The notes under the pieces were generated by a model. It had not been told where the DNA came from. It saw nothing but the letters and a program-made list of their open reading frames with translations, and did no database searches. A DNA stretch of 64,000 nucleotides, taken from assembly GCF_018343775.1 (NCBI RefSeq), contig NZ_CP074349.1:3400001-3464000 (forward strand). The letters are read 5' to 3'. The stretch is from Pseudomonas cichorii (lineage in GTDB: Bacteria > Pseudomonadota > Gammaproteobacteria > Pseudomonadales > Pseudomonadaceae). Positions within the stretch are counted from its first letter, which is position 1. Every line of letters begins with the position of its first letter. Shown here piece by piece: positions 1-64,000 of the stretch. A program made the translations under genes and the position numbers.

Positions 1-5
1 GCGCC

Positions 6-1409
6 ATGGTGTTTCGCAAAGTGTTCATTCCTCTGGCCGGCCCGCTGGACGACTACCCCATCAATATCGGTGGCGACAACAGCGAATGGGGCTATGTGGA
101 ACAGACTCACCCGGCCTTCATCGCGGGCAGCTTCACCGCCGAGAAAACCGCAAAATCGCGTTACTACCTGCTGGCCAAATACGAGATGACGGACCTGCAA
201 TACCGCTCCCTGACGCAGGCAGAATGTCCGACGCCCTCGAACAAGCAACGACTGCCAGCGGTATCCCTGAGCTGGATGCAGGCCATGGAAGCCGCCGACA
301 AATACAACCTCTGGTTACGCCAGAACGCAGCCGACAAACTGCCCAAGGAAGATGGCGTGGCAGGTTTCGTACGCTTGCCGACCGAAGTGGAATGGGAATT
401 TGCCGCTCGCGGCGGGCTGAACGTCAGCACTGCAGAGTTTCGGGACCTGCGCTATCCGATGCCGGATGGACTGAACGCTTATGAATGGTTCGCCGGGGCA
501 CAGTCTTCCAACGGGCAGTTGCAACTGGCAGGCCTGCTCAAGCCCAATGCCCTTGGCCTGCACGATATGCTCGGCAACGTCGATGAGATGATGTTCGAGC
601 CGTTCCGCCTGAACAAGCTCGACCGCCAGCACGGTCAGGCCGGTGGCTATGTGGTGCGCGGTGGCGACTACCGCACGGCTCAGGGTGAGTTGCGTAGCGC
701 TTTGCGCAAGGAGCGCAATTACTACGAAGACAAGACTGCCGCTACCAGCAAGACTACAGGCCTGCGTCTGGCACTGGTGTCCAGCACTCTCACCTCCCGC
801 GAACGGGTCAGCAGTATTGAAAGCAGCTGGAAAAAACTTGGCACCGGCAGTGGCGAAACAGCTCAGGGTAACGACAAGAATGCCGTGCAGGCGCTTGGCA
901 CTCTGGCTTCGGGCGTTGCCGACGAAGCCCTGAAGGAACAGCTCAAGACCCTGGAAAACCAGTTGCGCGCCAGCAACCAGCAGCAGGAAGAAACCCGTGA
1001 CCAGGCCATACGCGCCAGCCTCAATCTGGGTGCGTTCCTGTGCACCAAGATGCTCGACGACGGCAAATACCTGGACTTCCTGCAGAAGAACTACGAGCTC
1101 AACTGCTCGGCAAGCGAGCAGGACAGCAGTTGCCCGATGCGCAAAAGCAAACTCGACGAACAGAAAGATCGTCTGCACAAGCTAAGCCGCTACTACGCCA
1201 GCAGTCTGGTGGATTCCGGCACCCTTTATGGCGAACCGCTGCTGGCCCGACAAGTACCGATCATGGGTGAAATCGTCGCCCGCAACGAACAGCTCAAAGA
1301 GCTCAAGCCGTATCTGCAGACCCACTGGGTCAATCAGCAGGCCTTTCTCAAAACCCAGAAAATCGACACCGATGCCTGGCTTGGCCGCTGCAAGGCCGTC
1401 AGTCAGTAA
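6..1409 (+). CDS. SUMF1/formylglycine-generating-enzyme-fold protein, envelope cluster (5' end may be cut)
   Basis: Residues about 5-260 read as a sulfatase-modifying-factor (FGE/EgtB/PvdO) fold: the family landmarks RLPTEVEWEFAARGG, LGNVDEM and YVVRGGDYRTAQGELRSALR followed by TGLRLAL appear in order. I see no active-site cysteine arrangement of true formylglycine-generating enzymes, so a structural or binding role is more likely than sulfatase activation. The C-terminal part (about 300-467) is predicted helical, with a Gln/Glu-rich coiled coil near 305-330. The frame stays open to the window edge and no ribosome-binding site is visible before the ATG, so the N-terminus may lie upstream. It sits 32 bp before two lipoprotein genes and a VWA gene, all in one direction, which suggests one envelope-associated operon. 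Fold call is fairly secure; the function is unknown. Confidence 0.72.
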   Translation: MVFRKVFIPLAGPLDDYPINIGGDNSEWGYVEQTHPAFIAGSFTAEKTAKSRYYLLAKYEMTDLQYRSLTQAECPTPSNKQRLPAVSLSWMQAMEAADKYNLWLRQNAADKLPKEDGVAGFVRLPTEVEWEFAARGGLNVSTAEFRDLRYPMPDGLNAYEWFAGAQSSNGQLQLAGLLKPNALGLHDMLGNVDEMMFEPFRLNKLDRQHGQAGGYVVRGGDYRTAQGELRSALRKERNYYEDKTAATSKTTGLRLALVSSTLTSRERVSSIESSWKKLGTGSGETAQGNDKNAVQALGTLASGVADEALKEQLKTLENQLRASNQQQEETRDQAIRASLNLGAFLCTKMLDDGKYLDFLQKNYELNCSASEQDSSCPMRKSKLDEQKDRLHKLSRYYASSLVDSGTLYGEPLLARQVPIMGEIVARNEQLKELKPYLQTHWVNQQAFLKTQKIDTDAWLGRCKAVSQ

Positions 1410-1441
1410 TTCGATGCACCTTTACCACCAGGAGCTGTAGC

Positions 1442-2176
1442 ATGAAACAAGTATGTGATTATCTTCCCAAGGCCATGCTAGGTCTGTTTCTGTCCGTCAG
1501 TCTGGTACTGGGCGGTTGCGCTCACACAGGCAGCAATATGCTTGGCGAGACCGGCACGGCACCCGACCCGCGCCTGACCCAGAGCGCCGACGCCAAGTTC
1601 TTCTCCACCTCAGGCCTGACAGCCTGTGCCGGTGCTGCTGGTGTGGGCATTCTGGCCTGCGCAGTAGCCAGCCCCAACGACAAGGTCAAATGCATGGTGG
1701 TAGCCGGTATCGCCGCGTGTGGCGTGGCCATGGGTGCCAACTATTACTACGACTATCGCCGCAGCCAGTACTCCAACACGACCCAGCGTCTGCAGTTGAT
1801 GAATGACGAAGTCAAAGCCGATACCGATAAAGTCGCCTTGCGTACCGCCACCCTGCAGCAGGTGATCAGCGACGACAAAGGCCGTATCGCCGATATCCAG
1901 AAGTCCATCCAGAACAAGACTGTGGACAAGGCCAAGGCCCAACAGGAAATCGCAAGCGTCGACAGCAACCTGACGCAAATGCGCAAAGACCTGGATGGCA
2001 TGCGCAACAAGGTGACCGAGTACCAGAAAACCGCGCAACTTGAGCGCACCAACGGCGGCGGCAAGCAAGTTACCGAAATCGAAGGTGAAATTGCCAAGAT
2101 GAACACCAAGGTCGCGTCCCTGCAAAAAGAAGTCGACGGCCTTTACAGCCAGCGCTCAGCTATCACTCTGGGTTGA
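1442..2176 (+). CDS. Lipoprotein with coiled coil
   Basis: A signal sequence ends in a clear lipobox (LVLGGC, Cys at about residue 26), so the product should be lipid-anchored in the envelope. A hydrophobic, Ala/Gly/Cys-rich stretch follows at about 58-100, ending in NYYYDYRRSQ. The rest (about 115-244) is a long charged coiled coil with few prolines. The start ATG is preceded by AGGAGCTGTAGC, a good ribosome-binding site. I do not recognise a named family. With the next lipoprotein and the VWA protein it probably forms an envelope complex; that is inference from gene order and similar architecture. Confidence 0.75.
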   Translation: MKQVCDYLPKAMLGLFLSVSLVLGGCAHTGSNMLGETGTAPDPRLTQSADAKFFSTSGLTACAGAAGVGILACAVASPNDKVKCMVVAGIAACGVAMGANYYYDYRRSQYSNTTQRLQLMNDEVKADTDKVALRTATLQQVISDDKGRIADIQKSIQNKTVDKAKAQQEIASVDSNLTQMRKDLDGMRNKVTEYQKTAQLERTNGGGKQVTEIEGEIAKMNTKVASLQKEVDGLYSQRSAITLG

Positions 2177-2183
2177 GGTGGAC

Positions 2184-2684
2184 ATGATCATTCGCGCATT
2201 GCTGGTCAGTTCAGGGCTGTTGCTGTTGGGTGGCTGTGCCACTCAACCGGGTAGCTGCGACTCAAACAATACCGAGGCCAGCCTGATCACCAAGATGAAC
2301 TGCGATCATTCGGGTGGCTACAGCGACCAGATCCGCCAGCGTGAGCAGGCCTTGGCGGCGGCACGCAACGAAAACGCCGCCTTCCACGAGGTCTACGACA
2401 ATCTGGTGGCCCAACAGCAAGCCACCAGCAAAAACCTGGCCGAACAACAACGCCAACAGGCCGTGCTGGACACGTCCATGAGCAAACTGCTGGGTCAGCT
2501 CAAGACTCGTCATGCCAACAAGTCCCAGGTCCAACAGCAGATCGCCGACCTGGAAAAGCAGATGGCCGCTCAGAAAAAACTCACCGCCAGCACAGATCCG
2601 TCAGTAATCGAAGCCCGCAAGCTGGAGCTCAAAACCCTGCAGCAGAAGGTTTCAAGGCTGCAACTCAGCCTCGGCTACGAATGA
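2184..2684 (+). CDS. Small coiled-coil lipoprotein
   Basis: Signal peptide with lipobox LLGGC (Cys near residue 17), then about 140 residues of mostly helical, Gln/Ala/Lys-rich coiled coil. I chose the ATG at 2184 over the in-frame GTG six bases upstream because GAGG ends five bases before the ATG and overlaps the GTG. It starts 7 bp after the previous lipoprotein gene stops and has the same plan (lipobox plus coiled coil), so the two may be partners or distant paralogues. No named family recognised. Confidence 0.74.
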   Translation: MIIRALLVSSGLLLLGGCATQPGSCDSNNTEASLITKMNCDHSGGYSDQIRQREQALAAARNENAAFHEVYDNLVAQQQATSKNLAEQQRQQAVLDTSMSKLLGQLKTRHANKSQVQQQIADLEKQMAAQKKLTASTDPSVIEARKLELKTLQQKVSRLQLSLGYE

Positions 2685-2732
2685 CCCTTTCTTGAGGCCC
2701 TGCGGGGCCTCTTCCTGTTCTGGACCCGCACC

Positions 2733-3992
2733 ATGCAACGCATCACCCGCGACGCCACATCCCATCCTCCAGAACTGCTGCGTAGCCTGGAAAGCAAGGT
2801 CGAACTGCTGCACCGTCACTTTCCGCCCAGTGTTGCCAGCCTTTATGCCATCCCGCGAGCCGGAACCCAGGACACGCTGCAATGGTGGTCGGAACTCGGA
2901 GGCCAGCCGCTGGCCTATGAAAGCCTTGGTCCCACAGCACGGCAAGCGCTTCTGGCTCGCTACGAACAACGCCAGCAGGCCATCCAGCAATTGGCGGATG
3001 AGCTGAAAGCCCGCGGCAAGACCGAGGATTCTCAGGCACTGAACACCCTGATCGGTGCGCCGGATCTGGACAATCTCTACAGCCTGAACGACGAACCGGT
3101 AGTGGTTCGCTGGGGCCTGAAACCCAAATTGCCCCCCGTTTCCAGTCCCATACCTACGCCTCCACCCGCGTCTTTGCCCAGAGTGACGCCAAATCGCTGG
3201 TGGCTGCGCATTCCCCTGTGGTTGTTATTGTTGCCTTTGCTGCTTCTGTTGCTGTGGCTGCTCTGGACCTGGCGAGGCAGCTTGTGGAACCTGATTTATC
3301 CAACGCCTGTAGAAAGTTATGCCTGCACTGCAAACGCGCCCAAACCGGATTTCGTGGTGGTGCTGGACACCTCCGGCTCGATGAACATCAACATCAATGC
3401 AACGGCCGCAGACGAAGAATGGCTTTTTCAGGTAGGCCAGAACCTGCCTGAAACCAACCCTAGAAAAGCCCGTCTGCTGGCAGAACCCACGCGCATGACC
3501 GTGGCCAAGCAATCCTTTGCGGCCATGATCGATCAACTGCACCCGGACATCGATACCCGCCTGATTACCTTCAGGGGCTGCACCAATACGGTGGATCAGG
3601 GCTTGTTCGGCCGCAACGCACGGCCACAACTGATTGCCGGCGTCAACCAGCTCCAGGCAGATGACGGCACACCTCTGGCAGCCAGTCTTGCCAAGGCAGC
3701 CAGCAAGGTCGACGGGCGCTTCACGGATGCGGTGGTGGTGATGTTTGTCGACGGAGAAGATGGTTGTGAGCAGAACGCTTGCGAGGTGTCGGCACGTATC
3801 GCCAGCCAGCAGCCAAGGCTGCGAGTGAATGTGGTCAATATCAGTGACAGCGCCCTGTCCAACTGCATCGCCGAAAACACGGGAGGCCGAGTTTATGCGG
3901 CAAACAATGCCGTAGAGGTGCAGCGCATGCTGCGTGAAGCCATGGATGAGGTATCGGACAAACCGAACTGCTCGGGCGAGCAGAGGCCATAA
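2733..3992 (+). CDS. Membrane-anchored von Willebrand factor A domain protein
   Basis: N-terminal helical region (1-130), a proline-rich linker (about 131-150), one strong transmembrane segment (about 157-180, Leu-rich), then a VWA domain (about 206-405). The metal-ion-dependent adhesion motif DTSGSM is at 212-217, and a second acidic site is in VVVMFVDGEDGC. The VWA half carries six or more cysteines (near SYACTA, FRGCTN, DGCEQNACEV, NCIAEN and the C-terminus), which suggests a disulfide-bonded, periplasmic domain. It is the last gene of the SUMF1-lipoprotein cluster and is followed by a hairpin terminator. VWA domains usually mediate metal-dependent protein binding; the partner here is unknown. 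Confidence 0.82.
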   Translation: MQRITRDATSHPPELLRSLESKVELLHRHFPPSVASLYAIPRAGTQDTLQWWSELGGQPLAYESLGPTARQALLARYEQRQQAIQQLADELKARGKTEDSQALNTLIGAPDLDNLYSLNDEPVVVRWGLKPKLPPVSSPIPTPPPASLPRVTPNRWWLRIPLWLLLLPLLLLLLWLLWTWRGSLWNLIYPTPVESYACTANAPKPDFVVVLDTSGSMNININATAADEEWLFQVGQNLPETNPRKARLLAEPTRMTVAKQSFAAMIDQLHPDIDTRLITFRGCTNTVDQGLFGRNARPQLIAGVNQLQADDGTPLAASLAKAASKVDGRFTDAVVVMFVDGEDGCEQNACEVSARIASQQPRLRVNVVNISDSALSNCIAENTGGRVYAANNAVEVQRMLREAMDEVSDKPNCSGEQRP

Positions 3993-4007
3993 CGGACCGG
4001 AGAATGG

Positions 4008-4033
4008 CCTGAAGCGGCTTGCACCGCTTCAGG
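4008..4033. terminator. Bidirectional hairpin terminator
   Basis: Ten-base perfect inverted repeat CCTGAAGCGG / CCGCTTCAGG around a six-base loop. It lies between the convergent VWA gene and katG, so it probably ends both transcripts. Only a short T-rich tail is present. Confidence 0.7.
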
Positions 4034-4054
4034 TTGTTACTTACCGGAATGGCT

Positions 4055-6316
<2,262 letters not shown>

Positions 6317-6537
6317 TTACGGCTACCTCTTGGTCTGCATCCTGCTATCCGGCCAGGCCTGAAGCCCGGGCCGCGACAGATGATGTCTATGGCATATACA
6401 GAGCCCACGCTTGTATGGGCTCCGTTCTCACGGCGGTGCTCGTTACCGACCATCAAGTCACTGTCTCAGGGCTTGGGTCGGCATCGATTAGCCTAGACGA
6501 GTCCATGATGCAGAGCTAGAGAGGAATCTGACAGGCA

Positions 6538-6579
6538 ACAAAAAACCCGCGGCCAACCTGATCGGGCGACAGCGGGTTT
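6538..6579 (-). terminator. Rho-independent terminator of gcd
   Basis: On the minus strand AACCCGC pairs with GCGGGTT across a GC-rich loop and is followed by a run of T residues. It lies about 30 bases past the gcd stop codon. The remainder of the katG-gcd gap (6317-6537) holds no gene that I can support; it must contain the katG promoter. Confidence 0.75.
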
Positions 6580-6606
6580 CGGGTGTTGCAGGGTTGCTTA
6601 CCAGAG

Positions 6607-9030
6607 TTACTTGCTGTCAGGCAGCGCGTAAGCGATCACATAATCGCCACGATCAGGGGACTGACGAGCACCACCTGCAGTGATGACGATGTACTGCTTG
6701 CCGGTCTTGGGCGAGACATAAGTCATCGGGCCACCCTGGCTGCCAACCGGTAGACGGGCTTTCCAGGCTTCTTCGCCGTTGGCGGAGTTGAAGGCGCGCA
6801 GGTAGTAATCCTGAGTACCGGCGATGAATACCAGACCGCCTTGGGTGGACAGCGTACCGCCCAGCGTCGGCATGCCGATCGGCAATGGCAGGTGCATCTT
6901 GATGCCCATTGGACCGGTGTCTTCAACAGTGCCCACCGGCACTTGCCAGGCGACTTTCTGGGTTTTCATGTCGATGGCGGTCAGGGTGCCGAAAGGTGGC
7001 GCCTGACAAGGAATACCGGCCACCGACAGAAAGCGGTTCTTGTTCACGGCATACGGCGTGCCTTTGAGCGGTACTGCACCCATGCCGGTGTTCAGCGCTT
7101 CACCGCCGGACGAGGCCTTGGCATCTTTCTCCTGGGGAACCATCTGGATCCACAGGCCCAGACGCATGTCGTTGACAAAGATGAAGCCATGCACCGGATC
7201 AGTGGAAATGCTGCCCCAGTTCATGCCACCCAGGGAACCCGGAAAGCTCAGCGAGACGTCGGTGCCCGGCGCGGTGTACAGGCCTTCGTAACGCATTTTT
7301 CTGAACGAGATACGGCACAGCATCTGGTCAAACGGCGTTGCACCCCACATGTCCGACTCCGTCAGGTGTGGCGCGCCGATCTGCGGCATGCCCACCGACA
7401 GAGGCTCGGTTTTCGAGTAAGGCTCGTTGGGGATGTTGGACGGTTTGACCGGGATTTCGTCAACCTGAGTCAACGGCTGGCCAGTGGCACGGTCCAGCAC
7501 GAAAATCTGACCGGCCTTGGTACCGATCACCACCGCCGGTACCTTGCTGCCATCGGCCTTGGTGAAATCGATCAGGCTTGGCTGCATGGGCAGGTCGAAG
7601 TCCCACAGGTCGTTGTGAACGGTCTGGTAGACCCACTTCTCCTCGCCTGTGGTCGCGTTCAATGCCAGCACCGAAGCACCGTATTTGTGATCCAACGCGG
7701 TACGCTCAACACCATAGATGTCGGTGGAAGAACTGCCCATGGGCAAGAACACGGTATTCATGGCCGGGTCGTAGGACATCGGTGCCCAGCTGTTGGGCGT
7801 ACTGCGCACGTAAGTGCTGTCCGCAGCCGGTGCGTTCCGGTCCTGAGGATTGCCCGGATCGAAGGCCCAGCGCATTTCGCCGGTGACCACGTCAAAACCA
7901 CGGATCACACCACCCGGCATGTCGGCCTGAACGTTGTCCGCAACGCGACCACCGACCACCACAGTAGTCCCGGCCATGAGCGGCGCGGAAGACAGTTGGT
8001 AGTAAGAGTCCGGAACCTTGCCCAGACCGGCTTTCAGATCAACCTGCCCGTTATTGCCAAAACCCTGGCAAAACTCGCCGGTATCGGCATCAACGGCTAT
8101 CAGGCGCGCGTCGATGGTGTTGGTCAGCAGACGACGCTGGCAATTGGCGCCAACTGGTACGGAAACAGCTTTGGCAGGTGTGCTGCCATCGGTTGGCTGG
8201 GCAACGGCGGCTGTGGCATCAAAGTAAGCCAGGCCACGGCAACGCTGCCAGACCGCCGCCTGAGCGTTGATCTCGTTCTTCCACAGCTTTTTGCCGGTGT
8301 CGGCGTCCAGCGCGATGATGTTGTTGTGCGGGGTGCAGATAAACACCTTGTCGCCAATCTGCAGCGGAGTGGTCTGGTCTTCGGCACCATTGCCATTGCT
8401 GATTGCGATATCGCCGGTGTTGTAGGTCCAGGCTGGCACCAGTTTCGAGACGTTGCTGCGATTGATCTGGTCCAGCGCGGCGAAACGGCTGCCGCCTTCA
8501 TCGTTACCGTAGTGCTGCCAGTCTTTCTGGGCTTTTGCAGGGTCGACGCTGGTCAGGCCCGGGCCGTTGCCGGTAGGTGAAACCGAAGCGTGAGGCACGA
8601 ACATTCCCGCACCTGCCGCAACAATGGCGATGGCCAGAACACCCGCCATAGCATAAGAGGCACCACCGGCCTTCTGGCCATTCGCCTTGCACAACGTCGG
8701 ATAAATCAGCGCCACCAACAGGCTCAGAACACCCAGAGCGAACAACCGCGAAATCAGCGGCCAGAAATTCAGCCCGGCATCGGCCAGCGCCCAAAGCACT
8801 GTAAGCACCATCACCGCAGTGAACAGCCAGACACCCGCAAGGCGTTGCCTGAAGAGCAGAACGCTCGATGCGATCAGGCCAAGACCGGCCAGCAGGAAGT
8901 ACCAACTGCCGCCAAGCGTGACGAGGTAGCCGCCTCCTGCGGCGAAAAGCAATCCAAATACCAGTACACCCAGCGCGACAACCCGAATGGGCCAGTGACT
9001 GAAGAATGCTGAAGGTTGAGACTTAGTCAT
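6607..9030 (-). CDS. gcd: Membrane-bound PQQ-dependent glucose dehydrogenase
   Basis: Oxidises glucose to gluconolactone in the periplasm and passes electrons to ubiquinone, feeding the direct oxidative glucose pathway of pseudomonads. The N-terminal 140 residues form about five membrane helices. The rest is the periplasmic PQQ beta-propeller, with typical features such as DWQHYGNDEGGSRFAALDQI at its start, WTYNTGD, TPNSWAPMSYD, DLWDFDLPMQP and the C-terminal GGPMTYVSPKTGKQYIVI. The 807-aa length matches the family. AGGA lies nine bases before the ATG. The gene is transcribed alone and is divergent from the pfe-like regulator. Confidence 0.96.
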   Translation of the reverse strand: MTKSQPSAFFSHWPIRVVALGVLVFGLLFAAGGGYLVTLGGSWYFLLAGLGLIASSVLLFRQRLAGVWLFTAVMVLTVLWALADAGLNFWPLISRLFALGVLSLLVALIYPTLCKANGQKAGGASYAMAGVLAIAIVAAGAGMFVPHASVSPTGNGPGLTSVDPAKAQKDWQHYGNDEGGSRFAALDQINRSNVSKLVPAWTYNTGDIAISNGNGAEDQTTPLQIGDKVFICTPHNNIIALDADTGKKLWKNEINAQAAVWQRCRGLAYFDATAAVAQPTDGSTPAKAVSVPVGANCQRRLLTNTIDARLIAVDADTGEFCQGFGNNGQVDLKAGLGKVPDSYYQLSSAPLMAGTTVVVGGRVADNVQADMPGGVIRGFDVVTGEMRWAFDPGNPQDRNAPAADSTYVRSTPNSWAPMSYDPAMNTVFLPMGSSSTDIYGVERTALDHKYGASVLALNATTGEEKWVYQTVHNDLWDFDLPMQPSLIDFTKADGSKVPAVVIGTKAGQIFVLDRATGQPLTQVDEIPVKPSNIPNEPYSKTEPLSVGMPQIGAPHLTESDMWGATPFDQMLCRISFRKMRYEGLYTAPGTDVSLSFPGSLGGMNWGSISTDPVHGFIFVNDMRLGLWIQMVPQEKDAKASSGGEALNTGMGAVPLKGTPYAVNKNRFLSVAGIPCQAPPFGTLTAIDMKTQKVAWQVPVGTVEDTGPMGIKMHLPLPIGMPTLGGTLSTQGGLVFIAGTQDYYLRAFNSANGEEAWKARLPVGSQGGPMTYVSPKTGKQYIVITAGGARQSPDRGDYVIAYALPDSK

Positions 9031-9355
9031 GTTGCATGATCCTGCTGATGCATGAACGCTTGAGAAAAACGGGGCTTTTCCGGCAGCTCAGAGGCAAAGC
9101 CCACGGTAGGATTTTCCGGCTCTGAACATCGGCATCGATGTCTGCGGAAATTATTAACTAAACGGTTACTTTTTTAACGATACCAAAAAAGCCGCCGGCT
9201 GCGTCAGATTGTCACCCATGCAAAATGAGAATGACCCTTACGAATTCGGTAACAATTCATCTGTCTGCGAAGGCAATGAAAGTGCCGATGGGAATCTTCA
9301 GCGACATTGGTCAGAATACCGAACAAAGAATTGTTCTCACCCGCAGGTGCTTCTC
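9031..9355. other. Divergent promoter region between gcd and the two-component system
   Basis: 325 bases with no gene I can support. It should contain promoters for both flanking genes. AT-rich sequence lies around 9150-9180. A weak Fur-like stretch (AAAATGAGAATGACC within 9221-9240) precedes the regulator, which would fit iron control of this module, but it matches the Fur consensus only partly. Confidence 0.4.
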
Positions 9356-10075
9356 ATGCAACCCCATCGCCCCGCTGGCACCCATGCCCATATCCTGGCC
9401 ATTGAAGATGATCCGCTGCTGGCGGCTCATCTGCAGAACCATCTCAGCGAGCGCGGTTTTACGGTCACACTGCGCCAGGACGGCAAAGAAGTTCTGGAGT
9501 TGGTGCGCTCGGAAGATTTCGATCTGATCCTGATGGACATCATGCTGCCCGACAGCAATGGTCTGGAGATCCTGGCCCGGCTGCGTCAGCGTCAGCGCTT
9601 GCCGGTCATCCTCATGTCGGCACTGGGCGCCGAGCAGGACCGGATCGTCGGTTTCAGCCAGGGCGCGGATGATTACCTGCCCAAGCCGTTCAGCATGCTG
9701 GAAATGGATGTGCGCATCGACGCCATCCTGCGCCGTGTGGCATACGAGCATGAGGCGCAGACCAGGATTGGCAGTGACGAATCGCAATTGACCTTCGACG
9801 AACAACGCACCGATGTCTGCCTGAACGATCAATGGGCGGACTTGAGTACCACCGAATACCGGATTCTGGAAACGCTGGTGCGCCATACCGGCGAAGTGCT
9901 GGGCAAGGCTTTCCTCTATCAGCAGGCCATGCACCGGGCGTACTCGCAGCATGATCGCAGCCTGGACATGCATGTCAGCCGCATCCGCCGCAAATTGCAG
10001 GCCATCGGTTATAACGACAAGCGCCTGGAGACGGTGCGGGGCATGGGTTACGTACTGACCCGGTTGACGCCATGA
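9356..10075 (+). CDS. pfeR: OmpR-family response regulator, PfeR-like
   Basis: Receiver domain (about 13-125) with the acidic pocket IEDDP and phosphorylation site Asp61 in ILMDIMLPD, the conserved Lys in YLPKPFS, and a C-terminal winged-helix DNA-binding domain ending HVSRIRRKLQ...VRGMGYVL. I take the ATG at 9356 (239 aa, usual length), although the frame is open about 150 bases further up with no family resemblance. Its stop overlaps the histidine-kinase start (ATGA), and a catecholate receptor gene follows. That is the pfeR-pfeS-pfeA order known from P. aeruginosa, where PfeRS induces the enterobactin receptor. The symbol is assigned by synteny and is less certain than the family. Confidence 0.85.
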   Translation: MQPHRPAGTHAHILAIEDDPLLAAHLQNHLSERGFTVTLRQDGKEVLELVRSEDFDLILMDIMLPDSNGLEILARLRQRQRLPVILMSALGAEQDRIVGFSQGADDYLPKPFSMLEMDVRIDAILRRVAYEHEAQTRIGSDESQLTFDEQRTDVCLNDQWADLSTTEYRILETLVRHTGEVLGKAFLYQQAMHRAYSQHDRSLDMHVSRIRRKLQAIGYNDKRLETVRGMGYVLTRLTP

Positions 10076-11409
10076 AGCTGCCTAATTGCCACTCACTGCT
10101 GTGGAAACTCATCGGTGGCCTTGCCCTGCTCTGCCTGCTGATGGCCAGCCTGCAAACCGACCTGAACCGCAGACTCAACGAAGCGACAGAGCGGTTATCC
10201 GAACCGACCAAGCGTGCCCTTACCGACTACGCACGACGAGCCGAAGCCGCCTGGCAGAAGCGCGGCGCCAGCGGAGTCGACGAGGTTCTTCGCGAGCTGC
10301 GCAGTCGGGAAAAGGTCTGGGCCGTGGTCGTGGACCGGCAGCAGAACTCGCTGTCTTCACAGCCGCTGACAGAGCCGGAACTGGAAAGGCTGCATTTCGT
10401 ACGCCGGCTTGATGGCATGGTGGGACGCCCCGGCGGTTTGCCCACTTTTTATATCCCCTTCAAAAACACCGAGGCGCGCCTGGTGATGGATCTGCCCGGC
10501 CACTTTCATCCTCGTCAGCACAACGAGCTGTGGGACCTGCTGCTGCAAAAAGTGCTTCCGACCAGCCTGGCACTGCTGCTGGCCGCTCTGCTGTACCGCA
10601 TTCTTATCTCGCCCATCGTGATCCTTCACCGCCAGGCCAATGCCTTGAGCACCGGAGATCTGGCGGCGCGAGTCGAGCCGCAGGTAGCAGAGCGCCGGGA
10701 CGAACTGGGCGAGCTGGCACGAGCCTTCAACCAGATGGCCGGGCGCCTGGAGAACACCGTGGTCTTTCAGCGCCGCCTGCTGCGCACACTGTCCCATGAA
10801 TTGCGCACACCGCTCAGCCGCTTGCGGGCAGCCGGCGAGCGTGAACTGGATATCGACACCATGCGCCAACGCCAGGAACGCGAAGTGCAGATCATGGAAA
10901 AACTGATCAGCGACACCCTGGAACTCGTGTGGCTGGATACCGAACGCCCTGCTCTGCCGCTGGAAACCGTAGAAGTGAAGGAGCTGTGGAGTCTGTTGTG
11001 CGAGGACGTGTGCTTCGAGACCCACTGGCCCATGGAGCGGTTGCCATGCGACCTGCCGCCCGACTGCTACGTCAGCGGCAACCTGAATGGTCTGGCGCAG
11101 GTGTTGGAAAACATCCTGCGCAACGCCATTCGCCACTCGCCGGATAACGGCGTGGTGCGCCTGACCGGTTGCCGCGAAGGTGGCTACTGGCATTTGTGGA
11201 TCGAGGATCAGGGGCCTGGCATCGAGCCCGAAAAACTGGAGCATGTCTTCCAGCCGTTCACCCGCCTCAACGCTGAACGCCCCGGTGGTGAAGGCTTCGG
11301 CCTCGGGCTTTCCATCGCCCGCAGCATCGTGGAACTGCAGAACGGTAAAATATGGGCCGAGAACGCCACACCGGGGCTGCGCCTGCATCTGCGTTTGAGA
11401 AGTGTATAA
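10072..11409 (+). CDS. pfeS: Sensor histidine kinase, PfeS-like
   Basis: Inner-membrane sensor kinase of 445 aa. Two membrane helices (about 11-28 and 160-182) flank a periplasmic sensor region. A HAMP linker (about 183-235) follows, then the dimerisation box SHELRTPLSRL with phosphoacceptor His242. The ATP-binding domain carries the N box (ENILRNAIRHSP), G1 box (DQGPGI) and G2 box (GEGFGLGLSIARSIVE). It overlaps the response-regulator gene by four bases, so the pair is translationally coupled. The likely signal is a ferric catecholate siderophore in the periplasm, inferred from the receptor gene next door. Confidence 0.85.
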   Translation: MKLPNCHSLLWKLIGGLALLCLLMASLQTDLNRRLNEATERLSEPTKRALTDYARRAEAAWQKRGASGVDEVLRELRSREKVWAVVVDRQQNSLSSQPLTEPELERLHFVRRLDGMVGRPGGLPTFYIPFKNTEARLVMDLPGHFHPRQHNELWDLLLQKVLPTSLALLLAALLYRILISPIVILHRQANALSTGDLAARVEPQVAERRDELGELARAFNQMAGRLENTVVFQRRLLRTLSHELRTPLSRLRAAGERELDIDTMRQRQEREVQIMEKLISDTLELVWLDTERPALPLETVEVKELWSLLCEDVCFETHWPMERLPCDLPPDCYVSGNLNGLAQVLENILRNAIRHSPDNGVVRLTGCREGGYWHLWIEDQGPGIEPEKLEHVFQPFTRLNAERPGGEGFGLGLSIARSIVELQNGKIWAENATPGLRLHLRLRSV

Positions 11410-11434
11410 AGTGTAAAAAAGATTTACTCACATA

Positions 11435-11449
11435 TGAGAATAAATACCA
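11435..11449. promoter_or_regulatory. Candidate Fur box upstream of the siderophore receptor
   Basis: TGAGAATAAATACCA matches 12 of the 14 fixed positions of the 7-1-7 Fur consensus TGATAATNATTATCA. It lies 71 bases before the receptor start codon, a sensible place for iron repression. Confidence 0.6.
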
Positions 11450-11519
11450 TCTGCACCCAGTCCGGCAGCAGAGAACCCGCTTAGCTCTGCACGCCATGTA
11501 TGTCACAGGAGTGTTGCAG

Positions 11520-13757
11520 ATGCATCCGCGATTCAAGCTCAGCCACCTTTGCCTGGCCTTGCTGGCCACCTGCCCGTCACTGGTGATGGCCGAAACGGCA
11601 GAGTCCGTCAGATCCGAAAAGACCGACGACTCCCTGCAACTGGCTGATACCCATGTGGTGGCCACTGCCGAGCAAGAACTGAAACAGGCATCGGGTGTGT
11701 CGCTGATCAGCGCCGATGACATCAAGAAACGCCCGCCGGTCAATGACCTCTCCGATATCGTGCGCAAGATGCCAGGCGTTAACCTGACCGGTAACAGTGC
11801 CAGCGGCGCACGTGGCAACAATCGCCAGATCGACCTGCGCGGCATGGGGCCGGAGAACACCCTGATCCTGATCGACGGCAAACCCGTCACATCGCGTAAC
11901 TCCGTGCGCTACACCCGCTCCGGCGAGCGTGATACCCGCGGCGACAGCAATTGGGTACCCGCCAGCGAAGTCGAAAGCATCGAAGTACTGCGCGGCCCGG
12001 CTGCGGCCCGTTATGGCTCGGGCTCCATGGGCGGTGTGGTAAACATCATCACCAAACGACCGACCGAATCCCTTACCGGCTCGGTCACCGCCTACACCAA
12101 CTTGCCGGAAGACGATGCAGAAGGCATGACCAAACGCACCACCTTCAGTCTGGCCGGCCCGCTGACCGACGCCCTCACCTTTCGCGTCTACGGCAACCTC
12201 AACAAGACCGATGCGGACGATGCCGACATCAACCAGGCGCACACCGATACGGCTTCCGGGGCATCGTTGGCTTCGGGTCGCGAAGGGGTACGCAACAAGG
12301 ACATCAACGGCCTGCTGAGCTGGGCACTGGATACCAACCAGACCCTCGACTTTGAAGCCGGTTACAGCCGCCAGGGCAATATCTACGCCGGGGATGTGGG
12401 CACTGGCGGCACAGACGCGCTGGTCAATGGCAGTACCGTCAACAACTGGCTGGGCCGGGAAACCAACACAATGTATCGCCAGAACTTCTCGGTCACCCAT
12501 AACGGTGACTGGGCGTTCGGCACTTCACGCCTGCTGGCGCAGTATGAGAAGACCCGCAACAACAGGTTGCTGGAAGGGCAGACCGGTAGCGTCGATGGCG
12601 ATATCAGTGCCAATGCGGACAAGAGCACCAGCACCTATGACAGCTACCTGCTGCAAGGACAACTGGATATCCCGCTGGAATTCCTGCGCCCGCAGACACT
12701 GACTGTCGGCGCCGAGTGGAACCGCCAGGAGCTGGATGATCCCAGCACCATGGACCGCGACATCGGCACCACGCTGCCCAACTCGGCAGCCGGGTCGCGT
12801 CCGACCGACATGGACGCCACCATCATGGCTGTGTTCCTGGAAAACAATATCGAGCTGACACCCAAATGGTTTCTGACGCCGGGCGTACGTCTCGACCATC
12901 ACGATCAGTTCGGCGCCAACTGGAGCCCCAGCCTCAACTCCTCCTACAAGCTGACCGATGACATCACTCTCAAAGGCGGTATTGCCAGGGCCTTCAAGGC
13001 ACCGAACCTGTACCAGTCCAACCCGAACTACCTGTACCGCAGCAACGGCAATGGCTGCGCACCGAGCCTGAACTCAACCGGTTGCTATGTGCTGGGTAAC
13101 GAAAACCTCGACCCGGAAATCAGCATCAACAAGGAACTGGGCATCAGTTTTGCGCGGGATGGCTGGAGCGCCGGACTGACCTATTTCCGTAACGATTACG
13201 AGAACAAGATCGTCTCGTCCAACGACCTGACCGGCAGGACGGTAAACAACGAAGCCATACTGCGCTGGGACAACGCCGAAAACGCGGTGGTCAAGGGCTG
13301 GGAAGGCAATGTCGGCGTCCCGCTGCTGGGCCAGAACGGCGATATCCTGAGCTGGAACACCAACCTCACCTACATGCAATCCAACGAGGACGATGATGGC
13401 AACCCGCTGTCGGTCGTACCCGAGTACACGGTCAACACCATGCTCGACTGGCAGGCCACCGAGGCGCTGTCCCTGAGCCTGACGGGCACCTACTACGGCA
13501 AGCAGGAGCCACGAGTCACCAACCCGCTGCGGGGTGTGGCCGTCACTGCACAGAACGAGCTGAGAACCCTCGATCCTTACCATATCTGGGGCATTGGCGG
13601 GACTTACGCGATCAACAAGAACCTGTCGATCGGTGCAGGCCTCAACAATATGTTCGACAAGCGTATCTATCGCGAAGGCGCTGGCACCAGTGCAGGTGCC
13701 AGCACTTACAACGAGCCGGGGCGCTCGGTCTATGCGTCCATCACCACGTCGTTCTGA
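11520..13757 (+). CDS. pfeA: TonB-dependent catecholate siderophore receptor, FepA/PfeA type
   Basis: Outer-membrane transporter for ferric enterobactin-like chelates. Starting at 11520 gives a 745-aa protein close to FepA/PfeA length, with a signal peptide ending LVMA. AGGAG lies eight bases upstream; the frame is open for another 168 bases but that part overlaps pfeS and looks non-coding. A TonB box-like start is followed by the plug domain (KKRPPVNDLSDIVRKMPGVN, DLRGMGPENTLILIDGKPV, VLRGPAAARYGSGSMGGVVN). The beta-barrel has typical strands such as FKAPNLYQSNPNYLYRSNGN and ends in aromatic Phe (ASITTSF). The Fur-like box and PfeRS-like regulators upstream point to iron-starvation and ligand control. 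The exact siderophore is not shown by sequence. Confidence 0.92.
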   Translation: MHPRFKLSHLCLALLATCPSLVMAETAESVRSEKTDDSLQLADTHVVATAEQELKQASGVSLISADDIKKRPPVNDLSDIVRKMPGVNLTGNSASGARGNNRQIDLRGMGPENTLILIDGKPVTSRNSVRYTRSGERDTRGDSNWVPASEVESIEVLRGPAAARYGSGSMGGVVNIITKRPTESLTGSVTAYTNLPEDDAEGMTKRTTFSLAGPLTDALTFRVYGNLNKTDADDADINQAHTDTASGASLASGREGVRNKDINGLLSWALDTNQTLDFEAGYSRQGNIYAGDVGTGGTDALVNGSTVNNWLGRETNTMYRQNFSVTHNGDWAFGTSRLLAQYEKTRNNRLLEGQTGSVDGDISANADKSTSTYDSYLLQGQLDIPLEFLRPQTLTVGAEWNRQELDDPSTMDRDIGTTLPNSAAGSRPTDMDATIMAVFLENNIELTPKWFLTPGVRLDHHDQFGANWSPSLNSSYKLTDDITLKGGIARAFKAPNLYQSNPNYLYRSNGNGCAPSLNSTGCYVLGNENLDPEISINKELGISFARDGWSAGLTYFRNDYENKIVSSNDLTGRTVNNEAILRWDNAENAVVKGWEGNVGVPLLGQNGDILSWNTNLTYMQSNEDDDGNPLSVVPEYTVNTMLDWQATEALSLSLTGTYYGKQEPRVTNPLRGVAVTAQNELRTLDPYHIWGIGGTYAINKNLSIGAGLNNMFDKRIYREGAGTSAGASTYNEPGRSVYASITTSF

Positions 13758-13779
13758 AGCTGACCTGACGCTTGTAATG

Positions 13780-13809
13780 CAGGCCCGACCGGGAAACCGG
13801 TCGGGCCTG
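13780..13809 (+). terminator. Strong hairpin after the receptor gene
   Basis: A perfect 13-base stem (CAGGCCCGACCGG) closed by a GAAA tetraloop, 23 bases past the receptor stop. There is no T tract after it, so it may attenuate transcription or protect the 3' end of the receptor mRNA rather than fully terminate before the membrane genes. Confidence 0.6.
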
Positions 13810-13837
13810 TGCACAAACGGCCTGATGAGTATCCCCC

Positions 13838-14125
13838 ATGAAAACAAAATCCTTTTCCTGGTCCACCGTCTCCAGGATCGTCGCTGCGCTGCCGGGCGGT
13901 TATGTCTTCACCTATGCCTTTACCGCAGCCCTGGCGCGCCTGCTGCCACTGGACCAAGTTGATGCGCTGGTGGTTTCCACGTTGCTGTCCTTTGTGGTTT
14001 ACACCCTCGTCATCCTCTGGGCTTTCAGTTGCCGCAGCGCCTGGCGGGTCTGGGTCGGGCTGACGCTGACGTTACCTCTGGCGGTCATCGGGTTCTGGCC
14101 GCAATTGCTGGAGCAACTGGCATGA
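13838..14125 (+). CDS. DUF3649 small membrane protein, iron-uptake associated
   Basis: 95 aa, mostly hydrophobic, with about three membrane segments (roughly 12-32, 42-65 and 72-90). It begins a translationally coupled trio with the PepSY protein and DUF3325 protein; its stop overlaps the next ATG (ATGA). This trio commonly follows TonB siderophore-receptor genes in pseudomonads. The likely role is in iron-siderophore reduction or handling at the inner membrane, by association only. Confidence 0.75.
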   Translation: MKTKSFSWSTVSRIVAALPGGYVFTYAFTAALARLLPLDQVDALVVSTLLSFVVYTLVILWAFSCRSAWRVWVGLTLTLPLAVIGFWPQLLEQLA

Positions 14126-15666
14126 AACACAAGACCCTCACTCAATCGCTGTCCTGGCTGCACACCTGGAGCGGACTGGTCTTTGGCTGGCTGCTGTTTT
14201 CGATCTTCCTCACCGGAACCCTGGCGGTGTTCGACAAGGAAATCGATGGCTGGATGCGACCGGAAATCCCGGCGCACTCGTTCGATCAGACGCAAGTGAC
14301 GCAGCGCGCACTCGACTACCTGCAAGCCCATCACCCCAAGGCCAGTGCCTGGAACATCGGTCTTCCCAACGAGCGATCACCCAGTCTGGTGGTTTCCGCC
14401 GGGGAACAGCGACGCGGTGGCGGCACCTATCTGGACCCGTACACCAGCGAACCTCTGGATGTACGCGCGACGGCAGGTGGCGGGTTCTTTTTCCTCTTTC
14501 ACTTCACCCTCAACCTGCCGCGCAACATCGGCATCTGGATCGTGGGCCTGGCCGCCATGGTCATGCTGGTGGCACTTGTCAGCGGCATTGTGATTCACAA
14601 GAAATTCTTCAAGGAGTTCTTCACATTCCGCCCGTCCAAGGGACAACGCTCCTGGCTGGACGCCCACAACGCCACGGGCGTGCTGGTGCTACCGTTTCAC
14701 CTGATGATCACTTACACGGGGCTGGTGATTTTCTACTTGATCTACATGCCTGCGGCGATGGACGCCCTGTTCGACGGCGACCGCGATGCCCTGAGTCGTG
14801 CAATCCGTGGCGGACCGGTAATCGAGCAACAGGGTCAACGGCCCCCAAGACATGAAGAGGCAACGAGCCCAACACCGCTGACGCCATTGGGCCCGCTGCT
14901 GGCCGAGGCAGAACGTGTGATGGGGCCGCTGGCCGGATTTTCTATCCAGAACCCCGGTAGCAGCGCTGCCAGAATCGAAGTACGCCCGGTGTTGGGCAAC
15001 CGTATCGAACTGACCAAGGGCCAGAGCATGCTGTTCGATGGCGTGACCGGCAAGACGCTGCGCCAGCCTCCAGAGAGTCGCCCAAGCCTGCTGACCCAGA
15101 AAGTCATGGCCGGCCTGCACTTCGCCCAGTTCGGCGGCTACCCCATGCGCTGGCTGTACTTCATCTGCGGCCTGGCCAGTTGCGCGATGATCGCTACCGG
15201 CATGGTGCTGTTCACGGTCAAACGACGTAGACGCCACGACAGTGAGGGTGCCATCGCCGCCGTGCTCTACCACACAGCCGAACGCCTGAACGTCACCGTG
15301 ATCGCTGGCCTGATGCTGGCCTGCGTCGGCTTCTTGTGGGCTAACCGCCTGCTGCCGACAGAACTGGCCCAGCGCGGCCAGTGGGAAATCCGCGTGTTCT
15401 TTATCGTCTGGCTGCTGAGCCTCGGCCACGCCATTGTCCGCCCATGGCTCAACGTCTGGCGCGAACAACTGGCCCTCACCGCCCTGCTCTGCATCAGCCT
15501 GCCGCTATTGGCACTGACCACCACAAATCGCGGCGAACATTTCGCTCTGGAAGCCACGACCGTAGTCCTCGGCATCCTGCTGGGCTGGACCTGCTGGAAA
15601 ATCGGCCAACCCGCCAAGGAACGCCCCACAAAACACCCCTCCACCACCACAGCGCAGGTCAACTGA
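14122..15666 (+). CDS. PepSY-domain inner-membrane protein, siderophore-iron reductase-like
   Basis: I take the ATG at 14122 (514 aa), which overlaps the previous stop. The protein opens with the PepSY-associated membrane signature SLSWLHTWSGLVFGW, has two PepSY-like periplasmic segments and about five or six membrane helices (near 15-35, 145-170, 195-218, 345-370 and several at the C-terminus). Family members beside TonB receptors include enzymes that reduce ferric siderophores in the periplasm. Conserved histidines near membrane helices (HTW, HFTLNLP, HNATGVLVLPFHL) would suit haem or metal binding. Reductase activity is inferred, not demonstrated. Confidence 0.82.
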   Translation: MKHKTLTQSLSWLHTWSGLVFGWLLFSIFLTGTLAVFDKEIDGWMRPEIPAHSFDQTQVTQRALDYLQAHHPKASAWNIGLPNERSPSLVVSAGEQRRGGGTYLDPYTSEPLDVRATAGGGFFFLFHFTLNLPRNIGIWIVGLAAMVMLVALVSGIVIHKKFFKEFFTFRPSKGQRSWLDAHNATGVLVLPFHLMITYTGLVIFYLIYMPAAMDALFDGDRDALSRAIRGGPVIEQQGQRPPRHEEATSPTPLTPLGPLLAEAERVMGPLAGFSIQNPGSSAARIEVRPVLGNRIELTKGQSMLFDGVTGKTLRQPPESRPSLLTQKVMAGLHFAQFGGYPMRWLYFICGLASCAMIATGMVLFTVKRRRRHDSEGAIAAVLYHTAERLNVTVIAGLMLACVGFLWANRLLPTELAQRGQWEIRVFFIVWLLSLGHAIVRPWLNVWREQLALTALLCISLPLLALTTTNRGEHFALEATTVVLGILLGWTCWKIGQPAKERPTKHPSTTTAQVN

Positions 15667-16002
15667 ATGAGCATCGCATTGATCACAAGCCTGCTCCTGG
15701 CCTACAGCGGCATGCTGGGTTTGTGCCTGGGGCTGGAACGGCATTACAAGCAACTGTCGCAACGCCCAGCCTCCAAAGCCTTGCGCTACACACTGCGCAC
15801 CGCCGGTTGGTTGTCATTGGCGGGCAGCTTCTTCACCAGCGCTCAGGTCTGGGGTTGGGCCATGGGGCCGGTGGGCTGGCTGGGGCTGGTTTCGATGACA
15901 GGCCTGGCGCTGGTCTTGTTGCTGCCGTATGCGATACGACTGGCCGTTGGAGTGAGTGGTGCGGGTTGGCTGTTGCTCGGGGTGTTCACCCTCTCGGCGT
16001 AG
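15667..16002 (+). CDS. DUF3325 small membrane protein
   Basis: 111 aa with three hydrophobic segments (about 2-20, 40-60, 70-105). It starts at the base after the PepSY gene stop, so it is the last gene of the coupled trio. Its TAG stop codon is part of the REP-like palindrome that follows. Function unknown; gene order ties it to siderophore-iron uptake. Confidence 0.75.
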   Translation: MSIALITSLLLAYSGMLGLCLGLERHYKQLSQRPASKALRYTLRTAGWLSLAGSFFTSAQVWGWAMGPVGWLGLVSMTGLALVLLLPYAIRLAVGVSGAGWLLLGVFTLSA

Positions 16003-16053
16003 GAGCGAACTCATTAGCGAATGACGATTTTTCGCGAATGGATTCGCTCCTGC
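15999..16053. repeat. REP-like inverted pair (REPIN)
   Basis: GTAGGAGCGAA at the left and TTCGCTCCTGC at the right form the outer stem; the inner parts TTAGCGAA and TTCGCGAA are also complementary. This matches the style of Pseudomonas REP palindromes starting GTAGGAGCG. The left arm supplies the stop codon of the DUF3325 gene, and the structure can act as a transcript end. Confidence 0.65.
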
Positions 16054-16059
16054 CAGGTT

Positions 16060-16260
16060 TTACCCGAGGGATGGTTCTTCATCTTCGTCTATCGGTGGGT
16101 TGACCGGCAGATCAGGATCGTCACTCTGGTCATTGATGAGATCATCAACCACTGGATCAGCCTCGGGCAGGGAGTCCGGCTCATACCCTGTTTCGTTATC
16201 TGTCAATCTGGTAGCAGGGCTTTGCGAAACATTGCCCGGTGCATTCTCATCAATTTCCAT
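16060..16260 (-). CDS. Small acidic, probably disordered protein (paralogue A)
   Basis: 66 aa, very rich in Asp, Glu, Pro and Asn, with no hydrophobic core and no membrane segment, so likely disordered. ATG at 16260 is preceded by GGAGAG at a five-base spacing. The start MEIDEN resembles the start MEIENN of the acidic protein at 23067-23309, and the two genes share an upstream hairpin plus ribosome-binding site (16279-16295 here). That shared leader supports this being a real gene. Function unknown. Confidence 0.6.
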   Translation of the reverse strand: MEIDENAPGNVSQSPATRLTDNETGYEPDSLPEADPVVDDLINDQSDDPDLPVNPPIDEDEEPSLG

Positions 16261-16295
16261 GACCACTCTCCGCGTGAAGCGCAGGATATCCGCGC

Positions 16296-16752
16296 CTTAT
16301 AGTAAGAGACGCGATAGATCCGGGAGTGCAAGGGAAGCGATGAGTGGCGGGAGATTAACCCGGATAACGGCTTTCCATGACCACCGACAGGGCATCCGGT
16401 CGCCAGAACTCCTGATCGAACTCCACCGCAATCTCTTGGCTGATCAGCGTGCAGGATCGGATTTATCCGGGAAGACCTTATTACTGGCAATGAATATTCA
16501 GTGGATCTAAATATGCATTTCCAAATAAGCGAAATGTCACCCTACGCACTCATACACGCATCAGCTCAGCCTCATGAAGCTAGACTTTCTTGATAAAGAA
16601 TTGCTAGCCGCCTTAGAGAATAGATGAGGAAAACCAACCCAAGGAACATGAAAACTCGCCTGCTGATCATCTGCAGCTTTGAGCCGCTATAATTAATATC
16701 ACTTCCATTGGGTGGAAACGTGTCTCCTCATCTTGAGTTGAAGCTAATGATG
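16296..16752. other. Gene-poor, AT-rich region
   Basis: About 450 bases. The part next to the acidic gene (to about 16345) resembles the region upstream of the second acidic gene (shared GGGAGTGCA), so it is probably promoter. The rest becomes AT-rich towards 16750. I see no convincing gene; the short open frames lack ribosome-binding sites and sensible composition. Confidence 0.45.
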
Positions 16753-17435
16753 CTAGCTGTACGAAATCAAAGAATGCACCCCGATGAGTACGAGCAAAGC
16801 AGACATGATTGCAAACGCCCACACTGACCATTTTTTCGTGCTCTTATAGGCAGGCTCTCCTTGCTTGACTTTTTCCCACTCTGTTTTAAGCAATGCACGC
16901 GACGAGGCTGTAATTTCATTTGTTGCGTTGTAAACCTGCTCTTTTAAAACATCCCACTTCTCTGACTCTTCCTCACGAACAAGTTCAGAAAACTTCCCCA
17001 TGCAATAATCAAATTTATTTTCAATCCTGACCAGATCCGAATCTTCAGGCTTAAAATGAAGACGGACCGTTGCATGCGCCTGATAAACCTCTCGCATTGA
17101 TTGCCTTGAACGCTCCACACTTTTACCCAGCAAATCCTTATGAAGATCTATAACTTCACCAAGCAAATCTCTTTCTACGACATTCTCCGTCTTACTTGCA
17201 ATCATGATCGCCTTAAGCATATCTTTTTCAAATCTTTCACATGAACAACATTGGTTACATGAAAGTTCAATTTTGCAATTAAATCAGACAGTGCGGCCCT
17301 TGCAGATTCGGTCCATGACTGTCTGAACTCTGTGGTTTTGCTTTCTTTCTCGTTCACCAGTTTCACCACGCTCAACGCGGCAGTGATAAAACCTGCTAAT
17401 GCCGTAAGAAACGCTGTTAATAATATTTTGTCCAT
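16753..17435 (-). pseudogene. Membrane protein gene split by a single-base frameshift
   Basis: Two overlapping frames read as one protein. The 5' part (17202-17435, 77 aa) starts with a membrane helix (LLTAFLTALAGFITAALSVV) and continues into SWTESARAALSDLIAKL. The 3' part (16753-17220, 155 aa) is helical and ends in a second membrane helix (VWAFAIMSALLVLIGVHSLI). The break falls at an A5 run (T5 on the plus strand, 17224-17228): one extra A would give VKDLKKDMLKAIMIASK and fuse the halves into about 232 aa. It may be a sequencing error, a true pseudogene, or slippage on the run. The region is AT-rich compared with its neighbours, suggesting transfer. Family unknown. Confidence 0.6.
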
Positions 17436-17619
17436 GCATTCACCCCATGTGAAGAAAAAATCGCCCACATCAGACACCATCCCACATCAAATTGCCATCA
17501 TCAACAATTCACAGCCATGAAACTTCTGCTTTGACTGATCGGCCTTATCCATCATCGCCAAAATACATCACGCCATGATATAAAAGCCGCCCTTCCCTCA
17601 ACCGAAGCGACGCTCTCTC

Positions 17620-18024
17620 ATGGCTGACACCCTTCACAAGCAGGATTTTGAAACCCTGTCCGAATTCCGCTACCAACTGCGGCGCTTCCTGCGTTTTTCC
17701 GAAGAGGCCGTGCAAGCCTGTGGTGTGACTTCCCAGCAGTACCTGCTGATGTTGCACACCCAGGGTTTCAGCGAGCGTGAGTGGGCAACCGTGGGTGAAC
17801 TGGCGGAGCGTTTGCAGATCGTGCCTCATGGCGCAGCGGCGCTGGTGAAGCGCTGCGAGGCGCTGGGGTTGGTGCAGACACAGCGCAACGTCGCGGACCG
17901 ACGAGAGGTACAAGTCAGTCTTACCGGCAAAGGCAGCGAGGTGCTGGCGCAACTGGCTTTTCTGCATCGAGAAGAACTCAAGTCGGCCGGCAAGCGTTTC
18001 CGCGTGCCCTTCGAGCAGGAGTGA
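17620..18024 (+). CDS. MarR-family transcriptional regulator
   Basis: 134 aa with the winged-helix MarR layout: helices through LRRFLRFSEEAVQACGVTSQQYLLM, recognition region TVGELAERLQIVPHGAAALVKRCE, wing VADRREVQVSLTGKG. Its stop is three bases before the ClC gene start, so the two are co-transcribed, and it probably controls that transporter. The effector ligand cannot be told from the sequence. Confidence 0.87.
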   Translation: MADTLHKQDFETLSEFRYQLRRFLRFSEEAVQACGVTSQQYLLMLHTQGFSEREWATVGELAERLQIVPHGAAALVKRCEALGLVQTQRNVADRREVQVSLTGKGSEVLAQLAFLHREELKSAGKRFRVPFEQE

Positions 18025-18027
18025 AGC

Positions 18028-19752
18028 ATGCGGCATAAACGTGACTTTGCCGTGGACTATCGGGTGTTGGCCCTGATCGCTCTGGCGGTACCGATCGGGG
18101 CGCTGGCCGTGGCTGCTGCGGCCCTCCTGCTGGCGTTGATTCATCTAGGCACTAATCTGTTTTACTTTCAGCGCCTGTCGTTTGCCGCCGTCTCCCCAGC
18201 GGACAGCCATCTGGGATTGTGGGCCATTGCCATACCCGTACTGGGCGGCCTGATCGTGGGGCTGATGGCTCGTTACGGTTCCAGCAAGATCCGTGGCCAT
18301 GGCATTCCCGAAGCCATCGAGGCGATTCTGTTCGGCAAGAGCAAGCTGTCGTTTCGGGTCGCTGCGCTCAAGCCACTGTCTTCGGCCATTGTGATTGGCA
18401 GTGGCGGGCCATTTGGTGCCGAAGGGCCGATCATCATGACCGGCGGTTCGATTGGATCGCTGATTGCGCAGCACATCCATCTCAGTGCTGCCGAGCGCAA
18501 GACATTGCTGGTGGCCGGAGCCACTGCCGGGATGACAGCCGTGTTCGGTACACCGATTGCGGCGGTGTTGCTGGCCGTGGAACTGCTGCTGTTCGAGTTG
18601 CGCCCGCGCAGTCTGGTGCCAGTGGCGATTGCCTGCGCGGTCGCGGGTTTTCTGCGCGGTCAGTTGCTGTACAGCGAGCCTCTGTTCGCGGTGCAGACGC
18701 CCCCGGTGACTCCGATGATCATGTGGGGTTGCGTACTTGCCGGGCTGGCCAGCGGAGTATTGTGCATGGTGCTGTCCTGGTCGTTGTACCGCGTCGAGGA
18801 CCTGTTCGGTCGTCTGCCGCTGCACTGGATGTGGTGGCCAGCGCTGGGCGGGCTGGCGATTGGCGTTGGCGGTTATTTCGAGCCTCGCGCACTGGGCATC
18901 GGTTTTGATGTCATCGGCGATCTGCTCAACGACCATCTACTGCTGAGCGCTGCACTGGCATTGCTGGCGGTCAAGGCAATCATTTGGGTGATCGCCCTGG
19001 GCTCAGGTACTTCCGGTGGCGTACTCGCACCATTGCTGATGCTGGGAGCGGGACTGGGCGCGGCATTGGCCCATGTGCTGCCCGGCGGCCAAGGCGCGCT
19101 CTGGCCGCTGGTGTGCATGGCCGCGACACTCGCCGGAGTGCTGGGCGCACCGCTGACCGCTGTGGTTTTCGCCTTGGGGCTGAGCCATGACCTAGAAGCC
19201 CTGCTGCCACTGCTGCTGACTGTTACCGTGGCCTACGCGCTGACGGTTCTGGTCGCCAAGCGTTCGATCATGACCGAGAAAATCGCACGCCGCGGCCTTC
19301 ACATCTACCGGGAATACTCGGTGGACCCGCTGGAACGTCACGAAGCAGGCGAGATCATGACTCGCCAGGTGCGGACTCTCGATGCCGATTGCTCCCTCGA
19401 TCACGCTCGTGAACAGGCTTTTGGCAGCAACCAGGCGCATCGAGCCTATCCCGTCGTGCATCAAGGCCGCCTGCTCGGGATGGTCGACCGCCAGGTCATG
19501 GATAACTCCGCCAAACGCTTGGGCGATCTGTTTTCAGAGCCGCCCGCCTTCAGCCTGCCGGGTGACAACTGCCGCCAGTTGGCCGGACGCCTGCTTGCCT
19601 TGGGACTTGAACGCATCCCCGTGGTACGCGACGCGAGCAGCCTGGAAGTGGTGGGGATTGTCAGCCGCAGTGATCTGCTCAAGACCTCTCTCGGCGTCCA
19701 CGAAGAAGAGAGCGTGCGGGAAAAACCATTGCGCTGGGGAACCGAGCGCTGA
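18028..19752 (+). CDS. ClC-family chloride channel/antiporter with C-terminal CBS pair
   Basis: 574 aa. About ten membrane helices (1-420) carry the ClC selectivity motifs: GSGGP (124-128, variant of GSGIP), GAEGPI with the gating Glu132, GTPIAAVLLAVELL, and GSGTSGGVLAPLLMLGAG. Two CBS domains follow (about 440-565: EIMTRQVRTLDADCSL and VVGIVSRSDLLK), which may bind adenine nucleotides and gate the pore. Transport of chloride, possibly coupled to protons, is the family role; fluoride specificity is not suggested. It is in an operon with the MarR gene and close to another CBS membrane protein. Confidence 0.88.
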   Translation: MRHKRDFAVDYRVLALIALAVPIGALAVAAAALLLALIHLGTNLFYFQRLSFAAVSPADSHLGLWAIAIPVLGGLIVGLMARYGSSKIRGHGIPEAIEAILFGKSKLSFRVAALKPLSSAIVIGSGGPFGAEGPIIMTGGSIGSLIAQHIHLSAAERKTLLVAGATAGMTAVFGTPIAAVLLAVELLLFELRPRSLVPVAIACAVAGFLRGQLLYSEPLFAVQTPPVTPMIMWGCVLAGLASGVLCMVLSWSLYRVEDLFGRLPLHWMWWPALGGLAIGVGGYFEPRALGIGFDVIGDLLNDHLLLSAALALLAVKAIIWVIALGSGTSGGVLAPLLMLGAGLGAALAHVLPGGQGALWPLVCMAATLAGVLGAPLTAVVFALGLSHDLEALLPLLLTVTVAYALTVLVAKRSIMTEKIARRGLHIYREYSVDPLERHEAGEIMTRQVRTLDADCSLDHAREQAFGSNQAHRAYPVVHQGRLLGMVDRQVMDNSAKRLGDLFSEPPAFSLPGDNCRQLAGRLLALGLERIPVVRDASSLEVVGIVSRSDLLKTSLGVHEEESVREKPLRWGTER

Positions 19753-19815
19753 AACACGGCAGCAGTCCGGGACCACACGCCCCACAGTTTTCAATTATCC
19801 ACGGTTGACCTGAAC

Positions 19816-20961
19816 ATGCCTTCACCCTCCAACATAACCCTTGTGGCGCGCTTGCGCTCGCTATGGCCTGCACCCCACGCCATCGACACCCGAGAGAAAG
19901 TACGCGCCAGCATCGGCGCGGCCTTGGGCATTCTGTTGGTCGCCACCGTTGCTGCACTCTGGCTGCACGGCGCACATGCCATAGAGAACAGCTTTCTGGC
20001 CATGGCCATCGTCGCGCCCATCGGGGCCAGTGCGGTACTGGTGTTTGCCGTGCCATCAAGCCCGTTGGCACAGCCATGGTCCGTGGTGGGTGGCAACACG
20101 GTTTCGGCGCTGGCAGGCATTGCCTGCGCCAAATGGATTCCCGATGCAACGCTGGCTGCCGCGCTGGCGGTCAGTCTGGCGATTGCCGCGATGCTGGCGA
20201 CCCGTTGCCTGCATCCGCCGGGAGGCGCGGCAGCGCTATTGATGGTGATTACCGGTTGCGATCAGTTTGTGTACGCACTGAGCCCGGTCATGCTCGACTC
20301 GTTGCTGCTGGTAGCAGCCGGCGTGATCTACAACAATCTGACCCGCCGCCCCTGGCCGCATGTCCAGCAGGCAAAAAGCGACTCGCCTGCCAGCCGTTTC
20401 AGTGATGCGGATCTGGATGCCGCCCTCGCCCATTACAATCAGGTGCTGGACGTCAGCCGTGACGACCTTCACGAACTGTTGGAGCGTGCGGAGGCCTCGG
20501 CCTACCAGCGCAATATGGGCGAGATCCGCTGCGCAGACGTGATGAGCACTGCGCCGATTGTCGCCCGTCAGGAAATGCCGCTACGTGAGGCCTGGGCCTT
20601 GATGCGGCGGCACAAGATCAAGGCCTTGCCGGTGATCGACCGGCAACGCCATCTGATGGGCATCGTGACAGTGGCGGATTTCATGAAGCAGATCGACCTG
20701 GACGCCCACGAAGGCGTGGGCTGGCACCTGAGGGCACTGTTGCGTCAAGTGAGTAACAAACAACCGGCGAGCATCGTCGGCGAGATCATGACCCGCAAAG
20801 TGCGCGTCGCCAGTGCCGAACGCCTGCTGACCGATCTGGTGCCAGTGTTTTCGGAAAATGGCCATCGGCATGTTCCGATCATCGACGCCCAGCGGCATCT
20901 GGTGGGCATCATTACCCAGTCGGATTTGATCAAGGCGCTGTATACGGCTGTGCGGGTCTAG
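19816..20961 (+). CDS. HPP-family membrane protein with CBS domains
   Basis: 381 aa. The N-terminal half has about five membrane helices including the HPP-type motif CLHPPGGAAALL (about 134-145). The C-terminal half has two CBS domains: ADVMSTAPIVARQEM...LMGIVTVADFMKQ and GEIMTRKVRVASAERLL...LVGIITQSDLIKAL. Both CBS pairs resemble those of the ClC protein upstream. Some HPP proteins have been linked to nitrite transport, but the substrate is not known here. It lies 63 bases after the ClC gene in the same direction and may share its transcript. Confidence 0.85.
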   Translation: MPSPSNITLVARLRSLWPAPHAIDTREKVRASIGAALGILLVATVAALWLHGAHAIENSFLAMAIVAPIGASAVLVFAVPSSPLAQPWSVVGGNTVSALAGIACAKWIPDATLAAALAVSLAIAAMLATRCLHPPGGAAALLMVITGCDQFVYALSPVMLDSLLLVAAGVIYNNLTRRPWPHVQQAKSDSPASRFSDADLDAALAHYNQVLDVSRDDLHELLERAEASAYQRNMGEIRCADVMSTAPIVARQEMPLREAWALMRRHKIKALPVIDRQRHLMGIVTVADFMKQIDLDAHEGVGWHLRALLRQVSNKQPASIVGEIMTRKVRVASAERLLTDLVPVFSENGHRHVPIIDAQRHLVGIITQSDLIKALYTAVRV

Positions 20962-21044
20962 AGCGCTTTCAAATAAAAACGTCCCTACACCCGCACACAT
21001 TCAAACACGCGAAAGCGCTGATGTCGGTCTACCAGAACAGGCGC

Positions 21045-22361
21045 TTAATTGGTGTTCTGATTAACGAAGCTGCTGACTGCACGCACCACGGAGTTCGCAC
21101 CTTGCTGAATCTCCTGGATCACACGGTCTGCATCATTGGCCAGTGTCAACGCCTCGTTGGCCTGATCGGTACTGCGCTCAATCACGCCAACAGCCCCCGA
21201 AGCAAGGCTCTGGTTTTCCTTGACCACACTCACAATATCTTCCGTTGCCTTGGTGGTTCGGGAAGCCAGTTGCCGAACCTCATCGGCCACCACGGCAAAA
21301 CCTCTGCCCTGCTCACCGGCGCGGGCAGCTTCGATGGCAGCGTTGAGAGCGAGCAGGTTCGTCTGCTCGGCAATGCTGCTGATGGTCTTGACGATTGTCC
21401 CGATAACCTGGCTCTGGGAATCAAGCGCTTCAATGCCTTGAGTCGCCTCTTGCATGGAACGGGTCAGACGATCCAGAACCTCGACCGTACTCTTGATGAC
21501 TTCACGTCCCTGCTGGGCAGAGCTGTCAGTCTGGACAGAGGTTTGATACGCCATGTTCGATGCCTCGGACACCGCCTTTTCACGCTCGACCTGTTCAGTG
21601 ATGACGGTTGCGAATTTGGCAATTTTATACAGCTTGCCATTCGCATCGGTGATGGGGTTATAAGAAGCCTCAAGCCACACATCCCGCCCGTATTTATCGA
21701 CCCGACGGAAGCGATTGACGATGAACTCACCTCTGCGCAGTCTTTCCCAGAAGCTTCTATAGGCTTCTGAACCGGACTCTTCCGGCGTACAAAAAATGCT
21801 GTGGTGCTTGCCTTTGATCTGGGCAAGGTCATAGCCCATGGCTTTGAGGAAGTTGTCATTCGCGCTGGTCACAATTCCATCGAGCGTAAAATCGATGACA
21901 GCCGTGGAACGCTGCAAGGCATTGACCAGCGCTTCATTCTCCCGGGACGCCTCAATCGTGCGCGTCAATACGCTTGAGTACAACGTGACTTGCTCGATGC
22001 CACCGGTTTCATTCCTGAACGGCACGACAATCGTCCGCAGCCAGACCTTAGAACCCTGCTTGTGATTCAACCGTAGCGTCCCGCTAAAATGCTTCCCTTC
22101 CCGAATAGCATCCAGAGCCCGCTTCTGGTGAACATCACCGCTCAACTCCGACGGACTCAGTTCCTCAAGACGACGCCCGACAATCTCGCTGGACGAGTAA
22201 CCAAGCTCGGCCTCAAACAGCGCATTGATGGATTTCACATTCCCTCGACCATCCAGTACAGCAGCTACAGTTTCCAGATCCAGAACCTGACCGGCCTGCT
22301 CCAGCATGGCCAGTCGAAGTTCCAGTGCCTTGTTGGCTTGTTTCAAATGGGAATTGAACAT
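21045..22361 (-). CDS. Soluble methyl-accepting transducer with two PAS domains (BdlA-like)
   Basis: 438 aa from the ATG at 22361, with no membrane helices. Order: short N-terminal coiled coil, PAS 1 (about 25-130, [21 protein letters not shown]), PAS 2 (about 145-255, [23 protein letters not shown]), then a methyl-accepting signalling domain with the highly conserved hairpin tip ([21 protein letters not shown], quoted only in part here as [19 protein letters not shown]). This architecture matches the P. aeruginosa biofilm-dispersion protein BdlA and other Aer-type redox or energy sensors. A frame extends upstream but has no family resemblance. The ligand or cofactor is not shown by the sequence. 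Confidence 0.88.
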
Positions 22362-22590
22362 GATGTGTATCCGAGGAAGGTTGCATACTGCATCGGATAT
22401 GGAGCGAGAATCTTTAGTGGTTACAGGGCAAGAACGCGCGATATTTAAGGCGCGCCGACCTGGCTTTGAAAGTGAAGACCAAAGCGGCTGTGGGTGGGTC
22501 GGTTTCAGTCTTGGTGCAGGGAGAGGACCTGGCATGAAATGATGTGATTCTCCCCCAAGCCCGCCAGATGCGGGCCTTGTCATATGAGCC

Positions 22591-22851
22591 CTATCCCTGG
22601 CGCTTGATCTCGTCCTTATCCGCCGCCTTGACGCGCCTGGCCTCGTCCTTGATCTCCCCCACCAATGCCGCAATTGCACGACCACCACTGAGTTTGGCAG
22701 TGGAAATCCCGGTCATTGTCAGCTCCGGGATGTGGGTTTCCGGGTTTCTCAGTTCGATGGACATCAACCCGTCCGGGCTGATGGTGCATTTGCAGATCGT
22801 AGGCCTGAAGGCCACTTCCATAACGTGACGCAGTTCAAGATGAGAAAGCAT
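22591..22851 (-). CDS. DUF1652 small protein
   Basis: 86 aa of the Pseudomonas DUF1652 type: starts [15 protein letters not shown], has CKCTISPDG and the [20 protein letters not shown] segment, then a charged tail. AGGGA precedes the ATG at suitable distance. No known function; the family is small, soluble and largely limited to pseudomonads. Confidence 0.8.
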
Positions 22852-23066
22852 TTGACCGTCCCTGTAGACGCTGTGTAGCGGATTAACACTGCAGTCTAGA
22901 CCAAGGTTGCAGATGTGGTTTTTGTCTGACAGAGCATGTGTAAATTTTTATGTCTACACGGCACACAAACCACATAACAACATGAAGTTACAGGCATAAG
23001 GCCGAGTCGATTTCACTTATCGAAAGGACCTTTATTGACCTCTCTGATATGAAGCCGCTAAAGCCT

Positions 23067-23309
23067 CTACTCTGCATCGATGAGGCTGTCCGTCTTGGGT
23101 TCGTCATCGTTTTCCTGATCCGCTTGAGCATCATCGCCAGACCCAGGATGGCCCGGAGGTGGGTTCCAGTCTTCCGGGCGATCACCACCACCCTGCTTTG
23201 GCTCGGAACTGACCTGATCAAGACCGGAGCCATGCCCTTCACCGGTGTCGGTCGTCTTCTCAGACGGCCCTGGGTAAGCGCTCTCAGGTCCGTTGTTTTC
23301 GATTTCCAT
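23067..23309 (-). CDS. Small acidic, probably disordered protein (paralogue B)
   Basis: 80 aa, rich in Gly, Pro, Asp, Glu and Ser with no hydrophobic core. ATG at 23309 with AGGAGAG five bases upstream; the frame extends upstream but that part is not protein-like. The start MEIENN, the ribosome-binding site and an upstream hairpin (23328-23344, GCGCAG / CTGCGC) match those of the acidic gene at 16060-16260. Function unknown. Confidence 0.62.
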   Translation of the reverse strand: MEIENNGPESAYPGPSEKTTDTGEGHGSGLDQVSSEPKQGGGDRPEDWNPPPGHPGSGDDAQADQENDDEPKTDSLIDAE

Positions 23310-23556
23310 GGCGACTCTCCTTTCTGTGCGCAGGATGTCTGCGCGTAAGGTTGAGAGAGGCAGGAAGTGTCGGGAGTGCAGAGCAGCAGACAGGCGGTGA
23401 AGATGTGGGGGATCGGTTCTTGTGCAGAGCTTTTTATGGTGGGTCACTAAAATCTGCATTCACGACCGGAAATACACGTTTGGCAGCTAGTTGGGACGAA
23501 CAATGTCGAGAGGAAAAACATGAGAAAACCGGAAACCCCGCAAATCTCACGCACAT

Positions 23557-23585
23557 GAAAAAGCCCAACCTTCACAGATTGGGCT
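23557..23585 (-). terminator. Rho-independent terminator after tRNA-Pro
   Basis: On the minus strand AGCCCAA pairs with TTGGGCT and is followed by five T residues. It lies just past the tRNA 3' end. Confidence 0.8.
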
Positions 23586-23601
23586 AAATCATTGAAAAAT
23601 A

Positions 23602-23678
23602 TGGTCGGGACGGAGTGATTCGAACACTCGACCCCTAGCACCCCATGCTAGTGCGCTACCGGACTGCGCTACGCCCCG
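23602..23678 (-). tRNA. tRNA-Pro(GGG)
   Basis: 77 bases on the minus strand with a full cloverleaf: acceptor stem CGGGGCG / CGTCCCG with one G-U pair, anticodon stem CTAGC / GCTAG with loop ATGGGGT giving anticodon GGG, T arm with GTTCGAATC, discriminator A and an encoded CCA end. Reads CCC and CCU proline codons. Confidence 0.96.
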
Positions 23679-23765
23679 ACTAGGCGTGAAACTGTTTCGC
23701 AACGTGCGAAAGCGATGAGGAATATACCCTAAGCTTTTGAATTATGGAAGTATCTTGCTCACTCA

Positions 23766-24122
23766 TCATGCACGGAGAATGACCAGTACATCTTCCAGTT
23801 CGGCAATCATCTGCCGGATCATCTGCTTGTTGGGCTGGGTATCGTCCTTCGCCTCGCCACTGGAAAGACGCAACCGGGCTCCACCGATGGTGAAGCCCTG
23901 GTCGTAGAGCAAAGCGCGGATCTGACGGATCATCAGCACGTCCAGTCGCTGATAATACCGACGGTTCCCGCGTCGCTTGACGGGGTTGAGTTGAGGAAAC
24001 TCCTGCTCCCAATAGCGCAGAACGTGCGGCTTGACCGCGCAGAGCTCGCTGACTTCACCAATGGTGAAGTAGCGTTTGCCCGGGATAGGCGGTAGCTCGT
24101 CGTTATGACTTGGTTCCAGCAT
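23766..24122 (-). CDS. MerR-family transcriptional regulator downstream of ihfA
   Basis: 118 aa. The MerR helix-turn-helix and wing are clear: [30 protein letters not shown] (about 18-47, quoted here by its ends YFTIGEV and RYWEQEF), then [21 protein letters not shown] short dimerisation helix follows and there is no metal-binding cysteine pattern. It overlaps the end of ihfA by 20 bases, as is usual in gammaproteobacteria. Its targets are not known. Confidence 0.88.
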
Positions 24123-24405
24123 AAGCCTCAACTCGGGCCTTCAACTTCTGCCCTGGACGAAAGGTGACCACACGGCGAGCAGTGATCGGAATCTCCTCGC
24201 CGGTCTTTGGATTTCTACCAGGCCGCTGGCGTTTGTCGCGCAGATCGAAATTGCCGAATCCTGACAATTTCACCTGCTCGTTGTCTTCCAGAGCGTGCCT
24301 GATTTCCTCAAAGAACAGCTCAACCAATTCCTTGGCTTCTCGTTTATTCAGGCCCAGCTCTTCGTACAGACGTTCGGCCATCTCAGCTTTCGTCAGAGCC
24401 CCCAT
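24103..24405 (-). CDS. ihfA: Integration host factor subunit alpha
   Basis: 100 aa, standard length. Bends DNA as a heterodimer with IhfB in recombination, replication and sigma-54 promoters. The HU/IHF fold shows [20 protein letters not shown], the minor-groove arm with [20 protein letters not shown] and the conserved proline in it. It starts three bases after pheT ends, the classic pheST-ihfA arrangement. Confidence 0.97.
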
Positions 24406-24408
24406 ACG

Positions 24409-26787
24409 CTACTTCCTTAACGTGACGTTTAACCGTTCCTCAAGTGAGTTGAGGATAGCAAGTGTCGTTGCGTTTACCTCATCGTCATTAAGAGTGCGCG
24501 ATGGATGCTGCCAGGTCAAGCCAACTGCAAGGCTTTTTCTATGCGGATCAATGCCTTTACCCTGATAAACGTCAAATAGCCTGAGGTCTGTGAGCCATTC
24601 GCCTGCATTTTCACGAATAACGTCAAGAACTGCGCTTGCATTGACGTCCCGATCAGCCAGCAGAGCCAGGTCGCGACGCACTTCCGGGAAGCGGGAAAGC
24701 TCGTGGAATTTCGGCAGACAGCCCGTGGCAACTTCGCCCAGAATCAGCTCGAACACGAACACCGGGCGATCGAGGCCCAGCGTTTTTGCCAGTTCAGGAT
24801 GAATGGCGCCCAGGAAGCCGACTTCACGACCATCGCGCTCGATGCGAGCGGTCTGGCCAGGGTGCAAGGCTGGGTGCTGACCTGCAGAGAAGGTGAACTC
24901 ACCCAATGCACCGGCAAAACCAAGCACTGCTTCCACGTCCGCTTTCACGTCGAAGAAATCGACCGCATCACGACCTTGTGCCCAGCCTTCAGGCAGGCGG
25001 CTGCCGCAGACCACACCGGCCAGCATCGGCTCTTGCTTGAGGCCATCAAGCTGACCGACAAACCGCAGCCCGCTTTCAAACATGCGAACCCGGTCCTGCT
25101 GACGGTTGAGGTTATGTTGCAGAGCCTTGACCAAACCTGGCCACAGCGAGGAGCGCATGGCAGCCATATCGTTGGAGATCGGGTTAGCCAGCAGTAGCGG
25201 CTCGACGCCCGGATTGAACAGCTCGAAAGCCTTCGGATCGATGAAGCTGTAAGTGATCGCTTCCTGATAACCGCGAGCAACCAGCAGGCGACGCAGCTCT
25301 GGCAGATCGCCACGCGCTTCGGCCTTGGCTTGAGGTGCCAGACGGGCTTGCGGGTAACGAACCGGCAGATGGTTGTAACCGTACAGACGCGCCAGTTCTT
25401 CGATCAGGTCGACTTCCAGACTGATATCGAAGCGATGACTTGGTACTTCAACGCGCCACTGACCAGCGGACTCGTTGCTCAGGGTCAAGCCCAGCGCCGT
25501 CAGCAGACGCTCGATTTCAGCGTTTTCAATGACCAGACCGAGCATTTGCTCAACGCGGCTTGCACGCAAGGTCACCGAAGCAATCGAAGGCAGGTGCTGC
25601 TCGCTGACCGCTTCAATGATCGGGCCGGCTTCACCACCAGTGATTTCCAGCAGCAAGCCAGTGGCACGCTCCATGGCTTCACGGGCAAGCTGCCAGTCCA
25701 CGCCACGCTCGTAACGGTGCGAGGCATCGGTGTGCAGGCCATAGGAACGGGCCTTGCCAGCCACCGAGATGGTGTCGAAGAAAGCGCTTTCCAGGAAAAT
25801 ATCCTGGGTTTTGGTAGTCACGCCACTGTGCTCACCCCCCATGATGCCAGCGATGGCCAAGGCACGCTGGTGGTCGGCAATGACCAGGGTGTCGGCACGC
25901 AGGCTGACTTCCTGGCCATCGAGCAGGACAAGCTTCTCGCCCTCCTCGGCCATGCGCACGCGAATCCCGCCATTGATTTCGGCCAGATCGAATGCATGCA
26001 GCGGCTGACCCAGCTCCAGCATGACGTAGTTGGTGATATCGACGGCTGCATCGATGCTGCGCACGTCCGAACGACGCAGGCGCTCTACCATCCACAGCGG
26101 TGTAGGACGCGACAGGTCGACGTTGCGGATCACTCGACCCAGGTAGCGTGGGCAGGCAGCAGGTGCCAGCAACTCGACAGGACGCACTTCGTCATGTACG
26201 GCAGCAACAGGTGCCACGTGCGGACGAGTAACCTGGGCGGCATACAGCGCGCCGACTTCGCGAGCCAGACCGGCAACCGACAGGCAATCGCCACGGTTTG
26301 GCGTCAGGTCGACTTCGATGCTGGCATCGTCCAGCTCCAGGTAAACGCGAATGTCCTGACCCACTGGCGCATCGGCAGCCAGCTCCATCAGTCCATCGTT
26401 ACCCTCGCCCAGTTGCAGCTCGGCAGCGGAGCACAGCATGCCGTTGGACTCGACGCCACGCAGCTTGGCTTTCTTGATCTTGAAGTCGCCAGGAAGCTCG
26501 GCGCCGATCATTGCGAACGGAATCTTCAGGCCTGGACGTACGTTTGGCGCGCCACATACAACCTGCAGAGTCTCGCTGCCATTGCTGACCTGACAAACAC
26601 GCAGCTTGTCAGCGTCAGGGTGTTGCTCGGTGCTCAGGACTTCGCCTACGACCACACCGGTGAAGATGCCGGCGGCCAGCGTAACGCTATCAACCTCAAG
26701 ACCGGCCATCGACAGACGGGCAACCAGCTCGTCCCGGGAAACCTGCGGGCTTACCCAGCCACGCAACCATTGTTCACTGAATTTCAT
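24409..26787 (-). CDS. pheT: Phenylalanyl-tRNA synthetase beta subunit
   Basis: 792 aa, standard bacterial length. Order: N-terminal tRNA-binding OB fold (about 39-150), B3/B4 editing region (about 215-380, clearing Tyr-tRNA-Phe), B5 domain (about 400-475), a synthetase-like core and the C-terminal anticodon-binding FDX-ACB domain (about 698-792). Works as an alpha2-beta2 enzyme with PheS in the cytoplasm. It lies 36 bases after pheS. Confidence 0.97.
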   Translation of the reverse strand: MKFSEQWLRGWVSPQVSRDELVARLSMAGLEVDSVTLAAGIFTGVVVGEVLSTEQHPDADKLRVCQVSNGSETLQVVCGAPNVRPGLKIPFAMIGAELPGDFKIKKAKLRGVESNGMLCSAAELQLGEGNDGLMELAADAPVGQDIRVYLELDDASIEVDLTPNRGDCLSVAGLAREVGALYAAQVTRPHVAPVAAVHDEVRPVELLAPAACPRYLGRVIRNVDLSRPTPLWMVERLRRSDVRSIDAAVDITNYVMLELGQPLHAFDLAEINGGIRVRMAEEGEKLVLLDGQEVSLRADTLVIADHQRALAIAGIMGGEHSGVTTKTQDIFLESAFFDTISVAGKARSYGLHTDASHRYERGVDWQLAREAMERATGLLLEITGGEAGPIIEAVSEQHLPSIASVTLRASRVEQMLGLVIENAEIERLLTALGLTLSNESAGQWRVEVPSHRFDISLEVDLIEELARLYGYNHLPVRYPQARLAPQAKAEARGDLPELRRLLVARGYQEAITYSFIDPKAFELFNPGVEPLLLANPISNDMAAMRSSLWPGLVKALQHNLNRQQDRVRMFESGLRFVGQLDGLKQEPMLAGVVCGSRLPEGWAQGRDAVDFFDVKADVEAVLGFAGALGEFTFSAGQHPALHPGQTARIERDGREVGFLGAIHPELAKTLGLDRPVFVFELILGEVATGCLPKFHELSRFPEVRRDLALLADRDVNASAVLDVIRENAGEWLTDLRLFDVYQGKGIDPHRKSLAVGLTWQHPSRTLNDDEVNATTLAILNSLEERLNVTLRK

Positions 26788-26823
26788 CCTGCTCTCCTAA
26801 TAGATTCGTTACGGGCATGCGTT

Positions 26824-27891
<1,068 letters not shown>

Positions 27892-27943
27892 TTATGACGT
27901 TCAAAACCGGTTCCGGAACCCGAAACCGGTGATTGTCGGGGAC

Positions 27944-28300
27944 TTAGGCCAAAGTGGCTTTAGCTTTCTCGACAATCGCAGCAAACGCCGCTTTTTCGTT
28001 CACTGCCAGATCAGCCAGAACCTTACGGTCGATCTCGATGGACGCCTTTTTCAGGCCAGCGATCAAACGGCTGTAAGACAGACCGTTGGTACGAGCACCA
28101 GCGTTGATACGAGCGATCCACAGAGCGCGGAACTGACGTTTTTTCTGACGACGGTCACGGTAGGCGTATTGGCCTGCCTTGATTACCGCTTGCTTGGCAA
28201 CACGGAATACGCGTGAACGCGCGCCGTAGTAGCCTTTAGCAAGTTTCAGAATTTTTTTGTGACGCTTACGGGCAATGACGCCACGCTTTACACGAGCCAT
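27944..28300 (-). CDS. rplT: 50S ribosomal protein L20
   Basis: 118 aa, basic, with the hallmark start [19 protein letters not shown] and the [20 protein letters not shown] block. Binds 23S rRNA early in 50S assembly and, in relatives, represses translation of rpmI-rplT from the same mRNA. 28 bases after rpmI. Confidence 0.98.
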
Positions 28301-28328
28301 GAGTAACTTCCTCTATTCTTGATCAAAA

Positions 28329-28523
28329 TTAACGAAGGCGCAGCATGCGCTCGACTTTTGCCACGTCAGACGGATGCAGCAAGCTGCTACCGCGCAGTTG
28401 ACGCTTACGCTTGGTCGACATTTTGGTCAGGATGTGGCTCTTGAAAGCGTGTTTGTGCTTGATGCCGTTCGCAGTTTTCAAAAACCGCTTAGCTGCACCA
28501 CTTTTAGTCTTCATCTTTGGCAT
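28329..28523 (-). CDS. rpmI: 50S ribosomal protein L35
   Basis: 64 aa, strongly basic, with the family start [17 protein letters not shown] and the block [20 protein letters not shown]. Located between infC and rplT as in other bacteria. Confidence 0.98.
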
Positions 28524-28583
28524 GTTCGGATACTCCGCATTCAGTTGATAAACATAACCGCAAGGCCTGCCGTGCCCTGGTGG

Positions 28584-29132
28584 TTACTTCTTCTTTTTCG
28601 GGGCGATGACCATGATCAGCTGGCGTCCTTCCATCTTAGGATGCTGTTCGACGGAACCGTATTCGAGCAGGTCAGCTTCAACCCGCTTCAACAATTCCAT
28701 ACCCAGCTCCTGGTGGGCCATCTCACGACCGCGGAATCTCAACGATACCTTGGCCCTGTCCCCGTCACTCAGGAAACGTACCAGGTTGCGTAGTTTTACC
28801 TGGTAATCCCCTTCCTCCGTCCCTGGACGAAACTTGATTTCTTTAACCTGGATCTGCTTCTGGTTTTTCTTCGCTGCAGCAACCTGTTTCTTCTTTTCAA
28901 AGATCGATTTGCCGTAGTCCATGACACGGCAGACCGGAGGTACTGCGTCGGCAGAAATCTCTACCAGATCCAGCTTCGCCTCTTCGGCTATACGAAGCGC
29001 TTCATCAATCGAGACGATGCCAATCTGCTCGCCGTCAGCGCCAATTAACCGAACCTCGCGGGCCGAGATATTCTCATTGATCGGGGCCTTGGGTGCAGCT
29101 CGTTTATCTTGTCTCATTTCACGCTTAATAAT
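28584..29132 (-). CDS. infC: Translation initiation factor IF-3 with a non-canonical ATT start
   Basis: Prevents premature subunit joining and checks the start codon. N domain ([19 protein letters not shown]), lysine-rich linker ([21 protein letters not shown]) and C domain ([38 protein letters not shown]) are all present. The first ATG (29117) has no ribosome-binding site. Three ATT codons in frame lie just upstream (29135, 29132, 29129) behind GGAG at 29141-29138. IF-3 genes normally start at ATT so that IF-3 limits its own synthesis. I place the start at the middle ATT (182 aa); either neighbour is possible. Confidence 0.9.
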
Positions 29133-29134
29133 AA

Positions 29135-31057
29135 TTACTCCGAATCTTGGCGACCACGCCGGGAAACCGCTTGTGCGAGGAATTCAGCGAATTGGGCGAC
29201 CGGCATTGAACCGAGGTCAGCGCCTTCGCGTGTACGCACAGCGACAGTTTGCGTTTCAACTTCCCGATCTCCAATCACGAGGAGATAAGGGACCTTGAGC
29301 AAAGTATGCTCGCGGATTTTAAAGCCGATCTTTTCATTTCTCAAGTCGGACTTGGCACGAAATCCGCTTTGAGACAGAGTTTTTTCGACTTCAAGGGCAA
29401 AATCTGCCTGTTTATCAGTGATATTCATGATCACTGCCTGCGTCGGAGCAAGCCAGGCCGGGAATGCGCCTTCGTAATGTTCGATCAGAATACCGATGAA
29501 ACGCTCGAAGGATCCGAGGATGGCACGGTGCAACATGACCGGGTGCTTGCGACCGTTATCTTCCGAGACGTACTCGGCGCTCAGACGGATCGGCAGGTTG
29601 AAATCGAGCTGCAAGGTACCACATTGCCAGACACGACCGAGACAATCCTTCAGGGAAAACTCGATTTTCGGACCATAGAAAGCGCCCTCGCCCGGCTGCA
29701 GATCGTAAGGCAGGCCAGCGCTGTCGAGCGCAGAAGCCAGTGCCGACTCGGCGCGATCCCACAATTCGTCGGAGCCTACGCGCTTTTCAGGACGGGTCGA
29801 CAGCTTGAGTTCGATGTCCTTGAAGCCGAAATCGGCATACACATCCAGGGTCAGCTTGATGAAAGCGGCTGACTCGGACTGCATTTGCTCTTCGGTGCAG
29901 AAAATGTGCGCATCGTCCTGAGTGAAACCACGCACGCGCATGATGCCGTGCAATGCACCCGACGGCTCGTTACGGTGGCAGGCACCGAACTCGGCCAGAC
30001 GCAGCGGCAGTTCACGGTAGCTTTTCAGGCCCTGATTGAACACCTGCACGTGGCACGGGCAGTTCATTGGCTTGATGGCGTAGTCGCGACTCTCGGACTC
30101 GGTGGTGAACATGTTGTCGGCGTAGTTGGCCCAGTGCCCGGATTTCTCCCAGAGCGAGCGGTCGACCACCTGCGGAGTCTTGATTTCCAGATAGCCGTTC
30201 TCGCGCTGCACTTTGCGCATGTACTGCTCAAGCACCTGATACAGGGTCCAGCCCTGCGGATGCCAGAACACCATGCCCGGCGCTTCTTCCTGGGTGTGGA
30301 ACAACCCCAGGCGCTTGCCGATCTTGCGATGATCACGCTTTTCAGCTTCTTCGATGCGCTGGATATAAGCAGCCAGCTGCTTCTTGTCCGCCCAGGCGGT
30401 GCCATAGACGCGCTGCAACTGCTCGTTCTTGGCATCGCCACGCCAGTAGGCACCGGACAGCTTGGTCAGCTTGAAAGACTTGAGAAAGCGGGTGTTCGGC
30501 ACGTGCGGACCGCGGCACATGTCGACGTATTCTTCGTGATAGTACAGGCCCATGGCCTGCTGATCGGGCATGTCCTCGACCAGACGCAGCTTGTAGTCTT
30601 CCTGGCGCGAAGCGAACACTTCGATCACTTCTGCACGCGGCGTCACTTTCTTGATGACGTCGTAATCTTTCTCGATCAGCTGCTGCATGCGCTGCTCGAT
30701 GGCAGCCATGTCATCAGGCGTGAACGGACGCTCGTAGGCGATATCGTAATAAAAGCCGTCGTCGATGACCGGACCGATAACCATCTTGGCGGTCGGGTAC
30801 AGTTGCTTGACAGCATGCCCTACAAGGTGAGCGCAGGAGTGGCGGATGATTTCCAGTCCTTCCTGATCCTTGGGGGTGATGATCTGCAGGCTGGCATCGC
30901 CTTCGATGAGGTCGCAGGCGTCGACGAGCTTGCCATCGACTTTACCGGCCACGGTGGCCTTGGCCAGACCGGCACCAATGGAAAGTGCGACATCGGCTAC
31001 GGAAACCGGATGATCGAATGAACGTTGACTGCCGTCGGGAAGAGTAATGGTGGGCAT
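29135..31057 (-). CDS. thrS: Threonyl-tRNA synthetase
   Basis: 640 aa from ATG 31057, which has the strong site AGGAGGCGCC in front. Order: TGS domain ([19 protein letters not shown]), editing domain with the metal-binding [11 protein letters not shown] (about 73-83), class II core with [11 protein letters not shown] and [15 protein letters not shown], and a C-terminal anticodon-binding domain. Stop codon abuts the infC ATT starts, so the two are tightly linked. Confidence 0.97.
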
Positions 31058-31416
31058 GGCGCCTCCTCTCCTAGTGGTGACCCCTACCAAAGGTCACGTG
31101 GGTTGGGATGAGCCAGTACGTGATTCGGTGGTATGCCTGCCTCACAGTGGCAGGAGCCTTTCAGGCCAACCTTCAACCGAACCAGATGACTGGATTGTGC
31201 GAAAAAAACCTGCATGTGCCGCGCCGATGACCATTGAGCCACGGGGCAAAGAATCTACAGGACGCGCATCCTAGCACAGCCACATCGATTCACACGCACA
31301 ACCTGCCCGATGAGTATGGAAATAGAGCGTTTTTGCATATCGCCTGAACTGGAGCCGCTCAAGACCGTCTGAATAAATCGGGTTCCTGTATGACTCTTCC
31401 AGTAAAGGAGAACACC
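31058..31416. other. Divergent region upstream of thrS
   Basis: 359 bases without a gene. It should hold the thrS promoter and leader on the minus strand and the promoter of the small exported protein on the plus strand. A 6-base stem (CCTGCC / GGCAGG, 31136-31154) is the only structure I see; I cannot identify a thrS autoregulatory leader by eye. Confidence 0.45.
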
Positions 31417-31725
31417 ATGAAGCGCTTTCACCTTATGCCTGCCCTGCTTGCCTGTGCCGCCCTGGCCGGACCGCTGACCGCTCAAGCGGCGATGGACAGC
31501 GCGACTCGCTCAGCCTTCACTCAAGAATGTGTCAACGCCGCGAAACAGCACAAGCTGGACGACAAGACAGCCAAGGCCCACTGCGATTGCGGCGCAAAAC
31601 AGGTCGACAGTCATTTCTCGGACAAGGAAATCGCCAGTCTCAGCGCCGACGCCTCTCAAAACCCGGCCCTGGCTTCAAAACTGCAAAAACTGGTCGCTGA
31701 AAACTGCAGTGCAGCAAAAAAATAA
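31417..31725 (+). CDS. Small exported protein with conserved cysteines
   Basis: 102 aa. AAAGGAG lies six bases before the ATG at 31417. A signal peptide is predicted with cleavage after AQA (about residue 25), so the protein is periplasmic. The mature part contains four cysteines (QECVNAAKQ, AHCDCGAKQ, ENCSAAKK) and is otherwise helical and charged, so disulfides or metal binding are likely. No family recognised with certainty. Confidence 0.75.
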   Translation: MKRFHLMPALLACAALAGPLTAQAAMDSATRSAFTQECVNAAKQHKLDDKTAKAHCDCGAKQVDSHFSDKEIASLSADASQNPALASKLQKLVAENCSAAKK

Positions 31726-32020
31726 TTTCCCACGGCGCTTGAAGCGAACCACTCTCAACGATTGTTGAAGGCACCGGAGAATTTGCCCGAAAGCCCCGTA
31801 AAACGTGGCTTTCGGCGCAGCAGAAACACCTCCTCCATCGCGCGACCTGTCATATTACTTTTGCACAACGATAATATGACGCCCTGCATCTACTCGATTC
31901 TGATTCAAAGTTCCTACCTAAAGGGCTCTCTTTTCTTACATTTCGACTATTATGGCTCGGTGTGCCCAGTTGGCCTGAGCAGCACGTTCTACTGAAAAAC
32001 TATGTTCTTGGAGATACACC
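31726..32020 (+). promoter_or_regulatory. Leader region of the cold-shock gene
   Basis: 295 bases. A stem CCGAAAGCC / GGCTTTCGG (31787-31815) follows the exported-protein gene and could end its transcript. The rest is AT-rich and probably carries the promoter and a long untranslated leader, as is common for cspA-type genes. I cannot mark the promoter exactly. Confidence 0.4.
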
Positions 32021-32233
32021 ATGTCTAATCGCCAAACCGGCACCGTAAAATGGTTCAACGATGAAAAAGGCTTCGGCTTTATCACTCCACAAGGTGGCGG
32101 TGACGACCTGTTCGTTCACTTCAAAGCAATCCAGAGCGACGGTTTCAAAAGCCTGAAAGAAGGCCAGACCGTTTCTTTCGTTGCTGCCAAAGGCCAGAAA
32201 GGCATGCAAGCAGAAGAAGTCACTGTGGTCTGA
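32021..32233 (+). CDS. Cold-shock-domain protein (CspA family)
   Basis: 70 aa, a single cold-shock OB fold with both RNA-binding motifs: RNP1 KGFGFITP and RNP2 DLFVHF. Acts as a single-stranded nucleic-acid chaperone that melts mRNA structure. Preceded by TTGGAGATACACC, a good ribosome-binding site. Pseudomonads have several paralogues (cspA, capB, cspD), and I cannot say which this is. Confidence 0.93.
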
Positions 32234-32245
32234 TCCACCTGACTT

Positions 32246-32278
32246 GAAAAAAACCCGTCTCAATGGACGGGTTTTTTT
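32246..32278 (+). terminator. Rho-independent terminator of the cold-shock gene
   Basis: ACCCGTC / GACGGGT stem flanked by A-tract and T-tract (seven T), 13 bases past the stop codon. The A-tract also lets it work for the convergent I78-like gene. Confidence 0.9.
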
Positions 32279-32300
32279 ATGAAAAGGGGAAATGCAGGCA

Positions 32301-32624
32301 TCAACCGCAGTTGACGCGAATCACCTTGCCACTGGCATCCGCATTGATATTCACACGGTCGGAGCGATACTCCAGCGTGACCATATCGTTGGGACCCAGA
32401 ATCCGTGCTTCATTCGAGCCGGATTGAGTACGCACCTGAGCCAGCAATGCAGCCGAAGCCTGCTGACCCACCGCCGACTGGGCCTGGGCCGCATCGCAGC
32501 GACCATGCCCTGCATGAGAAGCTGGCGCCTGGGCAGTTTCGGGAGACGATCCCGATGTGGAACTGCACCCTGCCATCAACGCTGCCAAAGCGACAAAACC
32601 CAATGTTGCAAATTTGCGGGGCAT
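32301..32624 (-). CDS. Lipoprotein of the I78 peptidase-inhibitor family
   Basis: 107 aa from ATG 32624. Signal sequence ends in lipobox LMAGC. The mature part carries the I78 pattern: a conserved start near CDAAQAQSAVGQQAS, ARILGPNDMVTLEYRSDRVNI and the C-terminal GKVIRVNCG with the two cysteines that form a disulfide. Family members inhibit serine peptidases. The longer upstream frame has no resemblance to the family and is not used. Confidence 0.8.
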   Translation of the reverse strand: MPRKFATLGFVALAALMAGCSSTSGSSPETAQAPASHAGHGRCDAAQAQSAVGQQASAALLAQVRTQSGSNEARILGPNDMVTLEYRSDRVNINADASGKVIRVNCG

Positions 32625-32907
32625 ACACCCTCCTCTTCCAATGAACATGTTCAGACCATGTGCGACCGCATCCAGGCGCATTGGTTGCAGACACAGGCCC
32701 ACACGCCGCAAAAGTCTGCCCCAGAGAACGAGTACATGCGCAGCCAAAAATCGTCACAAAACGTTTATTCGCATAGGCTATCGATAAACCGACATGATGC
32801 CTAAGTAGAAGTGTCACCCTGTGCGTGGAATGATCTACTGCACACGGCGTCCAGGCATTCGGCAACGCTCAGGATGATGCGCTGCTTTCACACGAGACGA
32901 GACAGAC

Positions 32908-33102
32908 ATGACAATCATATCCATCGATGCGGATATCAAGGCCAAATGGCCTCAGGGACATTGCTCGCACAGCCCGGGCACGGCAGAAGAGCTTACGATC
33001 ATTGCCGTCGACCTGCTGGTCAAGGAACTGGGCACCGAAGGTGCCCGAACCTTTCTCAGCCAGGTGCTGAGCAGGTACTCCCCGGCGGAGCTACCTGCCT
33101 GA
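32908..33102 (+). CDS. Small hypothetical protein
   Basis: 64 aa, with a balanced amino-acid composition and a likely helical C-terminal half (ELTIIAVDLLVKELGTEGARTFLSQVLSR). A GA-rich stretch (GAGACGAGACAG) lies ahead of the ATG. It converges on the nucleoside hydrolase gene with 11 bases between. No family recognised. Confidence 0.55.
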   Translation: MTIISIDADIKAKWPQGHCSHSPGTAEELTIIAVDLLVKELGTEGARTFLSQVLSRYSPAELPA

Positions 33103-33113
33103 AGCACAACAAC

Positions 33114-34139
33114 TCACTTCAAACGGGCCAACCGGCTGGTCAGCAGATCGAAAAAGCCTTGGGCGTCGCCATTCTCGACCCAGAACACGTTCTGTGGCTG
33201 TTTGAGCGTGCCGTGCCAGTCTGCGACGGTCTGACCAAAGCCGATGCCATCGCGGCTATCGATGGCCAGGTTGATCTGCCGACCTGAAAACAGCTCCGGC
33301 TGAAGCAGCCAGGCAATCACGCTCGCATCATGGACAGGCCCGCCAGGCAGGCCGTAATGCTCCATATCCAGCTTGACGTACTCATCGAGAATGCCACCGA
33401 CCAGCTTGCCAGCCTGATTGCCCAGTGCGGCGATCTTCTGCAGACGCTGCTCGCTGGTCAGGATCTTGTGGGTCACGTCCAACGGCACATAGGTCAGCTT
33501 GACGCCGCTTGCCAGGACGATCTGCGCCGCATGAGGATCGGCGAACAGGTTGAACTCGGCAGTCGGCGTGATGTTGCCGCCATTGAAGTGCGCGCCGCCC
33601 ATGACCACGACTTCCTTGATCCCCTGGGTGATTTCAGGTGCCTGAACCAGTGCCAGCGCCAGATTGGTCTGTGGACCGAGCATGGCAATGGTGATGCTGT
33701 GCGGCTCGGCTTTTTTCAGCGTGTCGATCAGGTAATTGACGGCGTTCCCTTCGGCCAGCCCCTTTGCAGGTTCGTGGATCGGCACACCCGGCAACCCTTC
33801 CTGGCCATGCACGTTTTCGGCATAGATCGGCGTACGTACCAGAGGCTTTGGCGCACCGGCATAGACTGGAACTTCCTCACGCCCCGCCCACTCGCGGGCA
33901 AGCCGGGCATTGCGCGAGGTCTTGTCCAGACGCACATTGCCTGCCACCGTGGTGATCGCCATCACGTTCAGTTCTTCTGGAGAGGCCAGCGCCAGCAGCA
34001 ATGCGACCACATCGTCAGCCCCCGGATCGGTGTCGATGATCAGGTTGCGCTTTTCAGCCGCCTGCGCGGCACTCATACCGAGAATGGACAAAAGCGATAG
34101 GCTCCACAGTAGTTGCCTGGAAAATTTCAATACCTGCAT
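33114..34139 (-). CDS. Exported inosine/uridine-preferring nucleoside hydrolase
   Basis: 341 aa. Signal peptide with cleavage near AQA (about 27), so the enzyme acts in the periplasm. The calcium-binding nucleoside-hydrolase signature DTDPGADD is at 36-43, with further family landmarks TTVAGNVRLDKTSRNA, HGQEGLPG, ITIAMLGPQTNLALAL and VVMGGAHFNGGN. Cleaves the N-glycosidic bond of nucleosides to base plus ribose. It is the last gene of the ribose operon, 25 bases after rbsD, which fits the supply of ribose to RbsB in the same compartment. Confidence 0.93.
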   Translation of the reverse strand: MQVLKFSRQLLWSLSLLSILGMSAAQAAEKRNLIIDTDPGADDVVALLLALASPEELNVMAITTVAGNVRLDKTSRNARLAREWAGREEVPVYAGAPKPLVRTPIYAENVHGQEGLPGVPIHEPAKGLAEGNAVNYLIDTLKKAEPHSITIAMLGPQTNLALALVQAPEITQGIKEVVVMGGAHFNGGNITPTAEFNLFADPHAAQIVLASGVKLTYVPLDVTHKILTSEQRLQKIAALGNQAGKLVGGILDEYVKLDMEHYGLPGGPVHDASVIAWLLQPELFSGRQINLAIDSRDGIGFGQTVADWHGTLKQPQNVFWVENGDAQGFFDLLTSRLARLK

Positions 34140-34164
34140 GATTTACTCCCTGTTAAAGACTTCC

Positions 34165-34569
34165 TTAGAAAACTACGCCGGCCACCAAAGCCACATTGCT
34201 ATACGGCTGGCATTCCCCGCTACGCACGATAGCCTTGGCGCTACGGCTCAAGACTTTCAATTCTTCATGACTCACCCAGCGCTGCTGGCCCAGTTGTTCA
34301 TCAAGTGCCAGGGCCTCGATCACTCGCAGCCCCGGAGGCTGTACGTTCACCATCTCGCTGGCCAGCACATGGCTTTCGACCTGCATTTCCGACAGCACGA
34401 CATCCAGCACACTGGCGAAATCCGGCACGCCCTGGGTCAAAGCCAGGTCGATCAGTTCGACACCCGCAGGCACGGGCATGCCGGCGTCGACGATCATGAG
34501 GATATCGCCATGCCCCAGTGAAGCAATCACACGGGACAAGGCAATATTGAGAAGAGGTGTCTTTTTCAT
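34165..34569 (-). CDS. rbsD: D-ribose pyranase
   Basis: 134 aa, standard length. Converts beta-pyranose to furanose ribose so that ribokinase can use it. Family motifs: [22 protein letters not shown] at the N-terminus (active-site His20), DAGMPVP and the C-terminal [18 protein letters not shown]. Overlaps rbsK by four bases (ATGA). Confidence 0.96.
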
Positions 34570-35486
34570 GAGGCTTTGAATTCCTGCACTTCATCGAATG
34601 TCGGTATCGAAGGCTGAGCACCGGCACGGGTAACAGACAGTGCCGCCGCAACCTGAGCAAAACGGATCGCTTCGGACTCGCTCCTGCCTTGCGAAAGAGC
34701 CGAGGCAAAACCGCCGACAAAGGTATCACCTGCCGCGGTCGTATCAACAGCCTTCACCGGCTGCGCTGGCACGTGCTCAAAACCCTGGGCATTGGCCAGC
34801 AGGCTACCCTGCTCTCCCAATGTGATGATGACATTACGAGCCCCGGCCGCCAGCAGCGCTTTCGCCGCCTCCTGTGCCGACACAGGCGAATCCACCACGA
34901 TTCCTGTCAGCGCCTGCGCCTCGCTTTCATTGGGAATCAGGTAGTCAATCAACCCGTACCACTCTTGCGGCAAGGGCGAGGAAGCCGGTGCAGGATTGAG
35001 AATGACGGTCTTGCCCAGCTCACGGGCACGGGACAAGGTGTAGTGGACCGTTTCCATCGGCACTTCGAGCTGGCATATGACCACTTCGGCAGCGACCAAC
35101 AGCGCATCGAACACCCCGATCAGAGAAGGCGTCAGTTGAGCATTCCCCCCGGCGACAATAATGATCGCGTTCTGGCTGTTGTCATCCACCACAATCGAGG
35201 CAATACCGGTGGACACACCGGACACCGACGTGACTGCGCGACAATCGATGCCTTCTGCCAGCAACGCGCCGCGCAACTGTTCGCCATAGGCATCTTCACC
35301 CACGCATCCGATCATCGCCACGCTGCCACCCAGGCGAGCAGCCGCCACGGCCTGATTGGCTCCCTTGCCGCCGGGCACGGTCATGAAGGATTCTCCGGCA
35401 AGGGTTTCACCGGGTCGCGGCAAACGCTGGGCGCGAATCACCAGGTCCATGTTGAGGCTGCCAACTATCACTATTTTTGCTTGCAT
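34566..35486 (-). CDS. rbsK: Ribokinase
   Basis: 306 aa PfkB-family sugar kinase that makes ribose 5-phosphate from ribose and ATP. Substrate-binding GSLNMDLV and [16 protein letters not shown] at the N-terminus; ATP/anion-hole motif [14 protein letters not shown] with catalytic Asp near the C-terminus. 24 bases after rbsR and overlapping rbsD. Confidence 0.96.
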
Positions 35487-35510
35487 GGCTCATTCGCTCG
35501 GCGCTGTATT

Positions 35511-36533
35511 TCAGCGCAACTCATTGAAGGCATTGTTCGGCGGCGCAGTGGATTCACGCACCACGACACTGGGAGTTACAAGGCGTCTGCCGGGCAATTC
35601 GGTCGAGGCTCCGACAATCCTGGACAACAGCATTTCTGCTGCTGTTTCCCCCAGTTGCATGATCGACTGCCCGACAGTGGTCAACGCGGGATAGACATAG
35701 CGACTCATCTGGATATCGTCGAAACCGATCACCGACAGCTCACGGGGAACCGGAATATTGCGCTCGGCCGCTGCTCGCAACACGCCAATGGCAATCACGT
35801 CGTTGCCAGCAAAAATGGCGGTAGGCCGATGGCCAGCCAACAGACCGACCGCCGCCTCATGACCGGCAGAGCTGGTGAAATCACTGTGGATCGTCCATTC
35901 AGGCAGCACCTCGATACCCGCTTCCTGCATGGCGCGCCGATAACCGACAAAACGCATATCGGCCACCACCGTATTGTCCGGCCCGCCGATGCAGGCAATA
36001 TCGCGATGCCCCAGATCGAGCAAGTGACGGGTCGCCAGGTAGGCGCCGTGCTCGTGGTCGATACGTACCATGTCGGCATCGATGCCCTCAAGCTCGCGGT
36101 CGACAATCACCAGGGGCGTGCGCACCTCTGCCAGACCGCCCGCGATACTGACATCGCCGCCCACCGAGGACACGATCAGGCCGTCGACACGCATCTCCAG
36201 CAGCACGCGCAAGTAGTTGCGCTGCTTTTCCGGATTGTCGTCGGAGTTGCAGAGGATCACGCAAAAGCCGTTACGCTCGCAATGATCCTCGATCCCTCGC
36301 GCCAGTTCGGCGAAGTAAGGGTTGATACCGTTGGGAATCAACAGCCCGATCGTCGAGGTGGTCTTGGCCTTGAGCGAACGGGCAACGGCGCTGGGCACAT
36401 AATCGAGTTGGGCAATGGCCGCCTCGACCTTGATCCGGACCGGATCACTCACCGGGCGGGTCTTGTTCAGCACATGGGACACCGTGGTGTAGGAAATCCC
36501 TGCCAGCGCCGCGACGTCTTTGATGGTTGCCAT
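35511..36533 (-). CDS. rbsR: LacI-family ribose-operon repressor
   Basis: 340 aa. LacI-type helix-turn-helix at the very N-terminus (IKDVAALAGISYTTVSHVLN), hinge helix PSAVARSLKAKTT, then a periplasmic-binding-protein-like sugar domain. It is embedded in the operon between rbsC and rbsK. The likely operator is the palindrome at 40146-40159 upstream of rbsB. Confidence 0.94.
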   Translation of the reverse strand: MATIKDVAALAGISYTTVSHVLNKTRPVSDPVRIKVEAAIAQLDYVPSAVARSLKAKTTSTIGLLIPNGINPYFAELARGIEDHCERNGFCVILCNSDDNPEKQRNYLRVLLEMRVDGLIVSSVGGDVSIAGGLAEVRTPLVIVDRELEGIDADMVRIDHEHGAYLATRHLLDLGHRDIACIGGPDNTVVADMRFVGYRRAMQEAGIEVLPEWTIHSDFTSSAGHEAAVGLLAGHRPTAIFAGNDVIAIGVLRAAAERNIPVPRELSVIGFDDIQMSRYVYPALTTVGQSIMQLGETAAEMLLSRIVGASTELPGRRLVTPSVVVRESTAPPNNAFNELR

Positions 36534-36534
36534 A

Positions 36535-37518
36535 TCAGCCCTGCCGCCGCGCCCGGTGGCTACGATAAGTATCCAGGACCACCGCGATCACGATCACGGC
36601 ACCGGTGATGATGCGTTTGGTGGGCTCCGATGCACCGATCTGCGCAAGACCTGCTGCCAGCACGGAAATGATCAGCACGCCAAAGAAAGTGCTGATAATC
36701 GAGCCGCGCCCACCCATCAGGCTGGTTCCGCCAATCACCACCGCCGCGATGACTTGCAGTTCCAGGCCCGCACCGGCATTGGGATCAGCCGCTTCCAGTC
36801 GGGATATCTGGAACAGCGCCGCCACACCGGCCAGCAGGCCCATGAGCGAAAACACCAGAATCTTGTAAGGCTTGGGATTGATCCCCGCCAGACGCACGGC
36901 TTCTTCGTTGGTGCCGATCCCGATCAGGTAACGACCGAATACCGTGCGCGTCAGCACCGCCTGGGCAATGAAGATCACCAGCAGCGCGATCACGAACGAG
37001 GGAGAAATCCCGAAGGCCAACGGGTTGGACAGCCAGGCGAAGGAGTCACCGATGTAGGCCGTGCGCGAATCCGTCATCTGATACGCAACGCCACGCGCCA
37101 TTTCCAGCACGCCCAACGACACGATAAAGGACGGGATTCGCCATGCGACGGTGATCGAGCCGGTAATGGTGCCCGCCAGGGTTGCGCAAGCGATGCCCAG
37201 CAAGGCCGCGGGGAATACGCTCCAGCCCCAGCCCAGAATGGCAACACTCACCGCCGAAGCGGCCAGTGCCAGAACCGAACCCACCGAGAGGTCAATACCA
37301 CCGATGATCAACACCAGCGTCATGCCAACCGCCAGCACCATCAAGTCCGGAATCTGGTTGGCCAGGGTACTGAAGGTCTGGTATGACAGGAAGTGATCGC
37401 TCAGTAGCGAGAACAGTACAATCATCGCCAGCAAGGCGCCCGCCAGCCCGAGGTAAGTGCCGAGGCCGAAATAATTCCGGGCCGCTGAAGGCTGCGTCTG
37501 GGAAACAGGGTTATTCAT
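36535..37518 (-). CDS. rbsC: Ribose ABC transporter permease
   Basis: 327 aa, with eight to ten membrane helices and the BPD_transp_2 family motif around GIDLSVGSVLALAASAV and the cytoplasmic loop GTNEEAVRLAGINPKPYKI. Overlaps rbsA by four bases (ATGA). Forms the membrane channel of the RbsABC importer. Confidence 0.95.
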   Translation of the reverse strand: MNNPVSQTQPSAARNYFGLGTYLGLAGALLAMIVLFSLLSDHFLSYQTFSTLANQIPDLMVLAVGMTLVLIIGGIDLSVGSVLALAASAVSVAILGWGWSVFPAALLGIACATLAGTITGSITVAWRIPSFIVSLGVLEMARGVAYQMTDSRTAYIGDSFAWLSNPLAFGISPSFVIALLVIFIAQAVLTRTVFGRYLIGIGTNEEAVRLAGINPKPYKILVFSLMGLLAGVAALFQISRLEAADPNAGAGLELQVIAAVVIGGTSLMGGRGSIISTFFGVLIISVLAAGLAQIGASEPTKRIITGAVIVIAVVLDTYRSHRARRQG

Positions 37519-39068
37519 GAGTCATTCCTGGGCGCCGCTTCGCTAAGCAACGCATCACGTTTTTGATAGCCGGCAAAAGCAGCGGCGAGCAGTTGATCCT
37601 GAGTCCAGTTGTCGCGCTCGAAGGTATCGATCAGGCGACCTGCCGACAGCACGCCAATGCGGTCACAGATCAACATGAGTTCGCGCAGATCGCTGGACAC
37701 CACCACCAGCGCTCGCCCCTGGCGAGTCAGTTCGCCCAATAGCGCGTAGATGTCGAACTTGGCTCCCACATCGATACCCCGCGTGGGCTCATCGAACAGC
37801 ATCACCGGGCAGTCACGCTCCAGCCAGCGACCGATCACTACCTTCTGCTGATTGCCGCCGGAAAGCTCCGAAACCAGTTGCGCCGGGCTGGAGCTGCGGA
37901 TACGCATGGCCGCGACCTGCCGCTGCGCCAAGGCCAGCTCATCCCGGGCACTGACCACACCGCCGCGAGAGATGGCCGGCATATTGCCCAGCGCGACGTT
38001 GGCGCTGATCGACTGCGACATCAGCAGGCCCTCGCCCTTGCGGTCTTCGGTGATCAGCGCAATGCCATGCTCTACGGCATCGGCCGGTGAGCGGATGGTC
38101 ACCTCACGCAATGGCTGGCCCACTTCGATGCTGCCGGTATCGGCCTTGTCGGCACCGTAGATCAGACGCAAAAGCTCGGTTCGTCCCGCGCCGATCAGGC
38201 CGGAAATACCGAAAATCTCGCCGCGGCGAACCTGAAACGAAACGTCCTGCACCTTGCCAGCACGCCCCAGGCCCTTGACCGACAGCGCGACCTCACCAAT
38301 CTGCCGAGCCCCCATGTCGATGTGCTCACCCAGCTCTCGCCCGACCATCAGCGTGACCAGTTGCTCGCTGTCATAGCGGGCAATAGGCTCCACGCAGACC
38401 AGCTTGCCGTCACGCAACACAGCAATGCGCTGGGCGACCCTGGCCAGTTCCTCAAGACGGTGGGAGATATAAATGATCGAGACGCCACGCGCCTGCAGGC
38501 GACTGACCTGCTCGAACAGCATCTCGACTTCCCGCGACGTCAGCATCGCGGTCGGCTCATCGAGAATCAGCACATGACAATCGCCTGCCAGGTTACGGGC
38601 GATTTCAACCATCTGCTGGTGGCCGATACCAAGATCGCCGACCAGCGTATCCGGGTCGATGGCTTCCAGCCCGACTTGAGCCATGGCCTTGATAGCGTTT
38701 TCGCGCAGAACCTTGCGATCGATCCAGCCCAGGCACCGTGGCATGTCATCCAGAAACAGGTTTTCAGCCACCGTCAGGGTCGGCAGCAGGTTCAACTCCT
38801 GCATGACCATGCGCACGCCCAGCTTTTCAGCCTGCGTACGGTTTGCCGGCTGATAAGGCTGGCCCTGGAAAGACATCACACCGGCATCCGGCACGACCAG
38901 CCCGCCGATGATCTTCGACAAAGTGCTTTTGCCTGCGCCGTTCTCGCCGGTCAAGGCCAGCACTTCGCCGCGCATCAGCGTCAGATCGATATCGCCAAGC
39001 ACCGGTTGGGCGTAGGTCTTGCCGATACCGCTGATGGACAGAACAGCATCCTGGACAGGTGCTGACAT
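37515..39068 (-). CDS. rbsA: Ribose ABC transporter ATP-binding protein (two ATPase domains)
   Basis: 517 aa with tandem ATPase domains. Domain 1: Walker A GENGAGKST (about 40-48) and Walker B HVLILDEPTAML. Domain 2: variant Walker A region ISGLIGAGRTELLR, signature LSGGNQQKVVIGRWL, Walker B VMLFDEPTRGIDVGAK. The degenerate second Walker A is normal for sugar importers of this family. Powers RbsC. Confidence 0.95.
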   Translation of the reverse strand: MSAPVQDAVLSISGIGKTYAQPVLGDIDLTLMRGEVLALTGENGAGKSTLSKIIGGLVVPDAGVMSFQGQPYQPANRTQAEKLGVRMVMQELNLLPTLTVAENLFLDDMPRCLGWIDRKVLRENAIKAMAQVGLEAIDPDTLVGDLGIGHQQMVEIARNLAGDCHVLILDEPTAMLTSREVEMLFEQVSRLQARGVSIIYISHRLEELARVAQRIAVLRDGKLVCVEPIARYDSEQLVTLMVGRELGEHIDMGARQIGEVALSVKGLGRAGKVQDVSFQVRRGEIFGISGLIGAGRTELLRLIYGADKADTGSIEVGQPLREVTIRSPADAVEHGIALITEDRKGEGLLMSQSISANVALGNMPAISRGGVVSARDELALAQRQVAAMRIRSSSPAQLVSELSGGNQQKVVIGRWLERDCPVMLFDEPTRGIDVGAKFDIYALLGELTRQGRALVVVSSDLRELMLICDRIGVLSAGRLIDTFERDNWTQDQLLAAAFAGYQKRDALLSEAAPRNDS

Positions 39069-39121
39069 AAGGTTCTCCCGACGCCTGCCCGGTTCAGGCA
39101 GGCGCCATTACCAGACAGAGA

Positions 39122-40078
39122 TCAGGGTTTGGTGACGAGTTCGACGGGGGTTTCGATCACGCCATTGACGCTATCGACCGGCTGCTTCCTGACCAGTTTC
39201 AAGGCCGCTTCGATACCGAAAACCGCCTGTTTGGCAGCGGACTGATCAGCAGTGGCCAGCACTCGACCATCCTTGAGCATCGGCTTGATGGCGTTGATAT
39301 TGTCGTAACCGACCACCGCCACCTTACCCGCCTTGCCTGCAGCACGCACCGCCGACACTGCACCCAGCGCCATGTTGTCGTTGCCCGCCAGCAGCGCCTT
39401 GAGGTTTGGATACTCATTGAGCATGGCGGCAGCAACGGCGTTGCCCTTGTCGATTTCCCAGTTACCGGACTGCACGGAAACAATCTTCAATTGCGCCGCT
39501 TCCATGGCGTCCTTGAAGCCAGCGGTACGTTGCTGGGCATTGGTGGTGGTCGGCACACCTTCAATGATGCCGACTTCATCGCCTGCCTTCAGATCCTTGG
39601 CCAGGTACTCACCCACCAGACGAGCGCCCTTGCGGTTATCCGGGCCTACAAAAGGCACTTCGATGTTTTTGCTTTTCAGCACGGAGGCATCAAGCTGGTT
39701 ATCAATGTTGACGACCTGGATACCGGCATCCATCGCCTTCTTGATCACCGGCACCAGCGCCTTGGAGTCGGCAGGCGCGATGACCAGTGCATCAACCCTG
39801 GAGACGATCATCTGCTCGACGATACGGATCTGACTGGCCGTATCGGACTCATCCTTGATGCCGTTGGAAACCAGGTCGAAGTCGTTGGAATGTTCTTTCT
39901 GGTAGGCCTTGGCACCCTCTTCCATGGTGCGGAAGAACTCGTTGGCCAGTGATTTCATGACCAGAGCGACCTTGGGCTTTTCAGCCTCCTGCGCATGGAC
40001 GAAAGAGAGGGGCGTGACTGCCGTGGCGGCAGAGAGAATAGCGGCAGCGAGAAGACGTCCAGCGAATGGCAGCTTCAT
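39122..40078 (-). CDS. rbsB: Periplasmic ribose-binding protein
   Basis: 318 aa from ATG 40078, preceded by GGAGATGAACTC. Signal peptide cleaved near VHA (about 28). The mature protein is a class I sugar-binding protein (KVALVMKSLANEFFRTMEEG; DALVIAPADSKALVPVI; LLAGNDNMALGAVSAVRAAG). First gene of the operon and probably the most highly expressed. The frame runs 24 codons further upstream through the operator, so that start is rejected. Confidence 0.95.
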   Translation of the reverse strand: MKLPFAGRLLAAAILSAATAVTPLSFVHAQEAEKPKVALVMKSLANEFFRTMEEGAKAYQKEHSNDFDLVSNGIKDESDTASQIRIVEQMIVSRVDALVIAPADSKALVPVIKKAMDAGIQVVNIDNQLDASVLKSKNIEVPFVGPDNRKGARLVGEYLAKDLKAGDEVGIIEGVPTTTNAQQRTAGFKDAMEAAQLKIVSVQSGNWEIDKGNAVAAAMLNEYPNLKALLAGNDNMALGAVSAVRAAGKAGKVAVVGYDNINAIKPMLKDGRVLATADQSAAKQAVFGIEAALKLVRKQPVDSVNGVIETPVELVTKP

Positions 40079-40145
40079 GAGTTCATCTCCGATGTTGTGA
40101 TTATTTTTCGGGCGAACGACGCAGGATCGAACATTGGGCTCGATA

Positions 40146-40159
40146 CGCAAACGTTTGCG
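40146..40159. promoter_or_regulatory. LacI-type operator, probable RbsR site
   Basis: Perfect 14-base palindrome CGCAAACGTTTGCG, 67 bases upstream of rbsB. The central CG step and half-site are typical of LacI-family operators. Confidence 0.82.
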
Positions 40160-40348
40160 AGTGAGAACTATGAAGAAAGCGTGCTGCTTTTGTCAATTAA
40201 CATAAAGCCAGCCGGCAGCACTGCCGACCAAGAGAAAATGCCACTGAAAAGACGGAAAAAAGACAGAAAAATCAATAAACAGCGATACACCCCCAAACAC
40301 AAGCACCTGATCCTACATAAGAGTTGCGAAAGATCCGACAGTGAAATA

Positions 40349-40364
40349 CTGTATGCCCGTACAG
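40349..40364. promoter_or_regulatory. LexA (SOS) box
   Basis: CTGTATGCCCGTACAG has both consensus half-sites (CTGT-N8-ACAG) exactly. It lies 22 bases upstream of the GTG start of the DUF1654 gene, where LexA would block the promoter. The ATG inside the box is therefore not the gene start. Confidence 0.8.
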
Positions 40365-40385
40365 CAACCCAAGGGATCTTTTTTC

Positions 40386-40640
40386 GTGGCAAGACAAAGC
40401 GCAGCAGTGACCCCCTCCCTTCCCGGCTCCTACGAACGCCTTGGCATCCGGGTGCAAAAAATCATCAACTCGACTACCGCCCAGAAAGCCAGGGCTGCCC
40501 TGATCTTTCGCCAGCCCGACGAGCCGGAAGACGACTGGGCTCAGTTGCTGGAAGAAATAGCCGAGAACGATAACGTCACCCTCGCCTGGCGCGATGACGG
40601 CGGCGTGCAAATTTTCTGGACATTGCCGAAGGAAGACTGA
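40386..40640 (+). CDS. DUF1654 protein, probably SOS-regulated
   Basis: 84 aa from a GTG at 40386; AAGGGA lies about ten bases upstream. Family landmarks: [20 protein letters not shown], then [19 protein letters not shown] and [18 protein letters not shown]1654 proteins are small, soluble and mainly from pseudomonads, with no known activity. The LexA box immediately upstream suggests induction by DNA damage. It is four bases before the endA fragment, so the two genes form one transcript. Confidence 0.8.
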
Positions 40641-40644
40641 CGGC

Positions 40645-41049
40645 ATGATGGTTCGATTTTCTGCCCTGTTCTGCACCACTCTGTTTCTCATTGTTCCACT
40701 GACCGTACAAGCCGATGCTCCGCGAACCTTCAGCGAGGCGAAGAAAATCGCCTGGGGCCTCTATGCGCCTCAAGCGACCGAGTTCTATTGCGGGTGCAAA
40801 TACACTGGCAAGCAGGTCGATCTTGCTGGCTGTGGTTATGTGCCACGCAAGAACGCCAACCGCGCCAAACGCATCGAGTGGGAACATATCGTGCCCGCCT
40901 GGCAGATTGGCCACCAACGCCAGTGCTGGCAGGATGGCGGTCGAAAAAACTGCGCAAAGAATGATGACATCTATAAACGTGCCGAAGCCGACTTGCACAA
41001 TCTGGTGCCGAGCATCGGAGAGGTTTATCCGAGAGAGTCCCGTTTCTAA
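40645..41049 (+). pseudogene. endA: Endonuclease I, truncated at the C-terminus by an island insertion
   Basis: 134 aa with signal peptide (cleaved near VQA). The EndA/Dns family sequence is clear: [43 protein letters not shown] with the catalytic WEHIVPA, and [12 protein letters not shown]. Intact family members are about 230 aa and continue after GEV with NGDR and the remaining catalytic residues. Here the match ends at GEV and foreign codons (YPRESRF) lead to a stop. The integrase operon begins 105 bases later, so integration cut the gene. The catalytic His motif is kept but about 100 residues are missing, so activity is doubtful. Confidence 0.85.
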
Positions 41050-41055
41050 GAAACG
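41041..41055. repeat. Palindrome at the island edge, candidate attachment site
   Basis: Perfect 7-1-7 inverted repeat CGTTTCT-A-AGAAACG, placed exactly at the end of the truncated endA. Flanks extend the symmetry imperfectly (CTGAGAGAG-like left against CTGTGAGA-like right, read outward). Paired half-sites around a short spacer are what tyrosine recombinases bind. Confidence 0.5.
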
Positions 41056-41153
41056 TTGACACTCTTTCCCCTGCCACATTGACAGCAACATAACCCGCTG
41101 ATTAGCTTGGCTTTATGAAGCGATTGGTGCTTCACGTGATCGGAAGCTAAGCA

Positions 41154-42299
41154 GTGAAAGTCAAGTATGTGAAGGAGATAAACTGGTCAGGCGGCCCCCT
41201 CAGCACCTACGCGATCCTCAAGGATGGCCCTCTCACAGAACAGAGCATCGTTCCCGCCCCCACGCTCTTCCTGATACACCTCGCCCAAGAAGGTCAACAA
41301 CCGAATTCAATCCGCTCCTGCGCGCATGACCTAAGAAGTTTCTTCGAGGCGCTGCAAGCTCACGATCAAGACTGGAAGCTGCTTACAAACGCAGACATGT
41401 CAGGCTATCTGTATGGCCATCTAAAAGTGGCAAGGTCGTGTTCCGACAAGTCGATCAAGCACCATATCTCCACGCTCAAATTGTTCTACGCGCACGCTTG
41501 GCAGCTCGGCATGCTTGATGCTCCAGCATCCTTCTCCTATCACTTCATTACCGATGAACAGAAGAAACAGGGCGATGGCAAGAAAAGGGCTAACTTCGAC
41601 CTGTACAATAAGTACGTCGAAAAAGATATCTTCGAAAGACTCCTGGGCAGTATCAAAGCCCAATCCGAATTCGAAAAAGAACGCGACGAGCTTGTGCTTC
41701 ACATGGGTTACTACTGCGGCCTCCGTAGTGCCGAAGTGACCGACTCCCGAAATCTCCTCACGAGTGATTTGAGGGCACGCATTGCTCAAGCCGAAAAGGC
41801 CGATGAACAAACAATAACGGTGTCGATCATTGGTAAGGGGGAGAAGCTTCGACAAGTTGACATCCCGCCCAAAGCCTTTAAAAAAATCAAAAACTTTCTG
41901 GAAGGAAGACGGGGCTCGATAGTCGATGGGCCATTAATATGTACGCGACATGGGAAAGCGCTTTTCTCCGGGCACGCGACTAACACTTTCAAATCAGCGC
42001 GCATCGCTGCCTCTGCGCATATCGACGATGTGTTGATAGAACTTCATCTCAAAGACCCACACTTGCATTTCTTGACGAAGCCCAGCTTCCTCAACTTGAC
42101 CTTTCATGCATTACGACACACGTATGCTACGAACCTTGTGGACTTCTGTTACAAACACGGGTACGACCCATGGCAATATGTTCCCGAGCAAATGGGGCAT
42201 GAAGATGAAGCTACCACTAAAGAGTATGTGATTTTCGACGGGAAACTTCACCGTCGTGAAAAAATTAGGCGTGCGTTGAACGATGATCATGATGACTGA
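41154..42299 (+). CDS. ginA: Tyrosine recombinase GinA (Tn554 TnpA-like)
   Basis: 381 aa from a GTG at 41154 with GGAAG seven bases upstream. N-terminal SAM-like core-binding domain (about 30-140) and catalytic domain (about 155-375) with all residues: Arg191 (CGLRSAEV), His318-Arg321-His322 (HALRHTYAT), His349 (MGHEDEATT) and nucleophile Tyr358 (KEYVIF). First gene of the operon; its 3' end overlaps ginB by 17 bases. Cuts and rejoins DNA at the island ends, probably together with GinB-D. The gin name is by gene order and domain content. Confidence 0.85.
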   Translation: MKVKYVKEINWSGGPLSTYAILKDGPLTEQSIVPAPTLFLIHLAQEGQQPNSIRSCAHDLRSFFEALQAHDQDWKLLTNADMSGYLYGHLKVARSCSDKSIKHHISTLKLFYAHAWQLGMLDAPASFSYHFITDEQKKQGDGKKRANFDLYNKYVEKDIFERLLGSIKAQSEFEKERDELVLHMGYYCGLRSAEVTDSRNLLTSDLRARIAQAEKADEQTITVSIIGKGEKLRQVDIPPKAFKKIKNFLEGRRGSIVDGPLICTRHGKALFSGHATNTFKSARIAASAHIDDVLIELHLKDPHLHFLTKPSFLNLTFHALRHTYATNLVDFCYKHGYDPWQYVPEQMGHEDEATTKEYVIFDGKLHRREKIRRALNDDHDD

Positions 42300-44454
42300 T
42301 ACTACCGATGCTGTTGCGGATGCCCCTGCGAGCTTGTCCACGCTTGCTCCCAACCCTATTCATAACTTCAGCCCTTCTGATACTTATGCTATCGTTGCGA
42401 TGCAAGGTGCCAAGGGTAAGAAAGTCGAGCACCGCCGCGTTGAAATACCAGAGCAATTTCATGGCTGCCCAATCTTTCGCTCTCTGTTGCGATACTTCAA
42501 CAGCACTGAGTGTAAAAACAATTCTTTGATTGATGCCTATAATAGAATCTTGAGATTTAACACTCTCGCGAATTGGGCGATCACCGAGTACCCAGGCGCG
42601 CAGGCGCTACCAGCGGCATTTATGGAAGATTTCACGCGTTATCTACGCACTGAAAAAAAAGCCAAACTCAATACCGTATGTGTGTACATGTCGGTCTACC
42701 GAACGGCATTCGATATCTTTCTGAATGAGGCCTATGGCAATCCTGCACTTGCCGATGCGGCGGCAGCCGTTCGAGAGGCCATTGTGTACATTCCTTCCGC
42801 TTCCAATCGAGCGGGCCAGGCAACTCCGAGTTTAGGGCAAATTACCAACCAGCCCAAAAAAGACGAACTGAAAATTGTAAGATCGACAATACGTTTTTGC
42901 TGTCAATTTCTCAAAGAAATGAATGAGCAGCGATTAGAGTTACTCCGTGATGAAGGTGTGATGCAACAAGTCGCTAACCTGCTTGAAAAGTGCAACGGAG
43001 ATTTCGACCAGCTGAGATATAGTACCAGTAAGACAGATCGCAGTACTGTCTACAAAGCGCTCGCAGGGGCCATTCTAAAAAGCGACAACATACGTCTAAA
43101 AGAACGACTTCTGCATAACAACACTGACTTTGCTTACGCTCAGATCGAAAGGGACTCGCCTTTGACAATCGACGAGGCAAACCGCCTGATCAAGGCAGGC
43201 CTTCGTGCCTCCGGAGCGTTAGACATCTATCCCGAAAACAGTGACCACAAATTATACTTTCACAATATCGACTACCTGTACCTCATAAAGCACACTCCCT
43301 GCGAAGAGGTGGCGTTTGCGTGGTTGCTGGCTACTGACAGGGTTCAATTGGCAGGCATCTCAGATATGCGACAAGAGGAGCTCCGGATAACGCCAAGCGT
43401 TGCGTCCCCCATCTACACTAAAAACCGAAGCGAGACGCCGATTCGCGATGTACCGATGCACCGCTCAAATTCTCTGCAATACCGCGCCTACGTTGATTTT
43501 GACAACCTGAAGATGAGTTTCTATAAACGCTTTCCTGAAACGGGAGATTTACTTTTTGACCTCCCCGTTACAGGTAACATCCAAGGAGTCGACAGCGTGA
43601 CATACAGGCCTTTGGTAATGGCCGCTTTCCAAAACACATTGCAGTACCAGGCGCTCTATGATGCGGATACTAATATTGAAATTTTCGCCGACATCATCCG
43701 CCGTGTCGCTCTGAATAATCGCCCCATCTGGAATAATAAAAAGCGACGGCATGAAAATGCGGCACTTGGTATCACGGGCCAAAATCCTACCCCGGTAAAG
43801 CGGCAAACAATTAGCGTTACCGCCATTGCCCAATCGCGCGCGATCATAGACGCCGACGGCGGCAATCCAGGCAATGAAGCGTTTGAAAAATATTCACAAG
43901 AGGTTGTTGGAGCCGATGCGACCGCGCACTCTCCAAGCGTAAAAGAAGTTGTATATATGCACGCGAGCGAGACGAAATATCGCTTGAAAAAAAGAGCATT
44001 GTTTGCATCTAACGTTGGTCACCTCATGGTAGAGGACGCCCGCAAGGTGCAAGCGGCTATTCGCGATGAAGTAATGATTAGTGTGGCAGATCTAAAGTTG
44101 ATGCTCGGTTGGTCGCAGGCAAAATCCGACGCCGGCGAATTGGAAGAATTTGACGAGTTGCTGTTATCTGCTCAAAAAGCAGGCTTCACTATTTCTCCTT
44201 TTGGACAGCTTGAGAAGGAAAGTAAAAAATTCATCATCACCAACGGCATTACAGCCGCCCTACTTATGAGCTACCGCAACGAGTGCATTAACCAGCTAAA
44301 GCACTTTTCCGTCGAAGATGAGTTAAAAGCCTTTTCAATTGCGATGCAAGCGGCGTACATAGAGGACGCACTTGAGCGATTTGACCAAAAAACCATTATT
44401 CAGGGCCAAGGCATACTTAAGAATTACACATTCCCTGCTCCAGTCGTAAGGTAA
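42283..44454 (+). CDS. ginB: GinB-like large integrase-module protein
   Basis: 723 aa, the second gene of the module. The length, position and coupling (start inside the end of ginA; ATGs at 42283, 42289 and 42292) fit GinB. I can see a core-binding-like region near 60-180 (FNTLANWAITEYPGA; FTRYLRTEKKAKLNTVCVYM) but not a convincing complete R-H-R-Y catalytic set, so it may be an accessory or diverged recombinase. The C-terminal 150 residues include YRLKKRALFASNVGHLMVED and helical segments. Confidence 0.7.
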   Translation: MIMMTDTTDAVADAPASLSTLAPNPIHNFSPSDTYAIVAMQGAKGKKVEHRRVEIPEQFHGCPIFRSLLRYFNSTECKNNSLIDAYNRILRFNTLANWAITEYPGAQALPAAFMEDFTRYLRTEKKAKLNTVCVYMSVYRTAFDIFLNEAYGNPALADAAAAVREAIVYIPSASNRAGQATPSLGQITNQPKKDELKIVRSTIRFCCQFLKEMNEQRLELLRDEGVMQQVANLLEKCNGDFDQLRYSTSKTDRSTVYKALAGAILKSDNIRLKERLLHNNTDFAYAQIERDSPLTIDEANRLIKAGLRASGALDIYPENSDHKLYFHNIDYLYLIKHTPCEEVAFAWLLATDRVQLAGISDMRQEELRITPSVASPIYTKNRSETPIRDVPMHRSNSLQYRAYVDFDNLKMSFYKRFPETGDLLFDLPVTGNIQGVDSVTYRPLVMAAFQNTLQYQALYDADTNIEIFADIIRRVALNNRPIWNNKKRRHENAALGITGQNPTPVKRQTISVTAIAQSRAIIDADGGNPGNEAFEKYSQEVVGADATAHSPSVKEVVYMHASETKYRLKKRALFASNVGHLMVEDARKVQAAIRDEVMISVADLKLMLGWSQAKSDAGELEEFDELLLSAQKAGFTISPFGQLEKESKKFIITNGITAALLMSYRNECINQLKHFSVEDELKAFSIAMQAAYIEDALERFDQKTIIQGQGILKNYTFPAPVVR

Positions 44455-44461
44455 GCAAGCC

Positions 44462-46423
44462 ATGCAAATCAACTCAAGCCAATCCCCGCTGTTTACCATG
44501 TCGCCTGAATCGCCAACCATTGCGAATAAACTTGGCGATGATTCTTTCCAGATTCAGGATCCTATGACTGGCCTTTTTTACATAATAAATTTTGCCTGGA
44601 AATGCTCCCTGCAAAAAAGGCTGTTTGCACAGATGTATTTCATTAGGGGGGATATATCACGGGGCTATGCGGACGACAAAGGACGCATCATTGTAAGTAG
44701 CCTTTCCTCTGCACGCCAAGAAATTGCTTACCTACGCGACTTTTGCGAGTACTGGGAGACAAATTTTCCAGACCGAGCACTTCAGTCCCTGTCTAGGCTT
44801 GAGATACAAACAATGCTCCGCGCCTTTATGGTAAAAAAGGAGAATAATGAGGACGGCGACCTCATTCTTGGCCCCTCCACGATGACAATGTTCTGTAAGA
44901 TTCTAGAACAAACTTATACCATGCTCCATTCCGGAAAGCTCGTGGACGGCGTCGTTCATAGAATGACTGGAGCTTTCAAAAAAAGTACGATGGAGCCTCT
45001 ACTTAAGCATCTGGAAGTTGAGTACGCGGTATGGAGTAAAGGTGGGAGCTACGGCTCAATCCCAATGACCTGTGCTTCGTTGATGCTCGCTGAAGCGATC
45101 ACCCAAATAGAATCAGATGAAGCAAAAATTGCGACTATTTTTTTTACTCAATGGCGTAGCGAAAAGACGAAAATAAAAAGCTGGTTTGGTGAAAAGGATC
45201 GCCTCGCCCTTTACAGAAGGATACAGACGCCGGGATACGTATTGTCACGTTTTGAACGAGACTGGGCGCCGTCTGCAATAAAGCTTGGTAACGCAATCGA
45301 TGCAGCAACCATAGGGCACCACGCATCTTTGCCGTGGAAAAACCAAGGCGCGCTCAGTGATTTTTGTTGCGAGCTTACCAAGGCAGCCTTGACCGTCATC
45401 ACATTATTGAGCGGATTTCGCATTTCGGAAATCAATGGAATGCGACTTGCAGATTACGAGCAAGAACCGGACGGTTCTTGGTGGTTTACCTCAGAAAACT
45501 ACAAGACCGAATCTGGGCTCGCGCATCCAAGATCTCTGCATGGGATTGCAGCAGAAGCAGCAACGCTCATGAAAAACTTGTCGGCGGTGGATACGGAAAA
45601 ATTTAACCTGCCGTTACTCCATAGGGCTTATAGGTCAGAAGCTTTTCTTGTTGCCCGTGGCACTGGCAAGTTCAGCGATGAACAGTGGCTTTCAGATGCA
45701 GGCTACAGCGGCGCCGCGTTGAGGGGCTGGTTCAAGGAGTTCTACAAGATTCATGTTGCAGAAAAGTACCCCGATGCTGGCAGGACTCATAGTGAGGTCT
45801 CGCCTCACCAAGCCCGTCATACCTTTGCAGAGTTTGCACTGCGCAGGTTTGACGGGAATGTCATGGAAAAGATCCGGGAGCATTTCCGCCATTCATATGG
45901 CTCTTTCCACACGAGGCGTTACACCCGCGAGAAACTGAGCGAGTCTGTTCGAATCAGCATGGAACGCGATTACGCCAAAGAAGTGATGGGCCGGATTGCA
46001 AATGGCAAATTGGACGATCGCTTCTATGGGCCAGCGGCCAAACGCATTGACAAAGAAATGGCAGAAATATCCGTGCTTACAGGCGATGAATTCGATGAGC
46101 GCCTCAGTGCCTTGGCTGATGAATTTGAACGGTTCACGGCATTTGAATGGGGCTATTGCGCACTGCGCGCTAATGAGCAGCATATCGCGAAGTGCCATGA
46201 CCCTAAGACTGGAACGCCTAACGTAGATCAACGCAGCACGCCGGAAGTCTGCGCGGGTTGCCCCCACAGTATGAACAATAACCTGCAGAAGCGGGAGCTT
46301 GAGCGCACAGCGATCTCACACCAATTCATTGCAGAAAACCATCCTCTCAAGGCGCTCGGTAACATGAGCGGTGAAGTTGTTCGGAAAATCGAGCGTCGTC
46401 TGGAAGGCGAGGTAACAGCATGA
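44462..46423 (+). CDS. ginC: Tyrosine recombinase GinC (Tn554 TnpB-like)
   Basis: 653 aa. Catalytic residues visible: Arg320 (LLSGFRISEI), His449-Arg452-His453 (PHQARHTFAEF), His477 (HFRHSYG) and Tyr487 (HTRRYTRE). The C-terminus has a Cys/His cluster (AKCHDPKTGTP...EVCAGCPHS, about 575-605) that could bind zinc, as in the large Tn554-type recombinase. It starts seven bases after ginB and overlaps ginD by four bases (ATGA). An active recombinase by sequence. Confidence 0.85.
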   Translation: MQINSSQSPLFTMSPESPTIANKLGDDSFQIQDPMTGLFYIINFAWKCSLQKRLFAQMYFIRGDISRGYADDKGRIIVSSLSSARQEIAYLRDFCEYWETNFPDRALQSLSRLEIQTMLRAFMVKKENNEDGDLILGPSTMTMFCKILEQTYTMLHSGKLVDGVVHRMTGAFKKSTMEPLLKHLEVEYAVWSKGGSYGSIPMTCASLMLAEAITQIESDEAKIATIFFTQWRSEKTKIKSWFGEKDRLALYRRIQTPGYVLSRFERDWAPSAIKLGNAIDAATIGHHASLPWKNQGALSDFCCELTKAALTVITLLSGFRISEINGMRLADYEQEPDGSWWFTSENYKTESGLAHPRSLHGIAAEAATLMKNLSAVDTEKFNLPLLHRAYRSEAFLVARGTGKFSDEQWLSDAGYSGAALRGWFKEFYKIHVAEKYPDAGRTHSEVSPHQARHTFAEFALRRFDGNVMEKIREHFRHSYGSFHTRRYTREKLSESVRISMERDYAKEVMGRIANGKLDDRFYGPAAKRIDKEMAEISVLTGDEFDERLSALADEFERFTAFEWGYCALRANEQHIAKCHDPKTGTPNVDQRSTPEVCAGCPHSMNNNLQKRELERTAISHQFIAENHPLKALGNMSGEVVRKIERRLEGEVTA

Positions 46424-46983
46424 AATTCAGCCTAGGGCAGTATTCCAATACCAATGAAGCCCCCGAAGAGCCTTCCTGGGTCACCTCTACAACGAAGCGC
46501 AACCTTTACTTGCACGTATGTAAGGCTTTTGATCGCATCAAGACGTCCATGGCGGCGGGCGAAAAACTCAGTGTCAAAGAAAGAAGAATCGTAGCTCGCA
46601 ACATTGCCAAAGACAGTGGTGTCCATGACAGCTTGCTGAACAAACGCCGTCAGCCTGAACTCAATGAGTTGATCGTTCAGAAGAATGCTGAACTTGAAGA
46701 ACTGTGGAAAAGCATTTCAGCCACCCAATACAGCCCCAGAATAAAGCGCACGAAGGAGGTCATACAGAACGAGCTTCGCTCACAAGCAGCTGAAATCGAA
46801 CGCCTAACCAATCTTCGTCTTTCTGAGGCGCTCACTGCGGCCATTGGTAACCAGATGGTCGATAGCCATAGAAGCCTCGTAAGCACCATCGAGTATCTGA
46901 AAGCTGAGAACGCCGAGCTTCAGTTTCGTAATGGTGAACTGAGTAAGCAACTTCGCCAGATGATGAAGGCCATCAAAAACTGA
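46420..46983 (+). CDS. ginD: Small coiled-coil accessory protein GinD (Tn554 TnpC-like)
   Basis: 187 aa, helical throughout. The N-terminal half is basic (STTKRNLYLHVCKAFDRIK; SVKERRIVARNIAKDSGVHD, an HTH-like segment), and the C-terminal part (about 105-185) is a long coiled coil. This matches the small last gene of Tn554-like and GInt modules, which sets recombination orientation or efficiency. Last gene of the coupled operon. Confidence 0.75.
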   Translation: MKFSLGQYSNTNEAPEEPSWVTSTTKRNLYLHVCKAFDRIKTSMAAGEKLSVKERRIVARNIAKDSGVHDSLLNKRRQPELNELIVQKNAELEELWKSISATQYSPRIKRTKEVIQNELRSQAAEIERLTNLRLSEALTAAIGNQMVDSHRSLVSTIEYLKAENAELQFRNGELSKQLRQMMKAIKN

Positions 46984-47013
46984 TGCCGACCAAATTTTGC
47001 CATAGAGATCCTA

Positions 47014-48078
47014 ATGCTTAAGTTTTTCCGCCACATCGCTGTTTGTCTTTTACTTTGCTGCACCAACGCCTTCGCGGCCACGAACATAGGTACCTGGAAC
47101 CTCGAACATCTCAGCATCCGGGACACGAAGGATTTTGTTGCAATCGCGAAAGTCGCAAAGAAAGTCGATTTTCTTGCCGTTCAGGAATTGATGAGTGAAG
47201 AGGCTCTTGCCGCATTGGCCAAGGAACTGACCAAACAAACCGGCAAGCAATGGAGCTTTATGGCTTCGCACGCGGTAGGACGATCGACCTACAAAGAAAT
47301 GTACGGCTTCGTGTGGAAGGATGAGGCCATCGCGTACGAGGACGGCGCGGTGACCTACCTCGATCGCAAGGATACATTTGAACGAGAGCCTTACTCCGCT
47401 CGATTTAAATCGCTCACTGACAATTCGTATTTCGTTGTTGCCACTGTCCACATTCTCTATGGCAAAAGCCAAGCTGACCGTGCCTCAGAGATAGTGGCGC
47501 TCTCGAATTATTGGTCGTGGTTGAAAGACACCTACCCAGGCAACAACCAGATCATGCTGATGGGTGATTTCAATACCCCGCCTACCTCACCTGCCTGGGA
47601 TAGTTTGGACTCAAGTGCAAAGCCCCTGGTATTGAATGGGGCATCCACCCTATCTTCCACGGACGGAAAATTCGCCAACCTTTATGACAACATTTTTGTG
47701 AGCAAGGGTTCTTCGATCAAAGTCAATTCAGTTCAGGTGTTTAACTATCCAAAATATCTGGGCCTAACCCATACACAGGGTCGTAGCGGCATTTCTGATC
47801 ACGCGCCCATTTTTCTGAATGCCGACCTCAGTAAAGGTGAAGGCTCGACGACAGTCACAACCCGCCAGGTACAGACCAAAGCGACGGCCCTTCAAGCTGG
47901 GACAAACAAAAAATCAGTCAATGTCGCCATTATTGGCAACCGGAAAACCTTGGTTTACCACCGCCCGGATTGCCCTTCATACGATGCAGTGTCAGAAAAA
48001 AATCGCGTGTCTTTCGATAGCGAAGCAGACGCGGTCAAACAACACTTTCGCCTTGCGGGCAACTGCAAGAAAACTTGA
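47014..48078 (+). CDS. Exported endonuclease/exonuclease/phosphatase (DNase I-fold) protein
   Basis: 354 aa. Signal peptide cleaved near FAA (about 21), so periplasmic or secreted. DNase I-fold residues are all present: Asn29 (TWNLEHL), Glu58 (AVQELM), His146 (TVHILYG), Asp185 and Asn187 (MGDFNTPP), Asp262-His263 (GISDHAPIF). A C-terminal extension (about 305-354) has VYHRPDCPSYDAVSEKNRVSF, resembling the small zinc-type domain found at the ends of secreted nucleases. It begins 30 bases after ginD. It is unrelated to EndA in fold, yet both are exported nucleases; the island brings one nuclease while destroying another. Confidence 0.82.
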   Translation: MLKFFRHIAVCLLLCCTNAFAATNIGTWNLEHLSIRDTKDFVAIAKVAKKVDFLAVQELMSEEALAALAKELTKQTGKQWSFMASHAVGRSTYKEMYGFVWKDEAIAYEDGAVTYLDRKDTFEREPYSARFKSLTDNSYFVVATVHILYGKSQADRASEIVALSNYWSWLKDTYPGNNQIMLMGDFNTPPTSPAWDSLDSSAKPLVLNGASTLSSTDGKFANLYDNIFVSKGSSIKVNSVQVFNYPKYLGLTHTQGRSGISDHAPIFLNADLSKGEGSTTVTTRQVQTKATALQAGTNKKSVNVAIIGNRKTLVYHRPDCPSYDAVSEKNRVSFDSEADAVKQHFRLAGNCKKT

Positions 48079-48458
48079 TGGAAGCTGTGAAGGCGCTTTA
48101 AAGGGCCGGAGATGTCGCTGAATGCTCTGCGTCCTTAGGCTGGCTGACCCAAAGCTCACATCAGGTGGGACAGGAAAAGAGCGTAAGGCGGATTGCAGAC
48201 CCAATTGCACGCTAGCTTGGCTGTTGCAGCCTCGAACCTGACAAATGACCATTGTTGAGTCGTTATTGAGGGCGCCACCGTTCCTGCACCCTGCTTAACC
48301 AGAGATACGCGTAGAGGGAACAGTGGCGCCTCAGTAGACCTCATAAACCCCTCCAGCTTTGGCGCCCTCTTCGCGAGGAGGGATTACGGCTTCGTCCGTG
48401 CTGCGCGGCACCAAGCCGAACAGCATCGCGACGAGGTTGCCAAAAAGGAACCCTTTTC
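48079..48458. other. Gene-free segment
   Basis: 380 bases. Short palindromic bits only; no reading frame with a ribosome-binding site and plausible protein. It may hold the terminator of the nuclease gene and remnants from earlier rearrangements. Confidence 0.4.
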
Positions 48459-49424
48459 TCAGTTCGGAAAACCAAAGAGGGCATATAATTTTAAGACTTC
48501 GACGTTCTCAGTATCCCCTTTCGGCTCGCGATTCTCATCGAATAGATCCGGGAATAGCTTGTAGGCCTGGATCGTCATCTCATACTTCGTAGAAGTGGTG
48601 TTTTCTCCTATCTCCGACGCCACTTCGTTGACAAAAAAGAAGTCGTAAAAATCCTGCAGATATCTGTCATCGGTTACGAAACCGGTTCGAGCAAAGCCTC
48701 GATGGGTTTGCTCTACCATCTTTGTAAGCTTCCCCACCCGCTGGATAACCTGCACATCACCTAACGCGTTACTGGAGCTGAATTCGGCGGGATTCTTCTT
48801 GAATTTCAGAACCTTCTTTGCAGCTACGCAGCCATAAACGCAGGCTACGGACGCGAGCACCAGCGGGTGTCCTTTATCGATACCCAGGCTTGTAGCGTGC
48901 TCACAGATAGCCTCAGCCGCCTTGAACCTCTTGCCCGGTGCCATGGCATTGAACAGCTCAAGGCCGTTGACGTATTCTAAAAAGTCGTGATACCGGGGGC
49001 CCAAGATCTCTGGGTGTATGCCTTTCAAATCTGCAACATACTGAGAGGCCAGGTTGATGTCCTCAACCACTCGGGCGTGCTGAAAAAAGCTGTTCAAGGC
49101 CGTCAAATCACGCGCAGCCTCTTCAATTAAGCCGTTTACATCAAATTTGCTCTTCGTGTCACTCGCCTTCTCCATGAGTGCCGGCAGGTACGAAAATCCA
49201 TTGTGCGACAAGTCATTTTCCCTTAACCAAGCCAGTGTCTGAGGCTCAGGAGAACCTTCACCAGGATCGCGCTCAAGGGAATCCTTGATATGACTAATTG
49301 TGCAGAGATCCAAGAAATACAGCGTCGGGATCATCCTGCTCCATTGCTGGTAGAAATCGATCAAACCCTGGTTTTCTGGGGTTACAGCGATTTGCATACT
49401 GAATTTCTGTTTTTTCATGTCCAT
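48459..49424 (-). CDS. Unknown island protein, possibly PIN-like
   Basis: 321 aa, soluble, no signal peptide. Two ATGs (49424, 49418) are possible. I do not recognise the family. The segment TLYFLDLCTISHIKDSL (about 34-50) looks like the first strand and Asp of a PIN-type nuclease, and FVTDDRYLQDFYDFFF (about 250-265) could supply later acidic residues, but the match is weak. The middle contains DINLASQYVADLKGIHPEI and a cysteine-containing helix. Standing alone on the minus strand beside a beheaded DUF3732 gene and the IS copy, it may be cargo of a defence locus. Confidence 0.6.
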   Translation of the reverse strand: MDMKKQKFSMQIAVTPENQGLIDFYQQWSRMIPTLYFLDLCTISHIKDSLERDPGEGSPEPQTLAWLRENDLSHNGFSYLPALMEKASDTKSKFDVNGLIEEAARDLTALNSFFQHARVVEDINLASQYVADLKGIHPEILGPRYHDFLEYVNGLELFNAMAPGKRFKAAEAICEHATSLGIDKGHPLVLASVACVYGCVAAKKVLKFKKNPAEFSSSNALGDVQVIQRVGKLTKMVEQTHRGFARTGFVTDDRYLQDFYDFFFVNEVASEIGENTTSTKYEMTIQAYKLFPDLFDENREPKGDTENVEVLKLYALFGFPN

Positions 49425-49571
49425 GTCTCTGCTGAGTTGATTCGCAGACGCAGCTCCTTAGAAGGCACTGTCCCTGTTTACCCTACTTTTACCAGAAAGC
49501 GGTTAGCTTTACCTCGGGCACTCCTTCGCGAGTGCGCTGATGCGCCGAGCCAATGAATCGCCCCGGATTCT

Positions 49572-50453
49572 CTAGACACCTTGCAAGCTCATTGCGTAAC
49601 GCTTTTCAAACTCTACCGGTGACAGCTGATTGTTGAAACCATGCCGGCGTTTTGCGTTGTAGAACATCTCGATGTAGTCGAACACATCGCTACGAGCATC
49701 TTGCCGCGTGGTGTAGATTCTCCGCTTGATACGCTCCCGCTTTAGAAGCTGGAAAAAGCTCTCGGCTACGGCGTTGTCATGACAGTTGCCTCGGCGACTC
49801 ATGCTGGCAACCAAATTATTCGCCTTCAAAAAACTGCGCCAATCGGTGCTGCTGTACTGGCTGCCTTGGTCGGAGTGAACCATCACCTCCTGTTTCGGCT
49901 TACGCCTCCAAACCGCCATCAATAACGCATCAATGGCTAGATCACTGGTCATCTGCGACTTCATTGACCAGCCAACGACCTGACGAGAAAACAGATCCAG
50001 CACCACAGCCAAATACAGCCAGCCTTCGTACGTGCGAATGTAGGTGATGTCGGTGACCCACACTTTGTTGGGTTCTACGACATCGAACTGGCGCTTCAGT
50101 AAATTGGGTGAGGCGACTGCTGGCTTACCTCCGTACTTTCCAGGGCGTCGTCGATACCCTGTCTGAGAGCGCAGCCCCTCAAGACGCATCAGCCTCGCCA
50201 CACGATGCCGACCACAATCTTCACCGACCTCGCGAAGATCATCATGGATTTTGCGATAGCCATACACTCCGCCACTCTCCAGCCATGAATGCTTAATCAA
50301 ACCCAGCAATCGCTGATCATCTTTAGCGCGTGCAGATTGCGGCTCAGACAACCAGGCGTAATAACCACTGGGATGGACTTTCAGCGTCAGGCAAAGCCGT
50401 CGAATGGAATAGTCGCCCGCGCGCTGCTTGATAAAGGCGTACTTCAGCCGCAC
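49572..50453 (-). CDS. IS3-family transposase catalytic subunit OrfB
   Basis: 293 aa in the OrfB frame, produced as OrfAB after -1 slippage. Contains the HTH_21 region (GVYGYRKIHDDLRE) and the rve DDE domain: Asp in WVTDITYI, Asp in VMVHSDQGSQY and Glu in NAVAESFFQLLKRE with downstream Lys/Arg. Intact, so the IS is likely functional. Confidence 0.92.
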   Translation of the reverse strand: MRLKYAFIKQRAGDYSIRRLCLTLKVHPSGYYAWLSEPQSARAKDDQRLLGLIKHSWLESGGVYGYRKIHDDLREVGEDCGRHRVARLMRLEGLRSQTGYRRRPGKYGGKPAVASPNLLKRQFDVVEPNKVWVTDITYIRTYEGWLYLAVVLDLFSRQVVGWSMKSQMTSDLAIDALLMAVWRRKPKQEVMVHSDQGSQYSSTDWRSFLKANNLVASMSRRGNCHDNAVAESFFQLLKRERIKRRIYTTRQDARSDVFDYIEMFYNAKRRHGFNNQLSPVEFEKRYAMSLQGV

Positions 50454-50722
50454 TCCTTGGCAAAGTACGCGGCGGCCTTTTTTAAGATGTCTCGCTCTTC
50501 AGTGACCCGCTTGAGTTCCGCTCGCAGTCGACGCAGTTCAGCGTGCTGGTCATCGTCTTGCTGCCGTTCTTCTTGAGGTTTGCTGTAGCGCTTTATCCAC
50601 GCATAGAGGCTATGCGTCGACACACCAAGACGGGCCGCTACGTCAGCGACGGGAAGCTTCTTTTCGGTCACTTGATTGACCGCTTGGGTTTTGAATTCTT
50701 CGGGATAACGCGGGTTGCTCAT
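50444..50722 (-). CDS. IS3-family OrfA (helix-turn-helix protein)
   Basis: 92 aa. HTH near residues 8-45 (YPEEFKTQAVNQVTEKKL; VADVAARLGVSTHSLYAWIK) and a leucine-zipper coiled coil at the end (HAELRRLRAELKRVTEERDIL). The frame overlaps orfB, with slippery AAAAAAG near its 3' end. Confidence 0.92.
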   Translation of the reverse strand: MSNPRYPEEFKTQAVNQVTEKKLPVADVAARLGVSTHSLYAWIKRYSKPQEERQQDDDQHAELRRLRAELKRVTEERDILKKAAAYFAKECG

Positions 50723-50784
50723 GGCACCTCCTGATTGGCCTCATTTTAAGGCATGGAGGTGTCTACGAAACCCGGGGCGATTCA

Positions 50785-51395
50785 TAATTAGGCACTACAA
50801 CTATCAAATATCGTTGACTGACATGGCTGAGCAGGAACGAAAGGTAGACGCGCAACTGGCACCAATGTTTGAGGACTACGCTGACCAGTTTGCCCTGAAC
50901 GGCACCCCTGGCGCTCAAATTTATCTTGATAGAAAAGAGCTCACGCTTCGCTTCGAGTCGCACGGACAGCGAGACTATTTGTGGGAAATCGGCAGTGGCG
51001 CTAACTGGATGGGATACCACATCGCGGCGTTTCTAGGCATTCATGAATACCTGTCGAAAGAGGAAAATCGCAAGCTCCCACCGTTCAGTTTCATCGTGAT
51101 CGACCAGCCTAGCCAAGTCTACTTTCCGAGCAGCACCGGCGGCGTGAACGCACTAGATGCTGGTTTCAAAGCTGTCAATCAAGCTAGGCCAGCGGACGTT
51201 ATTGCCACCCGCCGAATCTTTGAAGTATTGGCTGAGGGACTGAAACGAGCAGGTCACTTTATCCAGATTATCGTTTTGGAGCACGCAGGCCCCGACATCT
51301 GGGGGAATGTGGCTGACACCGTGCCCGTCGCTGCTTGGGAAGGCAAAGACGATGGTCTCATCCCTGCTCACTGGATTCATTCACACAATGATTAA
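50785..51395 (+). pseudogene. DUF3732 protein C-terminal fragment, 5' end lost at the IS
   Basis: The frame is open from the IS edge and gives about 200 aa. IGSGANWMGYHIAAFLGIHE and PFSFIVIDQPSQVYFPS are the C-terminal hallmarks of DUF3732 SMC-like ATPases (signature-like helix and Walker B-like IVIDQPSQVYFP). Walker A and the coiled coils, several hundred residues, are missing. The IS right end abuts the fragment, so insertion plus deletion removed the 5' end. DUF3732 genes often sit with a small partner in predicted ABC-type defence systems, which would be inactive here. Confidence 0.78.
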
Positions 51396-51693
51396 CGCAG
51401 GCTCTCTTGGCCAGTTTTACTTTCGGGGCACAGCTGGCCGAACACCTGAACCTTGTTCCTCCGCGTATTGGGCGCAGCCGTGGGAAGGTGGGGGCTGTTC
51501 AACAGGGAAGCGCTACACAGCATCTTGTTTTACGCCACAAATGAGGCGAGTAACTCCTATGCTGGTGGGAGAGATTCAAAAAAGACAGTCCCGCGCACTC
51601 GGGGGCAACAGAAATGGGAAGATATTTCTATATTCCACAGCTTGAGTAAAATGTTCGCCTCGTCTCGATAATGACCGATCAGCCAGGTATCCC
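51396..51693 (+). other. Gene-free leader of the reverse transcriptase, candidate structured RNA
   Basis: 298 bases between the DUF3732 fragment and the RT gene. No supported protein; small frames there lack ribosome-binding sites. It contains paired stretches such as GAGGCGA (51543-51549) with TCGCCTC (51655-51661), which would bracket a structured region of about 110 bases ending just before the RT. Some antiviral RTs have such a noncoding RNA upstream. The pairing is only seven bases, so this is suggestive. Confidence 0.35.
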
Positions 51694-53253
51694 ATGCATC
51701 TCACGGAAGACGCTCTTGAGTTCGCTCGGCGCCACATCAGCGCTTATTACGATACGGACTTCTTCCCAAAGCCGTTCGAATTTTCTGCCCTGTGGCATTG
51801 CTGGGAAGAGGTCAAAGCCTACCTGCTAAATACCCCGTTAAAAGATGTTTTGAGCACTCAACCAAAAGTGGTTGCATGGCATAAAGCACGCGGTGGGTAT
51901 CGGGTGGTGCATCAGCTCGATCCCGTAGACGCAATCATCTACACCGCTTTGGCTTATCTGATCGCTGGCAAAGTGGAGGCAGCCAGAATGGGGCCTCACG
52001 TATCGTGCGCCTACCGCATTGAGGTCAGCTCAAATAGCTTCTTCTCGCGCGGCTCAGGATTTGATATCTACCGAAAAAATTGCGAACTTCTCGCAGAAGA
52101 ATACGACTATGTCCTGGCAACCGACATCAGCGATTTCTACAACCAAATCTACCTCCATCGCGTCCGTAACGCTCTGGAGGACATTGGGGCCGAGCCGGAT
52201 CTAGCTCAGGAAATCGAAAGCTTCCTGATGAGGCTCAATCATAAGGCATCGCAAGGACTGCCCATCGGGCCAGCCGCCTCCATCATCTTGGCGGAAGCTG
52301 CACTCATTGATGTTGACCAATTTATTTACCAGCACGGTTTGGAACATGTGCGGTATGTCGACGACTTCCGTATTTTTGCTAAAAGTGAAGATAAGCTCAA
52401 AGCAGTGCTTGAGGAGCTAGTTGTTTACCTGCACCAACAGCATCGCCTGGGCCTCGTTTCGGAAAAAACAAAGATTCACGAATCCCAGGCCTTCGTTCAT
52501 GAAGAGTTGAAGAACGCCTACCAACTCGAAAAGCTTGATCTCATGCGCAGCATTGAGGCGGGCAATCAATACGGCGAATTCGCCTCCGACGATGATGACA
52601 GTCAATTCGAAGATGATGGGTTCGACGACGATGAGGAAGACGACCCGGCTCCACTCGGCGACCGCTTGGCCGAAGCACTCAGTCGAGCACGCGATTCAGG
52701 AGTACTTGACCTGGGAGTAATCCGCGCAATTATTCGCCGTGCAAAGCACGCTCGTGATAGTACGATTGTTTCTCTGCTCTGCAAGGATTTGCCTTTTTAT
52801 CTGCCTGTGATAAATGACATCGCGCTTTACTTCGATTCATTATTTTCTTTCGATCATGATGAAGTGTGCGATGAACTATCGGAAGCCTGCGATAAAGGTG
52901 ATCTCGCCAGCCAGGGAGCCAAGGTCTGGATAGGTTGGTACCTTGCACGTCATGTTGAAAAGCTCGACATTACCCTTCGAACCTACCTCCAAAGCTGTGA
53001 CGTACCAACGATTACTATTGCGGAGCTCGGCAAAAAAAATCTGTCTTGGTCGAAAGCAGCGAAGCACAAAGTGTCGAGCTCTGCGTCATGGGATCGAAGA
53101 GCCTACATTTACTCTCTGAGCGGATTGTCCACCGACGAGCGAAAGGTAAGTCTCCACACCATCAGACGAACCGTCGCGTTGGCACAGATCGACAGCTGGG
53201 TACTCAACTGGGTGAGCAATGGAGCTCCCGATCCGAAGCCTGCTCCTCACTGA
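51694..53253 (+). CDS. Stand-alone reverse transcriptase, DRT/Abi-like group
   Basis: 519 aa. RT fingers-palm motifs: motif A ATDISDFYNQIY with catalytic Asp144, motif B QGLPIGPAAS (187-196), motif C YVDD (221-224). No maturase, endonuclease or Cas1 part, so not a group II intron or CRISPR RT. An acidic low-complexity segment (about 298-322, many Asp and Glu) precedes a helical C-terminal domain of about 190 residues, as in defence-associated (UG/Abi) RTs. I cannot assign a DRT type by eye. Retron identity is not supported, since I find no clear msr/msd. Probable role: anti-phage DNA synthesis, inferred from family and setting. Confidence 0.82.
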   Translation: MHLTEDALEFARRHISAYYDTDFFPKPFEFSALWHCWEEVKAYLLNTPLKDVLSTQPKVVAWHKARGGYRVVHQLDPVDAIIYTALAYLIAGKVEAARMGPHVSCAYRIEVSSNSFFSRGSGFDIYRKNCELLAEEYDYVLATDISDFYNQIYLHRVRNALEDIGAEPDLAQEIESFLMRLNHKASQGLPIGPAASIILAEAALIDVDQFIYQHGLEHVRYVDDFRIFAKSEDKLKAVLEELVVYLHQQHRLGLVSEKTKIHESQAFVHEELKNAYQLEKLDLMRSIEAGNQYGEFASDDDDSQFEDDGFDDDEEDDPAPLGDRLAEALSRARDSGVLDLGVIRAIIRRAKHARDSTIVSLLCKDLPFYLPVINDIALYFDSLFSFDHDEVCDELSEACDKGDLASQGAKVWIGWYLARHVEKLDITLRTYLQSCDVPTITIAELGKKNLSWSKAAKHKVSSSASWDRRAYIYSLSGLSTDERKVSLHTIRRTVALAQIDSWVLNWVSNGAPDPKPAPH

Positions 53254-53270
53254 ATTTCCCACATTTTAAA

Positions 53271-53296
53271 GAGGAGGGCCTCTGAAAGGCCTCCCC
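53271..53296. terminator. Hairpin between convergent RT and Rad50-like genes
   Basis: GGCCT (53277-53281) pairs with AGGCC (53287-53291), with partial pairing of the flanking GAGGAG / CTCCCC. Placed midway between the two stop codons. Confidence 0.45.
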
Positions 53297-53303
53297 TATC
53301 GCC

Positions 53304-55931
53304 TCAACCGTTTCGCAACGCTTCAAGCCCCCGATCCATCGACATGGCTGCAGCCACGATTGCACTCACTGCGGATCGGTCGAACTCATGGTCTTGCTGC
53401 GCGTCATGAGTACCGCTATTGAGGCAGCCCCATTCTATGGAAGCCCCGTTTATCCCGATCAACGCATCGAGCCCAGCAAGGATCTCGTCAACGCCCTGAG
53501 GAGGGTTTTGAAGCCTGGCGAGTCCGCTTCGAAGCTTGACGCACTTATTGTTTAGTTCGAACTTGGCCCGAGGGCCTCCAAGTTTCAACTCTAAAACCCC
53601 ACCGTGCCTCCGGCCAAACCACGTCCACGCCCGATCAGTCAGACTCTCAATTGCGGCCCTGGAATGGCGCAATGCATCGCGTTTTTGCTCTGCCTGCAAT
53701 GAAGCCTGCGCTAACAAAACGTAGTTTTTTGTGGGAGGGTCAGTGTCGATACGTAAATGGTGCTCTCCGTAGTGTGGAAGAAACGAATACTTGCGAATTT
53801 GAGCAGCCCGCTGAGCACCAAGCTCCTGCTGGATCCGATGCAGGAACTCCTCTGCGTGAGAGGTCAGAATCACTTGCTTGGCATCAAGCAGCCCGCTTTC
53901 AAAGAAGGTACGCCAGATCCCATCTCGATGCTCGTCATCGATCGCGTTGACGACGTCGTCAAAGATTACAATCGGACAATTTTCGGCAAGATTCTTTGCG
54001 AGCAAAATCGCCAGGCCGAGGCACCGGATATGCCCCTCGCTCAAGATCATCAGCGCATCGAAGACTTCACCTGGTTGACCTATGAACTCAATCTCGATTC
54101 TCCCGTTTTCAGCCAGGGGCAACCTGAGCGCATGGATCTGAGCAGGCAGGGGATCCTCTCGGTTAAACAGGTTGTAGAGATCTCGGGCACTATCACCTAA
54201 TCCTTGCAGCAATTGGGCGGGCAACGCAGCGAGGTACGCCTGTAGTTGGGGGAGATAGGCGTCGTAGGCAGCCTTGACCCGCCTATGATGCTCTACCGTA
54301 TGTGCTTCAATACGCACCTCTTCGATGAGTTGCTGGTTATCAATTTCGAATTGAGCAATTATTGCCTGCGCTTGCGTGAATGCTTCCAACGCCTGTGACC
54401 GTAGAAGCTTGCAGCGCTCGATTTCGAGTCTGAACCCATCAACCCTCGTGCGCTGCTCGGCAATCCCATTTCTTTCCTCGATGGTCTGACGACTAGCCAC
54501 ATCTGACTGTTCAATGCGACCCGCTAGCTGCACCAGGCCTTGCCACGCCCTCTCGTCGTCATCCATCCAAGGCTGAAGCCAATGGCCGGCTGAAGCGAGC
54601 GGAAGAAGCGGTAGATGAGCCGCCCGCAATTCATTGGGGCAGACCTGCGCAGCGACTACGGTCACACGTTGCATCTCAGCCAGCAGTAAACGCAGCGCCT
54701 CGTTGCAGTTATTCGTAGCCTGCTCTGACGCTAGCTGTAACGCTTTGAGTTCAGCGAGCTGCACGAGCCCTGCGCGCGCGCGTTCAAATGGATCGTAGCT
54801 GACACGATCCAATTGAGTACCACAAGCCGGACACGATGTTGCCCTTTCCGCCAGCTTCAGTACCGCGTCGTAGAGGTTGGAATAGGAGACGTCAGCCGCC
54901 CGAGCATTGAGTGCTTGTAGTGCGGCTTGGCTTGCCGCGTGGAGGTTGTAAACCTGTGCGCGTTTCTCCTCCAAACCTGCAGGAGTACATCCATGAATCA
55001 CCGGCAGCGGTGATTCCAGGACACCCTGCAAATACGCCAATTGTCCCTGTTTGCTCGGCGTACCCAAAATCCAATCAACACATGCTTGGTAAGTACTGCC
55101 AGCATAAATCCTTGCGGCCAGGGCCTCCTCTTCCATGGCAAGCTCAGCAAGCCGTTGGGGGTAGCCGTCCACGTTCTGCTGCGATGCGGCGACTTGGTTA
55201 CGCCTTCCCTCCAGCTGAAAAGCTCTGAGGCCAGAGACACTCAGGTTCTCGTCAAGCGAGGCATTGAATCCACGAACAAACTCGCTGAATTGATCAACGC
55301 CAAACAAGGTCGCGATCAATTGTCGCTGGTCACCTGGAGTTCTAGCGGCTATTCGGCCGAAGTCATCAAGCCGATTTTTTTCGACAAAACAGAACCGGAA
55401 GTTTTCTTCATTCGCTAGCACCTCAGCTTCTGGCCCACCGTTTAGAGAACCCAGTAACCGTGGCCGCACGTGTCGGCGTAAGCGCGCGTTATTGCAGTAG
55501 GCACGATGATCAAAACGCTTTGCTTCAGCCTCACTGATTGATCCAAGCATAGCCATTTCGAGTGCTTCGAAAAAACTGCTTTTTCCCGTGCCATTCGGCC
55601 CGTAGATCAAGGTGATGTCATGGCTAAGATCGAAAACCTCTACCTGCATAAACCCCCGGAACGGCCCGACCTCCAGTCGATTAAGTCTTAGACGACTACG
55701 GGCTGCTTGAGCGAACTGGGCAGCCTCAGGCAATTCGATAGGTGCATGGGGTAACTGCTGGAGCGTGATCGGAGCCAGCCTGCTAGAGCGCCCTCGCCTT
55801 TGAGTGCCAACCTCTGCCAAACTCTGCAGATTGGCCATGACAATATTGGCTAGGCGGCGGACATCCTCATGAACTGGCTGCGCAGCCAGGTAGACCAAAA
55901 AACGCTGATATTCGGCGTGTAAACTCGACAT
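53304..55931 (-). CDS. Rad50/SbcC-like zinc-hook ATPase
   Basis: 875 aa. Walker A GPNGTGKSS (111-119), long helical arms, a Rad50-type zinc hook CPAC (Cys367, Cys370), ABC signature LSEGH (630-634), Walker B PIVIFDDV (653-660) and H-loop His692 in ILTSHAEEF. A unique N-terminal extension of about 80 residues precedes the ATPase, and a 150-residue C-terminal domain of unknown fold follows. No Mre11-like nuclease is next to it. GGAG stands seven bases before the ATG. Such solitary SMC-like proteins occur in anti-plasmid and anti-phage loci. Not the housekeeping sbcC, which is paired with sbcD. Confidence 0.85.
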   Translation of the reverse strand: MSSLHAEYQRFLVYLAAQPVHEDVRRLANIVMANLQSLAEVGTQRRGRSSRLAPITLQQLPHAPIELPEAAQFAQAARSRLRLNRLEVGPFRGFMQVEVFDLSHDITLIYGPNGTGKSSFFEALEMAMLGSISEAEAKRFDHRAYCNNARLRRHVRPRLLGSLNGGPEAEVLANEENFRFCFVEKNRLDDFGRIAARTPGDQRQLIATLFGVDQFSEFVRGFNASLDENLSVSGLRAFQLEGRRNQVAASQQNVDGYPQRLAELAMEEEALAARIYAGSTYQACVDWILGTPSKQGQLAYLQGVLESPLPVIHGCTPAGLEEKRAQVYNLHAASQAALQALNARAADVSYSNLYDAVLKLAERATSCPACGTQLDRVSYDPFERARAGLVQLAELKALQLASEQATNNCNEALRLLLAEMQRVTVVAAQVCPNELRAAHLPLLPLASAGHWLQPWMDDDERAWQGLVQLAGRIEQSDVASRQTIEERNGIAEQRTRVDGFRLEIERCKLLRSQALEAFTQAQAIIAQFEIDNQQLIEEVRIEAHTVEHHRRVKAAYDAYLPQLQAYLAALPAQLLQGLGDSARDLYNLFNREDPLPAQIHALRLPLAENGRIEIEFIGQPGEVFDALMILSEGHIRCLGLAILLAKNLAENCPIVIFDDVVNAIDDEHRDGIWRTFFESGLLDAKQVILTSHAEEFLHRIQQELGAQRAAQIRKYSFLPHYGEHHLRIDTDPPTKNYVLLAQASLQAEQKRDALRHSRAAIESLTDRAWTWFGRRHGGVLELKLGGPRAKFELNNKCVKLRSGLARLQNPPQGVDEILAGLDALIGINGASIEWGCLNSGTHDAQQDHEFDRSAVSAIVAAAMSMDRGLEALRNG

Positions 55932-56174
55932 AGACGCTCCATGTGTTGACCAACTGGCAGCACCACCTCTTTGGGTAGCTCGACATTGAGCGTAGTCGCA
56001 GTTTTATATAGCAGCATGGCGCCATTAGATGCGCTGGAAGAGCGTCTCTGTTAACCGACCTTCACCAAGCATTCCTAGTCGCCGCTTTAAGCACCGAGCT
56101 GCTCTCGCAGGAATGTCGAGGGGGAGGAGCTATGAAACGCTCCGCCGCGTACTGCCGAGGCAAGGGAATGGCAG

Positions 56175-56453
56175 CTAGGCGCAAAAGCCGTGCGTAAGGC
56201 GCTCGACCACTTCCAACGCTTCTTGGATGTCAGCATCAACTGGATATGTATGAGCAGGGGCGCGAGCAGGTGTGTTCAGCCACTTTACTGCATGCGTCTG
56301 GTTGCCAAATAAACCTGCTGCAGCAGCCAACAGCACGGCATCAATGCCTTCCCCCGATCCAGTTGGTTCGGTCTGTCGATTTTCTGCACCCAGGTGCTCG
56401 CTCTGAGCGATAGCGTCCAGCGGTGCTTGCTCCAAGGTATCGCTGAGATTCAC
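56175..56453 (-). CDS. MbcA/ParS-like antitoxin domain remnant or short protein
   Basis: 92 aa. The second half, LFGNQTHAVKWLNTPARA...PVDADIQEALEVVERLTHG, resembles the toxin-binding domain of Xre/MbcA/ParS antitoxins of RES-type toxin pairs. The usual N-terminal helix-turn-helix is missing and no RES toxin lies beside it. It could be a decayed antitoxin or a short solitary regulator. The N-terminal half is low in hydrophobic residues. Confidence 0.5.
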   Translation of the reverse strand: MNLSDTLEQAPLDAIAQSEHLGAENRQTEPTGSGEGIDAVLLAAAAGLFGNQTHAVKWLNTPARAPAHTYPVDADIQEALEVVERLTHGFCA

Positions 56454-56911
56454 ATCGAACTCCGCCGCCTGGAGAGCAGATCAGCATTGATGCTTAGGCT
56501 GACGGGCTCCTTGGTGGCTATAGGGTCGTAAACTCCGCGCATACTTACCTGCTGAATCACCTCGATTCAAGACTATACACCGGTCTTCACAAAGGTCGCA
56601 GCCATCGTCAGTCGGAGGCCAGGGAGGTGGCGCTCCCTTGGCGCTCAGCGTGCCGCCGCAACCAGCCCTCGCGCTCCATCGTGCACGAGTGAACCTCTCC
56701 ATTGCGAAGTTGCGTTGCAGCGATAGGTTGTCGACACAGTCAATCACACGAGTCGCAGTCTGACCAACGATCATGACAAGGAAATCACATTCAGATCGCT
56801 GATCAAACCGTCCTACAAGGTCAGAGGAGTAGCTCGACAGCGCCCGAGCGATCCAACCATTTTACGAAATGTCGATCTCAAAAATGTGAATTGTCTCGTC
56901 AAAAGTAGAAA
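56454..56911. other. Gene-free segment
   Basis: 458 bases. A 97-codon open frame on the minus strand (56481-56774) has a composition unlike a real protein and no ribosome-binding site. Base composition changes from GC-rich to AT-rich near 56860, so this may be a junction between cargo blocks. Confidence 0.4.
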
Positions 56912-58114
56912 TTAGCGTTGAGGGCTGTCGACTACTTTTTCATCACGCTCGACCTTAATGTCGTCTATCAGATGCAAACCATGAAGACTCGTAAGTGTTG
57001 GCGACTGATACGGCCCTATGCCTATAGTATCGAAAAACATACTTAAGTCAGTAACAAATCCAGAGCCTATTTTAAATACAGATTCATTTGAAGGAAAAGC
57101 CCGATCAACGTTTTCGTCACGAACTCTGTCCAATATAATCCCGGTTACAGCGGCTAGTGAGCAAAGGGATTCATACATATGGGCACCAGTAACAAATGTC
57201 GAATGCCACTGCCATCCTGATTTCTTGGCTTGAAAAGCCAAGCTATAATCAGAATGAAATCCGCCTAAACACAAAAGCTTGCAGATTCTTGTGTAAATTA
57301 TATCAATTTCGCTAAACTTTTTTATCCACAGCTCTTGAGGAGATTTGAAGTTATGTTGCGGTTTCTGCTCCTTTCTGTACAAACAGAGACTATGGATCTT
57401 TAACCACTCATCGTGCAATTCGCGAAGAAAGTCGTGACATACCATGAAGCTGGAATCCGTCTGGGGACGCGAATTTTTATATATCCTTCGATATAGATCC
57501 ATGGGCTGACTAATGAATATACAAGACTCTATATCAAACTCCTTCGTTGTAGCCTCACTGTTTTCATCGAAGGCATTTCCTGGCTCCACTAACTCATAAA
57601 TGCGTTCTATTCTCTTACCTTTAACCTTATCAAACTGATCCAAAATAAACTTGACATGGCCATAATAGATGTCATTCCGGTTCTTTAAACCTGTATCATC
57701 AATCTGTTTTTCCGTCTGAATCGTGCGATGCACGTTATTCACGATAGCCCCGAGAGGTACGGATGACGCAAGTATAATCAGCGGGAATTTGCTGATTTCA
57801 AGGAACACCCCATAGCCTTGATAGGAAAGATCCAGGCTGTAACCTTGCCATGACCAGGCCCCAAAAAAAACGAACAAATAAACCGGATAAGCAGTTGCGA
57901 TAATAAAAAGCGGCTGATTGAATAGCTGCCTGTCATCCAGCTCAAACCACTGAAAATAGTAAGACATTGCCGCAAGCATACACGTACTGATTAGCACCCC
58001 CATCAGAAAAACCTGCGGGGCATTTTGACGGATAGTCAGAATCAAGAACGCAGTCACTAACATCAACACAATCACAAACAACGCAAACTTATTTTTCTTT
58101 GTAAATTCACTCAT
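56912..58114 (-). CDS. Membrane protein of unknown function with cytoplasmic C-terminal domain
   Basis: 400 aa and AT-rich relative to its neighbours. Four hydrophobic helices at about 10-27, 34-52, 68-85 and 105-123, then a soluble part of about 275 residues with no motif I recognise (YYGHVKFILDQFDKV; FMVCHDFLRELHDEWLKI; LCLGGFHSDYSLAF). It lies 146 bases downstream of the helicase gene on the same strand, so the two may form a unit. Membrane proteins next to nucleic-acid enzymes are often the killing effectors of defence systems; that is inference. Confidence 0.65.
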   Translation of the reverse strand: MSEFTKKNKFALFVIVLMLVTAFLILTIRQNAPQVFLMGVLISTCMLAAMSYYFQWFELDDRQLFNQPLFIIATAYPVYLFVFFGAWSWQGYSLDLSYQGYGVFLEISKFPLIILASSVPLGAIVNNVHRTIQTEKQIDDTGLKNRNDIYYGHVKFILDQFDKVKGKRIERIYELVEPGNAFDENSEATTKEFDIESCIFISQPMDLYRRIYKNSRPQTDSSFMVCHDFLRELHDEWLKIHSLCLYRKEQKPQHNFKSPQELWIKKFSEIDIIYTRICKLLCLGGFHSDYSLAFQAKKSGWQWHSTFVTGAHMYESLCSLAAVTGIILDRVRDENVDRAFPSNESVFKIGSGFVTDLSMFFDTIGIGPYQSPTLTSLHGLHLIDDIKVERDEKVVDSPQR

Positions 58115-58260
58115 GATTCAGTCACGTCAAAGTATGGCTTAGGTTTATTTAAGATCATGCGCGCCAAGTCCAATCCCGGCAAGGCAACAGTATTTTTTCA
58201 GCACCAGCACATGCAGGCACCATGACTAACGATTAGTGTTCCTTTTAATTAAGTTATTAA

Positions 58261-60885
58261 TCACGATAAGCGCTCCGTCGCTGCCTTGCGCTTGACCCCA
58301 TCCGAACGAGATCCCGCACGGTGACCCACGACCTTCCAGAAAGGCTCCTCGGCAACGATATGACGACTCGCTTTCTCCGACGCCGGCACCTTTTCATCCC
58401 AAGTGATGTACCAGTAGCAGAAGGTTACCGCCCGAGTGATCGCAACATAGGCCGTCCGCAGCGCCTCGTGCTGCTGAGCTCTATCGTAACCGCACTGATC
58501 ACCTGGGCTGCCCATGCCAGCCTGGGCGTAAAAGTCATTCTTCGAGGGTGACGAATTCGTGACCTCGCAATCGCCGAGCAGAAAAACGGCATCCGCTTGA
58601 AGGCCTTTCGACGAGTGATAGGTCAACAGCTTGATCCTTTTCTTCTGCTTTTCGTCACGCGCTCGCTGAAGAACCTGCGAGAGGGCCTTTTCTGCTTCCT
58701 TTTCTGTGGCGCGCTTGCGGAAAAGCACCAGGATGTTATGGCCAGCCTCGTAATGATGCTCAACCATTTCAACAAGGTGCTTTTCGTCGAACTCACCTAC
58801 CGCCACTGGGACTTGGTTGCCGATCACAGATTTGTTGACCGCAACACTGTGTTTGTTCTCAAAACCTGGCGTTTTCTTGACGATCGACTCAGCAGCGTCC
58901 ACCACCATTTGATGCGAACGATGGTTTTCTTGCATGAACACTTCAGTGTGGGCGGGAGATTTGAATTCCTTGTCGAACTCCATCAGGAAACGTGGAGAGC
59001 TGCCTCGCCACCCATATATGCTTTGCCAGTCGTCGCCGACGGCCATCAGCGATGCGTGTGCAGGCGCACCGAATGTATTGACGCTCAAACCACGCCGCTC
59101 AATCTCGCCGAACGTCGCCCTGACCCAACTGATGGTGTTTGCACCCACGTCTTGAAACTCGTCGATAAGTAGCGTCGACATGGGGCGCAGAACGCTATCC
59201 GGCACTGCCCGGAAATTCTTGTAGCCACGCTCGCTGAACATCGCGAACATGCTATTGAACGTCATGATGGGCGGACTCATTTCCAGCAGCCGCTGATTGA
59301 ATGCAGCCCAATAAATCCCCAAGGCATGGAAGAATGGGACATCAGGATCATCGGGATACAAGCTCATTTTTTTGACCGCGCTGACCGCATCCAGGCCCAG
59401 GTTTTCAATAAAGGAAGCTGTGGAGTAGAACGCCTCCATGATGTGGGAAGAGCTAATTTCCCCTCGAACCTTGTAAAAAAATGCCGGACATGCGATTGCT
59501 CGACCACAGAGTGCGTCGACCGATTGTGACGCCTGCTCGTAGCTTTTCAGGGAGATAACTCGGCGGCTACAGAAAGCCTGGAAAATCGTCCGTTTGTCCC
59601 GAACATGCTTGCGCAAATACGACCCGTATGGGATATCCAATTTGAGCTCGTCCGGCTCTGAATCATCCACCCCTAGGATCACATAGGTTTTGTACTCGGG
59701 GATGTACCCGTTGACCTGGAAGTCTTTGCCAAGTAACCGGATTTTCTTGTTCGTCGGCACAACGCCGTCGATGGGCCAATGCCCGGCAGCGCTCCAGAGG
59801 CCTTCAAGCGTCGAACACAAAGCTCCATCATTCTTCGCCATGGCCCAAGCCCAATCTTTGCGGTCTTGGACATCTGGATGTTCCTTGTCCAGCTCGTCCA
59901 GGAGCAGCGAGCGCTGATACAGCTGCCCGATCAACCCACGGAAGGTTGCATCTCCTTCGTAGAGATCTTGGTAGAGGGCCTTCATCAGGTCGAGCTGGAT
60001 TTCGCCCAGCTTCATGTTCAGCGCTGACCCGTCCTTCTCCCTTTCGCTGAGATCCTTGTCCAAGAACTCGAACGCTTTTACCTCGCCCAAGCCCTCAATG
60101 CTCTTAGCGAATGAGAGGATGCGCGAATGGAACGTGCGGACAATTTCTAGCGACTTCTTCTCGCTAACCTCGTACCCCCACAGGTCAAACACTTCTCGCA
60201 CCTTCTTCGCGAAATCCAGCTTGGATTCCTTCGTGAATGTGACGACCGTGAGACTCGCCAAGTCAATCTTCAAATAGTGGTAGAGAACGATCAGCCTCAG
60301 CACCATCGTTGTCGATTTACCAGACCCTGCCCCCGCAACGACCGCAGTGGTTGGGGTCGTCGACAGAATCATCTTCCATTGGTCATCTGACGGAGGTTGG
60401 CCAGGCAGATAATGCGCGACGTCCCGGCGGATCTGGGCTTCCATCTCCGGCGTAATGGCAAATCTCCAATCCTTGAACAGGGCTGGTTCTTTCGTGGCCG
60501 GCGCACCGGGCTCTTCACCAATCCCTGGGCGCAACTCGACGATCAGCTTACCTTCTTCGAGGCCTACGCTATGGCCTTCAGCAAAGCCCTCTTTCAAACC
60601 CTCTGTCTTGCCCTGCAGATGTCCCTCAGTTCTGCCTTGTGCCTGTCCGAGCTTCAGCCCATGTTCTCGACCCGATTCGAATCCCTCCGCTACACCGATC
60701 TGATGTCCAGCTTTCCAGGCGGAGCGTTGTTCAAAACGCACGGCGTCCAAGAGGAAGTTAGTGATACCACTGACCAAACGGCCTTTCGCAGGCATCGCAT
60801 GGCTATCAGGTGGCGGGGTTTTACGCCCTGCCGAGGCGCGAGGCTTGAGCGACGGAGAATTGGAGTCGTTCTTTGGTGAATCCAC
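58261..60885 (-). CDS. UvrD/Rep-type SF1 helicase with glycine-periodic N-terminus
   Basis: 874 aa from a GTG at 60885 (alternatives further in are possible, such as Met31). Helicase motifs in order: Walker A AGAGSGKST (184-192), motif Ia VTFTKESKLDFA, Walker B LLIDEFQDV, motif III VGDDWQSIYGWRG, motif V LLTYHSSKGLQADAVFL, motif VI AYVAITRA. The N-terminal 140 residues precede the Q motif and include a glycine-every-four-residues stretch (about 58-112, with GRTEGHLQGKTEGLKEG), which could form a Gly-patterned helix for packing. Not a normal UvrD, which lacks this part. Found alone or with the downstream membrane protein. Confidence 0.87.
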   Translation of the reverse strand: MDSPKNDSNSPSLKPRASAGRKTPPPDSHAMPAKGRLVSGITNFLLDAVRFEQRSAWKAGHQIGVAEGFESGREHGLKLGQAQGRTEGHLQGKTEGLKEGFAEGHSVGLEEGKLIVELRPGIGEEPGAPATKEPALFKDWRFAITPEMEAQIRRDVAHYLPGQPPSDDQWKMILSTTPTTAVVAGAGSGKSTTMVLRLIVLYHYLKIDLASLTVVTFTKESKLDFAKKVREVFDLWGYEVSEKKSLEIVRTFHSRILSFAKSIEGLGEVKAFEFLDKDLSEREKDGSALNMKLGEIQLDLMKALYQDLYEGDATFRGLIGQLYQRSLLLDELDKEHPDVQDRKDWAWAMAKNDGALCSTLEGLWSAAGHWPIDGVVPTNKKIRLLGKDFQVNGYIPEYKTYVILGVDDSEPDELKLDIPYGSYLRKHVRDKRTIFQAFCSRRVISLKSYEQASQSVDALCGRAIACPAFFYKVRGEISSSHIMEAFYSTASFIENLGLDAVSAVKKMSLYPDDPDVPFFHALGIYWAAFNQRLLEMSPPIMTFNSMFAMFSERGYKNFRAVPDSVLRPMSTLLIDEFQDVGANTISWVRATFGEIERRGLSVNTFGAPAHASLMAVGDDWQSIYGWRGSSPRFLMEFDKEFKSPAHTEVFMQENHRSHQMVVDAAESIVKKTPGFENKHSVAVNKSVIGNQVPVAVGEFDEKHLVEMVEHHYEAGHNILVLFRKRATEKEAEKALSQVLQRARDEKQKKRIKLLTYHSSKGLQADAVFLLGDCEVTNSSPSKNDFYAQAGMGSPGDQCGYDRAQQHEALRTAYVAITRAVTFCYWYITWDEKVPASEKASRHIVAEEPFWKVVGHRAGSRSDGVKRKAATERLS

Positions 60886-61241
60886 TAGCTAAGGGCTCCA
60901 TGCATACTGGAGAGTGCCAGACATCAAGACACGTCTTATGGCGAAAAACCTGAGGTTATCACTATATTGATGGCGCAAAGCCTCTAGTCCGCAGATATGC
61001 CGCGATTTAGCCTTCGTGAACTGCTCGGCACGCGATGTAATCAGCCGCTTCGACGGTCAGTGCCAGATGAGTGGCTGATGGCCCACGGCGGCGAAGAAAA
61101 AAGGTGTGTTGCCCGCAGTCGATCATCGTGCCGATCTGACCCCTTAGCAGATCCGTCCCCGAGATGTCCCTACTGCTGATTCCGGGATAAGCTGCAGATC
61201 ACAGGGGGCACGAATATCAACGCAATCGCGAGGGATGCAGC
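60886..61241. other. Divergent promoter region, gene-free
   Basis: 356 bases between the helicase (minus) and FRG gene (plus). AT-rich near 60940-60975, where promoters are likely. A 60-codon frame at 60997 looks spurious. Confidence 0.4.
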
Positions 61242-62546
61242 TTGCAGGAATATGCAGCGAAAAGCGTCGAAGAGTTAAACCGGCTCATTGAGGGTTTTGG
61301 TGAGAATGTTTTGTTTCGTGGCCAGACCTCCCATTACGGAGAGATTGGAGCCCCCTCCGTCGTCACGTCCTTCGATAGGAACCGATGCATACCGAGCGAA
61401 ATGCTCAAATGGTGCCGCTATTCTCAAAGCGTGTTGGATGCATATATCGCCAGACACCGAACAGACTTTGCCTATCAGCAGGCACTCCTTCAGCATTACG
61501 GCTGGCGTTCGTCCTACGTGGATTGCACCTCAAATCCAGCCGTAGCCGCGTGGTTCGCGAGTCACAGATACACCGAAGCGCCCAGGCTGGAGCTTTGCGA
61601 GGACTGTGACGAGCAGGCAGTGATGGTCAAGAAACGAATGGCGACTTATGTGCCTGTGATCGGCACAGGCCATCTATATGTCCTGTGCAAGCAGGCCGCG
61701 AATCGGATAGGCCTAGTTGATCTGGCTACGTTGACCGTTGAAGGTTATAGACCGCGCACCGTGGCTCAGTCAGCCTGGCTTCTGGGCCCTCTGCAAAATC
61801 CAATACCGCAACATTGCTTTCTCGCCCAAATCACCGTTCCTAGCGACATTCTCCAAGAATACGCTGCCACGCGCGGCTTGACTGACACAAGTGCCCTCTT
61901 CCCATCATCTGCTGAAGATCCGATCTTGAAATCATTGCTGGGCCTGCCTTGGGAGGAGATCAAGTCCGAGGTAGCACTGAAAAGTCTGCCAGCGTTCAAG
62001 CGAGCACTGGAGCTTCCAGAATACCATCCGAGCTTTGTGAAAATCGCAGGTGCGCAAACCGCGTTCTACCGTGGTGCAAAAATTCTGGATACCCAGGATT
62101 CGATTCATGGTAACCCTCACGGTGGAATCATCGTCGAGATCCCGGACATGGTGCTCTATGGGTCAGCCGACCCGAGCAAGCCCCTACGCTTCCCTGAGAT
62201 CGAGAAGCTAATCAAAGAGAACGGCACGGTAGCATTCGAAGCCGACACGTTGATCAAGCATCCAACCCTCGATCATCTGACGCTCTACCAGAAAGGTGTC
62301 GGCGTCATACCTCGCGGGCGTGACCTATTTGAGGTTTGTGAGTTGACGGTCAAACACCCTGGACTCCGACTGACCGGCGCCGGCTTCACCACGGGCTGGA
62401 CATATCGAAGGCAAGCCAGCGGAGTTTGGACACGGGAACCACAGATCACCGATTGCTCATGCGACAATCCCATCGTCCACGCACAGCACATTAGCGCTTT
62501 GCACATCGCCGAAGAGTTCCTGAAGGATCCCAATGGCTTTGTGTAA
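61242..62546 (+). CDS. FRG-domain protein
   Basis: 434 aa from a TTG start; GAGGGA lies six bases upstream, and no in-frame ATG there is better. The FRG domain (about 8-190) has LFRGQ at 24-28 (phe-arg-gly) and the LLQHYGWRSSYVDCTSNPAVAAWFA block (about 87-110, quoted by its ends LLQHYG and AVAAWFA). FRG domains occur in phage-resistance and toxin settings, but the chemistry is unknown. The C-terminal 230 residues are unfamiliar. Confidence 0.75.
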   Translation: MQEYAAKSVEELNRLIEGFGENVLFRGQTSHYGEIGAPSVVTSFDRNRCIPSEMLKWCRYSQSVLDAYIARHRTDFAYQQALLQHYGWRSSYVDCTSNPAVAAWFASHRYTEAPRLELCEDCDEQAVMVKKRMATYVPVIGTGHLYVLCKQAANRIGLVDLATLTVEGYRPRTVAQSAWLLGPLQNPIPQHCFLAQITVPSDILQEYAATRGLTDTSALFPSSAEDPILKSLLGLPWEEIKSEVALKSLPAFKRALELPEYHPSFVKIAGAQTAFYRGAKILDTQDSIHGNPHGGIIVEIPDMVLYGSADPSKPLRFPEIEKLIKENGTVAFEADTLIKHPTLDHLTLYQKGVGVIPRGRDLFEVCELTVKHPGLRLTGAGFTTGWTYRRQASGVWTREPQITDCSCDNPIVHAQHISALHIAEEFLKDPNGFV

Positions 62547-62664
62547 TTAGGCTCGTAGGCTCTTAAAGGTCTCTGGTTTCTTAGACGCCTCCGAAGCTTC
62601 ATATTCAGGCTTAAATGGAGGTATCTCGGAGACGGAGACGCCTCACGGCTTCCCTCCTTTACAA

Positions 62665-63471
62665 TCAAGCCCTTTGTGCCTGCCGTTGGCGTTGACGGAA
62701 TCGCTTAATGAAATCCGCATCGACGAGTTCATCTACGTTCAAGTCCAACCCGCAATTCACGAGTGACGCCAAGGCGCTGTCGGAGAGCGCAAAGCTATCG
62801 GGTATAAAACCGCAAGCCCTCACTTTGTTGTCGTCAACGTCGGCCAGAAGCGCTTTTACAAAGTCGGAACGACCGGATTTGCGACTTTCCGTCGCAACCG
62901 CAGTGACCTCATCATAAGCGGTAACCTCTGCCCTTCCGGCATCGTCTCCGATGGCCTGAACGACCTCAGCCAATTTCGGCCAGTACTTCAAGTCATACTG
63001 GTTCTGTAGCCGCTCCAGCTCGTCTTTTACGTAGCTCTCGTAGTGATAATTGTGCTCTGACGCTTCGTGCACGATATCCATGATGTGGTATTGCGTGCCC
63101 GAGCTAAACCCCGAATGGTTATGAAGCTCATCACGCCGGTCAAGCAATGCTGCCATCTGGTCAGCGAGCTCACTGATCCGGATATTGATCCCAACCAGTT
63201 GATCACGCGCCTGCCTGGCGGCTCGGTTCTTTTCTGGATTCCACCCATCAGCGGCGTGAACGAAGGCGTCCCAGAATCCATACAAGGCCCTGGGAATGTA
63301 GGCCAGTGCGGCATAAACGTCTTCGTATACATCTACAAGCTCGATGCGCCGCTTGAGCATGCCAGCAATGATGCTGCGCACGTTCGGCCAGATACGCTTG
63401 GCTTCGAGATCCTCCATCATGGTGCGCAGGAGGCTTTCGCATTGGAGAACGGCTTCGGAAGGTGTGTGCAC
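62665..63471 (-). CDS. Unknown cytoplasmic protein of the island
   Basis: 268 aa from GTG 63471. Mostly helical, with SGTQYHIMDIVHEASEHNYHYESYVKDELERL (about 125-155; only partly quoted as YHIMDIVHEASEHNYHY) and a charged end RFRQRQRQAQRA. No family recognised. It converges on the FRG gene with about 120 bases between and diverges from the membrane gene at 63735. Confidence 0.6.
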   Translation of the reverse strand: MHTPSEAVLQCESLLRTMMEDLEAKRIWPNVRSIIAGMLKRRIELVDVYEDVYAALAYIPRALYGFWDAFVHAADGWNPEKNRAARQARDQLVGINIRISELADQMAALLDRRDELHNHSGFSSGTQYHIMDIVHEASEHNYHYESYVKDELERLQNQYDLKYWPKLAEVVQAIGDDAGRAEVTAYDEVTAVATESRKSGRSDFVKALLADVDDNKVRACGFIPDSFALSDSALASLVNCGLDLNVDELVDADFIKRFRQRQRQAQRA

Positions 63472-63734
63472 TCGGGGAGTCCTGTTGGTTAACGTGTCCC
63501 AAGGCTACCGCTCAACATCCGAGGTGGCGGTACCTATTTGAAACTCTTTTTGCTCCTAATGGGTACCTGCCAGTTAGACGCCCCAGTCCGACCAAGCTGG
63601 TTCCGTCATTGGGGCGACAGCTCAGGCGCACCGTTAAAATCACCATGGGCGGCTTATTACACTCAGGATTATTTCACCGAAAGGGCGTCCCAGTGGCATC
63701 ATGCCACTCTGCATGACTATCGGTAGGTGTTTAG

Positions 63735-64000
63735 ATGCTGCAAAGGGAGTTTGTGATCAAATCGAGTAACCCTGCCATCCTGACGGTGTATCTGCTTACG
63801 CCATTTTTACTGCTAGCCGGCGGCCTGCTCTTGTACGTACCCTGGAGCAGCCCAAACGCCCCTGCTTGGGTTCAGGCGGTGGGATCGATAGCTGCGATCA
63901 TCGCAGCGTGGTTAATCCCTTATCACCTCGAACGGGCTCGACTAAAAAAACAGAAGGCCGACTTGCTAGCATCCGTCGGATGGTTAGCCCTGCGCGTAAA
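63735..64000 (+). CDS. Membrane protein, cut by the window end
   Basis: At least 88 codons from the ATG at 63735, open to the window edge. Two hydrophobic helices (about 15-35 and 45-64: WVQAVGSIAAIIAAW), then a basic, helical part (HLERARLKKQKADLL). The start has GGTG five bases upstream; a GTG at 63753 is an alternative. Such two-helix proteins are common hypothetical cargo in mobile islands. Confidence 0.5.
   Translation, partial: MLQREFVIKSSNPAILTVYLLTPFLLLAGGLLLYVPWSSPNAPAWVQAVGSIAAIIAAWLIPYHLERARLKKQKADLLASVGWLALRV

Follow-up and report, generated by a model that had tools for sequence, protein, structure and literature searches.

An SE-like island interrupts endA in Pseudomonas cichorii and carries a nuclease gene behind its recombinase module

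Analysis of a 64,000-nucleotide stretch of Pseudomonas cichorii DNA (the window) showed that endA is split in two, and we consider it likely, with a probability of roughly 0.8, that a 48.3-kb island of the SE kind is seated in the gene and that its nuclease cargo offsets the loss of EndA. Directly 5' of endA lies a DUF1654 gene (40341..40640, + strand; Pfam PF07867, E = 2.2e-32), which marks the locus and was present at all 12 chosen reference endA loci. The 5' part of endA (40645..41049, + strand, with a predicted start codon; PF04231, E = 1.5e-9; NCBIfam deoxyribonuclease I, E = 2.2e-44) matches its family up to ..SIGEV, which confirms the first-pass annotation in its claim that the match stops after GEV. 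Host sequence ends at base 41024, and the truncated frame continues through 7 element-derived codons to a stop at 41047-41049, inside the element. The missing 3' half, which that annotation had proposed to seek past the right end of the window, begins at window coordinate 89364 on the same contig, 48.3 kb downstream and 25 kb beyond the window.

The comparison with intact relatives, also proposed at that stage, showed the insertion site to be unbroken in the relative G018 (locus L011) and in 29 of the 29 relative loci read, these being the best-matching of the relatives' loci, with a match found in 120 of 194 genomes. The window element and six relatives are inserted at the identical endA base (7/7), and the identity of protein 3 between the window element and the other six ranges from 31 to 91%; the seven are not independent cases, as the three copies of MnuA type form one clade. 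The earlier proposal of a multi-recombinase island at a specific endA site is supported. Other endA insertions had been suspected in two genomes (G012 and G100), where the gene was found to continue, with small length differences instead. Disruption of EndA without an island was seen at two loci (L135 and L136).

At the left junction, the host hexamer AGAGGT (attL; 41019..41024, + strand) is identical in the uninterrupted endA of G018 and conforms to NGARGT in all seven elements. It is followed by the left terminal repeat C, TTATCCGAGAGAGTCCCG (41025..41042, + strand), whose partner C', TTATCCGATCAGACCCTG, lies past the window on the reverse strand (89340-89357), directly followed by the right hexamer GAATGT (89358-89363). 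The terminal repeats match at 10-13 of 18 positions and are perfect over 8-10 bases only, with a 6-bp spacer in 7/7 elements. Across the seven, the inverted ends co-vary, such that TTATCCGA, TTATACGGTA or TTATTTACC occurs at both ends of one element. Sub-terminal sites were also apparent, CGTTGACA at 41054..41061 (+ strand) and CATTGACA at 41077-41084, and similar sites occur inside the right end. The best-scoring inverted match, GTTGACAYTCTT, was rejected as the element ends, having left 30 bp of non-host sequence outside at the left; TTATCCGA was preferred because it meets the host base exactly and co-varies with its partner across elements. The attR hexamer is unlike the attL hexamer in six of the seven elements (GAATGT, TGATGT, GCAAGT, TCAGGT and TGCAGT are among the hexamers concerned), and none of these six differing hexamers was found among 71 EndA sites, every one of which reads NGARGT (some of these loci overlap, and the four plasmid EndA genes are left out of the count). 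Later mutation of an original right hexamer could also account for the difference. In the mechanism that we propose, the recombinases would join the element end junction (C, the 6-bp spacer and C') to a 6-bp target within the conserved GEV-NGDR stretch of endA, so that the host hexamer would remain beside C at the left and a spacer probably derived from the donor would remain beside C' at the right. Insertion truncates EndA, the frame being closed by the element's own stop codon. Movement may proceed by circularization and copy-out, by analogy with published SEs, and the island is presumably mobile.

Four same-strand genes occupy this end of the element, and their ORF coordinates agree with the coupling first described, namely two overlaps (17 and 4 bases) and one 7-base gap; the distance from endA to the first of them, given as 105 bases, is 104 bases from stop to GTG. 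All four are on the + strand: (i) gene 1, intA (41154..42299, GTG start), encodes a tyrosine recombinase of 381 aa (Phage_integrase, E = 3.1e-11), (ii) gene 2, tfp-like (42283..44454), encodes a 723-aa protein without a Pfam or PHROG match, whose model resembles tyrosine recombinases, (iii) gene 3, intB (44462..46423), encodes a large tyrosine recombinase of 653 aa (Phage_integrase, E = 4e-4, under the curated cut-off), and (iv) gene 4, srap-like (46420..46983), encodes 187 aa with weak matches to coiled-coil families only and has positional counterparts in G546, G664 and G665. Full R-K-H-R-H-Y sets are found in genes 1 and 3, which bears out, residue by residue, the complete sets that had been assigned to these two proteins under the names GinA and GinC. 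In gene 1 these are R191, K228, H318, R321, H349 and Y358, all six kept in 5/5 sequences; in gene 3 they are R320, K348, H449, R452, H474 and Y487, kept in 8/8 except for H449 (7/8).

Protein 2 had been described as showing no such set. The first His is indeed missing (Ala516), but R353, K380, R519, H549 and Y558 are present. All 53 sequences of one alignment retain this R, K, R, H and Y, with Ala in place of the first His, and K380, H549 and Y558 persist in 13 of 13 sequences that include relatives of 18-25% identity. H549 and Y558 fall in a stretch of the model (525-594) with pLDDT under 50, and their assignment is drawn from conservation and from the distance of 9 between His and Tyr, which IntA shares, and not from the model. 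To judge from its residues, gene 2 does not appear plainly dead, since it keeps most of the catalytic ones. A published-type Tfp also retains its Tyr (6/6), and the difference may therefore be one of degree. Comparison of gene 2 with a published-type Tfp by profile was non-significant (E = 0.015, probability 3%), as was Foldseek by itself; its profile comparison with IntA gave E = 0.13, a PDB sequence search gave no match up to E = 1, and neither tblastn with gene 2 nor megablast with the module against plasmids gave a hit. The VIA-align list included 9rd5 (Phi3T SroF) among its 32 top rows, an entry whose kind is not evident from the title.

Among the systems compared, SEs come closest. These have the order intA-tfp-intB-srap, with IntA and IntB carrying the catalytic R-H-R-Y and Tfp a recombinase fold without the catalytic motif, imperfect inverted repeats of 13-19 bp at their ends, a 6-bp spacer and footprint, and a strand-biased circle with no empty site, and elements of the SE-6283 type insert in bcp and bring a bcp gene (PMC9345347, PMC10214605). 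The endA element shares the gene order, the catalytic pattern as regards IntA and IntB, the inverted ends, the 6-bp spacer and footprint geometry and a Gammaproteobacterial host; SE-6945 and the pAQU1 module close to blaGMA-1 have the same four-gene layout. The large IntB is homologous nearly end to end, the gene 3 profile matching SE-type IntB at E = 2e-15 over 487 columns (crossed controls, 0.39 and 0.17); a PDB sequence search with IntB returned a single XerC-like chain at E = 0.058. The IntA profile matched pAQU1 IntA at 1.9e-5, a non-specific result since an integron integrase also matched. Gene 4 against pAQU1 Srap gave E = 0.27 as a single sequence and 0.018, then 0.2, by profile; single-sequence profile comparisons with the pAQU1 proteins were too weak for use. 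The pAQU1 interval 39040-41591, tried as an IntB-Srap pair, fits in size and shows no similarity. Unlike published SEs, the element targets endA, its genes 2 and 4 lack a significant match to the Tfp and Srap compared, and gene 2 retains most catalytic residues; on its sequence it is best called SE-like, and not a proven SE. An apparently non-catalytic protein 2, suggested as a novelty, stands as regards the absent first His, but a non-catalytic second gene is a published SE feature, and here most catalytic residues are kept.

With Tn554, which has tnpABC, a 6-bp footprint and no counterpart of gene 2 (Tfp), the element shares one ordinary and one large recombinase, a small helper and the footprint, and differs, as far as published descriptions go, in having four genes against three, gene 2 being the extra one (PMC10214605). 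The RIT archetype has three catalytic recombinases of 315-410 aa and 34-bp inverted ends (PMC10214605), unlike the genes of 381, 723 and 653 aa, the fourth gene and the ends perfect over 8-10 bp described here. No conjugation or mobilization genes were detected in the 20 of 34 cargo ORFs (at least 90 aa) scanned with Pfam. The use of endA as a target, put forward as worth recording, is real but already published, as P. aeruginosa genomic island GI1 sits in endA (PMC4821235). GI1 is likewise a large island splitting the gene; by description, it differs in that the accessible text of its report gives a 2-bp CA repeat and names no recombinase.

Just behind the recombinase genes, adjoining gene 4, lies an MnuA-type nuclease gene (47014..48078, + strand; NCBIfam MnuA, E = 1.7e-15, at 57.8 bits against 185 at the NCBI family cut-off; sunset, E = 4.1e-6, also below cut-off). 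By inspection its product has a signal-peptide-like start, and it ends in a C-terminal sunset domain, which it has in common with the second EndA carried by sister elements; it is presumably an exported, active nuclease. Each of the seven elements contains a secreted-nuclease gene, MnuA-type in three and a second EndA in four, and we propose that the cargo nuclease makes up for the lost EndA.

The first-pass annotation took the module for ginABCD, that is, for a GInt targeting endA. The element does resemble GInts in its four coupled genes at one end, coding for three recombinase-like proteins and a small one, its large cargo, its 6-nt crossover and its site specificity (PMC5385486), and GInts have been reported from 10.4% of Pseudomonas replicons. 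In GInts as published, however, GinA and GinB are catalytic and GinC lacks part of the motif (PMC5385486, PMC10214605), giving full/full/partial by position, whereas here the pattern is full/partial/full, with the complete sets in genes 1 and 3. In 59 genomes scanned with Pfam Phage_integrase, the matches listed included no adjacent pairs. As gene 3 is moreover homologous to SE-type IntB, the GInt identity is unsupported and we regard it as quite improbable. Somewhat less doubtful, though still a minority view, is a separate group, intermediate among SEs, GInts and RIT elements, in which three recombinases could be active alongside a helper. The residues kept in gene 2 and its lack of a significant match to published-type Tfp speak for such a group, while the homology of IntB, the identical gene order and the Tyr of published-type Tfp speak against it.

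As to the break, it is barely credible that the four genes have nothing to do with it and that an ordinary integrase-type island or decay of endA is responsible: endA can be disrupted without an island, as noted above, but here both halves are present and the break falls at the same base with matching ends in 7/7 elements. That the nuclease genes are chance cargo and not a replacement for EndA appears unlikely, if less so. Pseudomonas commonly has a second, full-length EndA of the cargo type (56/298 genomes), full EndA copies lie 11 kb (G683) and 23 kb (G038) from srap, and SE-like modules at three other targets (L083, L084 and L085) have no copy of the target gene within 17-20 kb by tblastn, so that carrying a substitute is not general. 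Against chance stand the nuclease gene in every element, the finding that each of the four EndA-type genomes has its sole full-length copy of the cargo type within the element, and the endA locus of 14 of 298 sampled Pseudomonas genomes, which is held by an MnuA-type gene in genomes that gave no EndA hit and which independently suggests equivalence to EndA.

We retain the reading of an SE-like island with compensating cargo. More tentatively, the elements might form an endA-targeting SE-like lineage with three working tyrosine recombinases that survives breakage of its target through an interchangeable substitute, either an EndA homolog or an unrelated MnuA-type enzyme that shares its C-terminal domain and has replaced EndA at the endA locus itself elsewhere in the genus. 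The published bcp case involves a copy of the broken gene, whereas here the proposed substitute may be an enzyme not homologous to the lost one. Two questions become testable, namely how widely SEs supply a replacement for their interrupted target and what the middle tyrosine recombinase fold protein does in SE-type elements. EndA-type nucleases bear on DNA uptake, and replacing one may therefore affect gene transfer itself. The MnuA tree leaves out two rows (G105 and G038). Among the MnuA loci examined, the DUF1654 gene precedes MnuA in 14 of 16.

EndA reads normally up to ..SIGEV, after which seven codons and a stop lie within foreign DNA. The window corresponds to bases 3400001-3464000 of one 5.98-Mb contig, and the missing 3' part of endA, which the first-pass annotation had suggested seeking past the right end, was found on the same contig and strand, beginning at window coordinate 89364, 25 kb beyond the right edge. 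The gene is whole in the related genome G018 (96% identical across the endA stretch), and also at the insertion point in all 29 relative loci read, these being the best-matching ones from a search with matches in 120 of 194 genomes. Disruption of EndA genes in the absence of an island also occurs, through minor insertions or deletions that alter gene length in two other Pseudomonas (L135 and L136). The left inverted terminal repeat, C (TTATCCGAGAGAGTCCCG), starts immediately after host base 41024, and the right one, C', reads TTATCCGATCAGACCCTG on the other strand with its last base at 89357; with C and C' as ends, the element measures 48,333 bp. The junctions are CGG[AGAGGT]TTATCC (attL) and CGGATAA[GAATGT]CAACGG (attR), the hexamers being bracketed, and the G018 empty site is CGGAGAGGTAAACGG. 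Additional TTGACA sites were seen just within both ends.

Within the left part of the element, four coupled ORFs were recovered, with the overlaps (17 and 4 bases) and the 7-base gap exactly as first described. Gene 1 (IntA; 41154-42299; 381 aa) matches Phage_integrase (E=3.1e-11), gene 2 (tfp-like; 42283-44454; 723 aa) gave no match in Pfam or PHROG, gene 3 (IntB; 44462-46423; 653 aa) has a weak Phage_integrase match (4e-4) under the curated cut-off, and gene 4 (srap-like; 46420-46983) encodes 187 aa. Alignment with relatives showed that R191, K228, H318, R321, H349 and Y358 of IntA are conserved in 5 of 5 proteins, and R320, K348, R452, H474 and Y487 of IntB in 8 of 8, with H449 in 7 of 8.

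A scan of 398 Pseudomonas genomes identified IntB in 6, namely the window's own and five others, and the gene 2 profile picked out the identical six genomes, while a pattern scan of genome contigs yielded three loci (P. viridiflava, P. marginalis, and P. sputi). Two of these eight finds are apparently duplicates of the same contigs, as their matching lengths suggest, which leaves six relatives, or seven elements with that of the window. All seven share common ancestry and interrupt endA at the identical base; their lengths are 48.3, 50.0, 57.3 and 76.1 kb, with G683 and G038 measuring about 91 and 93 kb and the G322 element being spread across two contigs. Left and right ends covary: five elements have TTATCCGA, G683 has TTATACGGTA and G038 has TTATTTACC. 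In all seven elements the C-side hexamer follows the endA pattern NGARGT, whereas the C'-side one is unlike it in six (GAATGT, TGATGT twice, GCAAGT, TCAGGT, and TGCAGT); in G683, CGAGGT occupies both ends. Since NGARGT was present at all 71 EndA sites read among the loci examined, the six unusual hexamers either came from elsewhere or have drifted. TGATGT, absent from these 71 sites, is common to the attR of G328 and G427, elements of unequal size, a hint that the two may share a non-endA donor site.

The first-pass annotation had proposed a ginABCD island (GInt). In GInts the complete catalytic sets reside in GinA and GinB, whereas SEs (intA-tfp-intB-srap) carry them in IntA and IntB, with Tfp in between. 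GInts also use a 6-nt crossover (PMC5385486), so that end geometry alone does not discriminate, although the fingerprint and footprint geometry of the ends is as published for SEs (PMC10214605). For comparison, we assembled SE-6945 on pSEA1 (via the Tfp accession given in PMC10214605), the pAQU1 four-gene module near blaGMA-1, which we take to be the published SE-Pda04Ya311, and five related modules on other plasmids. An IntB profile of eight proteins from this clade and order-level relatives (seven retained by hhalign) matched that of seven SE-type IntB proteins with E=2e-15 over 487 columns, the long N-terminal region included, versus 0.39 and 0.17 for the crossed controls; gene 2 against SE-type Tfp (13 vs 6 sequences) gave 0.015, which is not significant. 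Two further genera of the same order also harbour modules with this four-gene arrangement (L083, L084, and L085; counting the window's own, 4 of 293 genomes). Because architecture, IntB descent and ends agree with SEs, we call the element SE-like rather than a proven SE. Equally arranged modules are present on plasmids of Marinobacter and Shewanella (L070, L071), where the third protein is very large, at 895 and 926 aa, and an integron integrase follows the Marinobacter module.

An island inserted in endA, P. aeruginosa GI1, is already published (PMC4821235), a P. aeruginosa SE has been reported in another gene (PMC11064530), and the literature searched, which covers few subscription journals, yielded no account of endA occupied by an SE or GInt. 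On two IncP-7 plasmids, the plasmid-borne endA has been reported as disrupted or shortened (PMC6399125). In a collection of 72,556 plasmid records, 107 carry EndA-like genes and 25 of these belong to Pseudomonas, which makes plasmid endA genes possible landing sites.

A nuclease gene is carried by all seven elements. In the window, srap is followed by an MnuA-type gene (47014-48078; MnuA-family E=1.7e-15, under NCBI's cut-off), whose product has a C-terminal sunset domain and, by inspection, a start resembling a signal peptide. The G427 and G328 elements have an MnuA-type gene at the same position; those of G194 and G322 have a 321-aa EndA in its place, as does G683, and G038 has one full and one broken copy of it. 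In these four EndA-type genomes, the sole full-length 321-type copy is the one inside the element. The MnuA-type protein and the 321-aa EndA have the C-terminal sunset domain in common (42% over 105 columns), and a search for it in the core EndA of G018 gave no match. Across the genus, full-length EndA of the cargo type is frequent, with 56 of 298 genomes counted from the listing.

Among 298 sampled Pseudomonas genomes, 19 had an MnuA-type gene (E limit 1e-20) and EndA was not found in 19 (E limit 1e-30), with an overlap of 14 genomes (Fisher p=3.4e-16, uncorrected for descent). A DUF1654 gene precedes endA in all 12 chosen reference loci, and in those 14 genomes, representing 14 of the 16 MnuA loci fetched, it is directly followed by the MnuA-type gene, indicating that in some Pseudomonas the latter took over the locus of endA; the remaining two (G023, G105) retain EndA. 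The element copies form one clade in an 18-row tree, which does not fix the clade's place among the locus copies. In a published precedent, SE-6283 interrupts bcp, and its cargo includes a homolog of that gene "as if it complements" the disrupted copy (PMC9345347). The SE-like modules at other targets, named from sequence, interrupt an ion-channel-like gene (L083, L084) and a cation-antiporter-like gene (L085); tblastn over the 17-20 kb read at each found no copy of the target gene, and compensation is thus no general rule. L083 and L084, distant modules from two bacterial families, both interrupt the ion-channel-like gene at its FEDWTDY codons.

The island cargo further includes a reverse transcriptase (51694-53250) with a strong match to Drt8, a defence family (PADLOC E=5e-139). 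Partial matches to LmuB-type SMC-like ATPases at 50715-51395 and 53304-55931, one of them a DUF3732 C-terminal piece adjoining an IS3 transposase, suggest a putative broken defence gene. A UvrD-type helicase with GajB-like matches lies at 58261-60885, with another UvrD-type gene beyond the window, and an FRG-domain protein of the candidate defence family PDC-S15 at 61242-62546. Beyond the right edge, window coordinates 68344-69879 and 71036-75433 hold an IS66 transposase and an AsnC-type regulator, the latter adjoining a block of putative amino-acid metabolism genes.
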